A stretch of DNA of 64,000 nucleotides from Eretmocerus hayati (Eukaryota > Arthropoda > Insecta > Hymenoptera > Aphelinidae): positions 33,806,714 through 33,870,713 of the forward strand of contig CM056743.1 in the NCBI GenBank assembly GCA_029851415.1, given 5' to 3'. The notes beneath the pieces are model-generated. The model saw only the letters and a list, made by a program, of their open reading frames with translations, made no database searches and was not told the origin of the DNA. Each line of letters opens with the position of its first letter. Position 1 is the first letter of the stretch. Of the stretch, positions 1 through 64,000 are shown piece by piece. A program made the translations under genes and the position numbers.

Positions 1-2205
1 GGGTTGAACGCGTGGGGCTCACCTTCGGGACCCATCGCAGTAAAAATGAGGGTAGAAATGCCCGTATGGAGCTAAACTCGTTTTTGGCTCATTGTTTACG
101 ACCTTGGTGAAGTAAACCACCCTGATAGATTGTTTTGGGAGAATTTTCCGAGCATGTCTGAGTCGTCAAAAATTGAAAGCTGAAAAATCGCGGGTCCCAC
201 CGGTGGGGCCCGTTGCAGCGAACATGTTAAATCGGCTATAGAAGGAAATTTGATCAAAGAAAAATCCATTTAGACGCCAAAATTCAAGAAGGAGAAGTTT
301 TGCTACGTGGATCAATTGTATGGCCAAATCTCTATATTTTGGGCCACCTCGTTCATCGGAGTACGTTACTGTTTTCAAGAAATTTCAAATGCGAATTATC
401 CGACACAAAATTCCGAATTTATGATACATAATAACCAAGTATATGAGAATCGTGCATGTATATTTTCATTCAGGAATAAGGCTCAAGCTTTCATAAGTTG
501 ATTGCCATTGAGATAAAATGAGATTATCAAATTCCAGATAACAGTAGGAGATTGAGATTACAAATCTTTGACTCACGTATCCGGTGTACAATTATATCGA
601 TAATGTCTGAAGGATGTTGGAATAATTCCACATGGTGAGCATTATTGGGACTAAACATGCGATAAGCGCTCTTATCTTTCGTCCGTGTTATTCTTATGGA
701 AGACATCCCTAGCACCGCCATATTGGCGCTGCAGTCCCATTTAAATTAACACAGAGGTTTACTCCCAATAGTCTTTCTAGGAGTCGGAGAATCCCATATC
801 AGTTGGTCATTCAAAAATTCCATCGACCAGAAAGAGAAACCTTTCAATATCATGAATTTCGAGCTCCTCTACTAGGTCAACAGAGCAGGAGCGAAACAAC
901 CCTAATACACTCGGAATCAGTCACACTCTTCGGATTCCTTAGGCATGTCTCAGACGACATATATAGCTACAGACGGTTAATTGGTCAGAAAGCCGCACCC
1001 TGGAAACTAATTAAGTCCAGATCACATAAGTATACATATATATCATCATATAGCCATGTAATTCCAGGATGATTCAGAAGGTTTCGAATGGAAGCCCTAT
1101 CCGTCACGGCCGCAGGCCCGGGCGCACTTGTACGACTTATTGTCGCTTTTACGGAACAATATATAGATACTTACTCTAACTATATATAAAATTCACATAT
1201 GTGTACTTGAATAAAATTGTATATGTAAGTACAGAGGACCATACGACTGCATATCATCGCGTCAGGTTTTACTCCGCGAATGCAGCTGGCGCCTCTGATC
1301 CATAATCCAACATATATAAATATATATATGTGGGGAAGCCGGAAGGTCCGCGACCGCGACACTTCCTTCCGCAGCCTTACATATACGCGTATTTTACCCC
1401 GCGTGCATGGGTTATTCCCTCATTGCCCGCGACGACCCCCTCGATCGGAGGCAAAATATTTTTTTTCTACCCCCGCATGATGATGCTGATGTACGGCGTG
1501 TAAGAGGCTATGCATGATATATCGGGGGACCCTTATATGTATATCGGAAGATCGACATAATACTTTTTTTGTATTGGTTTTTTGGGCTTTATCATATAAC
1601 TCGGTTGACGATGTATATGATGACATCGATACGGGCGAAGAGATCGATATCCAAACTTGACAAAATTCAATGTAAGGAAGGAAGCTGCGGTACTTTGCAA
1701 GTTCCGTGGCTATTGCAGTTCCGCTTTTTGAGTGAGCCTATCGTGTATATTGGTATATAAGCTTGCGGAAATTCGAGGTTGGAAAGACGGAAGGAAGGAA
1801 GGAAGGAAGGAAGGGTAAGGAACGGGATGAGTTGTTAAACACGTTCACCATACGATTGTTCGAGGTTGTAGCGATTCGCACGATAATGAGATTTTTTTAG
1901 AGCACTCACTCCAACATGTTTTCGTTATTTGTACGTACGTATGCATTTGTAAATCGATAGGGATGGTTAAATTACCAGAAACAACTAAAACCATGGATCA
2001 GGCTATCTCTAATCCTGATAGCAATCAGGACAGGAATCGTCATTGCTGGAGATTTTGTTTAAATTTTCTCATGGAGAATTAAAATGTACGAGATTCCAAC
2101 AAATTTTGTCCAGGTGAGTACGAGGTTCTTCGAGGAAAAATTATTCTGGACTGACTGCGAAAGATGAAAATTACTGATTCTTGCTCTCATGAACAGCTTA
2201 GCAAG
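1..2205. other. Intergenic block, no gene seen
   Basis: No coding region with family features or splice-consistent exons was found. Open frames here are short and overlap on both strands. The block holds a GGAA microsatellite near 1788-1813. A short stretch around 712-734 (core ACCGCCATATTGG) resembles part of the palindromic element at 11.43-11.94 kb and may be a fragment of that family. Confidence 0.6.
1788..1813. repeat. GGAA microsatellite
   Basis: About six consecutive GGAA tetranucleotide units are visible. This is a simple repeat with no coding role suggested. Confidence 0.9.
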
Positions 2206-2654
2206 TACCGTAAACCGAGGTGAATGTGGCCACTTTTCGGGAAAGAGATTGTAATACTCGTAGCTCCGATGCTATACCATCTAGAAAGACGTGCAAGAGC
2301 GCATTTTGAAGCTTAGGATTTCTTCTTTTAGAATACACCACCTGATTTGTGACGAGACAGGTTCCGTTTACCCTTTTTCTCATTGAAATGAAATGAAGAT
2401 TGTCAAGAAAAAATTTCATGTTGCAAAAATTTACCTGAACAACCGAGTAGATCCATTTCTATCTCTTTCCAATGATTTTATTCTTAGTAGGTAATGACGT
2501 CCTCTACATTTTGCGCTATTGCCGATCGAATTTAGATGCGACAGCCATTTAGAACGACCACTTGAACGAGGACTTGTGATTTCTCGGCTGTCCCGGGGTG
2601 AATGTGGCCACTTCGTTTCTTACAACCCATGTAAGACATACGATTCCATGAACA

Positions 2655-3125
2655 TATCGACGCCTCTTACGAAGATAAACACCTCTTTTCTTGTGACTGA
2701 CGAAGATTAACATTTATTCGTTGTGAACACGAAGATTAACGGATTCTCCTTAGGTCCGCGAAAACTAACACTTACTCCTTAGGGACACGAAGATTAACGC
2801 ATTCTCGTTAAGTCCACGAAGACTAACACTTACTGCTCAACGGCCCATGAAACTAGCACTTCCTCTTGAACGGTATGAAGACTATAACACACTTGCACAC
2901 GTTCTTGTTCGAAGGGACGGAGACCATGTATTTCGTCTTAGGGCCACGAAAAAAAACACATTCTCTTTAGCGGCACAAAAATTAATGCATCGGTAGACTT
3001 CATTCATGGAGGGACGGAGACAATAAGTATTTCGTCTTAAGTCCACGAAAAGTAACACATTTTTCTCTACGCCACGAAGACTAACACATTCTTCTCGATG
3101 GAATGAAAAACAACACATTCTCTTT
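2655..3125 (+). repeat. Minisatellite array, forward arm
   Basis: Degenerate tandem units of about 27 bp carry the core CACGAAGATTAACAC followed by a TTCTCxTTA-like spacer. Units differ by substitutions and small indels, so this is an old array. It forms the left arm of the foldback element. Confidence 0.75.
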
Positions 3126-3149
3126 GACGTGACGATGAACGGTAAGTGA

Positions 3150-3565
3150 TTGTGTTAGCCTTCGTTCCGCTAAGAAGAATGTGTTACTTTTCGTGGGCTT
3201 AAGACGAAGTACTTAAAATCTCCGTCCCTTCAAGAATGGAGTCTACGAATGTGCTAATTTTCGTGCTGCTAATAAGAATGTGTCTTTTCGTGGCCTTAAG
3301 ACGGAATACTTATAGTCTTCGTCCCTTCGAGAAAAAAATGCGCGAATGTGTTAATCTTCGTGCAGTTTGAGGCGTAAGTGTTACTCTTCGTGGTCTTAAG
3401 CAGTAAGAGATAATCTTCGTGGCGCTGAGGCGTAAGTGTTGATCTTCGTGGCGTAAACAGTAAGTGTTAATCTTCGTGGCCATAATAAAGCAAATGCTAA
3501 TCTTCGGCCACCGTGTTTTTCTTCGTGGGCGTTAGCGGATGTGTGTATCTTCGTAAGAGGCGTCG
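3150..3565 (-). repeat. Minisatellite array, reverse arm
   Basis: The same unit as the preceding array but inverted, with the core GTGTTAATCTTCGTGG repeated. It ends at GTATCTTCGTAAGAGGCG, the inverse of the start of the forward arm near 2661, so the two arrays pair into one long imperfect stem. Confidence 0.75.
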
Positions 3566-3800
3566 ATATATGACCATGGAATCCACGGATTCCATGATCA
3601 TATATGTTCATGGAATCTTATATTCTACATGGGAACTCTCGAGAGAGCAAATGAGTGGAATAAAATTCCAAAAACAGCATTTTGAAGAACACGCCAAGAC
3701 GCGTCGAATGACCTAAGATACATATAGGTTTGTTCGAAAAATCGCAACGAGAATTCGATCAGAAGGTCTAAAGTGGCCACATTCACACCGGTTTACAGTA

Positions 3801-3946
3801 TGTACACTCGGGAGCAAGCTGAACTGTCCAAGCTCGACATCGCGCTGTCTCACTCGCACTCATGAATCGAGGTAGGAAAAAAAAAGAGACAGAAAGATCG
3901 TGAAGTGAGCTGTTGGTGGACAGTTCAGCTTGCTCCCCAGTGTACA
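3801..3946. mobile_element. Short hairpin MITE, ~146 bp
   Basis: The left arm reads TGTACACTCGGGAGCAAGCT then GAACTGTCCA. The right arm is its near-perfect inverse, ending CTCCCCAGTGTACA. Arms are about 30 bp around a ~85-bp centre. It abuts the right end of the 2.2-3.8 kb element, so it is either a nested insertion or a sub-terminal hairpin of that element. No coding capacity. Confidence 0.7.
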
Positions 3947-6863
3947 TCATTTGACAGTTTTCGAATCTAACCTAATCGATAATTGGAAAAATACTATCTA
4001 AGGACTTGCGATAGACTTGAAATTATAGAGATCATGGTCGAGATCACAAACTTCGAGATGCAGATCACAGAATTCGACTGTAATACAGTACTGTTGCGGT
4101 ACCACCAGAGTCCTGAATTAAAGTCGCAAAGCAGCAGTATATTGGTCTTGAACTAATACTATACAAGTGTACCAATATACAAGTCTCGAACAAGTATCTG
4201 CACTGGTATTGGCGAGATACAACCAGAGTCCTGGAGAAGTGCCGCGAAGCAGCCATGTCAGTTTTGAACTGGTACTTGCTTCTAGTACTGTTACGGTACC
4301 ATCCAAGTCTGGGAGGGCGGACCTGCCGTATCAGTCTTTAGCTGATACTGTTGCGCTACAATTTTTGCGATACCATTCAAGTCTTGAAAATTCATCACGA
4401 ACAAACTGTACAAATTTTGAATTAATCTTTCCCTAGCACTATTGCGTCACCATTAGAGCCCTGGAAGAATGTCATCCGATAAGCAGTGTCGCTGAAAATT
4501 TTTGAGGAAAATCGAAGTTGTCAGCTAAGCGAGATTCTCATGTCCTACATGTTTAAGTGAATGCTTTCAGACTCAAAATAAGCTCTATCCAGTAGATAAG
4601 ATACATATCCTTTCTATAGAATGAACACAAGTCTATAGAAGCTAAAGCTCGATTGGATACAAACACGGATCAATACATGAATATTCATGATAAAATTCGT
4701 CGAGAAAAGGAACCCGACACCTGATCCAATTTCCAATGTCGAGATACCACATGTGCAAGTAAGCGATCCACTCAGTGAGTAACGTGTCAAAAATTTCCTG
4801 GAATCACTCACTTTGCCAGCTCACCCTGACAATAATACAAATTCACAATAAACGTCTGCACGCACAACAGAAAAATTTGCTCAAGTGTGTAAACCTTTGA
4901 CATCCTAATCTTTGCTGAACGTCAAAATGATTCGAAATTCCCTAAATCATTCTGAAGCACTACTTGCACAGGCCTTTAAGTTATTTTACATAAAGATTTA
5001 CCAATGGTTAACTCTCATAGTTTCAATAACCAAATCCACCCCATAATATGTCCTTCAATTCAAGATCCATCAAAATTCGTAAAAAACAGCCTAATGAGTA
5101 CATTCATCCAGTTTTCCTGTAGCATCAACCAATTGCCATAAAACGCTTTGAATTCAAGAGCTTCAATTTTACTTGATGGCATCAGGATTAGCTTCCAGGG
5201 CTGAAAATAAGTGAGCCACCCTCGAATTCACCGTATATAGTACACCAAGTATGTCGAATCGAGAAACCTGTCAAGCGTTCCACCTGTGCATGTATACGAG
5301 ATCGAGAGTCCTTATATACACACATGATGAGAATGAGAACTGCATTGCATGCATGCATGCGTATGTGGATGATGTGCGTGTGCACGGCTAATATACACCA
5401 CCTTGTACATATGTAGCAACAAAATACGACAGATGCAAACCAAAAGTATGCCTATCCGTTAATGACACCCTTATAAACTAAACCCCCCTCTTTTCTTTTT
5501 CACCCGCCCCCGCCTCTGTTTCTTTTTTTTCCACGTTTACGTTTGCCATTGAGAATTTTGTATAGATGAACAGTGTACGGACCCCCTTTGGTATATGTAT
5601 ACCTTCATAGTATATAATCATTAAATTTTACGTGGGGGGCCGGCTTGCACATACCAACCATTATGAAACTCCTGGAAAATTGAAATTCCCTTATTTTTTT
5701 TTCTTCCCTGGTGCTTTCCTTGGAACAATTAGCCTTGCATGATATATTACTTCCATTTTTCATATTTGCTGTAAGTCCCTTTGGGCTTTCGGATTAGCTT
5801 TTTACTTGGATATTTGGAGTCTCGGTTTACTTTGTATCACGACATTAATTCGGTAATATAGTTTTCTGGAATCAAATATGATCCTACAAAAGAACTGACC
5901 ATAAATTTTGAATTTGCACCTATAGTTCTGCTCTGTTTTTTTGAATACTTGTTTTAAAAGTTTCCAAACAACCAATTTTTCACAAGTTCAAAAAGTCTCA
6001 TTTTATTAACAATTTTCCTTGATTAGCTACAAATTACATATTCTTCAGCTGGTGGGATAGATAATTAAAAAACGAGTTGACGAGATAACCAGATTTTGCT
6101 CTTTTCTCTAATTTTTCAGGAGCTCCGCATGGCTCAGAAGGCTATTTGAATCTCGCCGACGCTGGAAACTCTTTCTTATAATACTATTCTCGGGAACTTC
6201 GGAACTGATGAGATCAATCTTTGCGTGACATATTTGGAGCTCCAAGAGTCAAACTTTTCCCGATTGTACAACCTACCATACGGATACACTCGCATCGGCT
6301 ATCAATAGAGACACATCAGGAGTAGGTCTCCATGCAGGGTACAAATTATCCATTCACCGATCAAAGCCGAAAAACCATCAGGGAGAATGGATAAGTCTGA
6401 CACCATCCTCTGGACACATTCGCTAAACCGTGCCTACTTACTAAGCAAGGACGGAGTATTTCTGTGGCCATAGTATCATTTCGTGACGTGACGACGGGAC
6501 GTGTTTTGTGATTCGAACGAGGATTCAAACGTTAATGATGAGATGAAGGTGAATTTCTTTTTTTTTTTTTACACATGCATCATTTATCACAATTTCTCAT
6601 GCAATTCTCTGGATTGAATGCCATATTTGAAGTCATTAAATAGGCCTGAACTCACTTGCCAGATCTGAGAGGAATACTTCGGTTACACGGCAGTGTTCAG
6701 TGTTATCAAAAATCGATTGAATTGAGCTGGATTATACACAACAGTTTTCATCTTTTATCACCATTTTTATTGTACGAATTGAGTAAGACCATGTTTGAAG
6801 TACTATAGAGATCAGCGTTGAGGGACTGAAATCGAATCTGCTCAGAATCTCATAAAAAAACTT
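3947..6863. other. Intergenic block with one degenerate tandem repeat
   Basis: No supported gene. A degenerate tandem repeat occupies about 4090-4490, described separately. A pyrimidine-rich, G-poor stretch lies at ~5480-5540. I see nothing else recognisable. Confidence 0.55.
4090..4490. repeat. Degenerate ~75-115 bp tandem repeat
   Basis: Variants of TTGCGGTACCACCAGAGTCC begin near 4093, 4209, 4290, 4364 and 4441, several followed by an AAGTCGCGAAGCAGC-like stretch. Spacing is irregular, as expected of an old, decayed array. Confidence 0.55.
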
Positions 6864-7637
6864 ATAAGGTAAGTGTGCCTAATATGCCCCCACTCAAGTT
6901 CTCGAATGTACAAATCCGCAGACCTTGCCACGCATTTTTTTCATGTTTGTTACCTTAAAATATGAGAAAATAAACGTTTTGGACCGATCCCAAGTGACCC
7001 GTACATTTCTTGGAATGGAAAAACTGATATACTTACAACTTCTTTTTTGTTATCACTAGAAGTTATGCCAAACAAAATTGATGGAATCAATTTCAACTCG
7101 CTTTAACTCATTTTCTTTGTCTTTGTCTCAACTTCAAAATGCTCTTTTCAAAATTGCAAAACTCGACTTTTAACCGATTCTACGCTCACATTACTAGAAA
7201 AAATGCAGTGTTCCTAATATGTCCCCATGGGGTTTTTTTTTTTTTCAAACTCGTTGTTCACTCAATCAAAATACATCAATCTAACTATGAAAATTCACAA
7301 GAGGGTAAAAAAGGCTGCAAAATGAGCTAAAGTACATCTCATTTGGGGGTCCGGGAGCCGAGATATCCCAATTTCACGAAAAACCCTATAATCTCATGGA
7401 AACAGGCCTCTTTTTCACGTGGGGGCATATTAGGAACACACTGTCGATTTTTTGCAAAAATTGAGACAGCTCGGCTCCGATTCATTGAATACAAACGTAC
7501 TTTAGCGCATTTTGAAGGTCTTGAAACCGAGTGAAACAAACTTTAAAATGAGCCAAGGTACGTTGAAAAATATTGAGGTGAGCCAAAACTATGAGCAAAA
7601 CAAAAGTAGTGGGGGATATTAGGCACACTTACCTTAT
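6864..7637. mobile_element. Inverted-repeat MITE (ATAAGGTAAGTGTGCC ends)
   Basis: The left end reads ATAAGGTAAGTGTGCCTAAT then ATGCCCCCACT; the right end is its inverse, with one G missing in the GC-rich part. A second nested inverted pair lies inside: GTTCCTAATATGTCCCC near 7211 and GGGGGCATATTAGGAAC near 7422, so the same module occurs twice per arm. Length about 774 bp, no transposase. The duplicated target is not obvious. Confidence 0.7.
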
Positions 7638-9878
7638 TTGATAGGTCTTTTCTCAATGGGTAGGTCGCGAAATCTACCTTCTAGGTCTCACACGGTTTAA
7701 GTGGATGACCATTTTTAGATGGAGTTACATCAACATCTGCCTAATTCTTATTCTTTATTTTTGTTTTGCTTCCCTTCAAGCACTTTCTCTTCAATCCTAA
7801 GCATTTTTGGATATATTTACCACGTTCCTCCCCTAATTTTTTAACTATTGCAAATCAGTCACCATTCAATGACTTGAACAATTTTTTCATCAACTGTACA
7901 CATCTTGTACAAATTCTTGCAAACATTTTAACTCATCTAATATATTCAATAAAACGTTTCCGAGTATGAAGACCAACCATTCAGATATTGGCCAGGCCTT
8001 AGTATCATAACACATTTCAGAGTGACCTACAAAATTCGAAAATTTATTGATCAATCAGAGTTAGTTACCAGGTTGATTTTTCAGAATAATCTTTATTGGT
8101 CAATGCAAGTCAGTGCCACCGAATAAAATGCACTTCAAAAGTTGGTAATCCTGTAATTGTGCATGCAAATATCTGAAAAACAATAATGTAATTATCAAAT
8201 GGGCGTTGACCATTGAAGCTATTGAAACGATGAAGAGTCTCTGCAAGCATATATTCTACAGTAAATACCTCAGTAAATACCTATTCATCATCCGAGTATC
8301 ATTTGAATTTTTTAGAAAACTCATCAAAACAAGGATCATCAGATAGAAATTATAATCAATGTAAATAATTCACCAGACCATAATAGAATGTACCTAAGCA
8401 TACAAGCTAGCATATAATGTAAATGGAGCTCTGAAGTGGGCATCGAGCCACCTGCTTCACTTGTCCACGTCCATCTCATTGTGAGACATACGATCACCCC
8501 CCCCCCCTCCCAAACATTACAAAGCCTGGAAGCGCTCAAAACACTCTTCACCCCGACATACTGGTACATACAGGCAAATGCACACATATCGTAGACATCA
8601 AATCGCTTCAGGCTATCTGTACAAAAATTTTTTTCACCATGCATGTATAACCATTGACCATCATATACAAGACTATACTCTTTCTAGAGCGATGCCGGCA
8701 TTGAATAATAAATCCTTGTTGAATCGCGATGCGATCACTGTATAGAAAAAGAGTAGAGTTAGTAGCCTCGACAGATGGGCTACATACAGACTCCACCCAT
8801 ATACCTAGATGTACATATATATGAGGATTTGCAGTTGATATACAAAAGTAGTGGGGCACCCTTGCACTATTATACACTCGGCTACTCCATTTCCATGCAC
8901 ACAAATCTTACTCTTACATAGATTTCAAGAGTATGTTGTATGTGTAAGAGCTTGCAAAACATAGTCTGAGGATACATCGGTATTATTACGTATATATGCT
9001 ACATATGTGAGTTGGCAAGCCTGATGCTTTTGTGTATATGACTCGTGACTTTCTGCGCCCGGGGTGCGTGTACTCAATCTATGAAGACTATCCTGACACA
9101 AGAGCTCTACTGTTTCGTTTCAAGATCTGAATGTGCGGAATATATATAAGTATTCGCGTGTCACTGAATGTGAGAAGAGTGCATGCCCGCGGTACTTTCA
9201 TCCTTCTATTCTGACTTATGTATTGTCCTGGTGTAATTGTCTGGCAGTGTTGTTGTGTAGCTATACGTGTTGTAGTTATATAGATGGTGATTTTACATGT
9301 GTGAACAGCTGGATATACACGTGGCTATGTGGTTGTATAACATATAGTACAAGTTGAGTGAGGTTGTGGCATAAATTCCCTATACAAACTTGAAAAACTC
9401 ACACCACGTGTCTCTGTAACACTTGAGATATCAACCCTGACTTGTGTATACCAATCAATTTCATGAACTTTTTTTCATCACCTGTCCATCAGACAGACCA
9501 AGCCGCAATCTCCACCCATCTTTAAAATTGGCATGTTTCATAAGACCATAACATTCGAGGAATTCAATCGATTTTGAATTCAGACCTGATACAAGAGGAA
9601 TCTGTCAAAAAATGACTCCAAACACGGAATCATGGATGCCGATAATAACGATTTGAAACTTTTTGAGCAGTTTCAGTATTTTTAGAACCATCAATAAATT
9701 TTGCATACCGTCAAATTGGGTAATTTTGGGACGTTTTCGGTGCTTTCCATTTTGTTTGGCTCGGCATTCCAACATACATTGACAAAACCCACTTCTATTG
9801 GTAGTCAATCTAAAGTTCATAGTCTCAGCTTTCGATTGATGGGCTACAAAGTTGAATTTGATGCGTCTGAGCTGGAGC
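7638..9878. other. Intergenic block, no gene seen
   Basis: No supported coding region. A poly-C run lies near 8497-8506, and several TATA/ATGTACATAT-rich stretches occur at ~8810-9000. Open frames are short and lack any family signature. Confidence 0.55.
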
Positions 9879-10805
9879 TACACTACCGGTCAAAAGTTTA
9901 AGCTCACCCAAAAATTTTTTCTTCAATTTTGTGAGTTGAACTATTCGGCTCTATTTGACCGTAGAGGACTCTTCCGGAGCTCATTTTAGAGGTTTTTTCA
10001 CGTACTCTGAGATGGTATTATCCATTTTTATCCAGGCGGATCGAGATCTTTACAATTTGAGCTTGGAGAAGTGTCAATTTCAACAATTTTTGAGAGAATC
10101 TTTTGGCTCGTGCCAATTTGAGCCACATGAATGTTCCAATATGAGAATTGTGAGATACAAAAGTACAAGTCTAGAGCTTCAGAATCCGTTTTTGAACGTT
10201 CCTCTACGCCACTTCCAGTCCGAGCTATGACACTTTCTCTGAGGGAAGATTTTTCGCAAAAACTAGCACCTGGATTCAAAAATGACGAGAAAATTCACTT
10301 TTTGGGGCATATTTCAAAGATTCCTCGTTTCCTTAATCAAGATGTTGATAAAAGATGACAGATATGATGATTATACTTCATAAAAATGCGTCTCTGTATC
10401 TCTCTCGAATTGGAGTGCTAGTTTTTCCGAAAAATCTTCCCTCAGAGAAAGTGTCATAGCTCGGACTGGAAGTGGCTTAGAGGGGCGTTCAAAAACGGAT
10501 TTTGAAGCTCTAGACTGGTACTTTCATATCCCACAACTTCCATATTGAAACATTCATGTGGCTCAAATTGTCAGGAGCCAAAAGATTCTCCCATAAATCG
10601 TTTAAATTGACACTTTTCCAAGCTCAAATTGGAAAGATCCCGATCCGTACGGATAAAAATGAATTATGCCATCTTAAAATACGTGCAAAAACCTTCAAAA
10701 TGAGCTCCAGAAGAGTCCTCTACGGTCAAATAGAGCCGAGTAGTTCAACGCACAAAATCGAAAAAAAAATTTTTGGGTGAGCTTAAACTTTTGACCGGTA
10801 GTGTA
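9879..10805. mobile_element. Tc1/mariner-type foldback MITE, ~923 bp
   Basis: The element is bounded by TA at 9879-9880 and 10804-10805. The ends are inverted copies: CACTACCGGTCAAAAGTTTA on the left and its reverse complement on the right. Most of the element is palindromic. For example TCGGCTCTATTTGACCGTAG near 9948 pairs with its inverse near 10720, and the CACTTTCTCTGAGGGAAGAT block near 10230 pairs with a block near 10435. The CACTACCGGTCAAAAGTTT end is characteristic of Tc1-like elements in insects (recalled knowledge). No transposase, so it needs a source in trans. Confidence 0.85.
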
Positions 10806-11429
10806 ATTAGCAGTTGAAGAAGTGTACCAAGGTTAGACCTCGATGGGGCAACTTTGGTACACTTACAGAATATCTTAATTCTACCCACCACCATGCGAGT
10901 GAATTAATTTTAATCGTTCAAGAAATTCATTTCAAGCTGTTTGAAACATTTTAAAACCTCATAGACCATCACTCGACTCAAGATGAGATGAAAAGAAGCT
11001 ATCATACTGTGATATACTAAAGTTACCCCACCGTAATGATTCTTACTTTGAGTGCGGTAACTATGGTACACTTTTTCGCCGTTTTTTGTCTGTTTTTCAT
11101 ACGTGAAAATTCCAAGTTCTGTAAATACCCCAATGTAATGATGGTTTCTTCAATATGGTGATATATGTGGTCGGAATGTATTAGCATTATTCATCCGTAG
11201 ATCGTTTCGGAACACTTCTTGCCAGGTACACTAACTGGACCACTCGAGTATCGGTGCTAAATTTCTCTTTTTGGAAAAAGCTTCAACAAACGACTACAAT
11301 CATTCACACGGGATTCACATTGTTTATGTGTGTGCCAAGAGTAGAGAATAGGTTTCAGAGCGATAGAATCCTTTACCTTGCCGAACGCAGCTCTGAAAGT
11401 CATTTTTCAGGGGTGTACCAAAGTTACCC

Positions 11430-11942
11430 AATAGAGAACTGACATGACCACAAAAATTATTCCAAAATGCTCATATTATGGAAGTTAACGTTGAAAGAGA
11501 CACGACATATGAAGATTTGGAAATTTTCTGTGGTAAAAGTGATTTAAATTCGAGTCTGAAGTTTTTCAGGTTTTGAATTGGCGTCATTCAATATGGCGGC
11601 GACTGCACATGAGTCACGTGACTTCTAGGTTTACTCGATTGATAGTTCTGGGACAAAGTTGCGTTTTTCCACCGCGAACTTCGATTATTCGAGTAAAATA
11701 AGCTCTCTATTGTGATTCAGATGAGAATTTCCGATGGAAAATGACATCACAATAGTTGGCAAATTTAGTGGTATATGTGCAGGCACCGCCATATTGGATG
11801 GCGCCAATTCAAATTGTCAAAACTTTAGTGATGGTTTAAAAACCACAGAGGCGTCACAAAAATTTCAAACTTTTTTTCCTAGATCTATCTTGCTGCGAAC
11901 TCTCAAATTATAACATTTCCCGGAATTATGTCAGTTCCCTAT
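11430..11942. mobile_element. Palindromic MITE, ~513 bp
   Basis: The terminal inverted repeat is AATAGAGAACTGACATGA (left) against AAATAGGGAACTGACATAA (right arm inverted). Internal arms match as well: TTGAATTGGCGTCATTCAAT then ATGGCGGCGACTGCACAT near 11574, inverted near 11780-11815. No open reading frame of note. It sits just after a GTACCAAAGTTACCC stretch that has relatives near 10840 and 11030-11070. Confidence 0.75.
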
Positions 11943-14900
11943 TTGACGGTATCTGAAGTGAGGTTCCCGAAAAGTAGGAAGACTGTAGGAAGACTATGAA
12001 TGACTTATTGAAATCGATGCAAGAACTATGAGTTGCGGATACTGACCTTCCCTACCTAACTCATTCAAAATGACTCAGAGATTTGGGATACATAGAAATG
12101 ACTCATTCACGATGACTTACTGTGAATGGGTCATTCTGAGTTAGTAGGAAAATGAGCGCCATTTTAAAAATCTGACGAAATGTAGAGAGGAAAACTGAAA
12201 TAAACGTTGGTTGTTGGAATCCCTTTCAAGTTATCCTGATGAGTCATATCTATGAAACCATTCCTTAAATTAGTCATCGTTACAATCCCTAATCGCTGAG
12301 TCGTTTCAAGACGGTACAGAAGTATCAATAAGAGGAATTTCGTAGAAACCTTATCAGTTGACTTTGCTTCTGATGAGTCCCAGTCAAGAATTCCTGCAAA
12401 AAATCCAGCTGAAATTTTATGATTATTCTCAAAGGTTCCTACTTATAATTTTTAACTAAAAATGACCAAGGATTCGTACATTCTGCTTGTTTCCGTTATC
12501 TCCTTCCAGTGTTAGATCTTATGACAGTTATAAACGAACCTGAACTTCTTATAAGGAGTCCTTTGGAAAATTAGTCGGAAAATTATGACATGAACAGTTT
12601 TCGCGTCCATGTTCCCATAGGCGCACAATTGAAATGAACCACAATGTCCTAAAATAGGTATGAGTCAAGGAACATACCTTGCAGGACATTTCCTGATTGA
12701 TTGATAAATAGTTCTAACACAAGGCTTTCCATTATTTGTGGCAAAAAGTATACATATCAATTTCTATTGCTGGAAACGGAGAAATTGACTTTTCGAGACG
12801 GTCTTGCGCAGCGAATAAGACGGTTCGCAAGAAAGGTGTTTTTTCCGTTGAAAACACAAAATATTTCCCCCATTCAAATTGCACTCATCATCAAAACATT
12901 GAAGAGTAATATCGTCGGCAAAATGCAATCTGCAGTCTGAAAAAGAAATAACATAATTTATTATCAGCTGCCACTGAGTGATAATATAAAAGTTACACGG
13001 TTCGGAAATTGAATTGACTCTTTTCTTCGGCAAACGAGGCATGAAACAGATTTTCATAAATATGAAACAAGAAGATGAATATAACAGCAAGAAGAACTGA
13101 ATAGCTCGCGTGAAAATTATGACTCAGCCATCTCGCATAGATATTAGGAATTTTGACCTACAAAGTAGAGTGACGGAGCAAAATAGGAAATTTCTTTTAA
13201 AACACTAAATGTTATAAATAAGGCAGAGAATGGACATCACACCCTATGTCAAAGGAGTTCGTGTATATCGTGCTCTTCATTCACTTACCTTTTATAAAGT
13301 CAGCTGCATACTAAATTGCACAAAACGATCCAAGGAATCATCCCTTATAAGTCTTCCCCACGCGCACAAGGCGAACAAGGCACACAAGGCAAACGTATAC
13401 TTATCACCTTATGATGTAAAAAATTACATAAACCAACACCTTATTACGGATCCAGGAAATGCATACATTCAAAATTCAAATCTCTTAATACCGGATTTAC
13501 AATATCCTTATGGTACCGCAATAATCTCCCCGGACATAATTGCGAACCCTAAGTTACATCAGACAGAGAAGCACCAAAAATTGCGAAGGCAATGCCCGCA
13601 AAGAAGCTCAAGATGCGGATAAATGCGACACTTGTTATACCTGCACATAGTGTCAGATCCGCGGGGCATTATTTCATATAGACGGTGTGCTACTACCGGA
13701 ATATTATATTTCGGATATACATCGAAAAAAAAAGAAGAAGAAAAAAGAAAGGACAGTTTGGGCACATGGATATGTCGCCAAAAAAAAGTACAAGGCTTCC
13801 GGGGATGCTCGTCGCACGTCCGGCACGCGCGACACCTATCCGGTTACCCTATAACCGATCCGCGATGAATGAGCTTCTGACGCATCTGCGATCTGTCTAT
13901 ACATACATTTAGTAACCTGTACTCCATGATAAAAGAATACCTTTCCAAGAAAAATTAATCAGGCGTACTAAGATGTACTTATGAGTGTGAATTTTAGATC
14001 CTATGGATGTCTAGACGCGCAGATTTGATGGTTGGATGAATTTTTCGATAGATGGTGTAGATGGCCCGACACGTGTCGTGATATTTATGACAAAGAGAAA
14101 GTGGATTCTAGATATTTTTCCCACGTGGGCTCGATTTAGATAGAAATTGAGATTTGACCGGTCGATGGAAACAGCCTGTCGTCTCGAAAGTGAATTTTTT
14201 CCACTTTCTAATGATTATATCTGACCAGTCAGACGTACACTTGGTCAAACGAGACTATTCTGCAGGTGTGATATCCATTATTCCAGACGATATTCGTGGA
14301 AGTTTAGCTCCCAGATGATGAGCCAATTTATCCATTCATTCACTTATAAAGTCCATTACAAGGCCAACAATGACGTTACCAATTAGACACTCAGTGAATT
14401 TTGACAATTGGAACCCCATCGTTGAACGATTATTTTTTGGTATCGTGGTATTACCAAAATTTGATGTCTGTCTCAAATTATGTTTGAGAGAAACATTGCT
14501 CACAATATGTAAGAAGCCTTCATCAATCAGACCACCATAGTTAGCTGATAGAATATGCATTGAAGCCTCGATTGAAGCCTTCGCCGTCCATGTCACCGTT
14601 GTCCAAGATTTTTATTCAAGAATTCCAAGTACATACACTGATGAGGTATGCGAGCCTTATCAATTCAACGATGAATAGTATCTATTTTTGTCAATCTGAT
14701 CACGCAAGTACACATAATAACAATCAATACATGACTCTACTTATTTTTCTCATTATTTCAGGCTTCTTTACTATTCTGAGAGCCCTGAGATTTCAATACT
14801 CAAGATAATACCGTTACTATTCGTCGAATCGATTTTTTGGACGATTTCATCAGGTCACATGTAAGCGATGCGCATGCTTATGAATTTGCTTATTTGGAGG

Positions 14901-16440
14901 CATTTCTTATGGGTTCGTTCGCATGAGTATAGCTTCGGTCAGGGTTAGTCGATGCCAATTGATTGGCGTTAACTAACCCACTGAGATTTTTATAAGTTAT
15001 GGTGCATACAAAGATTGGTTTTTAGTCGTCTGTCTTCTCTATTCTGCTTTATGATTGCTGTCTGAATTTTTAAATTCCATCTCAACGATGAAAAACTACC
15101 TTATTTGATGAAGATTGGACAGTTCGGTCGGATTTGGACTGAGAACTCTCACATTTGTATCCGATTGGCATTTGTTAGCCCGTTGATTTAGACCATTCAA
15201 ATATTATGTGGACAAGCCCAATATCTGACATTTGTGATATTTTTTGTTGGGCGGATGATAAAAATCTGAAAACCATCAGTTATATATTTAGTGAACTCAG
15301 GAACACATGGCCGCAACAATCAAATTTCTCATACTCGTGTTTCGAGAAAGAACAGTGATTATGAAGAATGTTCAATTCGGTCATTCTTCCATTGTTCATC
15401 ATTTTGCAACTCAATTATTTGACTTTTACATATCGCAAGACAACCAGGATTAGGATGTAAGGTCCATTAAGGGAAGCAGGTTATAAAAAATGAGTTCTCC
15501 CCTAAAAGCCCCAATCAAGCCATTGCACAAAGACAGATCAAAAAACAAGTGGATAGGTGACATGTATTTAGCACTCTACAACCAAATATAGGCTCAAAAA
15601 TGGTTCTAAAGCACACACCTGGATTGCAAGACGCCTCACAGTGGTAAAAGTGTTTTTCACAGGGTTAAAAGCGAAAGTTCTATGTGTTTCATTGCGAGAA
15701 AGAGAGTCATGCGTGTGACGCTATCACCTAGCCGAGCTGAATGAGTAATTGACGACAGGCTCGCGTTACCCTGACTCTGAAGAACAAGCGCAATCTCGAC
15801 GATTGGCGTCAGGGTGGGTATTATGGTGTCACGACTCCCCCGCTCACCTGTCATTCAACTGTCGCATATAAGCGCGCCCACCACCGAGACGCAAGCCCTT
15901 GGCCCCCCCCCAATACCCTAAAGTATTTTCTTTTCTTCTTCCAGATACTTGTACTCTCTATTCGTTTTACTAGAATGCCATTCCAGACCTATTAAGTGCG
16001 TAATACAAGTGCACGACTCGAATTTCGACATGACTTGAGCACATGCATGCTGACTCACTGTGTACTTACACCATTACCACAGTCATGAGGCGTGTCAAAG
16101 GACATTTTTTGGGGTTTTATGTCGAAAGAGGGTTCTTGAATAAGTTGAACGTCACCTTGATGCTTTACAATTGCACCATTTCTTATATCTATAAGTAGGA
16201 TATGTTGAGTTTACAGTAACCGAAGGGTCGTAACTTCGAGCAAACCTTATTATCTGGACTGATCCCGTAATTATGAGTTTGCAGCTCAAAAATGATATTT
16301 GTGAATTCATAGAAGATGGTCGGTTAATGATATCGGAAAGAGATTTCTTATGAGGTTCAGAAAGATGACATATTGTTAATCAGTGAATTGATCAGTCAGT
16401 CCCACCCATTAATCACACGTCTGTGTGATATATTCTAGCT
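11943..16440. other. Intergenic block, no gene seen
   Basis: No gene can be supported. There is a purine tract near 13724-13760. A GC-richer patch at ~15700-15900 contains a TATA-like CGCATATAAGCGCG at ~15864, which could be a promoter, but I see no coding exon after it. The longest open frame (~13230-13622, 130 aa) has no recognisable domain and biased low-complexity content. Confidence 0.5.
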
Positions 16441-17560
16441 AGAACCAGACCGAATAAGACCAAATTAGACCAAACTAAACCAAACTAGACTAAATTAGGC
16501 CAAACTAAACCGAATTAGACCTAACTAAACAGGACTATACACCAAACCAGACCAAATTGGACCGAATCAGATCGCACTTGGACCATACTAGTACGCCAAA
16601 TCCAGTACGGTAATAGCACAGGACTAGTACGGTACTAGTGTGGTCTTAGTGGTACTAGTATGAGAGTAGAACCGTACTAGTGCCGAAATACACCGAACTA
16701 GACCGGACCAGTACAGACCATCTATTCATCCGTCTACCGTACTCATACGGTATTTCTAGTACGGTACTAGTCCGGTACCTCCAGAGCAGGAACAGTACGT
16801 TATTTCTAGTGCGGTACTAGTACGTGACTAGTGCGGTACTACTGCGGTCCTAGTGGTCCCAGCGGTATGAGTGCAGTCCTAGCGGTACTAGTAAGGTAGA
16901 AGAACCGTATTAGTGCCGAGCTACACCAAACTAGACCAGACCAGGCCAGGCCAGAACATCCATTCTAATACGGTACTAGTACGGTACTTTTAGTGCGGTG
17001 TCAGTGCGTTAATTCTAGCGCAGCACTAGTATAGGACTAGTGCGGTCCTAGTGGCCTTAGCGGTATTAGTGCGATCCTAGTGGCATTAGAATGGCGGTAG
17101 AACCGTACTAGTGCCGAACTACGACGTGCTATACCGGACCAGTCCAGGTCATCTATTCATCCACCTACCGTACTCATACGGTATTTCTAATACGGTACTA
17201 GTAAGCTACTCTCAGTGTGTTGTCAGTACGCTAGTTCTAGTTCGGTACTAGTACAGGACTAGTAGGGTCTAATGCGGTCCTAGCGCTACTACTATGGCAG
17301 TAGAACCGTACTAGTGCCGAACTACACCGAAGTAGACCAGGCCAGACCAGACCATTCATTCATCCACCTACCCTACTCGTAAGGTATTTTTAGTCTGGCC
17401 TTAGTACGGTAATTCTAGTTCGGTACTAGTATAGGACTATTTCGAGACTATCTCGGTCCTAGTGGCCCTAGCGGTACTACTACGGCAGTAGAACCGTACT
17501 AGTGTCAAACTACACCGAAGTATACACCGGACTAAACCAGACCATCCATTCACCATTCAC
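16441..17560. repeat. ACTAGT-rich ~200-bp satellite array
   Basis: Five higher-order units are visible from the anchor GTAGAACCGTACTAGTGCCG near 16669, 16904, 17098, 17301 and 17489, a spacing of roughly 190-235 bp. Between anchors, CGGTACTAGTACGG and GCGGTCCTAGTGG submotifs alternate. The left flank (16441-16600) is a shorter-period ACCAAACTAGACC-like repeat. Units are clearly diverged. No coding capacity. Confidence 0.85.
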
Positions 17561-20500
17561 CCACCCATCCATGACGGGCACCCATCATACTCCACCCCTC
17601 CCACCTTTAGAGAACCCGTTACGCAGGGCCCGAACGGATGATTTTTGGCTGGGCGTTTAAATTATTATAATATAAGATAAAATTCCTGTATTTATTCATA
17701 TCCACACGATAGAGTCACGAAGAATTCTTTCAAGAAACCTTGCAATTTCCTTTTCGAATTTACAATATGAAATAATGCAGATGAAGGTTCAGAATTTACC
17801 TTCACGGAACAGGAAGGCTTACCTGCGAGACATGAATGCTTATCTCAGCCTTCTCAGTTCAATAAAGAAGGTAAAGCCTTCGCCAGCATTGTGGATAAGG
17901 TCTTTGAATTTCAACGCAGGAGGCCAGAGATCTGATTTTTGGCCGGCGTCGATGTGAATTTTCATTAGGTTTTGTACGGGGATGGCTCCGGTAGTCTCAG
18001 ATATAACACATATAAAATCGTAGATTCTGCGGAGAAATTCCGGGAAAGGGATCTGAAAATGCGTGTGCTAATAAAAGGTGAAGACGAACTATTTTAATTG
18101 GAAATGGTCGTATTGAATTTCTCTCAAACGTCTCTGAAGTAATTCATGCTGATATCTGATCTCAAAAAACTCCAACAATCCTAGCTTGTTACGATAAAAT
18201 TACTCACTTACAATCTGATTTCACTCTCTCACTCTATTCATGATCTTCTGGTGTATTTTGAATTTCTACTCCATAATCACATTCAAGATCCCGATCATCC
18301 AATCCGTAAGTGTATCTCAGCTAAATGAGCAAAAACAGTGATTCATTTGAGTTGAGGATATGAGCGTGTCTCTGGAACTTTTGCACTTTGCTGAAAATCG
18401 TTGAAAAACGAAAAATGAAAACCGCTCAACGCACACCTGGGACCTTTTGCTCACATATTTGTGTAGTATTGAGAGTTACAAATCCACGATTGAAACTCAT
18501 ATAGAGTAAGTGGCATCGCCAAAATCATATTAATGAGTCGAACAAAAAGGAGTTTTTCGCCGATTTTCCAGAATTTCCTGAGCAATTATTTGGCAAAATT
18601 GACAATTTCAACGAATGCCTTGGGCTTTTTGCAGCTTCGTAAGGTCAGGATATCCGATCACAATTGGTTTTATCAACATGGATCTCGATCCGCCAATGTG
18701 GGATGAGAAAAACTGAATTTTTTTCGTGAGTCACGTTTTTTCCATCTCACTTCAGAACGGTCGTATTCTAGACAGAAATATCGCACCAACACGAGACTCG
18801 ACGCAAAATCTCCGCAATTGCATCTACTTTAGATATGTGTTCCAAAAATTGCGCCCAGAGTCACGGCAGGAGCTTGGCGTAATCATCTTTGAGTTGACGA
18901 GACATGATTGATTTTTTATTTCAAATTTTCAAAGTCGTGAAATTTTGGCTGAATTGGTAGCACACTATCGCGCTCTTGGGCCATCTTTCTTCAATATTTT
19001 ATCCACAAAATACAGCTTGAATCAAGCCGAAAAATAGCGCGGCATCACCAGAATATCCGTAAGACTGCACGAGAGAACCAAGTATTTCCACAGGATTTTC
19101 CCCACATTTTCTCTCTTTGAGTGAGCTAGAACGAATCAACTTTTTCTGATCATACAGAGGCCAAAGATATCTCATTCTTGAGTCTTGGATGATGATATTT
19201 TCACTTCGATCGGGGCGTATAGATTTGATTGTTCTCTTATATCATCATCCATAGCTGTATTCCAGCCGGTGTAAAAATGGCACCAGTCTTACCATTTATT
19301 AGATATCGGACGACATGGGTGTACATGTTTCATAACCAACAGTTCTGATGACTTTAACTCTTTTGCATGCGATTCGTCATCAATTGCACCACAGATTCCA
19401 TCCCTTATACTGCCATAACGTGAAGAAATCCCACCCAATTCACTCGAAAAATGCGCATAAAATTTAGAAAAAAATACATCCTTTGTGAACTACTAGCTCT
19501 TACGGTATATGTGCATTCCCATCGGAATCGAGGCTGCCAAAAAACAATGCATCGCTCAGGATATAGAACATCACGCACAAACGTTCCTGTATAGCATGTT
19601 AGGAAGCAGGATGAGAAGCTTGTCAGAGCGATTCCCACGGGTTTGCGGGGGTGTACATATTCATCACTCGATACGACGTCAGATCGACGCATCACACGGA
19701 TATAAGAGTATATGTGTATTTACTCGTTCCCAGGGAAAATCATAGCACACGCGGATGTTCGATGAAGTTTCAATGCACCCCCTACAAACAGCCCAAAAAT
19801 CTACTTCCACATCACTTTTATATTATACAAAGTTATGTTGGTGAATACTTATGTATAGGTAAACATTTCGATATAATTCACGAACGTCGCTACAGTCAGA
19901 CATATGGCGCTCACTCTTGCTATTTTCTTCTCGATATTAACATGGTATCGGTATAGCTCTTTTGCCCTAGAAAATATATAAGTACATATAAACCAAATGA
20001 CATGTGGTATATTATATATTTGTGTCATGGTAATATGGCTGCTAGCGAGGGAATTGCGAAAAAAAATACGCCAACGCTCGTGGAAGTATGTACTTTGTGC
20101 TACATGGGGTCGTGAATAATTTCAGCTTCGCGACATCAACGACAGTGGGTTGATCCCGACAATAATATAGTAACAGGATCAATGTTATTACTTTCTACGG
20201 TTGTTCGAGTGGTCAAATGTAACGTTTCCTGAATTTTCGTTAAATGTTCTGCACCGTACCGTACATTCATTCGTATATGATCAAGAATTAAATGAGTATA
20301 TAGCTCTCTGTGGGGGGTTAAAGCGATACAGTTCTTTTTTATATAGACCCAAAGAATTTCATCAGGGTATATAACATGTACTGTATTGAAACAGTTGTAG
20401 TGCCTGCATTTATGATTTATTATTTAGTGACAGGTCGCTTTCTCACGGTTATACAATCATGATAGGTCAAGAAAAAAAAAACGAAAATTAGCCGTCTAGT

Positions 20501-21954
20501 ATGCGTGTGGTGAAATCCAAGTTTTCCGGGAAATAAATTCATCAAAATGAACATTCTCATACCTAGTGTAAGTTTTGAACCACGCCTAAAAGTCATTAGA
20601 GACCGATTTGAGGGCGGAAATTTTCAGCTCGTATTGTACCCCTTAAAAGAAAGATATTGTATGGAAAGACATTGTGTGTGAACGGTAAATGACCCACTGA
20701 AGCCGAATCAGTAATGAGACTAGGGGATTTTTAGATAAATACTACAAAAATGGGAATTTATTCACACGAGATCCGTGGATCTTGCACACCCTGGATTATC
20801 AGTCGACTAATTTTCTTTCAAGAGAAAATCGATTCTGACAGTGCCTCAACTTCAAAATCACAGACAAGTTGTAATGGTATTAAAGTAATTCCATCAGACT
20901 AACCAATTTGCACTCTGGGTCATTCACACAAAATAAAAATAGAAAAGTGTGGGTATGGTACCCCTCGGAATTTTAACTATCTGTGGTGTTCATTTTTCCC
21001 AACCACGCAGAGACCTTTTTGGTTATGAGATAGATAGAAAAAATTTTCTGCAATCCTCTATTGTAAGTCATACTGGCAACTGTTGCTCCTAATACTGTGC
21101 ATCAAGGAATCCAAGGAAACCCTGTCAGATACAAAATCTCTTGAAAATTACATTTACGATATAACTGTGAGCAATCGGTATCATTGAACAGTCATTGTTT
21201 GAATAAACGTGCCTATCTGTACAAAATAATTGAGTAATTAGTTCTGAATCACGCAATTATGTAGTCAATTGAGTAATGCTCAAACGCACAAAGAGGCACA
21301 AATCACTATCCCTCAGTGGGCTCATTCAAATTCAAAGTGGCGTGCTTGACCCGATTCTCTTTTGTATGTGAGCTTTGTCGGCGAGCTTATTGCCACGCGA
21401 ATCCCTCATCGCGCACCCACGCAATGTATGGCATCAGAGAGTGAAAGTGAGAGGGTTGGACATGAGTAAGCATACACATAGATCTAACAATATAAATATA
21501 GGTATATCTAGGAGGGGTGAGATACGGAATGACGAGACTGTGAAAGGGCCCACCTGTTGCTCGCTTGGCACGAGCCTCTTCCCTCATTTTGCGCCCTCTG
21601 TTTTGATCCGATATGTGTTCTTTTTTTTATTTTGTCTACTCGAATAATGATCATGCAGAGATTACTTCAAATCTTATCAACGTTCCGGATAGATAAGGCC
21701 ATACTAGTGATTTATGATTGAACAGTTTTCTTCTGATGATTGATTTCAGCATGGAAAAAGTTTGCATAGGCCAAGGCATAGGCTGTGCATAGGCTGAGAC
21801 GGAACTAATTTATAAACTTTTTGCTATTCTACTATAAACTGTCAAGCAAGAGACACTTTTTCGTTTGGCTCGGAACAGAAAATTTCGATTCAGTCATAGA
21901 AGTTGCGAAAAATATTATTTATGTTGCCGATAATGTGTTTAGTCCGGGCATTCT
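17561..21954. other. Intergenic block, no gene seen
   Basis: No supported gene, RNA gene or clear repeat array. Open frames are short and mutually overlapping on both strands. Confidence 0.5.
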
Positions 21955-22575
21955 ATTAAACGCCGTGCAGAAATTTGTGAAGGCTGGGATGAAATTTCCT
22001 GCCCTTTATCAAACGTCGATAAGTCGGACCCAGATAAATTTAAAGGAATTTTATAAAAAGTATTTTGGATGAGAAAGAAAAGGTCAAATCTGGGATGCTC
22101 TTTGATTCTCTTTCCAACCCTTCCTAGTGACATAAGTAGCTGAAGGAATTTCAAGGATTCTTCAAAATAATCCTCTTCATTCTATCAAGTGTCACTCAAA
22201 CACAATTGCAGATGGAGCAATTTTGCAAAAACCATCTTGCAGAGTGGCAAATATCCCATTTGCGATGATTTTTTGACTGTTTTTTACGTCGTGGAAGCAA
22301 AAGTGTGAGAGATCTCACAGTAGCTAGGTTCTCGAATTTTCAATGAAGAATGGCGAAAAACTACGGTTTTGGCTGCTGTGAGAGCTCTCCCACTCTTGCT
22401 CGCACGAAGTAAAAAATAATAATCAAGAGTTTTGCAGAACTGCTCTATCTCCAATCGCGTCTGGATGACACTTGATGCAGCAAAAATAATTCTTTTTAAA
22501 AATCCTTCAAGTTCCATCAACTGCTTGTGTCACGAGTGAAGGTCGAAAAAAGAATCAAAAGGCGCATAAAGTTTC
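21955..22575. mobile_element. Diverged, truncated copy of the 35.95-kb foldback family
   Basis: The left arm starts CGCCGTGCAGAAATTTGTGA near 21961, comparable to CCGTGCAAAAATTCCTGAAC in the copy at 35.95 kb, and remains alignable through AAACGTCGATAAG and GGAATTTTATAAAAAG. The centre keeps the palindrome around TGTGAGAGATCTCACAGTAG and TTTTGGCTGCTGTGAGAGCT. On the right, similarity fades after about 22,575, so the right terminus looks lost. Many substitutions separate the two copies, implying an older insertion. Confidence 0.7.
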
Positions 22576-22942
22576 CGTTATTCTGAACATATCGTATGAC
22601 CAATCTAAGGTTGACACCCCTTGGCATTTTTTTCCTTTGCAAGGTACAAATTGGATCAAAGTTGATTCTTACATGGTTCGACCTTTTGCCATGGATATGA
22701 AGTGAATATTTTCAGAAAATGGAAAATCCGATGTGAACGAGAAAATTTTTTCCAAAATATTCAAGAAAAATATCATTGCGATATAGCATCGTGTAACTCA
22801 TCAAATTTGGAATCCGAAATGACTTGTCCGATGATTTTTTTTTTCCTCAATTTTCCAGGAACACTGATGGGAAATAGCTGATTTTGAATTTGCCACCACA
22901 ATTGTCGTAGAAGTTAGTCGCATTACGCGTTAGGTACTGGTA

Positions 22943-22994
22943 TTTTTTTTTTTTTTTTTATTTGAAGCATAAAGCCTCGAGAGGCTTATACAGC
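22943..22994 (-). mobile_element. Short 5'-truncated retroposon (LINE-like 3' tail)
   Basis: A poly-T run followed by ATTTGAAGCATAAAGCCTCG then AGAGGCTTATACAGC reads, on the minus strand, as a short tail ending in poly-A. It is flanked by near-identical 13-bp repeats, TTAGGTACTGGTA (22930-22942) and TTAGGTACTAGTA (22995-23007). Poly-A plus a target-site duplication is the signature of target-primed reverse transcription. The LINE family is not identified. Confidence 0.7.
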
Positions 22995-23189
22995 TTAGGT
23001 ACTAGTATTGATATTGTTTTGGCGTAATGCCACGTGTTCTTGTTATTATTTTGGTGTTCAACCAGTTGTTTTGTAGGTCTCTAGCCACGCCATACCTTCC
23101 AGTACAAGAGTCCAACTATGCGTTAAAAACTGTGTAGCAGTTGCGATCAAAATTCTCTGATTCAGATCGAAATTTGAACAATCCCGCAT

Positions 23190-24365
23190 CCGAACCTACC
23201 AGACAATAGTAATGCCTAGCAGATTCAGGTGGTGGTTATCAATTTTAGACACTTCATCGCCCAAATTCTGACTACAACGTTTGGGGAAAGTTTGTACCAT
23301 AGATGACGAACAGATTATGGGCACGAGTTATTGGAACATTTGAACTTTATCTCGTAGCTGGAGGAGTAAGGAACTCTGAGAAATAGTGGTTTCGACTTTG
23401 TAGTAAGATTTTAGCTGACATAACTTCTGTAGTCAAGATACAAAAAGCGAATCTGCTTGGTGTTACTATTCCCTTGTAGGTTCACGTTTAAAATTCACTC
23501 GAAACCCACCCATTCTTCAGAATTTTGATCCCATTGGGGTAAGCAGCCCAAGCCACAATTTTTTTCAAACATTTCTATACTCCCTATTTATGGGATACTG
23601 GTTCAACCCGCGTTCATGGTATACCTTTGATGCGAACTTTCCTCAAACTTTAAAGTTAAATTTCAGCTGACAGAACTTTTATAAAAAAAATGAAGAACTC
23701 GAATCTGCTTGGTATTACCATTCTCTAGTAGTTTCACGTTTAAAATTCACACGAATCCACCCATTCTTTTGGGATTCTGATCCCATAGGTAAGTACCGGA
23801 AGCCACAATTTATATCAAACATTTTTCCACTCCCCAGCTGCTGGATACTGGTTCAATTCGTGTTTATAATCTACCCTTCATGTCCCAAACTTTGTAGTCA
23901 AACTTTAGCAGATAGAACTTCTAAACTTGAAGAGCAAAGCTCGAATCTGCTTGGTATCACCAATTTCTGAGAGGTTCGTGCTTGGAATTCTCCAAAAACT
24001 TGTCCACTTTCAAGAGCTTTGAACTCATAACTGAATAGTCGAATCCACAATTTTCCGTGTATTTATCCACGTCTCTATTGCAAGATTTATTCCTAATTTG
24101 TGCCTATTATCTGTCTACCTCTACGACGCAAACTTTTTTCAGACTTTGTGTTTGAATTCTGGTGGAGATACCCATAGATGGTAAACAAATTATGGGCACG
24201 AGTTATTAGAATGGTATCTCGTAGCTGGTGAAGTGAAAAAATCTGGAAAATCGTAGTTCTGACTGCTCCCCACGAGATTAAAATTTTATGAAGTGGCTGG
24301 GCTTTTCGAAAATTACAAGCGTTAACCTACTAGAGAATGGTAATGCCAAGCAGATTTGAATACTC
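23190..24365. repeat. ~245-bp tandem repeat with an inverted flank
   Basis: The core CGAATCTGCTTGGTATTACC recurs near 23448, 23700 and 23942 (spacing ~248 and ~242), each followed by GGTTCACGTTTAAAATTC and later GGGATACTGGTTCAA variants. The inverse of the core appears at ~23207 and ~24338, at the outer edges. An ATTATGGGCACGAGTTATT block is present near 23315 and 24188. This may be the inside of a transposable element; no transposase was recognised. Confidence 0.7.
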
Positions 24366-26530
24366 CCTCTGAGTTCTATTTTCTCAACCAGAATCTAAAC
24401 ACGTTCCCAAACTGTTACAGACATGTTATAAACTTGTAACGCGAGCCTGATCTATCCGTTCCATTTCAAATCAATGAATCAAAAAATAGAAACAAACTGT
24501 TAAATTCCATTATTTGGAATAATATATTTCTCTGCCATTAGTTTGTCTCGAGCTTGCAATTAAAATTTCGATTGTCTACAATCGAAATTTGTTAAGTTCC
24601 TCTACCTGTATCATACAACAACAGATCCTTCTGTCGTTGTCCTCATGAGGCTACCAAGGAGATCAGAGGCCGAAATGCCACACTTCAAATGCTTGAATTA
24701 GCCGATCTTTTGTAGTTTATAGTTGATTCGGGTAACCAAATTTCATTTCACGCCCCGCAGAGTATATTAGTTGGGCACGAAATGCGTCAACATTTCACTC
24801 GAGACAACGGTATTCTTTCAGGCGAGAAACTAACCATTTTCATCAAGGAATTCAGGTTTACTTTTCGGGTACATTGATGCTCTTTTCAGACCCAAACTAA
24901 ATCTCATGAGTTACCAGAATAGATTCTCAATAAAATCGAAATTACCAACTGAAGTCGTTGCCGATTTAGAAAATTCGAAGAAAAATCTCGAGGTTTTTTG
25001 GGAACATGCGAATTTGGATTGTTTCGCTGAAGTTCGCAGACGTCCATACCGTCCTCATGGTTTCCATACTCAAAATCTAAACAACTGTATCCCATGTAGC
25101 TGCACGAATATTAAAATATTCTCAACCTGCCTATCTGGTATGTACAATATTACACCATCGCAACAGTCTTCACATAACCCTTTGTCAAGCACTTGTATAC
25201 CTACCAGTCTAATCATTTTCTCATCTAGATCTTGAGTATTCGTTAATTCGCCACGTACCAGTACATCGTGTGAAAAAACCCAAGGTTACATTTTTGGATC
25301 ATCACACCCTTCCAGTCTGATCAACCCAACGCTTTGAATGTCACGTATTATATCTTGCTACATGGAGATGCCCATACTGAATGTCAGGCCAAGATGAGTA
25401 CCTTCGCAAAACAATACCCTCGTCGATACATCGCTACATCCTTTTCTATCTTATACTTTCAAGAGCCACTATACAAGCATATCCCACAACGTATGCTCTA
25501 TATGTAAGTACACGAATGAACGAAAGGATGAGTTGAATGAAAAATTCACAGGAGGGTGACGTCGTTGATGCATGCGCACGGACGCTACTTCCTTTTTCGA
25601 TCGTATTCGAGTACTCTCGACCCGTGAGTACGAAGTGCATTGCATTCACCCGGAACTCGTCGTGGGAAATCGGAAACGTCGCACTGTGTGACACCTTCTT
25701 CCTTGTACATCCGAACGTGCAAATCCTGAACGATCGATATATACGAAGACAAGTGGAACGAGAGCGTTATAAAGCGTGTACTAGTGTAGAAGCCACTTTC
25801 GCACGTAATCCATACACCTGGGACACAATTGATGAGCTCACCGATTGTAGACTGTAGACCATGTGGGGATACCATTGATATATGAGTTCTTCATTCAAGA
25901 CCTATATGTTCTGATGGATGGGAATATTTGCACCGACCTTTTTGGTCAACTTCGTGAGTTAACGACTCGATGATTAGTACTTCCAATATTGGATGGAATA
26001 GTTTGGACTTTCTAACCTGTCGGACCAAGTAAAATTGTCAGTAAAGCCGAATTGGTTGATAAGATTATATCAACTATCGTAATCCATAGTCTATCAACAT
26101 CCATTATCAACCATTTTAGATTCGTCATATAGCAATGCACACGTATCTTTTTTAACGGCGATTTCTGCCAGTCTGAGCACGTGTCGCAGATTGGGTCACC
26201 CAGAAGCACCAGAGTGCCCAGTATGAGACAATTATTGGGCCCCGGATCAATATTGGAAGCGACAATTGCAGTCTCTGTTTCCTTCTTCATGGATATAGCA
26301 GAAACAAAAGTGAGTGGCTTCCCTTGTGGGCCACTCCACAACGCATCGAGCACATGGTGGTAAGCGGACGATCTGAATTCTACTCACGAGCCATGAAAAT
26401 TGGTCATCACTTACTGGTACTGTGCGCAATGAACAGCCTTGGAAAGCGGTGTTTCTATCAATCGTTGGTTAATAAAAACTAGCGTTATTGCCTACCTCGC
26501 TAACGCTCGTCCGGCTTGGAAACATCTCTG
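24366..26530. other. Intergenic block, no gene seen
   Basis: No supported gene. A small perfect hairpin (AAATTTCGATTGT / ACAATCGAAATTT) lies at ~24565-24593. At ~25540-25875 both strands are open for about 100 codons. Neither product has a recognisable domain, and two-strand openness alone is weak evidence. Confidence 0.5.
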
Positions 26531-26531
26531 A

Positions 26532-26592
26532 TATGGTATGAGCCTGATATGCATGGTATGAGCCTGAGATGCATGGTATGAGCCTGAAAAAA
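26532..26592 (+). repeat. Three tandem 20-bp units
   Basis: The unit ATGGTATGAGCCTGAGATGC occurs three times in a row starting near 26534, 26554 and 26574, with one or two differences. It is a recent short minisatellite. Confidence 0.9.
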
Positions 26593-26694
26593 ATTTCGTT
26601 GATATAACATACTGATTGGAATTGAGGACTTTCAAGTAATGTTGCGCATTGTGAAGTTCCTGGATCTCCAGTTAGTATCTGAAAATTTTGCCCA

Positions 26695-27130
26695 GTTGGC
26701 CAGCCCCAGCCCCATCCTCAGTCTTAGCCTCAGCTTTAGTCCCAGTCCATCCTCAGCACCAGCCTCGGACTCACGCCCCAGCCATGGATCCAGCCAAAGT
26801 CCCAGACACAGCCCCAACCCCAGTCCCAGCCTCAGCCTTAGCCACAGCCCCAGCCTCAGGCCCAGCCCTAGTCCAGACCCAGCTTTAGTCCCAGTCTCAG
26901 CCTTAGCAACAGTTCTCGCCCCAGCCTCAGCCTCGATCCAGCCCCGGTCCAGCTTCGTCCCCACGTCCCAGCCACGGCCCCAGCCAAAGTCCCAACCTCA
27001 GTCCCAGTCCTACCCTCAGCCTTAGCCACAGCCTTAGCCACAGACCCAGCCTCAGGGACAGCCGTAACTAGAGCCTTAGCGCAGCCTCGCCCCAGCTGCA
27101 GACCAGCTCACGCCACAGGCACAGCCACAG
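26695..27130. repeat. Hexamer repeat (AGCCCC/AGTCCC/AGCCTC)
   Basis: A 6-bp period dominated by CCCCAG/CCTCAG units produces artificial Ser/Pro-rich frames on the plus strand and Gly/Leu-rich frames on the minus strand. All are open only because the repeat lacks stop codons. No splice sites or flanking coding signal support a protein. Confidence 0.85.
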
Positions 27131-30100
27131 CCCATCTATCCAAAAGGAAAGTTTTGACTGATTGGATCTTAGATCAACTGATCGGCCCATTAAATCAAGT
27201 AAGTAGCCCAATTCGTACGGAATAGTCAAAAGCCAACACCAACAACACTAACACTGACACACCAACCCGCGGGCCCACCCACCCACCACGAGCACCAGCA
27301 ATGCCACTTACACCGCCTTTACGATACGAGGACAAAACCGGACATCCGGACGGACAAGATGAAGACAAACGCTTCATTATTATAATAATTCCAAAATGGA
27401 TTTCTATTGCTCCTTTTCCTTCATAGTTGAGAGCTATCCAAATCTACTTTGTCTTTGCGAGGCATCCGACGAGGAAGGTTGACGTTCTACACATGGAATT
27501 AGTTTAAAGCATTAGCTACATTCTCCTGCCTTCCTTGGGAACTTGTGCACTCATGTACAGTTTGTAGTAACGAGTCTTGGCACAGTTTAGGGAAGCACCT
27601 TTGTTTTGGAGAAAGTTCAAAATGTTTTAAGGGGTTGAACCGATGGTACTTCTACACTGTGACCCGGTGGAGTGAGAGAGTCCATAACACGTGCAACAAC
27701 CGGCAACAACGTATTTTCGTAGTTGTAGCTCGAAATAAAAGGTCAATGCCCTAGGGACTTGAATTCATCGCTGTTCATCATCATAACAAGATGATTCCTA
27801 AAGTTTGGTGGAAATCCGTATGCCGTAAAATTGTCTTTGTCAATGATCCGGTTCTTGAACAAATCATGATTTTGAGTATCTCAAGCTTTATCACAGAGCA
27901 CCTCGTTTCATTATACCCACACAAAATAGAATATGCCACTAAAATACAAGGGAGTCAACGACTCCGGAATTCCGGAATTACGTGAACAAAAATTTGTTCA
28001 AAATCATTACGCGGTAACAGCAATGAGGGACATACATATCTGCTACAATTGTCGCAGCAACGAAACCAATCAAAATGAATAATGCCACAGCAGCCCACGA
28101 CTATCACGACGCATAAACTATTCGATTACGAGCGTTTATGTGCCCCAAATTGTCCCGTCATTCTCAATTTTCGATGGCAGTATACATTCCTGTGGGGCTC
28201 ATCCATTCTCCTTCAAAGTGCCTCCAATTTGAAGAAGAATAGAGAGCCATCGTTACTTACACATATAAAAGAAAACGAAACGTCAATTGAGGGCCTTTTT
28301 CATTTCGTTGACACGCGGTCGACGATGCCCACACCAATGCCTATTCAAGCTAGATGTAAGCCCATAAGTGGTGTATAGATACACATCAATGGGCAGATGT
28401 GCGCTAGATGACTGGACACGATACAAAAATATGGCTCGTAATTTTTAATGGGGCACTATTGCTTTATACACTCCTCCGGTGTATCGAATGCATCAAGTAT
28501 CTTCTTGTGACTCTATCTTGTCGATAATACAGAAAGACACGTAAAGAGATGTGTTTGTGAAACATGATCAATCGAACTATCCAGCCTTGGCACATCAAAT
28601 ACTTCCGAAATGCGTGGTTTACCATTTGTTACGCTTTTTATGTGAAAGAATGAGTTGCATTTCTTTACAAACACGCAATTACGTCAGATGGTTGGGGAGT
28701 TCCGACGGATCACTTTGAAATGGAATTAGCTTCTCCATAGTAAACTGACATCGTCTTAAAGGTATTGTTATCTGAAAAGATATGTCATATTGTGACGCGG
28801 AAAAAGAATCACAAAAATAATGGCTGATATAAAATTACTTTGGCACAAAGAGTACCACGATGGAGTTATATTCGGGGGAAATCACTCAAAATTTAGCTAT
28901 CGTAGTGGTTCATCAAATGATCTCAGCTTGGTCCCTAAAGTTGCTTAAACTTTTTGGTATTCATTCATACAGTGTATCGATGGAGTAATTGCCCCCCACC
29001 CTTTCCCGCTAGTTCGGGAATATTTGGAGCCACGGAAAACCCTAATGTCCCCTCTTTTGATGGAGACGAGATGTCTAACAGCGACCTTGAGTTTTACTTT
29101 AGACAGCATTTTCAAGATCATTTCGAGTTCAACTCGATTTTTAAAATTGTTTACACCAACTTTCGACCTTGGACACTGAAAAGACGTCCAGAAATTATGC
29201 AACTTTTGATCCGGTGACATCCTTGTAAGGTGCGACAGGTGGCCTTAAGAGAAAGCTCTCTGGCTGAGTTTTTGATATATAAAAGTAAATAGTAATCAGA
29301 TCAAAGATGTGACCTTGGCTATGATCATGGGGTTAGTTGAAACTTAGCACAATTTTGAGAACCTGATAGGTCATAAAAATTTTGTTTGAAGCATCACTAT
29401 CCTATCAAACGCCAGTCCAGCAAATTACGTAGAGAAGGGTCAATACGGGTGGACTATAATCACTTCCGTATAGCTTCAAGACAAAACATCCAAACAATCA
29501 AGTTGACTCGTGGATGACCGTGAAAATGACCTCCAACATCGAAACCACTGTCACTTCAGACATCCATTCAAGTTGAAGGGACACGTATTGAGGGATTTGT
29601 GAAATTTGCAACCTTTTCTAGAATAACAAGGAAAGGAAATGTAAAACACAGAGAATCTCTTTATTGTTCATGAAGCATATTTAAGCCTCCTTCATGACTC
29701 CAGACAACTAATATTTACACCATAATTTTGATCCTTGGCGTATGCTGAGTGCGCCATCAGTTTCGCGACTAAACTCCTAATTCCATTCTTAGAACTAGAC
29801 CAGTGAGTTTTTTATTTCTGAAGAATGCATTTTTAAAGGGAATGAATGATCTGAAATAGGTCAAGAGATTATTATGGTTAAAAGACAAACGTTTGGCAAT
29901 TGTGTAAGCCCGAAAAATGCGAAAAATCATATCTAGAGTGCTGGATTACACGTACTTTGTTTGGGTTGAGATCTCATTGGTATTCTATTCCTCTTCCAAC
30001 ATATGAAACAAGAAAACGTATACACTATGAGGTTTCCTGGATGCTCATTCTAAAAATCAAATTTGCTAAAATCGGCATATGCAGACAATTCGAGGGGTAA

Positions 30101-32159
30101 TTAAGTTGGACTCTCCCTAACTTTACATCATATGCCACTGAGAATAAATATTGATAATAATCAAAATCAAATCTTACTTCTTCTCTGAAAAAATAACGTC
30201 CACAAACGTAGAAGTAGGCTCATTACTCGCCAAATAAACCAACGAGATCAGAATCTAAGTGTCACACAATAAGACTCATCAGCTTGTCAGATCGCACTTC
30301 TTATGTACTTTTCAATCTGAGAGCCCAACTTAAAAAATACCGTTACGTTACAAGTTACTAACATGAGGACATATCTCATTGAAAGCGTGCAGTAAGTGCA
30401 AAGCAATTAAACCTTGATCCTGAAAAAGGCATCCAATGGCACATCAAGAAAATGTATAGGCTATAAAAGAAATACGAGCCTCTCACTTGCAAAGTCAACA
30501 AAATCCTCGACTGCATGTGCTTCCGTTACCAATTCCTTCGACCCTGGCCTTATGCCTTGGCACGAGCCCACAGAGGCCAAGTTAAATACCCCCAGATCCA
30601 TACAGTTTTCACAACCGGTCCAGAGCTTACAGAGTTCATCACCCTTGAAAAGGTGCCACAGATTATCTTACCATTTCTACATCCTCAACGCCCTTTACCG
30701 ATCTCATAACTTTCGTGACACGCGTCATGCCAATACTCTCCCAACCAATATACCACATTTTATACCACATCAGCTGTATTTAACCAATATCGAGACCAGT
30801 CTGAAGTGCATCCGAGAATTTGATCGGCTGCATCAGAAATCGTATAGAGGCACGCGCCCATAACTTGAGTGCATCAGAAGTCTATGCGGGAGTATAGCCA
30901 GGTGTCGGTAAGAAGACGCCGTAACATGGCTGCATTGAGAATCATTTTTATATACTTATACATCGAACACCCTTAGAATGACAGAGGGAAATTCGATTCC
31001 TCAGAGCTGAGACAACGCCACGCGCCACTTAATATAAGTAAAATACTCGAAGAGTATAATGTGAGGAGGGCGCGTGCCGAACATATGCAGAGAGTCGATA
31101 TTTTGAAATCGTGCCTCAGAAGCCCATGCACCGATCGAGTATGGTATTATTGAGATCGGCGACTTTTTTGGGGATGAGCCTTCTCTGGGTGCAGCTTTAT
31201 ATAATATGTGATGTGCAAGATGATATTTCATCCTGGATGCGCTTCCGAAGTACATATCCGTATTCCGGTACGCGCCCTAAGGTACGTCAAAACGAGGTGA
31301 AAGTCACGCATTTCGAAGGGATAAATATAATATATGGATTGAATGTATATTATATCAAGAATCAGCTCTTGGATTAGGCGAGAATTAGATGCTTACACGT
31401 GCCACCTATTCTTTTTCAGATGGTTTTTGTGCTGGGTTCGATGAAATGTTTTTTAGCTTTTGCTGTCGATGAAGTGATCGGACTAATGGTTGTTACTTGA
31501 TTAATAGATTTTTACAGAGCTCAACAATTTGTCAGTGTGAGTCCTCATAGAAATATCAAACTCGATGAATTTATCAAGGGCGAGATGACATTTGACTATT
31601 CAATATTACAATTCTATGAAGAGCACATGAGTCACTTGCGATTATGCATATTTATTCTGATGATGCCAATCTAAGCCTGATGAAGAACTGCCTGCAACTA
31701 ACATGGTATTCAATGATAAATTATATTATTGAGTCATCAGATCAACTAGAAGTTTTTCATTAATGTTCCTGATGAATTCCTCCATCCGCCAAATTTTTAC
31801 TCGCAGCCCAAGTGACGTGAGCACATCATGAACATGACATATTGTATTATATAATAACGACCATATCACCAAAATTCGATCTGAATCTGTTCAAGTCACC
31901 AGCAAATGGGAAATATTAAATATGTCGTCGTTTAACCCTGAAAAGAATGTGACCGCAACAGTGAGTTTATGATAAATCCGTAAACACGCCTGACAAAAAT
32001 TTGAAGATTCAGCCTCGGAACTGAACCCTCTGGATACTTACTTCTGGAGGGAGCGATGATAATAAAACAGTCCCACGAAAAAGTGGTCTGAAACAGCGCT
32101 CTTACGCTGACGCCGACTCCGATTCCAGTTTGCACCGATCACATCATTATTTTGAGATA
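27131..32159. other. Intergenic block, no gene seen
   Basis: No supported gene across about 5 kb. An AC-rich simple stretch lies at ~27231-27300. Open frames near 28954-29217 and 30414-30863 have no recognisable motif, and no splice-compatible partner exon was found. Confidence 0.5.
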
Positions 32160-33600
32160 TTGAGGGTCAAAATCGGGTGATATGTAGAAAATCACTGAAA
32201 ATTTATGACCCAAGGTTTTGTGGGTCGCTGAAGACGAATCCGGTTCTGCATTCTATCCACTGTGACACAAACCTAAGATATCGACTACCACTTCAGTTAC
32301 GTGACGGAAATCTCGTTTTTTGACATCAAAATATGAAAAAAACACAACATTTTTCGTCCAAATATGTGTCGTTGGAAATTTTCAAGTAATTATAAAGGGG
32401 TCTCACAATGGAACGATTCAGTTCTTGACGATAATATGACTATCCCAATTCGCTGATCTGACAGACGACCTACTGACCAACTTACTTACTGACCAGATGT
32501 ATGATTCACCAACCCATCGATGTAGTGATGACCCGATGTGTGACCCACTGACCCACCAACCCCTTTATCTGCCACATGATCCATCATTCCATCGAACGGG
32601 TGACCTACACACCCAACTTCTTATCCATCACATGACCCATAACCCTGTTGGCCTGGTTACATTTCCAATGGCCCACAACCCGTCGACCGATCGGACGATC
32701 AACCAACCCATCGACTTATTTATCTGCCACATGACCCACTAACTCGTCAACTTGGTATCCCAGATGACTACTAAACCCTACGATCTTTCAACCTGTCACA
32801 GAACCCACCAACCTGCCGGATGACCTACTGATCTTCGACCAATTTACCTGTCATATGACCCACCTACCCGTAGGCCTAATGACGGATGACCAACAGCCCA
32901 CCGACCTACTGACCTGTCATATGAACCGCCAACTCAGCGACCTACTGATCCGACGCATGAATAACTCATCTACTGAGGTAAACTATATGACCTCATGACC
33001 CACCAGCTCGTGGACCTGATGACATTTGGGATGACCCATGCATGATAGTTGTTCTATGTACATGTTTCATCTTGAATTTATTGATCAATGAAAAACACCT
33101 GAGTGAGAAGTGAATTTCATGAAAGGCAGACTTCATCTCTTCTCATCCTTCAAGAGTTGTATTTATATCCTCTCACAGTGTGCTGACAGGGGTGAAGGTC
33201 TTGTTGCAGATTTGCAACTTGATATACATCAGGTTAGATGGTCGACCGATCATATGGCAGATCTGCAGAACGGTGGATTGTTCGGCAGGTCAATGTCGGG
33301 GAGTCATGAGGTCATATATCAAGTCAGTAATAAACTGGTTGGTCTCTTGGGTCATTCGAAATGTCACCAGGTCTACGAGTTGGTGACATTGGGGATCAGT
33401 TGGTTATCTGGCACGTCGGCGGGTTCTATGACAGGTCAGTATGTCAGTGGGTCAGCAGATTTTCCGATAGGTCGACGGTTTGGCGGGTCATATGATCGGT
33501 TAGTAAGTCAATTGGGTTGGTCACTACGTCGAAGGGTTATTGGATCATGTGTCAGAGTTCAGTAGGATGGTAGGTCATTCATCAGGTCGACAGTTTAGTG
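32160..33600. mobile_element. Foldback-type element, copy 1 (TGACC/GGTCA arrays)
   Basis: A ~290-bp unique head (32160-32450) is also present at 34730-35035; shared blocks include ATTTCGTTTTTTGAC and GATGACTATCCCAA. It is followed by a degenerate minisatellite of ~28-30 bp. Units read TGACCCACTGACC on the plus strand at ~32460-33010, then in the opposite sense, GGTCAGTxGGTC, at ~33185-33590. The two arrays form an imperfect inverted pair. No right terminus matching the left was found. The 151-codon open frame across 33110-33565 is an artefact of the repeat. Confidence 0.65.
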
Positions 33601-34729
33601 ATATCGGATTCGAAATTAACAACACAAAAAACGTTGGTATGATATAGTAAGAGCGATGGTTCAAAACATTGTTTTGGTGGAGTAGTGTAATTCATGAATG
33701 TCTCACTTGTTATGAAAATAACAGCTTTGTACTAATAACTACAATTTGCAATCCGACCATGGACGAATTTTACTCGATACGATCATGACGAAACAAAAGA
33801 AATGTGTGAACTGATTGATTCACACGGCTGGACTCGCTTTACACGAAAAAGCTGCCAAGGCAGAACATTTTCGTCCAACTCTGACACGGGAATTCTTTCG
33901 ATATTTACTCAGAAGAAATGACTCAGAATGAAAGTTTGATCAGTTTTTGTTCCGCGCATGCAATATAACTAAAAATAATCTTGACCCACATAAAAAAAGT
34001 CCTTACACATCCGCCAAGTCCAGAATTCTAGATTCCGGCTGTCTATGCATCCCATATCTAAAGCTGAGATGGATCAAATAAACTTTTCAAACGTCATTAT
34101 GCTGATAACGTGGATTCCAGTGATTCGATCAACATAGATATTCATGAATAAATTCAGGTATCTCGCTACCAATGAGTTTAATTTGAGTGAAATCCCTAAA
34201 TTTTCATTCAGAGCAAGTACCATGAATGGGTCCGAGTCAGGCATAAGTGTAACACTCGGTAACACTCGCTGATGTGCTAACTGAGAGTCAACGAGGTCAC
34301 GTCATGAATATTTTACTGCAAGTATTGTAAAGACACGACGTGCAAGTATTATACGGGTATCGCGACATTGCACCTGAAATTTGAATAAACCTTCTCAGAG
34401 TTTATATCAAAAAATGAGAGAATCAGCTATTTGCCTCATCTGACGTATCACAATGTAAAGAATAAAGTCAAGAACATCGGTACCCGATGCCCGCATGCCT
34501 GATACTTGCACTTATTTTCATGAATACCAAAACACGATTATCATGAATGCACGAGTCGTGTACCTGAATGCGATCACCCCGTTGACGAGCGTTTCTCACA
34601 CACATTTTTATTCATCAGCCAGTATGAGACCCTGGAATATTTGGGACGAGGAGCATCATTTAATAGCGCGAATATTAGTCAGTTTGCACCGATCTCCTTG
34701 TTTTTTTTTTTTTTGTTTTTTTTTTAGGT
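33601..34729. other. Spacer between foldback-type copies, no gene seen
   Basis: About 1.1 kb with no supported gene. A T-rich run broken by a single G lies near 34700-34726. Confidence 0.5.
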
Positions 34730-35718
34730 GTTGGAGGTCAAAATGTGGTGAAGGGTGGAAAGTTATTGCAGACCCATACATATGAAGTTGTTTGCTTCGC
34801 TGAGCACGAACGCGGTGCTATATTTATTTTATCTATACTGTTACACAAACCTGGGATGTCGATGACTATTATATAAATTTCATGATGGTAATTTCGTTTT
34901 TTGACTTCAAACTCTAGAAGCGCATGTAAATGTACGTCCAAACATTATGTTTTTGGGAATTTTGGAGTGATTTCTACAAGGTATTAACGGAACGGTTCAG
35001 TACTTGACGAGAAGATGACTATCCCAACTCACTGCCCTGCTTTAAAATTTCAATTAATTTTGTATTTAAATGGTAGTTGGAAATCCAAGAAACTTTTTAC
35101 AGTGTAGTAACCATCAGGTCAGTAGGTCAGTTTTATGACATGTCAGTAGACCTGTCACAGAACCCGCCGACATGCCAGATGCCTGACTAATCCCCCGACC
35201 TATTTATGTGACCCATGACCCACCAACTTGTAGACCTGGTGACGTTTCAGAAGGCTCATAGAGACACCAGCTTACTGACCTGATATATGACCTTATTACT
35301 CCCCGACCTTGTGATCTACCGTACTAACCACCGATCTGTTGACCTGTTATATGATCGTTGACGGGTCAGTGACTTACTTCAGCTGGTCGGTAAGTCATCC
35401 AGCAGGTCGGCGAGCCATATGACAGGTCAGTAGGACGGTAGGTCTATAGATTATCCAAAAGGTCACCGAGTCGATGAGTTAGTGGGTCATGTGTCAAATA
35501 AACACTTCAGTGGATCGGCAAGTCCTCGAGCTAGTCGGCGGGTACGCAGGACATATGACAGGTCAGTGGGTCGGTGGATCTATGTGCCACCAGCTCGAAG
35601 ATGATGGGTCATCTGGCAGATAAAGGGTTTGGCGGATTAGTAGGCCATACATCAGATCAGTAGGTCAGTGAGTCCGCAAGTCGTCTGGCAGTCCAGCGAG
35701 TTGGGATAGTCATCTCCT
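34730..35718. mobile_element. Foldback-type element, copy 2 (TGACC/GGTCA arrays)
   Basis: This repeats the head seen at 32160-32450 and then an inverted pair of TGACC-type (~35140-35360) and GGTCA-type (~35370-35690) arrays. Unlike copy 1, both ends of the array part are visible. GATGACTATCCCAACTCACT at ~35012 is mirrored by AGCGAGTTGGGATAGTCATC at ~35694-35713, so the array segment (~35012-35713) has terminal inverted repeats. No transposase frame. Confidence 0.7.
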
Positions 35719-35948
35719 CCTCAACAAGCTTGTGACCTCTAATATCGCCAGAAAACAAGGAGATCGGCGCAAATTCAAAAAGGATTTGGCATCTGCAACC
35801 AAAAAACGTAAAGATAACATATTGAGAGCTGACGTTGAAACAACTCTTTTGAGGGAATGTGTAATCTTTAGGTCCCCGATGTTTTTAGAATACAATTTAG
35901 AATACAATAATGTTCTTGAACTGATCGTAATGTCATTTTTGTAACTTA

Positions 35949-36737
35949 TACAGTACCGTGCAAAAATTCCTGAACGGGGGTATGAAATCCTCTCTTGCAA
36001 AAACGTCGATTGCTCGAGCCCAGATCAACGTAGAGGAATTTTGAAAAAAGCATCTTAAAGATGAGAAAAAATGCTAACTTTTTGTGGCCTTCGATTTTTC
36101 TTTCAGCCCTCTTTGGTACCTCAAATAGCTGATGTAATTTCAAGGATTTCGAGAAAAAAACCGTTTTTACTCTATCGGCTGTAATTTGGACGCGGATATA
36201 GATAGAACAATTTTGCAAAAAGCATCTTGAAGAGCGGAAAAAATGCCATTTGCAATGATTTTTCGATTATTTTTTACGTCGTGTGAATAAGAGTGTGAGA
36301 GCTCTCAAAGTAGCCAGATTCTCGGATTTTCGATGAAATACGTGTAAAAACGGCAAAAAACTACGGTTTTGGCTACTTTGAGAGCTCTCACACTCGTATT
36401 CATACGACGTAAAAAATAATCAAAAAATCATTGCAAATGGCATTTTTTCCGCTCTTCAAGATGCTTTTTGCAAAATTATTCTATCTTTATCCGCGTCCAA
36501 ATTACAGCCGATAGAGTGAAAACGGTTTTTTTCTCGAAATCCTTGAAATTACATCAGCTATTTGAGGTACCAAAAAGGGCTGAGAGAGAAATCGCAAACC
36601 ATAAAAAATTAGCATTTTTTCTCATCTTTAAGATGCTTTTTTCAAAATTCCTCTACGTTAATCTGGGCTCGAGCAATCGACGTTTTTGCAAGAGAGGATT
36701 TCAAACCCCCGTTCAGGAATTTTTGCACGGTACTGTA
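35949..36737. mobile_element. Tc1/mariner-type foldback MITE, ~785 bp near-perfect palindrome
   Basis: TA flanks both sides (35949-35950 and 36736-36737). The ends are CAGTACCGTGCAAAAATTCC and its exact inverse. Nearly the whole element folds back on itself with few mismatches; the centre lies near 36340. The two arms therefore encode almost identical 90-codon open frames in opposite directions, which are shadows of the palindrome and not genes. High arm identity implies a recent insertion or active arm homogenisation. A decayed relative lies at 21.96-22.58 kb. Confidence 0.88.
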
Positions 36738-38789
36738 TAATATCATCAAGACTTCTCCAAATCAGCCAATGAAATTTCGGTGAACTCAAGCCGTGGTTTT
36801 CATGCCAGTCAAACATAATCTTCAATGAGCAAACGTAGAAAAGTTTCATGGTTGGAATGGTAACAAAACCGACAAATGTCGTTTTCGTTCTCCAGGAATC
36901 GGATCGAAGTCATATTGGGATTATGCATGTGAATTAATAGTAGTTGAATGAGTGGCATGTTTATTTTTCATTTTTGAAAAATGAGTAGTGGCAAAGGATT
37001 CAAAATGAGTTCAATTTCACAATGAGTATGGATTCTCAGATGAAGACAAATTTTCCAGAATTCTTCTGATTTTTCTCACTTCTTGTATCGATAAGAAGGA
37101 CATTTTTTAAATTCAAACCCTGATTGACATGCCGTTCTATCCCAATCAAAAATCGATCATGAAATAGCCAATTTTTGAAGTAAATGAAGCAAAAGTTTTA
37201 CCAAGCAACGATTTCTTCTTTCCACACCCACCTTTCATTGCAAAATAGATGAAAGAAATTGTCAACAATACGATGCATTCTTCATTTCCATTGTCGAATG
37301 AATAGCAGACCGAATTACAAAAGTGGCATACAAGAATTCTCTATCTGACATATGTACCATTTTTCGCAGTGCACGAGGCAATGAATCGTTTTTGCACACT
37401 CGTTACACCAGAAAATACCGATGGTCCACGCCAAGGTTTGATGACAATGAAGTCTACTCTGAGCATTTGCGAAATTCTTTGCAGCTCTGCGCAGTGGGGA
37501 AGAAATTGAGGGGCTGCAAAAAAGGGGGGAAAGTTCATATACCTATATACCACCCCATGCAGAGGTGCATTTGAGTCTGCATAAGCATTTTATATATTAT
37601 ATAGGGCTAAAAGGGAGACAGATGCGCGACGCGTGCCGCTCCTTGTTCGGCTCGAGCGGGTGCGCGCGTGTCGAATCTTTTGGGCAGCGCATGAACATTG
37701 AGCAGAAATTATACTAAGGGGTGGATTGTATAGAGACGATAAACACCTTTCACGTATGTATAAAGATGCATCGGTATGGTACTGCAGGGGATGATGCTTT
37801 TAAGCTAGTAGGGGATGCTGGTAAATGCGCTCGAAAGTGCAAATGATGGTCAGGACTGTTCCGCATGCGGTGGAATGTTCAGGATAGCATTTTCTGATGC
37901 GTGTGATTGAATGAGCAGTTTTCTCGGAAAGCGCGTTTGCTTTCTTTATGGGATGATCCATACTGGGCTATGCAATCGAACAACCTAATTTGAAGTGGTT
38001 AGTTGGCGGAACGGGGCTTTTCTATCGATATTCTTACTGAAAAACATATTTTATCCTTCTATGGATTATTGTAATCTGTTGAAAAATCACCAGTGAGCGC
38101 GCAGACTCCAAATTCCCGGAATGATTGATCCTAGAATTTGACTGTTATTATTCATTTTGACATTATCTGTTGGTCTTCAAAGACTGTTTGTCAATTCAAA
38201 CAGTCTTGTACCTGAACCCTAATACATAAAGAGACCATTGCAAATTCGATTGTTCATATAATAAGACCAAGGAACATCGAATAAGCTTGCATCGGAAGAA
38301 ATGTTGCAATAATGCCCCTCGTGTCTTTCACCTTCAAATCTAAATGCCCCAATATTTACGAATCGTGGTTGCACAATCCTATACCATATGATACGCATTC
38401 CATTTACCCGAGATGAAGAGTGCCAATAAATTACGTCACCACCCTTCGCGCGCATTTCATCGCGTGCGTGATAACTGTACATATAAGTCGTGAAAGCAAA
38501 AAGTAGAACGACTCAAACTGTGCGAGGTATAGAAAGGATCGTACATACAAAGCTGGCCAGTATTATTATTACTTAGAAATGGCCCAATGCAGGAATCTCA
38601 GTCGCACCCCAAAGTTCACTACTGTTAAACCTTATGTCACTCTTTTTCGATCCCCCCTGATGCAATCCTCGCAAATTTCCACGGTAAGCTTGCAATGCGC
38701 TTGCGAGTCTGGTTTAATGCCACGAATTTTTTTTTTTTTTTTTAATACTTGTTTTTTCAATAATTTTGCTGTGGTGAAATCACGAGAAA
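36738..38789. other. Intergenic block, no gene seen
   Basis: No supported gene. A GC- and CpG-rich patch at ~37620-37700, preceded by TATATATTATATAGGG, could be a promoter, but no coding exon follows that I can recognise. A poly-T run lies near 38727. Confidence 0.5.
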
Positions 38790-39035
38790 AAAAGTTTTCC
38801 CTTCCACGGGGTATCCTAACATGGTTTTCCAACCTGAAATGGCTGTCTAAATACGGTTCCGTGGTCAATTTTAAGCTACCACATTAGAATTTTTTTCTAG
38901 AGGCAAGAAACTTGTTCTTTCGGAAATTTTTTGGCCTAGACAAAACCCCTATTGTGGTAGCTCAAAACTGACTATAGGACCGTATTCAAACGGTCATTTT
39001 TAATTCGGGAAACCATGTTTGAATTCCCCGGTATT
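38790..39035. repeat. Long imperfect inverted repeat
   Basis: The left arm around 38820-38885 (AACATGGTTTTCC, AAATGGCTGTCTAAATACGG, TTAAGCTACCACA) is inverted in the right arm around 38955-39027 (TGTGGTAGCTCAAAACTGAC, ACCGTATTCAAACGGTCATT, GGGAAACCATG). Arms are about 75 bp with a ~70-bp loop. It is probably the remnant of another foldback MITE. Confidence 0.65.
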
Positions 39036-40510
39036 CGAAAAAATTTGCGGCATCAAAACAAACTTTCAGCGGATACCGGACAATTTTCCCCCTAAAGTGT
39101 ATAACAAAATGAAGAAAATGCGACCTCGAACGCTGAAATTGGTCCAGCCTAGCCCGTTTTGCGATTATTTATCGAAAATTGATTGTGAAATTGAACTTTT
39201 CCTCAAGTACCAATAGATGGACTAATTAGCTCATCCAGCTTCACAGTTACATTGTAACGCTCTAAAACCACCAAGATCGTCTTCAGCTTAGTGCGTCATT
39301 TCTGATGATTCCGTCGTCCAGATTCTGCTCTTCTTCGATTGACTCGCAAGAATTATACATTATTGAAAAAAGAAGACGATTCAGCAAGAATGTTCATCAT
39401 ATTCATTTCTTCTGGTGCTTCGTCAAATTATGATAGCTACGGTAAAAAAATTCATGATTTAATTATGAATCGTGTGATGCTCTTGCCGCAAGCTATGTAC
39501 ATACATATATTCATTTGATAAATTTTTGAGAATGATTTTGACTCGCATTTTTTTTTATTTTCACCCAGATCATAATGCTGATCGTGACATTTTATATAGC
39601 CAGTTGAAATTTCGAAAGTACTCAATGAGTAATGATCGGGTCAACATATTTTGCCTACATAATATGCATGTATACCCACTTCCAGCTCTACACCTCGGTC
39701 AATTCGTGTGAAAAAAATCTAATAGACATACCGAATAAAATTTTTTTCCATCCCTACACAATTCTGAAAGACAATCCCCAAACCTGATTTATTTGCTTAG
39801 AATCAAATTTAATGTAGAAACCGTTACCTGTAACGGTCATCCATGCATTAGTTCATATTGTTTCAGTCAACATATCAATCAAACGGTTGCAATGCAACCA
39901 ATAGACTCGCAAACACACTCATTGTAAACTGCTACCGAATTTTCAAGTTACACGAGAGTAAAGGGTGAGTATGATGGTTGACGCACCCCCATCAAGTTCT
40001 CATACACACATACATATACTAACCAAGCGATAAATCACATTAGGCGTTCGCGGGAGAGCAATCGTGCACCATAATATAACTTCCATAGCAATGAAAAAGA
40101 AGAGACCGTTGCACCCGCTGAGACCAAAAATTCCGTTACACACATCCATGACGTATAATATTGCACCCCCAACTCTCGGACGAGCTTATATCTGTGAAAA
40201 CACCCCCCATCAACGTATATACAATACATCATATCGGGGTACATTATAGAACGTACGTTATATATTTTCGTCGAGCAAACATAATACATCGGTTCTGCTT
40301 GCAATAACGATAACTCCTATGCCTATACGTTATATTGTGTGTATAGGAATGCTTTACAAACAATCGCGGGAGTCGTTGAATACAAAAGGATCGTCGTGCA
40401 AGCACACAGTTGAGCCCAAAAAGTCGCAAATGATCGTTATACACTACATATACGCCTTGAAAAAAAAGATAGCGCGGTTGATTGTGCCACCACTTATATT
40501 ACGCAAAATC
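39036..40510. other. Intergenic block, no gene seen
   Basis: No supported gene; short overlapping open frames only. Confidence 0.5.
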
Positions 40511-41400
40511 CTGGAGCTTCATTAGGGTATGTTCATAGATGAATATGGTATGCTATGCCATATGGAATGTTTTAAGGGGGTCCTTTTTGCTGCTGTTGAA
40601 AATTCTGAAACTAGATCTCGATTTCAAAAAGAATGCGGAGAACTCCAAAATATTTTGGCACCCCAATGGAGCCTCAATTGCGATTTCGACGACAAAAAGG
40701 TCTCGAAAAAAAAGATAAATAACTTTCCATTACTCCAATTCAAAAATGTCACTTTCAAACGCGATTGTACAAAGTATTCGTTGAGAAAATTATTACTATC
40801 CGCTTGCAAGCCAATTTATAGGGCACTTGAGGACACGTATCTCGCATGGCAAACAAACTGTCCTCATGCCCGAAATTGGCTTGCTATCGCATCAGTGTAA
40901 TAATATTTTTTGCAGCTGTGCGCGCAAAGTTTTAAAAAAATGAGACGTCTCTTCATTATTTACAGTGCGAGAAGTAATGCTTGAATGACTTCTCGCACAT
41001 TTTTACATTTACGCACTGATGAAGTGTGCGTAAATGTAACTTCTCGCTCTAATGCATATTCATTCAGGCACAGTTCCAAAATTTGATGTCACGCCATCCC
41101 TCTGAATTTGGCCTTTCTTGGAAACTTCGTTTTCAAGATGATCTTGCTCGGACAGTGGTGCATTTAATTACAACTTCGCGCACAGTTGCAAAAAATAGTA
41201 TACGCAACTCGTGCGAGAAGTTTCCGCATTCGTTTGGCAACTTGTGCGGAAATTGATCTTCTCGCACTTAATGCGTAATATACTATTTTCGCATCTCAAA
41301 CACCCTAGAATCGCATTACTCGACGCGGCGCATTCATTAGTAAAAGTTATGAAAAGTTGTTTGTCATTTTTCATTGCAATTCAGACCACTTAGGGGAGCC
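40511..41400. mobile_element. Hairpin-rich element with repeated CTTCTCGCAC motifs
   Basis: Several nested palindromes occur close together. At 40800-40888 GCAAGCCAATTTATAGGGCA and TGAGGACA pair with their inverses. At ~40980-41046 ACATTTACGCAC pairs with GTGCGTAAATGT. At ~41180-41300 AAAATAGTAT, CGTGCGAGAAG and TTTCCGCA blocks pair with inverses. The core TTCTCGCAC or its inverse appears at least five times between 40965 and 41270. A 123-codon open frame (40529-40900) overlaps the first hairpin. Outer ends were not defined, so the type of element is open. Confidence 0.5.
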
Positions 41401-42084
41401 CAAATAACTCGAATTTTTCACTCAGAGTGAATATTCCCTCGGAAATAGGCTAAACACGCTCGGTGCGGTAATATACTATTATTTATGGACTTTTCTGATG
41501 TTTTGGTGTTCAAAAAATTGTAGAAAATACCATTTGCGCCCCGTTCGTGAAGTTCCCCGCTTCCGAACGATTATTTCAACCCTCGCCTTCGGCTCAGGCC
41601 GAAGACCAATCGCTCATAAGCGAGATACAACCTCATAAACTCGATGCAAAACCTACTATTCTCCAAGACTTATTACGTAGAAATTATTTCTGCCGAAAGT
41701 GTAATTTTCGCATTTTTCTTATTCTTAGATATTTACACGATCTTATTGTTTCATCCAAAGTATGTATAATAGAAAGTAAAACTCGTACATACTTCCGAAA
41801 TATATGTCATTTAGAATCCAGGATTGGTATACCGTGTCATTACCCAAAGTTGAATCCACCCTGAAAACCTCAGCGTTCTCCAGGACGAGCATCAGATACA
41901 ATCAACGCGCGCACCTTCCACACCCAAATCAAAGCCCCGCCCAGCCCTTAAAAATCATGAGTGGGGGAAAGTCCAATCATCTCCCATGGGCGTGGTCTCC
42001 TATAAGTCAACCCCTACCATACCATAAACTCTTGCAGTGCACCTTGAATGAATAAACGCAATCATCAGGACGCGTAAACGCAGA

Positions 42085-42330
42085 TTGCTCCATGCATGCA
42101 TGCACCATACAATACGCTTTTTGATCAAAGAAAAGAAGTGGGGTGGGGGATTGAGCGTCGCGTGCCTTCGATCGGGTGTGGTGGTGGTGGCGTCCCCAAG
42201 CGCCAGCCACCAAAAGGGCCCAACTCACACCGCGGCGTCAGTCAGTCTGCGTAAAGCTGCAGAAGTGGCAGGGTTGTATAAAACGCGTGGCCCTCGGAGA
42301 GACAGACGCCAAACAGCCCTAAAGTACATT
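42085..42330 (+). promoter_or_regulatory. Candidate promoter with TATA box
   Basis: A GC-richer patch in an otherwise AT-rich region carries TATAAAA at 42277-42283 within GGGTTGTATAAAACGCG. TCAGT-like Inr elements are upstream of it rather than downstream. The first AT-rich, ORF-poor stretch that could be its transcript begins soon afterwards and ends at a poly-A signal near 47.42 kb. Only the TATA match and the composition are seen; use as a promoter is inference. Confidence 0.3.
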
Positions 42331-45300
42331 ACATCGTCGAGGGTGGAATATAGGCATTATAATAGTCATGGACTATTGGAGACTCTCGGAGGGTCACGCT
42401 AGGAGTAAAGGACACCCCTGTCTAGACAGGATCTTATTTAATATCTCGTCCTTACCTGGAGGTTGATGGACCTTCAAAATTCATCATCTATAAGGATGAG
42501 GATGGACCTGGCTGTTGTAAATACTGTAAATAATTTGGATAATATGGTGAATGTATACTACGATGCCGCCGAGCTTGCTGGGATTGCATTTATTATCATC
42601 GATCCCACTGGCAGATTGAAGAAACCCCTTTTATTCTTGGATAAGTGGAGGAATACAAGGAGCTGGTGACTGTTATGTAGACATGGAATATATTCAGTGA
42701 TCCTGGATAATGAAACGATCCAGATGAGAATTGACACCTTATGCTGATTACTGAATTGAATTTGAGAGGCACGAGTTATCTTCCCATGGTTTACCGGTGA
42801 GTTGTATTTTTTGTTATATATAGACGTTATCAACTTGTGTCAACCGAAATTTTTCACATTTGTTTTACTGAGTGGAAAAGATATATGGTACTATTTGGAC
42901 ATGGTGACATTTGGGATCGCAGATATTAGATGAATCTCGAGATAAATCGTGTTACTATTTACACGAATCATAAATTCAATAATCCAAGTTATTGGTGAGA
43001 TTGTAATAGTAAGCGTTGAAATTTGTTGAATTTTAGTTATTTTTCTGAAATTTTCGAGGTCCAGACATTCTTGAACTTATATCACGTCAAGTTGCAATAA
43101 TCGAATCATGAAGTTCAGATCACATGCACTAGCATCAATCACTCATCAGTGAGGAAAAAGATCGCTATATAGCTGCAACAACAATGAGCAATTCACAACA
43201 ATGAGTATTCGGTTCTTGCAATCACCTTTATTATTCTGATTAAAAAAAAAAAAAAAAAAATACCTGTTAGAGTGCTTTAAAAAATCAGTAGACCAACTAT
43301 TTTCATTTGCAATGAGATTCTAGACGAAGGTAATAGTGAACCTCCTCAATTTTTCATTTTCATTATCGGTCATGGATATGATCACATTCTATAAATAATC
43401 CATCAATCAGTGCCAGCAAATATTACCTATATTGACACCCATCGCTTACACAATTCACCGTCTATAGCTATAACGAACGCAAATTAAAGGCAAAACAGTA
43501 ATGATTATGAAAGCATTGTCAAAATAAGCCTCTGAAAGATTTATAGATGTCAATCTCTCTGTGTTAAAATTATGAAACTGAGACAAATTCCAATGATCAT
43601 GCATTGAAACGTTTTTCAAACATATTTGGATCGATGCATGGATAATCTCGAGTTCATGTGACCGCAGATTCCAAAAACTTCTGCCTTGATTTTCATAGAG
43701 CGTCAAACTACTCTAATTTCAGAGACGTGTCATATCATACGCTCAATAAGAACTAGCGCAAAATTGGCTGTTTCACACATGGGTAGTTTTGTCGAGTCCT
43801 CGATTGACGAGAAAATCTTATTGATATTTGTACAATAGTAACAGTACACATTTGTGATATTAGATTCGAATAATCTATACCACATTATTTAATTTAAAAA
43901 AAAAACACCACCATCTATTGACATTTGACGGTATGAAAAAAAAATTTTGAAAGATTCATACAGTACGTTAACTTCTGTTGCCCATAATCAATTTAGATAC
44001 TCGGGCTATTCTACATCCATGAAAATAATTTGTTTGTTCAATGGGGGGTGAAATTGCATGTTCTAATTCTTCTTTAATCATGAAATTTCACATTAAGATG
44101 ATATCTTTATCTACCAAAATTTGTCCAACAGGAAAAACGTACCATCGCGTACGATTTTGCCAGCAATTGTCTCTGAACTTTTGAGACATTATCATCTATA
44201 GTATACGGCAAGAAGAGGTCTTCTGTCATCAACCTTCATCAGCCTCGCTCTACTGCTTCCAGTACCTATGCCCAAAAATTGTATTCGGTAAAATTTGGAT
44301 CTTCTTATTAAAATTTCAATCTGACAATGAACCGAAAATAGATTCATAATACAGTTCAACAGCTTCAAAAAAATTCAAAGATCAATGTCAACGGCACCGA
44401 AACTCTATTAAAAGGTGGTTTGCTCAAATTCACGAACTATCATAATTAAAGAGAGACTGATTATTATTGAAGTAAGCATAATAATCGATGCTGAAATAAG
44501 TATGGGTAAGATTGAACAGTAACTTGGTTATACTTATGAAACACAAAACATATCATTAATCATTATTTAAGTTAAAAAATGGACAAATGGAGAGAGATTA
44601 ACCAGAACAATTGAATAATAGTTATTATCATACTCATCTAGTCATGATGTCTAAGTCAAATTTTTTTAGCTTCTCACAGCATTCCGTAAGGAGTCTAGTC
44701 AAACTCAAAAATAATCTATCTAGTCTTCAAATAGTCAATGTAAGCTGTTTAATATAACGATTAATCAATCGAAAAATAGTCACATTCGCGTACAAAACTT
44801 ATCAAAGAGGCCATTTCTAGTCTTATAAAATCTAAGATTGAATAAATCTAGTCGATTGATCATATATAAATACGTATCATTTGATAAATGAATATTAAAC
44901 TAGATTTGTTTGTGAGAGGTGGACTAATATATTCTACATACGAGATCTAAACTCGATGAGATATGTTACGAAATCTCAGCCTACATTCCCAAAGTGCGCC
45001 CAACGTACAAAAATAGTCTTAGGACTCTAATCAGTCAGAAAAATCCTAGTCATAATTTTAGTTACATCCTTAATCAAAGATATATCATCTAGTCATTGCT
45101 TCTTGTCATAGTGATTTTCTAGTCAGAAAATTTTCCATGTTTCATGATGCACTCATACATAATAATGTATCATTTTACATCGATTTTTAATTCAATTTTA
45201 AAGCATTTTTTATTCAAATGCAAAAGCAGGCCACTTCATATCTGCAATTAAATTTTCATTAACGTCTTCTGCAAAGCAAGCAAAACAATCAAAATTACTT

Positions 45301-45942
45301 TTAGTTTCAAATTTATAACTGTGATGAGAATGAAAGAAAAAAAAATTTGAGAATAAGAAGTGTAAAAAACCAATCGCTCAATATTAAACTTACAAATTTT
45401 TCTCATTTCTATTTGAATTTTAATTTTGACATTTCTATACTAGCTGACACTGCCCGTGAATATGCTGCCATACAGAATACGAACCAAAAATAAGGGTATA
45501 TTAGAATGTAGGTTCGTCATTGATCTCGTATATTTTTAAAAGAGCCACAGTATTATTAAGAATATAAGTTGTAACAAATTTATGTCATTATTAGGGTATA
45601 TTATTAATATTTGAAAAATTTTGGGACCGAGCCAGTGAATTTTTCTAGTTTTATTTTAAGCTGGGTACAAAATTCACTTAAAGTATGATTTACTGAATAC
45701 AATAAGAATCACAATTTCGAACACAATAGCAACTCTTAGATCAAAGCAAAAAATGATCAACTGGACAATCAACATACATAACTATTAATTGGATACCTAA
45801 TTCCACAATAAATCGAAATATCTGACATAAAATCATCGTACTTTGAGGTGAGTTTTCAATAAAAAACCAAGTGCCTGTGCAGTATGACATAATACTGACT
45901 TAATTCACTTAAACTCTTTAAGCATGCTTATGATCTATATAT

Positions 45943-45967
45943 TTTTTTTTTTTTTTTTTTTTTTTTT
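45943..45967. repeat. Poly-T tract
   Basis: A run of about 25 T. On the minus strand the sequence next to it reads as ATTGGGCATTTATT running into poly-A, which could be the 3' end of a retroposon. No clear target-site duplication was seen. Confidence 0.6.
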
Positions 45968-46594
45968 AATAAATGCCCAATCTGGCGGCTGAATCCAGTT
46001 TGTGAGAATAGAAAAAATACAACTAGAATCTAGTCAATAAGATCTAAAACCATGTCGTTTTTTATCAAATATTAATCCAGTACGTCTTTTACTTATACAT
46101 AGATGTATGAGTGAAAGATTTCGAACCATAGACATATTCTCAGATTCCAAACCAATCGTCTTTCCTAAAAATTTTCTAATAATTATTAGAAACTTAAGTT
46201 ATGTTAGTTTAGTTGTATTATGCTGATTTGTACATTAGACAAAAAAGTGAGTTTTGATGTAAATCAAGTTCGATATAAGATCGAAGCATTTGAGCAAACC
46301 ACCAAACAAAGACCTCCATTATGTATTGTAAATATTTGCAGATTTTGTATAAGTTGCGTAACTATCAAGTAGGTCAATTAGTATTTACCAATTGTCGATT
46401 TTGTTCTAAAAGATTTTTGAGTATAAAGGATATCTAGTCATTATATATCACATTGAAATCATAGATCATAATGTGTGGATGACAATAAACCGGTTAACCG
46501 AAATAATGATTCAATCAAATTTAGTTAGAGGTATTCATTAGAGGAAATATTGAAACTCAACTAATGTATAAATTTATTCAAATATAATGTAGAA

Positions 46595-46609
46595 GAGTGT
46601 CATCTAGTC
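46595..46609 (+). promoter_or_regulatory. Extended miR-279 target site
   Basis: GAGTGT, then CA, then TCTAGTC. Besides the seed match, GAGTGT is complementary to nucleotides 12-17 of miR-279 (ACACUC in the recalled sequence), and the A before TCTAGTC pairs with nucleotide 9. This is the classic seed plus 3'-supplementary arrangement with a small central loop. Confidence 0.55.
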
Positions 46610-47420
46610 TCAGAGCTCATGGATAAAAACTCGAAAAGCTATAGTCTATTAATGATAATATTTATCAAGTGAAATCAATTTTCACATTTATGAGTTTGTG
46701 TAAAGAATTTTCTAATTTCGGTTGGACAGCTTAGTACAGTAAACCGATCTCAATCCATGAGCAAACAACCTAGTCGCTAATAATTTATTGTTAATATTCT
46801 ACTCATAGAAATACATGCAGTTGACCACGGCGCCACATAATTTATATAGGACCTCGCTTCGTGAAAGAATTCTGCATATACATTTTCGACGTAAAAATAT
46901 GATTACGGTTTATAATTAATTTAGTGTAACTTGTAAACTAATCCGTGGCACAATTCTATTATGTAAAAGGTTATGAAATTATATAAAAATTTTCTTTTAG
47001 AATAGTAACTTTGTATACGTTAGCTTAGTATTTGATTCATGATTATTTGGTATGATTACTCAATATTTACGTGAGATAACATATTTCGATTGTATGAATT
47101 CAACTTAGATTTCTATTGAACACTTAAGAAAAAAATCATTTAATATATTCTATACGTGTATGAGGATACATATAATCTGTAACTTTTATACAATCTTTCG
47201 AGAATTATTTATGTGTGTTTCGTGTGGTTTTCATAAATTTTGTATCATGTGTGTTTAAATTTATTTTATATTATCGTTTCTCTAGGAATGAAAAAAAAAA
47301 AAATTAAAAATCTGTATCCAATGGTTAAGATTATCAGAACAGAAGGAATCACGGCCATAAATGAAATAGCGCAAATAAATCTGGAAATTTGGATTCCCAT
47401 TTTGATGTTCAATCTCGAAT

Positions 47421-47426
47421 AATAAA
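47421..47426 (+). terminator. Polyadenylation signal AATAAA
   Basis: A canonical hexamer at the right edge of the AT-rich ORF-poor block, with another AATAAA near 47506. It would end a plus-strand transcript at about 47.44 kb. Confidence 0.4.
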
Positions 47427-47450
47427 GGATTCAAAGCCAGATTTATAGAG

Positions 47451-49219
47451 TCTCTTTATTTGGATTCTAGACCCATTCTGGAATTTTCCTTTACCATAAA
47501 TAAACTCATAATTGCTATTGACTCTGCATGTAACACTCCATCTATGATATACTCAATCCGCTTTTTGCATGCAATTAATGAGTAATGATCGAGTGATGTG
47601 CATTTCAAGACATCAAAATAAAAAGATACCATAGTTTTTAAGCCTTCAAACTATTGATCGGGAACGGAAAAATGACCAGAGAATTCTGAACTATTCCTCC
47701 AACCATTTTTTCTTTGATTGATGTTGGTATTATAGAAATAGTGAAACAAATTTTTGCAGCTTCGTGATATCATCAATTTTTGTATATATATTGCGATGGA
47801 CCCTACTAATGATGTCCAATTTCGCCTCTGACTAACTGATATTATTTGTTCGAAAAGAATTCTCAATAGCATTCTATTGATGTAGCTATTTTATTTGACG
47901 AAATCATTACCGAAGGTTTTGAAAAAGATCACACTTCTCGCTTTTCTAGTAATCGTGCATTTCAATTCAACCAAAATACGCGAAAGCCCATCGGTTCATG
48001 GTTGTCAAGATGGTTTTTTTCTTTTTTATTACGATAGAAGAACAAAATTTGCTCTTCTCATTCAAATCTTAGTCTATTTTTCGGATTCCATATCGGCATC
48101 TGAATAATTTGGAACAGATCTTCAACCTGAGCTTCTAACTTCTCAAAGCACGTTTCATTTGAAGTTTTGTTATACAATTTCGGCAATACATTCATGATCA
48201 ATGATGAACGATTCGTTCTCCGATCCAAAGATGACTAATTTGAAAAGTTTCCAAAAATTGACGGGTCAATGGTCTGCCTGGAAAAAGACAGCTTTTAAAA
48301 TCTAAAGAGACATTTTTCTTGGCTCATTTTCAAACTCTTTAGTGGGATCTATGTAGAGAATTCGGAAAACTATCTCATTCTGGGATTTTCCTTAAATCAT
48401 TATTTTCTGCATAAAATAATGTGAAAATCGCTTTTGACGTTCAATTTTTCGAGATTATTTTCTGTCGCTATACGGTTCCAATAATAAATGTATAATTTCG
48501 AATGGTTTTTGTGTCACGAGCATCTCGTACATAATTGAATTCAATTTTTAGTCATAGTTTAGCGAGCAATTTTATTTTCATGCCTCAAATGATATTTGAT
48601 CGTCTTATCTGGACAAATAATAATTGCGGACAGCGGCATCAATTACACCGTGTAAATTAAGGAAAACTTATGTCTACATACTTTCAATACCCCCAACCCG
48701 TACGCACTAAATTCTCTCTACGAGATCGCTTACTGTAACTCGGGTGTGAAGGATCGTAAGGCAACGTTTAAAAAAAGGATTTTAGAGATCTTGAGAAGAG
48801 GTACACCGCAAGGATTTTCACGCTAGCATGACTTGCATATAAATGGAGGGTGATTGAATGAAATCAGAGTTTTTCCAATTTTGAGTGTCAATTAAAGGCT
48901 TGAAATTTCGATCAGAAAAAATTTTGAAGCGCATAATTTGATAGATTTTTATCTCATTTTTCAAGTGCTTTTTGGAAAATTGGTGTAAACCCAAACGCGT
49001 TGGAGTGATAACTGTTTTAGTGAAGGTATCCTTGTTCCATTTTGCTTTCTCAAAAGAGAAAGCATTCATTTGGTGCCGGCAGAATTTTCGTCAAATTTTT
49101 TCTAAAAAAATTTTTTTCTGCTCCAGTGAACCTCTTGAATACATGAAATTGGTACAGTCCTCTTCCTTTCGCCAAGATCTATCGAATGTAGGTCACAGTT
49201 TTTCGTTATAACCCCTCAC
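47451..49219. other. Intergenic block, no gene seen
   Basis: No supported gene. Only short open frames and no clear repeats. Confidence 0.5.
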
Positions 49220-50345
49220 AAAATTACTACAACCCCGTCTTTCGAGCCCTCTGTCCGTGTCTGTGTGTGTGTATGTATGTATGTTGTTTTCTATCGCTCA
49301 GCAAAACTCCTCACTGGTTTGATAGATCGTCCTGAAATTTTTATGCCATGTTCGGAGGCGTCTCTAGATGGGAATGCTAGATTTTGAGTGCCCCGCGATG
49401 ATTACTTTTATACTTATGAATTTTTTTTCATTTATGTATAATTTTTTTTCATCTTAAAAACTAAAAATATTCTCTCCTTCCTACTCAAAAAATCTGAGGC
49501 TGTTGATTTACGCGTTTCTCGACGTTCTTAATCGATTGGTTAATACGGAATTTCGATTGAAGCTCATTTTATTATATCTTTTACACACCTCTCTTTCGTT
49601 GGGCTATAAAACCTTTCTAATCACAATTTAACAAAATTCCGTATCAGCCAATCGATTCAGCACATCGAAAAACTTCTAAATTACTTCCTTTACATTTTTT
49701 TTATGTAATAAAATGAAATACAAATCATTTATAAGATTTGCTTCTTTCCGAAAAATTCCAAATTTCTCATTAAAAAATTCAAAAGTCAAAAAATATTCAT
49801 GCGATCATGCTCAAAATTCACTGGCATCATCATCACAGTCTTTAAAATACACCTACAAAGTCTCAAAAGATTTTGTCAAATCGATCTCGAAATTTTGCGT
49901 TCCAAATGATACATTTTTATTCCAATCTTCACGTTCACCGACAGTTAATTGCTTCCTTTCCTAACATAATCACCTGTTTACCAAAATTCTTTATCAACGA
50001 ATCGATCCAGCACGCCGAAAAATATCTAAAGTACTTCCTTGACATTTTTTTCATATAGTCAAATATTGTATCATTTATAAGATTTGCTTCCTTCCGAAAA
50101 ATTTCGAATTTCTCATTAAAAAATTCAACAGTCAAAAAATATTCATGCGATCATGCTCAAAATTCACTGGCATCATCGTCACAGTCTTTAAAATACACCT
50201 ACAAAGTCTCAAAAGATTTTGTCAAATCGATCTCGAAATTTTGCGTTCCAAATGATACATTTTTATCCCAATTTCCACGTTCACCGACAGTTAATTGCTT
50301 TCTTTCCTAACATAATCACCTGTTTACCAAAATTCTGTATCAATC
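49220..50345. repeat. ~347-bp tandem repeat downstream of a GT microsatellite
   Basis: A (GT)n/(GTAT)n tract near 49258-49285 is followed by tandem units. The anchor CAAAATTCCGTATCAGCCAA and variants start near 49632, 49982 and 50328 (spacing 350 and 346). The block ATTCATGCGATCATGCTCAA is almost identical in the units near 49796 and 50140. High identity between the last two full units suggests recent duplication. Open frames inside the units are repeats of each other, not genes. Confidence 0.8.
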
Positions 50346-50483
50346 AATCAATTCCCCGCGTTAATGAAAATCAATAAAGACCTTTACGTTATTATCACTC
50401 TGTTCCACCTACTGCAAATTGAAATTTACACTCCATAATTTATTCTTCAAATAACTAATTTGTAGAAAAATACTCAATTTTAC

Positions 50484-50825
50484 TTGATTTTCTTCAAACC
50501 GATTCATTCCCTTTTCAATGTATACGAGTCATATTCATCAGACCATAAACCTGTTAACATAGTTAAATGTCAAACACAGGATGATGAATTAGAGCAAGAT
50601 AGTAAAGAACAAAACATTGAGGAGGATATTGTGGATTTGATTGATGTTGAAGATGAAGATCAAAGATAAATGAAGGATCATGGATGTTTACCAATTGATA
50701 TTACAGAAAGTCAGTATAAAGAAATTCGAAAAAATATCTCATGTTCTGGATCATGGTTAGGAGACGTTTTGATATTTTGGATGAATAAATATTTTAATAA
50801 AAATTTCATGAGGAGAATTGATTAA
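50484..50825 (+). pseudogene. Broken ORF pair of unknown origin
   Basis: A 61-codon frame ends in an acidic stretch (IEEDIVDLIDVEDEDQR) at a TAA (50667-50669). The same frame reopens at once with an ATG and runs 51 more codons (through GSWLGDVLIFWMNKYF) to a TAA at 50825. Two in-phase halves separated by a single stop look like a small decayed coding region or the end of a lost gene. I do not recognise a family, and AT-rich chance openness cannot be excluded. No upstream splice partner was identified. Confidence 0.25.
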
Positions 50826-51229
50826 TGTAACATATTAATGTATTTGAATTTTCGAGTGAATAATGAGATTAGTTGACTTCTTCTATGGCAATGAGAAAGC
50901 ATTCTGCTAAATTCTTTTAGCAGCGTATTTTCTGTAGGGTACTGTATACATGAGCAGGAAAATAAAATCACATATTACATTATTCTAACTCGTTCTAAAA
51001 AAAATTTCTCCACGAGTTTTATGATATTTTATCATTCTTCATGCAAAAATGAATGAAAAAAATCGGCATATGCTTTTCAACTTATTCTGAATTGAGAACA
51101 TAATTATGCTTTCTGTGTAAATTTCTATGTTACCGACCGAGCACCCGAAATTTCACAAATTCACACACACAATAAAATGCCTTCGATGCACGTGCACGAC
51201 CAATAGCTCATTTAGTGTAATCAGTGCAT

Positions 51230-52638
51230 ATTTCCTATATAATGTTATTATTGGCGTTGAATGTTGAAAGTTGCATGTGCGCGAAACTTGTTTACGCGAT
51301 CGAGTACGAAAGAACATCATTCATCGTATGTTAGTGCTATATCTCTCTCTGGAAAGCCCTGATTCCGTGTAATATCGGAGTATCGGAGTCGTTGTTGGAG
51401 ACTCATCAGTCATCACATAACTCATCCAGATTGAATTGATATCTCACGGGAATATATTACAAACTACAGCTCTTATCGTGCACGTGAATAAAAGAACGAA
51501 GACAAAATCATCATCAAGCGACCCTCGCAGAAACATATCAGACAAAGACGGAGAAAGTCACGATGAGCGCGCGCTGAGTTTGCAATATACATACTTTACG
51601 CAGTGTGTAGTGTACTCAATCTAAACAGAAGATACATACCTACAGTGCCAGATGCAAGATAAATAAGCGTACAGAAAAGAGACGCATTAGAATCAAAGTA
51701 AATTTGCTGAATAAAGACAGCAAATAAACGTGGGTGCGCGTGTGCGTAAATATTATATTGCGCGAATCTGTATATAGCGCCAGTAAATTCTAACCCCTCC
51801 CTCCCTCGAGTGTAGTCGAGTGTATACTATCATCCAATCTCTGACTCCCGGAGTAACATCGTCTCCTTGACAAGGAGTTCAAACTCAAGAGCTGGCACCT
51901 GGGACGGATTCTTCATCGTCGAGGAAGCAAAGGTTCACGAGCTCGCGAAGTGTCTCGCACGGCTCGAAGTGTAATTATCGTAAAAACAAGGACGACATAA
52001 CCTAGAAGCTCGAGGTTGACCTGCTTCTGCCTCCTTCTGCACCGTCAGACGATATAAGCAGCGTCATCGAGTTATTTTAATGAACTCATAAGCCGTCCAC
52101 GTCTTGTTACTTAGTTTGCAAGTGATAACTTCAGTGCAACTTGGATGGTGATGTGATTTTAATGAGAGATGAAGCATGTGATGAGTTTGTTTTGAGTGTC
52201 ATTGTTATTGACTTGAGGATAGACTGAAAATCTCATAAATGGTGCCGTTAAAATATCCTCATCGTCTAAATAGAGTAAATGGGAGGTATGCTTGACTAAA
52301 GCAGACAATGAAAACCTCGTCAACTCAAGCCTTGTTCGACAGTGCCAGAGTTGTGTATACAGCCTGCCTTGAAGATTTTGTGTACCCAGTACTATAATTA
52401 CAATGTTACACTTTGATACAGTGTTATATCTGTACACTTTTTGCATAAAACAATATAATCTAAATTGATTCATGAAGAGAACAAGAAATCTCCTTCTGGA
52501 TCACTTGCAGTATGATCCTGTTATGGAACAGTTTTCTCCTGTGAAGTGCTGAATCTGTCAGTTCACATATTGACTTTTAAAAACTTTTGGTTCTTGATAT
52601 TATGCTGTTATTGCTCAACGCAATAGAAATACTCCCCA
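51230..52638 (+). promoter_or_regulatory. INO80D: Probable 5' region of INO80D
   Basis: This is the ~1.4-kb plus-strand stretch before the INO80D coding exon. It has a TATATAA-like sequence at ~51236 and GC-richer, CpG-containing sequence to ~52050, as expected of promoter or 5' UTR. A possible splice acceptor, CAACGCAATAG, ends at 52626, just before the coding exon. I did not find here the N-terminal Cys/His finger that vertebrate INO80D carries. It may be on an exon further upstream, or absent. Boundaries are approximate. Confidence 0.35.
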
Positions 52639-54494
52639 ATGAAGGTCCTCAGCTCGAAATACCCCAGTATGGACAACAAATCTAAGTTTTCAGATCGTTT
52701 CAAAGCTCTGTTAAATACTGATACTCACAAAGGTATTGATCCATATGTGTTTAGTGACAATGATCAGCCAACTGTTGCATCAACAGGTGGTAAAAATATT
52801 CAGTTGATAGCTCCAAAAAATTCAAAAACACCAAGCATTAATAGACCCAAATCTAAAGGAAAATGCCTAAAAACAGCAGCAAGAATCAAATCAGAAACGA
52901 ACCCATACACAGCAATAAAAGAAGAGATAAAACCAGAAGTTTTTAATCTAAACAACCAACTTCAAAAACCCTACCAGTATGCTCCCAAATTGAAACACAG
53001 ATACCTCAAAAAATTGCAACGTATCAAAGGAAAAAGTAAAAATAGGGACCACACTTTGCAATATTATCCTCGGGCTGGTGATGAGGTATCGGACAGTGAA
53101 TCTAGTGGAGATGAAGTGGAGGTATTTCAAAGACATTGGTACACAGGAGAACCAGATTCGACATCAGCCAGATCAAGTCGATTAGCTCAACTGCATTCTC
53201 AGCTACAGAGGCAACTGCAGCAGTTACAATTTGTTGATGGAGACATGCATAGTTCTTTGAAGAAGAAAACACTCTATCTTGTTGAGGCAGCAGCACGAGA
53301 TCCAACTGCCACAGCTCGGATTTTGAATGGTGGTACTGTATCTAATAAAATTATCGATGGTCCGCTCATTGTTGGAGGACCTTGTGGGGTTAAAGGTTGT
53401 CAGCAGATATCTTTACCATGTACCAGACACTGTTCACAGCACATTATGTTGAACACTGATCAACTGTTATTTGAGCACTGCACAGCCAAATTCAGTGACA
53501 ATACCCAATGTTGCATACCAGTGTTTGATGTGGCACATGAACTACCTCTTTGTCCAGAGCATGCAAGGAAAAGAGATAATTACCACAGAAGGGCCCAAGA
53601 ATCAAAACCAAAGAAGGCTCGGAGTAAGAAACCAGTTTCTCCAACAATAGTAGCAAGTGCGTGTGCTACTACCTCAACATCTTCAACAGTGCCAACGGCA
53701 ACTACTGCAAAACCTAGCAAATCCAAATCAAGGCCCAAAAAGAGGAAAAGGCCACCATCAATAAGTAAAATGGATATTCCAGCAATACCAGTGGTTCCTA
53801 ATATTATTTCACCAATAAATGTCGCTCTTCCTCCAGCTGTGACAACAGCTCTTGTACCAGAAGAAAATCATTTTTCAACTCCCATTATTCTGCCCGAAGA
53901 AATTGACTCTAAAACTTTGAATCACTTGAACGAAGCCCAACAAAATTGCAACTCCATACCAAATTTGAATGCTCTAGGCTTGGACATAGCCTCTATAGGC
54001 CTAGGACCTGGTATAAAAGTAGAGTTGGATGATCATGAAATATTAGCATCCTTGGATCATGCCACTGAATTTGAGAATGTTCTCAATAATTTGCCTGCTG
54101 ATGCTTTCAACGATTTATTCATTGGTAACTACAAAATCAATCTTTTTGAAATCACTATTGTGAAGAATTTATGTTTTTTTTTTTTGTAAAGACTTTCATC
54201 AATGTGCTATGATAGCTTGTCACTTGTGCAATCTAATTATGATAGATACTTATGTTATGTATTCTTTTGTCATACAGACTGTGTCTTGCAAAATAATGAT
54301 TCTTCTTCATTGTCATCCTTACACTATATTTGTTTACAGAAGGTAGAAATGGTGATTATGAACCAACTATCGAAGATGAAGAGGAATTGGAGAGAGCGGT
54401 TGAAGCATTTGACAAAGTAGAACGTTTAGGCCAAACTCATGGACTTCTTGAACCTGCACTCCTTGCTCAACTCATGGGTGATATAGTGTCGTAA
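52639..54494 (+). CDS. INO80D: INO80 complex subunit D-like, two coding exons
   Basis: Nuclear subunit of the INO80 chromatin-remodelling complex, which slides nucleosomes in transcription, replication and repair. Exon 52639-54124, intron 54125-54339 (GTAACT...TTTACAG), exon 54340-54494; 546 aa from the first Met. The diagnostic part is a C3HC3H-type zinc-finger module at residues ~249-308 (Cys249, Cys254, Cys265, His268, Cys281, Cys291, Cys305, His308; motifs LPCTRHCSQH and LCPEHARKRDN). It matches vertebrate INO80D better than KANSL2, as do the SARSSRLAQL segment before it and the spliced junction FIEGRNGDYEP. Basic, likely nuclear-localising stretches lie at ~320-330 and ~357-372. Reading through the intron gives a false 516-aa end. 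The start is uncertain: translation may come from upstream exons through the acceptor at 52626, and the first finger of the vertebrate protein is missing here. AATAAA lies at ~54782. Confidence 0.88.
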
Positions 54495-56729
54495 CCCTTA
54501 CCATAGCATTAATTGATTAAGGATAAAATTACAAGTGGGTTCCTCTCTATGGAAGTGTGTGTAAAAAGAGGAAGTTATTCACCGACGTCAAAAGTACCTT
54601 CGTTTCTCAGAGAAGGATAAAATCATTCACACATATATGTAACGTAAGTAATTCCTAAATCTTCTCTGTCCCGCTGAACTAGTTCCCAGGGTAGATTGTT
54701 CCGTTGATACTTATATCAGAGTTGTGCTTTGATAGCACAGGATGAGCATTAACCTTTTTACTCTTGAAATCATCTTTCTAAAATAAAATGTTCTCGTTGG
54801 ATTGATGGAGCAAGTAGTCAAAAATTGATGACTCACAAGAAAAACATGGATAGCTTTGATGTAGTTGCTATTGCATGAAGTTTGGTCCTTTAAGTGAACA
54901 AAGTTCTCACAATGAATAGTCTGAATCAAAAACAAACTTACTAATGGAAAAATATTTTTTGCAGAATTATCAGACGAAAATCACTTGTATAAAATGTAAT
55001 TTTTATAGTGAAGTATGAGTGGGTCAATTTATATTAGATTTTAGAGAGGTGCAAAATGTGAGAAGATTAATATGGAAAGGGAGTGAATCAACTGATATTA
55101 GATGTACATGTACAGTTTCTTGTATAGACGTTATTTATTAATCATATACATATTATGTGCTCACATGAAATAAGAAATTTGAATATGAGACAAAAAATGC
55201 TAAGTCAGATTGTTGATACGAATTCATAGCTTGATTTCAAATACATTGAAATTATCTTCATCAATGATGAATTTTTTGAAAACAAAAGGATCTTGGATTT
55301 AAAATATTAATGCTTACAGATATTGTGCATCGTTGGAAACTATTTACTCTTCTTTTTCTTTTTATCAAAAAATTATTTCCTTTGTACATTTACTTTGCAC
55401 CAGAAACATCTCTAAATCAGATTGAAAAATTCAATCCGATTGAATGGAAATACTATATATTTGAAATCATATATCCTTGTCTGTAACGGTGTATACTGTA
55501 CCAAATAATCTATAAATTGATCCTTTTGTTTTCTTGGACACAAAAGTTTACGGAACTCTTGTAAGAGTGTCGAAATGGATTTTTTGAGGCGCAGTTGATT
55601 TTCGTGTAATAAATCATTACAATTTTTAAAAAGTTAATTTTCATTGACGACCTATTTTGATCATTCTAGAATTTCAAAAACTCAAATTCTTTGTATTTTC
55701 TAAAAGTTTCTCAAGTGACATGAATAGCTCTGGGTAGAACAAAATTTTTTCTGAATCTCCCTTCATCCAAGGAGAAAAAATTGTGGTTTTGTTGAATTCT
55801 TCATCATTCCTCTGAAAAATTGGCTTATCAATGTCGCTGTTTCTCGTAACCTTATGTGCAATGTTGCGCAAATACACTGGTGCAAAAACGTACGTGTTGA
55901 AATCAGCGAATACCGCTAATGTGTTAACAATCAATTGCGACATAACTCTCGATTTTCAGACATTTGTATGATGAATGCAAATGCAAAGCACGCCTTAAGA
56001 CTGATGTGGAACCTCATAGTGTTGATGATTATTATGGTAGTAATTAACCGATGATTTATTAAAAATAGCTCTTTGTGGTCGCGCTTGAGAACTTTTTGAA
56101 AGTAATGTGATGAAAAATTTCAATAATTTCCCATATTGGGATGTATGTACAGTTTTCGTGCTTGCACAGCTTGACGAATCAACTTTTGCAGGATACAACA
56201 TTTAGTGTTTACAGTAACGTGTCGACGAAATATCCAGAGTCCAAATAAAACAACAATTTTAGTTTTTGTCGCAATTAAAAATGTAAGGTACTTTGTCAAT
56301 GCATCAATTACGTATTACTTATTATTAGCATTTGGTTGGGTTATAAATGAAAAATGAGCTAATTTTTTACATTTTCCTCATAGAGCTTAGATTTATAATA
56401 AGTCTTTATAGCTTTAGCATTGTTAATATTTTCCGAACAAAAGCAAGATGAAGTTAGTCATTCATTTGTTACATCAGTATTCTCTTCTCACTTACTTGGA
56501 CTCGTAATTTATGTACTGGTTTGCACTCAAGGCTAAATTTATTTGCTCATAGACGCATTCCTCATTTTTTTCATCCCTCATTGTTTGTTGCATTGAAGCA
56601 TATAGATTGCTGGTTCTTTAAAACAAATTGCATGCTTGAGATCATATTTGGGAAGCAAATAAATTTTCTATGATTTCTGGGATAATCACCATTGTATGTC
56701 TTATTTACTACAATCATCTGCTTGCATTT
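54495..56729. other. Convergent intergenic region with 3' UTRs
   Basis: No coding region. It holds the INO80D 3' UTR (AATAAA at ~54782-54787, another near 55605). From the other side it holds the 3' UTR of the minus-strand 191-aa gene, with minus-strand AATAAA at 56538-56543. The two genes face each other tail to tail. Confidence 0.6.
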
Positions 56730-59700
56730 TCATTCTTTCATTGATATAGAAAACGTTTCCATATAATTTGAAGCTGCCCGCATCTGTTCCCGTGACATCC
56801 ATATTTTTTTGCTCGATTTTCGACTTTTATTGTCCCCTGGGAATTTCACATTCATCTTGTTAACGGAGAACTTTTCGTTCAGTTTGACATCAAAAGCGGA
56901 GGGTGGTAACAGAGTCTCATAATCATCTGCTTCCTAAAAAATGTTAAATTCTTAAAAATGTTCGAATATTCGTGATATAATTATCTTTTTGTTCTAACAC
57001 TTTATTTCAAAGAATTATGCGCAATAGTCAGCCTTTTTACAAGTTAGTTTCGTATACTGTTGCATGTTTTAGAATACTTATGCACTAATTATAATTTTGT
57101 AAACATTTGTCCATCACGAATTTGCGATATTATTCATTTTGACTTTCTGTTCTGTACCCTTTTGTGATTCCGCTTTTGAAAATGGAGTCTCTAGATCTCT
57201 TTTACAATTTTCGACTTTAAAATATCCTATACGTGAGTCATATAGTGGTCGAGAACTCAATGAATTGAATCTTTGATATGTACTGGTGACCCGCAAGAAC
57301 ACTTGGTATTAGGGTTCCTGCAAACACGGGGCGTCTATAGACTTTGAATTACTAACTCGGACTGGAAAGAAAATTTAGTCGCCAAAGCGAAAGTTTGTTG
57401 AAGAAATAATGATCCGAGCGCATGACTTGTACATATTTTCGAAGTTTCTCCAAATCCAAGAAGTCTCCTGAAAATATTTGTACAGCTTAATACCTATGTA
57501 GTGTAGCACGTGCTGGTGTTGCGACGTTTCCGATATTTGGGTAATTCCGCCAACTGAAAAATGACGTGGTATGCAGAGCCCTGGGCTCAGCGTAGACAAA
57601 AATCCTTGTCAAAAATGATTAAACATGGTTCAAAATGTGTCAAGATTCAGTCTTAAGTACGATTTAGCGCCTACCTATTCACTAAAGGTCTCAAAATAAT
57701 GAAATGATAGGCTTTTCATGAGAGTATAAAGTGGGTGGTATTCACTACTATCAGCAGCGTTCTTCATCGTGGGACTCAAAATTTTGTCTTAAGACCCTAT
57801 CATAAAAAATTTTTATAAAGCATCAAATACCATCCCATGATACCACACTATCACAAAACCAGACGCAGATAGGTGTGCCTAACGATAAAGGAGTTTCAGG
57901 GAGGTTTTTCCAATGGGAACCGGTTATTCGATCTTTTTCTAGTTTTCGCATTCACGCAGCATTACCCAAAAGGCCTATCCTCTTTTACCCATCGGCACCG
58001 CGAAAAATTCATCGTCTGAGTGTCAACAACAGAATGCTTTGAGCCCAATGGGTGTGCCTATCGTAGAAGAAAACTTATCTCAACTTCAATGAGGGATGAA
58101 CATTGCATGAATCAGTTGAAAAACACAATAAGAATAAAAATTATGGCACACCTTAATTTGGGTAGATGAGTCTTTGCTACTGATTCATGTTGTGAAAGCT
58201 GGTTTTCGTGGTGATGGATGATAGAGATAAATGTGTCTTTTGAATTTCGACCCTGGAGATCCTAGAAACCCAATTATATGGTGAGATTTCATACCATCAC
58301 GACGTTTTTGACGTACGTGAACATACTCTTGTTACCCGAGGATGGGATTTTGGTTGGATATGGTCCTAGGTATCTGTACTGACAAAATCTGACATCAATT
58401 ATAACTGCATCCTCTGAAACTTCTCAATTTTATCCGGAAAAGTTCTCTTCGACATTTTTCAGTCTTCTGTCCTCGATGACTCGAAAGAAAGGCATTCTAC
58501 CGCAAAGAACGTGTAGCTATTTTTCGAAGACCTTCAAAATATGAACAGTTTCCCGTAAAACACTCGACCTTTGCGTGATGAGAGTATTTTGGTATTTTTT
58601 CCATTATTTTCCACGGTTTTGGTCCCATAACTCAAAGAGAACGCATTTTATCGTGAAAAGTGTAGAGCTATTTTTGTGTCCATCGCTTGAGGAGATAAAC
58701 ATGGAAGGCATTTGCAAATATTTTTCATGTAAGGCGTTCCATCTGCGTAATAGGAGTATTCTAGTAGTTCTTTGTTATTTTTCACAGATTTAATCCCATA
58801 ATTCGAAGAGACCGCATTTGATGAAAAAAATTGTCGAATTCATTTTTGTAGATCTTGAAAAGATAAACAAAAAAAGGTATGAATTTATTTACTATATAAG
58901 ACGTTCCATTTGCGTAACAAGATTGTTTTCGTATTTTATTTTTGTTTTGTTGTATTTCACGGTTTTGGTCCCATAGCTCGAAGGGAACGCCTATTATCGA
59001 AAACTGTGTATATCAACTTATCGTAGATGTTGAAGAAACGCACAAGACAATCCGACACCCATCTATCGATAGGCTACATGGAAGTATTCTTCTCCCGGAT
59101 CACTCACGATGTCACTAAAACTGTGAAAAATGACGAGATTTCGAATTCCCAAAAGACCCTATCATGAAAATCATGCACTCGGGTGTTTTCTTACCCCTTT
59201 TGGCATATTAAACAAGAAAAATTACCGCTGGGCAGTGTGCCTTGAGAAAAAAATTTTTCTTTCTAAATCTTGAATTGGCGGAACTACCCATTTCAAAGTC
59301 TTGAGAACCCTCCACAAAATTGCAATGAGAAACAAATTTTGAAAATGGTATATTTTTTTAGCGGGTTCTCGGGTACTTGCCTTCGAAATTCGATCACTAA
59401 GTGTCTAAGCTCGGTGCAACGAGCATCATTGTTCAAAAACCAGGGTGCTTTATAAATAAACAATTGAAAATTGCATATTTCCACATATTTTTCGGTTGTT
59501 CTGTCATAAGTCGAGAAATATCAGGAATTTTCCCAGAAAATTTGCATAGGGATAATTATTAAGAATCTGCGAGAATAATCTCCACACTCTTTCCCGTAAA
59601 ATACACCCCGTCGGAGTTATTCTTGATAATTTATAAAAAGGTGTTTTCTTGGTGTAATTGGGTCAATTTTAAACAAACAAGATCTCTTCGTATTCCTTCT

Positions 59701-61020
59701 TGAGTTTGGTCATTTGGTCAAGAAGAGTTTCTTGGTATTCCTACTTTGAGTTTCATTATTTTCGAATTGTAAAATAACCAATTTTGCGATCTTTCACTTT
59801 CTTATTTACTTTTATTTAATGTTGGAAGTCGCAAAATTCGCTATTCTATAGTTTGAAAACAATTAAACTTGAGAAAAAATACGAAAACGCTATTGTACTA
59901 AGAATTGACCCAACTGTCTTGGCAAACTATTTTGAACCCATTATAAAAGATTTTAACTAATTCGTTTAAACAAATTCGATCATAATTCCGATAATGAATA
60001 ATTTTGAAGGGATGCTTTTTGCGAGTATACGTGCAGATATGATCTTTGTAGATGTTTTGAAGATCTACAAACTAATTCTCAACAAGTTTTCCCAGAAAAT
60101 CGATATCTTCGGACTCGTACTGGATAAACCAAAAAATATGGGGAAAAATACACCTTTTTCATAATTTGTTTATGCCGCGTCTCAATTTCTGAACAATAGT
60201 TCTTATTCATATCGATTCTTGGATGTGTCACCTATCGTTTAAAGGATCGATTGATCCTTTTAGTGTCATTCTCTTTTCTCTCTGAAACTCTCTATTTTTT
60301 GAAGTCATATTGAATGAAAAATCACGGTGAAAACCATCCGATATCTATAACTATGAAACCAGACTTTACCTCGTCTTCGTGAGATGAATTGAGTTCATCC
60401 TTGGTCTGTTCGTCTTCGCTTGATTGAGGAATCAGAAGAATATCAAAGTCTGCTCGAGGTAAGCCTAATATTCCCAATTTTATCCCCAACTTTGGCAGAT
60501 CCTCTTCGTTAGCAAGAAGAGCATTTTCAAGATACGCAATGCGGGGATCCTCGGAATCAGTATCTCTCAAGCCTGAGGACGCCAAATATCATTGGTAAGT
60601 AGAAAATGATGAGCACCGCGAAAAAATCTGGTTTTGAAATGACCCTCTACTGTAAAATAGTTAAAACAAACAAGTCACTCATAACATTTTAGAGCGTTAT
60701 CAAGTCATCTGTTTCTAATCATGTCTCAGATTGTTCCTCCACATGATCTGAGTGAGAGAAGTTAAGAGGCACATTTTACAACTTTGTTGTAAAATTTTTA
60801 CATGAATTTTGAAGGTAAAGTTGATAATAAAGCTGCTTAAATCTTGTTTACCTATTGATAGAATTCTGTAATCGCATCGGGTATTGAGGACTTCAAATGG
60901 AAGAGGTGAGTTACTTAAAATCTTCTTCTGGCGAGGCATCTCCGGTCCGTAAAGAATCCAGTGTTCATCTTTTGGAACCTCAAAATCTTTGACGCTTTCC
61001 TTAAATTTCCTCCTTGCCAT
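56730..61020 (-). CDS. Unrecognised 191-aa protein, three exons
   Basis: I assemble this gene from splice sites and phases. Exon 1 is 61020-60852 (ATG, donor TAG|GTAAAC), exon 2 is 60572-60370 (acceptor CGTCCTCAG, donor GAG|GTAAAG) and exon 3 is 56933-56730 (acceptor TTTTTTAG, stop TGA). Phases agree at both junctions (1 and 0). The protein starts basic (MARRKFKESVKDFEVPKDEH), has a helical Leu-rich middle (ENALLANEEDLPKLG), an acidic linker (SSEDEQTKDELNSSHEDEEA) and a Lys/Ser-rich end (KSRKSSKKIWMSREQM). No signal peptide or membrane segment. I do not recognise a family. Intron 2 is 3.4 kb and contains a satellite; an extra exon inside it cannot be excluded. It lies 0.5 kb downstream of PPP1R36 on the same strand. 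Confidence 0.6.
58440..59030. repeat. ~173-bp tandem repeat inside an intron
   Basis: Three to four diverged units. CACGGTTTTGGTCCCATAAC and variants start near 58611, 58783 and 58960, and a related CTCGATGACTCGAAAGAAAG lies near 58472. Each is followed by an AACGCATTTTATCG-like stretch and a TGCGTAAxxxxAGTATT block. It sits in intron 2 of the minus-strand 191-aa gene. No coding capacity. Confidence 0.7.
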
Positions 61021-61531
61021 ATTGAATGCATCTGTTCTGAACAGCCGATGTATTTCTATCTCTGATCAGTTGGAATGAAAAAAGCTGCTCGTTATTGAGA
61101 AAAATATTATCAATGAAAGGAAATATTACAAATCATGACTGTCGGACAGACTGTCCGAGTCTTGGATAAATTTCCAGATTCTAATACCATATTTCCTTTT
61201 TAGACACAACACGATAGAAAATTGACTTAAATTTGCAAAAAAACTCTCATACTCTAATAGCAAGCGAGGAAAAACTATAAAAAAATCTGATTGAGAACAC
61301 AGGCAGAAAATACTTCAAAAATCTGATACACGCGCCAAAAATTTTGAAACCGGTATTAATTATCAATTACTTTCCGTAACCTGACAAAGAGCTTATAAGC
61401 TCAATCTCTATTGGCCGAAAAACTTTAAAGCTCTCTCAAAGAGTAAAAAACCTTTAGCACCCCCAGAAACATAGAGAATCATCCATCAAATTTTCTTGCA
61501 CGAAACATGCAAGAAATAAGACCCTTTCGCA

Positions 61532-63295
61532 CTATCGCAAAAAGCTCTCTGGCGCCAAATTCAAAATCCATTCATCCATTCCTCGCTTACAATTACCCAG
61601 TAAAAGTTTGTGTCTCCTGAATAATCCAATCCAGGCTACAGCATGTGAAAGTTGTATCATCCCCTCGTGCATTCTCAAATCCTTCTCATCATCCGAGCTT
61701 GCACCAGCCGATGGCAAATGATGATAATCGCGTAAAAGTTCAGGTTGCCATCCACAAAGTAAATCACCGTACTCTCGTGCGAGCAATTGTCGCATCGCCG
61801 CAAGTTCATGAGCCCTTTCTAATCTTGCACCTCCAGCTAATGGATTTGGTGCCCTTTTAGCTGCCGCAGCTCTTCTTTCACCCAATTGAGTCCATGTGAC
61901 GGTAAAGCTTTGCAGATATAATAGCAAAGCTCGAAGAAATCGATCTACTTGACCCGTGTGCCACAAACCGATTAGCTCTCGACTTAGAGGAGAGCTTACC
62001 GTGTAAAGAGCCAGATCCTTAACGTCTTGAAGCAGTACTACGGAAGGACCACCGCGTCTTGAGAACTGCTTTCGAAACTTGCTCTGAGAGTAACGAGATA
62101 TTTCATGAGGTTTATATATTGGAAAAACTGGAGGAGGGCGACACCTGGATTATTCTATTTTCTATACAATTTCATGATGTTATTTTTTTTTAGTGATTGA
62201 AAATACGGTTTTTGAAAAGAAATAAGTTGAAAGCATCTCAAATTTGGTCAGCGTTATATAGTTCATAGGGCAGTTTCTATGGGTGGATCTTTGTAATAAA
62301 TTTGCTAAAAATATTGCTTTCTCGTTTTTGTTCTTGTTGATGAATGGTATCAGACTAAAAGAAATCACAATGGTGGTTACTGATTACTCATACTCATTAT
62401 TTCGTAGATCGAAAAAAATATTTTTGTATATTAATAAAATCAGGGGAATATACATGGGTCGGCTCTCTCACTTTCTTTTACATGATAAAATAGCTGTCAA
62501 CTTATGGCGTTTCTGATTATAGTTAAAAATACTAAAACCCGAACTACTGGAAGTCAGCATAAAAAATTTGAAAACCACTTCGGATATTGTTTTCTTGTTT
62601 TTAAAGGTGACAATTGAATCTAGCCATTCGGGAAAGCGCATGCATGTTGGACTAAATTACTTTTTCTTCCTTCCCCATTGAAAATTTTGTTGAATCGTGA
62701 AAATATATGATACTTATGAGAATTATAAGAATAATCCTACTTTTTATGGAAATCCGATGTAATTAGAGGCACGAGTGCGTAAAAAATATTTCACAGACGG
62801 AAAAAGTCAGGCCCAAAATTATAAACGAATTGAGCGGGAAACTGAAACATTGATTCTTCATCGTCCAAATCGTTGCACGCAATCAAGGGCTGATTAACGG
62901 TATACGTAACGATACAGGATTTTACTTTCATATATTCAAAACAATTTTGTGATTCAAATGATATCGTGCTCATGGTGCTCACGATAAACAGTAAAAATGA
63001 CAAGAATTAAAGAAAATTTTTAATGAAAAATAGGAACCAACCTGTTCATTGAATGACAGAGATTCTTTAAAGTTGAATATGAGACGCTTATGGGGACAAT
63101 AAACTTTGGTTTGCACAACCTCTGACTTTCTTTTCTTCACTCTCTTCTTATCCTCTTCTGCTTTACTTGGTCTGTTTAGATCACAATGATATAGACAAAC
63201 AGATATCTCAATCTAAGGTTCATCAAATACAACAATATTTACCCAGCCACAGATAATCCTTCATATACTTCATCCCACACAAATTTTTCTTCCAT
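61532..63295 (-). CDS. PPP1R36: Protein phosphatase 1 regulatory subunit 36-like, four exons
   Basis: Predicted PP1-binding regulatory subunit; the vertebrate protein is mostly testis-expressed and inhibits PP1. Exons: 63295-63243, 63171-63042, 62889-62795 and 62144-61532. Phases agree at every junction (2, 0, 2), giving 296 aa. Family signals, in the same order as the human protein as I recall it: VVLLQDVKDLALY (~128-140), LRALLLYLQSF, LERAHELAAMRQLLAREYGDLL, and HAVAWIGLFRRHKL near the C-terminus. KRLIF at ~46-50 occupies the place of the human RVxF PP1-docking motif, but with Leu instead of Val/Ile. The protein stops soon after the conserved domain and lacks the long tail of the human one. 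A donor-like GTAAGC inside exon 4 (after LALYT) could allow alternative splicing. The exon 3 acceptor (TTAATCAG) was chosen by phase and is the least certain. Confidence 0.78.
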
Positions 63296-63701
63296 ATTGA
63301 AAATGAATCTTGTTCATCCATTTAGGTGTTGTGAAATCAAACAACATCAATTTTGAATCAAAATAGTGGAGCAGAAGCTCATCTTTACAGACTGAAGTTA
63401 GGACTAGACTGAATTATTGATTGTGCCAGGGTGTACTAGGTACTCAGTGCAGCTATGAAAAATGTGTTTAGCCGTCAGAATCATCACTCTTCAATGCTAT
63501 ATATCAAAATTTGACTGATCAAATAGATAATGACACTCCCTACAAATATTTAGAGAATTTCAAAGTATATGAGAGATAATCAAATACATACAGTGCTCAT
63601 CAAAGAATGTAACAGCGTCTTATGACTAAGATTCCAGTTGATGGCTTGTGATGAGTCAATAAAAAGTCAAGGAATAATGTATGTTAAATAATTTGATTAT
63701 A

Positions 63702-63707
63702 TTTATT
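63702..63707 (-). terminator. Polyadenylation signal AATAAA
   Basis: On the minus strand AATAAA lies 27 nt after the stop codon at 63734, at the usual place for ending the rightmost gene. Confidence 0.6.
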
Positions 63708-63733
63708 TTAAATATTAGGAAATACCTACAAAA

Positions 63734-64000
63734 CTACTGTGCAACTCTGGATTGTTTCTTTTCCCAGGCAGGTCTTGGCATTGAATCTAAAATTTCTTTA
63801 TCCTCTGGAAATATAGGTTCACCAGGTGCTAAATGGAAGTTTGGTTGATGTTCAATCTTGGCCAAGACATCGCTTGTATCATGAAATAAACGGCACCGAA
63901 CTTTAACTTCTTCACGCTTATTAATAGTTACAGTCACATAAAACTCCTTGCCTTCATTATCTAAATTGGGTCCACTTATTTCATGAGAAGGCATTGTTAT
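63734..64000 (-). CDS. 3' end of an unrecognised gene (cut by window edge)
   Basis: An open frame enters from the right window edge and ends at TAG/TAA-type stop 63734, close to a poly-A signal. From the first ATG (63994) it is 86 aa; the frame stays open to the edge, so the start may lie outside. The composition looks like a real soluble protein: a beta-rich stretch (FYVTVTINKREEVKVRCRLF), then HDTSDVLAKIEHQPNFHLAP, GEPIFPEDKEILDSMPRPAW and a basic tail. I do not recognise the family. Same strand as PPP1R36, whose start is 0.44 kb further on. Confidence 0.6.
   Translation of the reverse strand: MTMPSHEISGPNLDNEGKEFYVTVTINKREEVKVRCRLFHDTSDVLAKIEHQPNFHLAPGEPIFPEDKEILDSMPRPAWEKKQSRVAQ

Follow-up and report, generated by a model that had tools for sequence, protein, structure and literature searches.

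A strand-specific cluster of miR-279 seed sites in an AT-rich block of the Eretmocerus hayati genome

In a 64-kb stretch (hereafter the window) of the genome of the parasitoid wasp Eretmocerus hayati, an AT-rich block at 44600-46800 carries a cluster of miR-279 seed sites lying on the plus strand only, an observation that was made in an initial annotation of this DNA and is confirmed here. We give a probability of about 0.5 to the reading in which the block forms an untranslated exon within a putative plus-strand RNA with an array of miR-279-family sites, and an RNA from this block could soak up miR-279 or be controlled by it. If a decoy did arise from this one locus, measurement or deletion of the locus would put its role to a direct test.

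The site array and its cognate microRNA

Direct counting over 44637-46775 found the core CTAGTC 12 times, always on the plus strand, and GACTAG did not occur in 44600-46800. The core was extended to TCTAGTC in 10 of the 12 copies, to ATCTAGTC in 7 and to the full octamer TCTAGTCA in 6, such that 11 sites match over at least 7 nt and one is a hexamer core only. The block (27-30% GC) and its sites are as follows.

44600..46800, plus strand: AT-rich block with the array; its single genome match is itself
44637..44644, plus strand: miR-279 8-mer site TCTAGTCA, seed match (core from 44638)
44694..44701, plus strand: miR-279 8-mer site TCTAGTCA, seed match (core from 44695)
44719..44725, plus strand: miR-279 7-mer-m8 site TCTAGTC, 25 nt past the preceding core (core from 44720)
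44816..44822, plus strand: miR-279 7-mer-m8 site TCTAGTC, seed match (core from 44817)
44847..44853, plus strand: miR-279 7-mer-m8 site TCTAGTC, 31 nt past the preceding core (core from 44848)
45046..45052, plus strand: miR-279 7-mer-A1 site CTAGTCA, preceded by C, seed match (core from 45046)
45088..45095, plus strand: miR-279 8-mer site TCTAGTCA, seed match (core from 45089)
45118..45125, plus strand: miR-279 8-mer site TCTAGTCA, 30 nt past the preceding core (core from 45119)
46029..46036, plus strand: miR-279 8-mer site TCTAGTCA, seed match (core from 46030)
46433..46440, plus strand: miR-279 8-mer site TCTAGTCA, seed match (core from 46434)
46590..46609, plus strand: miR-279 7-mer-m8 site TCTAGTC at 46603-46609 (core from 46604), candidate for extra 3' pairing in the duplex
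46770..46775, plus strand: 6-mer core CTAGTC within CCTAGTCG, seed match (core from 46770)

The recount reproduced what the initial annotation had reported, namely 12 cores in the same 2.14 kb of plus strand, ten of them TCTAGTC and six full 8-mers, with no reverse complement. The annotation expected about 0.3 cores from base composition; a first-order model gives 0.33 on one strand of this stretch. The expectation rose to 0.77-0.85 under second-order models fitted to the block itself and was 0.245 at the rate found in 258 kb of other sequence from the same genome (15 stretches at round coordinates, five adjacent 10-kb stretches and the window outside 42-48 kb), where the largest same-strand CTAGTC cluster per 2.14 kb was 4. 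The signal is one of clustering and strand, and whole-window counts are weak: both strands of the 64 kb hold 21 CTAGTC against 16.6 expected (reached in 17 of 100 shuffles) and 6 TCTAGTCA against 1.99 expected (reached in 3 of 100). TCTAGTC is the top enriched 7-mer of 42300-47500, and among 55 insect microRNA seeds compared, miR-279 was the sole one enriched (10 vs 0.38 expected, P = 1.2e-11; runner-up P = 0.07). Each of the seven columns of the m8 seed match holds at least 1.1 bits of information, with at most 0.53 bits elsewhere.

The host genome contains three mir-279 hairpins above the Rfam gathering cut-off, one at C3:13.79 Mb and two at C3:151.42 Mb, and because their arms begin with TGACTAGAT, the octamer TCTAGTCA is a perfect miR-279 seed site in E. 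hayati; the earlier assignment to the miR-279/996/286 seed family is thereby supported for its miR-279 member. The sites showed no gain in accessibility over composition-matched places (0.118 vs 0.161, P = 0.78) or over all places, and mean duplex energies were hardly different, at -13.3 to -13.6 for the sites and -12.7 to -13.2 with random flanks (standard deviation about 2.5).

The putative transcript and its possible roles

No coding gene was found in the block, whose longest ATG frame spans 50 codons against a shuffle mean of 50.5, the plus strand of 44703-46800 being judged by frame length alone. Upstream, Pfam scans of the plus strand in three frames over 301-15002, 15001-29702 and 30001-44702, with a 298-base gap at 29703-30000, gave no accepted domain and one sub-threshold row; on these frame-length and Pfam checks no coding region is visible in the block and, the gap aside, no zinc-finger exons are visible upstream, both as first proposed. 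An Rfam scan of the window returned 0 matches, and visual inspection of the top 12 rows from a home-made hairpin scan revealed no convincing microRNA precursor. Signals that could delimit a transcript are listed below.

42277..42283, plus strand: candidate promoter, TATAAAA within a local peak of GC content (51.7% over 42000-42399), unscored against chance
42797..42802, plus strand: candidate splice donor GTGAGT (home-made score 10.1)
44680 and 44263, plus strand: candidate splice acceptors, the best by home-made score
47374..47622, plus strand: candidate 3' end with four AATAAA (47374, 47421, 47499, 47617)

The putative RNA would perhaps run from about the TATA box at 42277 to about 47.4-47.6 kb. 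A single continuous exon is not favoured, as the strongest donor-like score (11.3, home-made, at 45848) and five AATAAA (44841, 45807, 45858, 45968 and 46484) sit within the block. For this RNA we infer exon structure, transcription and Argonaute binding: miR-279-loaded Argonaute would occupy several sites simultaneously. Spacing in the array is irregular, from 25 to 911 nt, and three adjacent pairs lie 25-31 nt apart, a distance that favours joint binding. The outcome would be strong silencing of the RNA by miR-279 or, were the RNA abundant in comparison with the microRNA, a decoy effect that leaves less miR-279 free.

Within the untranslated-exon reading we lean slightly, and tentatively, towards a non-coding decoy-like RNA over a silenced 3' UTR. 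The sponge interpretation of the initial annotation is partly supported: we found a one-strand excess of one family's sites (12 vs 0, with 0.25-0.85 expected) and the cognate microRNA in the same genome, and with neither a long frame nor an accepted Pfam domain in the checks above the putative RNA may be non-coding; the decoy role itself is possible. Around the block, the inverted repeats that might serve circularisation were, among 25 of 47 pairs listed, poly-A/poly-T and weak ones.

Somewhat less probable than the decoy is that the block is the 3' UTR, or an extension of one, of a miR-279-silenced plus-strand coding gene resembling Drosophila nerfin-1 or escargot, with a coding part that would be short, Pfam-less or beyond the window. 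An AT-rich block with no long frame and with all sites on the same strand fits this proposal, as do short plus frames of 32 codons (42368-42466) and 67 codons (42466-42669) after the TATA box, and in Drosophila repression was seen for nine 3' UTR sensors that carry conserved miR-279 sites (PMC4456407, in excerpt). However, the upstream scans yielded no accepted domain, the 67-codon frame does not exceed those of shuffles in length (P = 0.44), and in the 50 kb upstream of the window, surveyed by eye, the closest plus frame that looks like a gene is trypsin-like and stops about 14 kb short of the window. As a conserved peptide the 67-codon frame was rejected after a word-based search returned no homologue, that is, no candidate with three common words. 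A tal/mille-pattes peptide gene, considered on one DPTG motif, was likewise rejected, as the adjoining residues depart from the motif of such peptides.

Repeat origin, chance and extended pairing

We consider it doubtful that the block is a decayed minisatellite or mobile element, an old array whose flanks have drifted. Raw tight octamer triples are outnumbered by those of the reversed pattern (208 vs 677), and after repeat filtering they number 47 vs 30, at 35 loci; this ranking covers tight triples only, with about the first hundred of the 208 raw matches and all 47 filtered matches listed, and with four loci besides the block counted in full (L032, L033, L035, L036) and the rest classed by eye from the matched letters. 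Among the matches listed, the octamer occurs in many minisatellite-like or mobile-element arrays, e.g., dispersed CTAGTCACTT..., which weakens the miR-279 case and shows that a microRNA role is not needed for clusters of this kind to arise. Ten exact TCTAGTC copies in the block (0.39 expected) stand beside 6 one-mismatch copies (5.4 expected), but this argument is weaker than it seems because three known arrays also have no clear one-mismatch surplus (7 vs 6.1, 19 vs 17.5 and 6 vs 2.8), nor have the window's other diverged arrays (16.4-17.5 kb and 32.4-33.6 kb); the test does not clearly separate the block from known arrays.

Against a repeat origin, genome searches that skipped simple repeats and very common words returned one match, itself, for the block and likewise for the 42.2-43.2 kb stretch, the spacing is irregular, and CTAGTCACTT does not occur in the window. 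Flank identity among the sites averaged 0.31 (random 0.29), and none of the 66 pairs reached 0.6, although unlike flanks are not specific to the block, as L001, L002, L035 and L036, with 3-5 sites each, also have no flank pair at that level. Neither the common flanks nor the multiple copies of a minisatellite or mobile element were found, and a decayed repeat was set aside as the leading reading on its unlike flanks, one genome match and lack of CTAGTCACTT, the one-mismatch control being weak. The initial annotation had named an octamer equally dense in many unrelated repeats as grounds for abandoning its proposal: it is dense in many arrays, but the block, in its flanks and single genome match, does not resemble these. 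In 264 kb sampled, window included, the block ranked first in significance among 7-mer clusters whose mean flank identity was below 0.40 (clusters of at least 6 kept; 7-mers with fewer than 3 different letters excluded). Other low-flank-identity clusters inspected were those of TGACCCA and ACAAGGC. An AGCAGCA cluster of low flank identity in sampled stretch L018 scored close behind the TCTAGTC block, and a GTGCGTA cluster in stretch L027 also belonged to the low-flank-identity group.

A chance cluster, or an intron (e.g., of a distal-promoter form of INO80D) with roleless seed matches, appears unlikely. INO80D lies on the same strand, 5.9 kb downstream of the block (52639 onward), and the donor-like sites at 42797 and 45848 would suit an intron, whereas the INO80D coding start has its own GC-richer 5' region (40-44% at 51.2-52.4 kb). 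Under a Poisson model, which is approximate only, the probability of at least 12 CTAGTC was 7.8e-17 at a rate of 0.245 and 1.4e-10 at 0.85, or 1e-7 and 0.19, respectively, when multiplied by all starts in 692 Mb on both strands; at the harshest rate, that of the second-order block model, the cluster is within genome-wide chance for one given hexamer. On the other side, the enriched 7-mer is a conserved microRNA seed match, a coincidence of about 0.3% by arithmetic (55 seeds among 16384 7-mers).

A second locus, on the minus strand of chromosome 2 (C2:188.50 Mb), carries 12 sites on one strand that are all full octamers, with 9 falling inside 2.14 kb; it showed no blastn similarity to the window and counts in favour of the miR-279 reading. 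On conservation of sites above background, the one hint is internal and comes from the other locus, L033. That E. hayati makes at least two linear, mutually dissimilar non-coding RNAs (from C3:33.85 Mb and from this locus), independently shaped as decoys that buffer miR-279, seems improbable; if true, the buffered microRNA would be one that controls insect neural fate and behaviour.

Very improbable is a trigger of target-directed miRNA degradation (TDMD) in which site 46603 is active and the remaining sites provide auxiliary docking: triggers such as the Drosophila lncRNA marge pair more extensively than usual sites (PMC10899785, in excerpt), and the predicted duplex of site 46603 with the L008 mir-279 paralogue takes in positions 2-9, 12-17 and 19-22 of the latter (-22.3 kcal/mol), but its nominal P of 0.006 (0.03-0.04 for the other two paralogues) is not significant after 36 site-miRNA tests, in which about 0.2 such sites are expected by chance. 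None of the other 11 sites has comparable pairing, and the extended pairing is a lead only.

Comparison with known systems

To our knowledge, few natural RNAs carry a dozen sites for a single microRNA family, and the extent of sponge action beyond CDR1as and miR-7 is disputed. Among the papers found on miR-279 sponges and lncRNAs, circRNA, degradation, Hymenoptera and parasitoids, and on Nasonia lncRNA sponges, none describes such a locus, mostly as judged from titles and the beginnings of abstracts. In Drosophila, miR-279 acts in neural fate and rhythm (PMC4456407, in excerpt), and the microRNA has been linked to behavioural transitions of bees and ants (PMC11683303, in excerpt).

The block resembles mammalian CDR1as/ciRS-7, a circular RNA for miR-7, in that a non-coding stretch has, on one of its strands, a large number of seed sites for a single family, but CDR1as has more than 70 miR-7 seed sites (PMC10899785, in excerpt) compared with 12 here, and its circularity, expression and conservation are known; no sequence relationship is implied. 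With TDMD triggers (Cyrano, marge and the Ago1 3' UTR; PMC10899785, in excerpt) it would share a non-coding or untranslated nature and the binding of a single microRNA, and one of its sites is a candidate for extended 3' pairing, although those triggers depend on a highly complementary site and not on a seed-site array. The Drosophila miR-279/996 targets nerfin-1, escargot, unpaired and STAT have the same seed family and are repressed via seed sites in their 3' UTRs (PMC4456407, in excerpt); they are known coding genes, whereas no coding gene could be linked to the block. As a multi-site array for the same family, the block is also like the artificial Drosophila miR-279/996 sponge with 20 sites in a DsRed2 3' UTR (PMC12064045, in excerpt), and its 12 natural sites are comparable in number.

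The seed-match cluster and the resident mir-279

The plus strand of 44637-46775 (the block) carries 12 CTAGTC cores, of which ten read TCTAGTC, six the full TCTAGTCA and seven ATCTAGTC, and a direct count returned no GACTAG, reproducing both the tally of the initial annotation (12 cores, ten TCTAGTC, six 8-mers) and its claim that the reverse complement is absent. Base-order models predict 0.33 to 0.85 cores, and 258 kb elsewhere in the same genome give an empirical expectation of 0.245, with a largest same-strand CTAGTC cluster of four. When the 12 sites were aligned, the seven TCTAGTC columns held 1.1 to 2.9 bits each and all others at most 0.53 bits. Flank identity averaged 0.31, compared with 0.29 at random places, none of the 66 flank pairs reached 0.6, and the inter-site distances were uneven (25 to 911 nt). 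Genome searches, which omit simple repeats and very common words, returned a single match, the query itself, both for the block and for the 42.2-43.2 kb stretch. TCTAGTC was the most significant 7-mer with mean flank identity below 0.40 (2.2-kb clusters; 264 kb including the window), and miR-279 was the sole enriched seed over 42300-47500 among 55 insect seeds (runner-up P = 0.07, among the best 10 of 55).

The host, a chalcidoid wasp and whitefly biocontrol agent, is described in PMC10482854 as having a 692.1 Mb assembly of four chromosomes; the assembly holding the window, at C3:33806714-33870713, measures 692.13 Mb. A 3p-arm pattern search matched seven places in it, and Rfam scoring, which covered three of these loci, placed three distinct mir-279 hairpins above the gathering cut-off.

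mir-279 hairpins above the Rfam gathering cut-off
C3:13.79 Mb: one hairpin
C3:151419647 and C3:151419824: two hairpins, 177 bases apart

The paired hairpins (C3:151.42 Mb) differ in their 3' halves. All three 3p arms start with TGACTAGAT, and TCTAGTCA is therefore a perfect 8-mer site; the seed identification made earlier thus holds for miR-279. Site accessibility in the block was nothing special, and pairing outside the seed was ordinary at all sites but 46603-46609, which pairs well with one mir-279 paralogue, to a degree not beyond the possible yield of 36 tests.

Exact TCTAGTC copies numbered ten where 0.39 were expected; copies with one mismatch numbered six where 5.4 were expected, and CCTAGTC accounts for two of these. 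This test speaks less strongly against a repeat in decay than it might, since three known arrays used as controls likewise gave no clear one-mismatch surplus (7 versus 6.1, 19 versus 17.5 and 6 versus 2.8), each array being itself the source of its model. One-mismatch copies per exact copy come to 0.6 in the block and 1.0 to 1.5 in the control arrays, a small difference that lies in the expected direction.

The same octamer elsewhere in the genome

Genome-wide, CTAGTC triples at short distances numbered 208 and those of the reversed pattern 677, so that tight triples alone mean little. Among about 100 of the 208 that were listed, most were by eye dispersed arrays with CTAGTCACTTATAGCTTTTATATACACT-like units, possibly parts of mobile elements; C1:83921605-83931193 exemplifies these minisatellite-like arrays carrying the miR-279 octamer. 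A filtered triple pattern matched 47 times, spread over 35 loci that include the block (reversed pattern, 30), and the remaining loci were mostly arrays or dispersed families by eye.

Comparison loci, sites within 2.14 kb
L032: six sites; look-alikes elsewhere among the filtered loci
L035: five sites
L036: five sites; look-alikes elsewhere among the filtered loci

At L032, positions 4922-5036 form a five-copy array of 26-30 base units around TCTAGTCA beside a long retroelement-like frame, and C4:108947442-108947561 resembles this array. Flank pairs of at least 0.6 were also absent at L035, L036 and two further loci, L001 (three sites) and L002 (four sites); among the seven loci counted, more than five sites and unlike flanks were combined only in the block. 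The initial annotation named as a refuting condition an equal density of the octamer in many unrelated non-transcribed repeats. Many arrays do carry it, which shows that such clusters can form without a microRNA role; the block itself has neither alike flanks nor a second genome match.

A second locus, L033 (C2:188497000-188505000, at C2:188.50 Mb), carries 12 cores on its minus strand, all full TCTAGTCA and nine within 2.14 kb, with one CTAGTC on the other strand. It consists partly of internal duplications of about 240-base units; four aligned units share 71 identical columns of 202, their longest fully conserved run is CAATCTAGTCATTT, and a second site is missing from two of the four. Blastn between L033 and the window gave no match at 1e-3, and Pfam scans of the three minus frames, both of L033 and of the 8 kb upstream of it, detected no domain. 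Its plus strand holds a frame of 337 codons.

Coding potential and transcription signals

No closed stop-to-stop frame of at least 100 codons occurs in 42403-52158, and by frame length alone the plus strand of 44703-46800 is ordinary (longest ATG frame 50, 50.5 in shuffles), in line with the earlier statement that no coding region lies in the block. Likewise, the reported lack of upstream zinc-finger exons agrees with Pfam scans of the three plus frames of 301-15002, 15001-29702 and 30001-44702 (gap 29703-30000), which, like the three minus frames of 36001-50702, yielded no accepted domain; the sole row was a sub-threshold Secapin match. A 67-codon frame at 42466 is not above chance in length, and no candidate in the protein collection had three words in common with it. 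Frames of at least 90 codons were inspected by eye over the 50 kb that precede the window: a 252-codon, trypsin-like plus-strand frame lies about 15.1 kb before the window, and a run of long frames about 44 to 29 kb before it resembles a Polinton-type mobile element.

Candidate transcription signals
42277, plus: TATAAAA in a GC peak, candidate promoter
42797, plus: donor-like site, candidate splice donor
47.37-47.62 kb, plus: four AATAAA, candidate 3' end

These signals weakly fit a predicted transcription unit; the top donor score (45848) and five AATAAA fall within the block.

Other features of the window
16400-17500: palindromic array of GGTACTAGTAC-like units, with both CTAGTC and GACTAG
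32400-33600: diverged array with a TGACCCA core, its second half resembling an inverted arm
49627-50349: 346-base tandem repeat, about two copies, 90% matches; GC skew about -0.4, plus strand C-rich
52627-54189: frame with 95% identity to an Eretmocerus hayati protein
61532-62149, minus: frame matching Pfam PPPI_inhib (PPP1R36-like)

Within the 52627-54189 alignment the two sequences differ by a single 19-residue gap and at the C-terminus, both probably predicted introns.

A predicted miR-279 docking array

Four observations speak for RNA-level selection on the block: its sites share one strand, the signal is confined to a seed match, a microRNA resident in the genome fits it, and repeat structure is absent. 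Alternatively, the block may be intronic, within a form of INO80D transcribed from a distal promoter; the coding start of this same-strand gene (52639) lies downstream of the block. Our main reading, to which we give a probability of about one half, is that the block belongs to an untranslated exon and forms a predicted docking array for miR-279. Such an array would slightly more probably serve as a decoy than mark a silenced target. We present the block as a candidate for sponge-like action rather than claiming it as a member of the CDR1as-like class.
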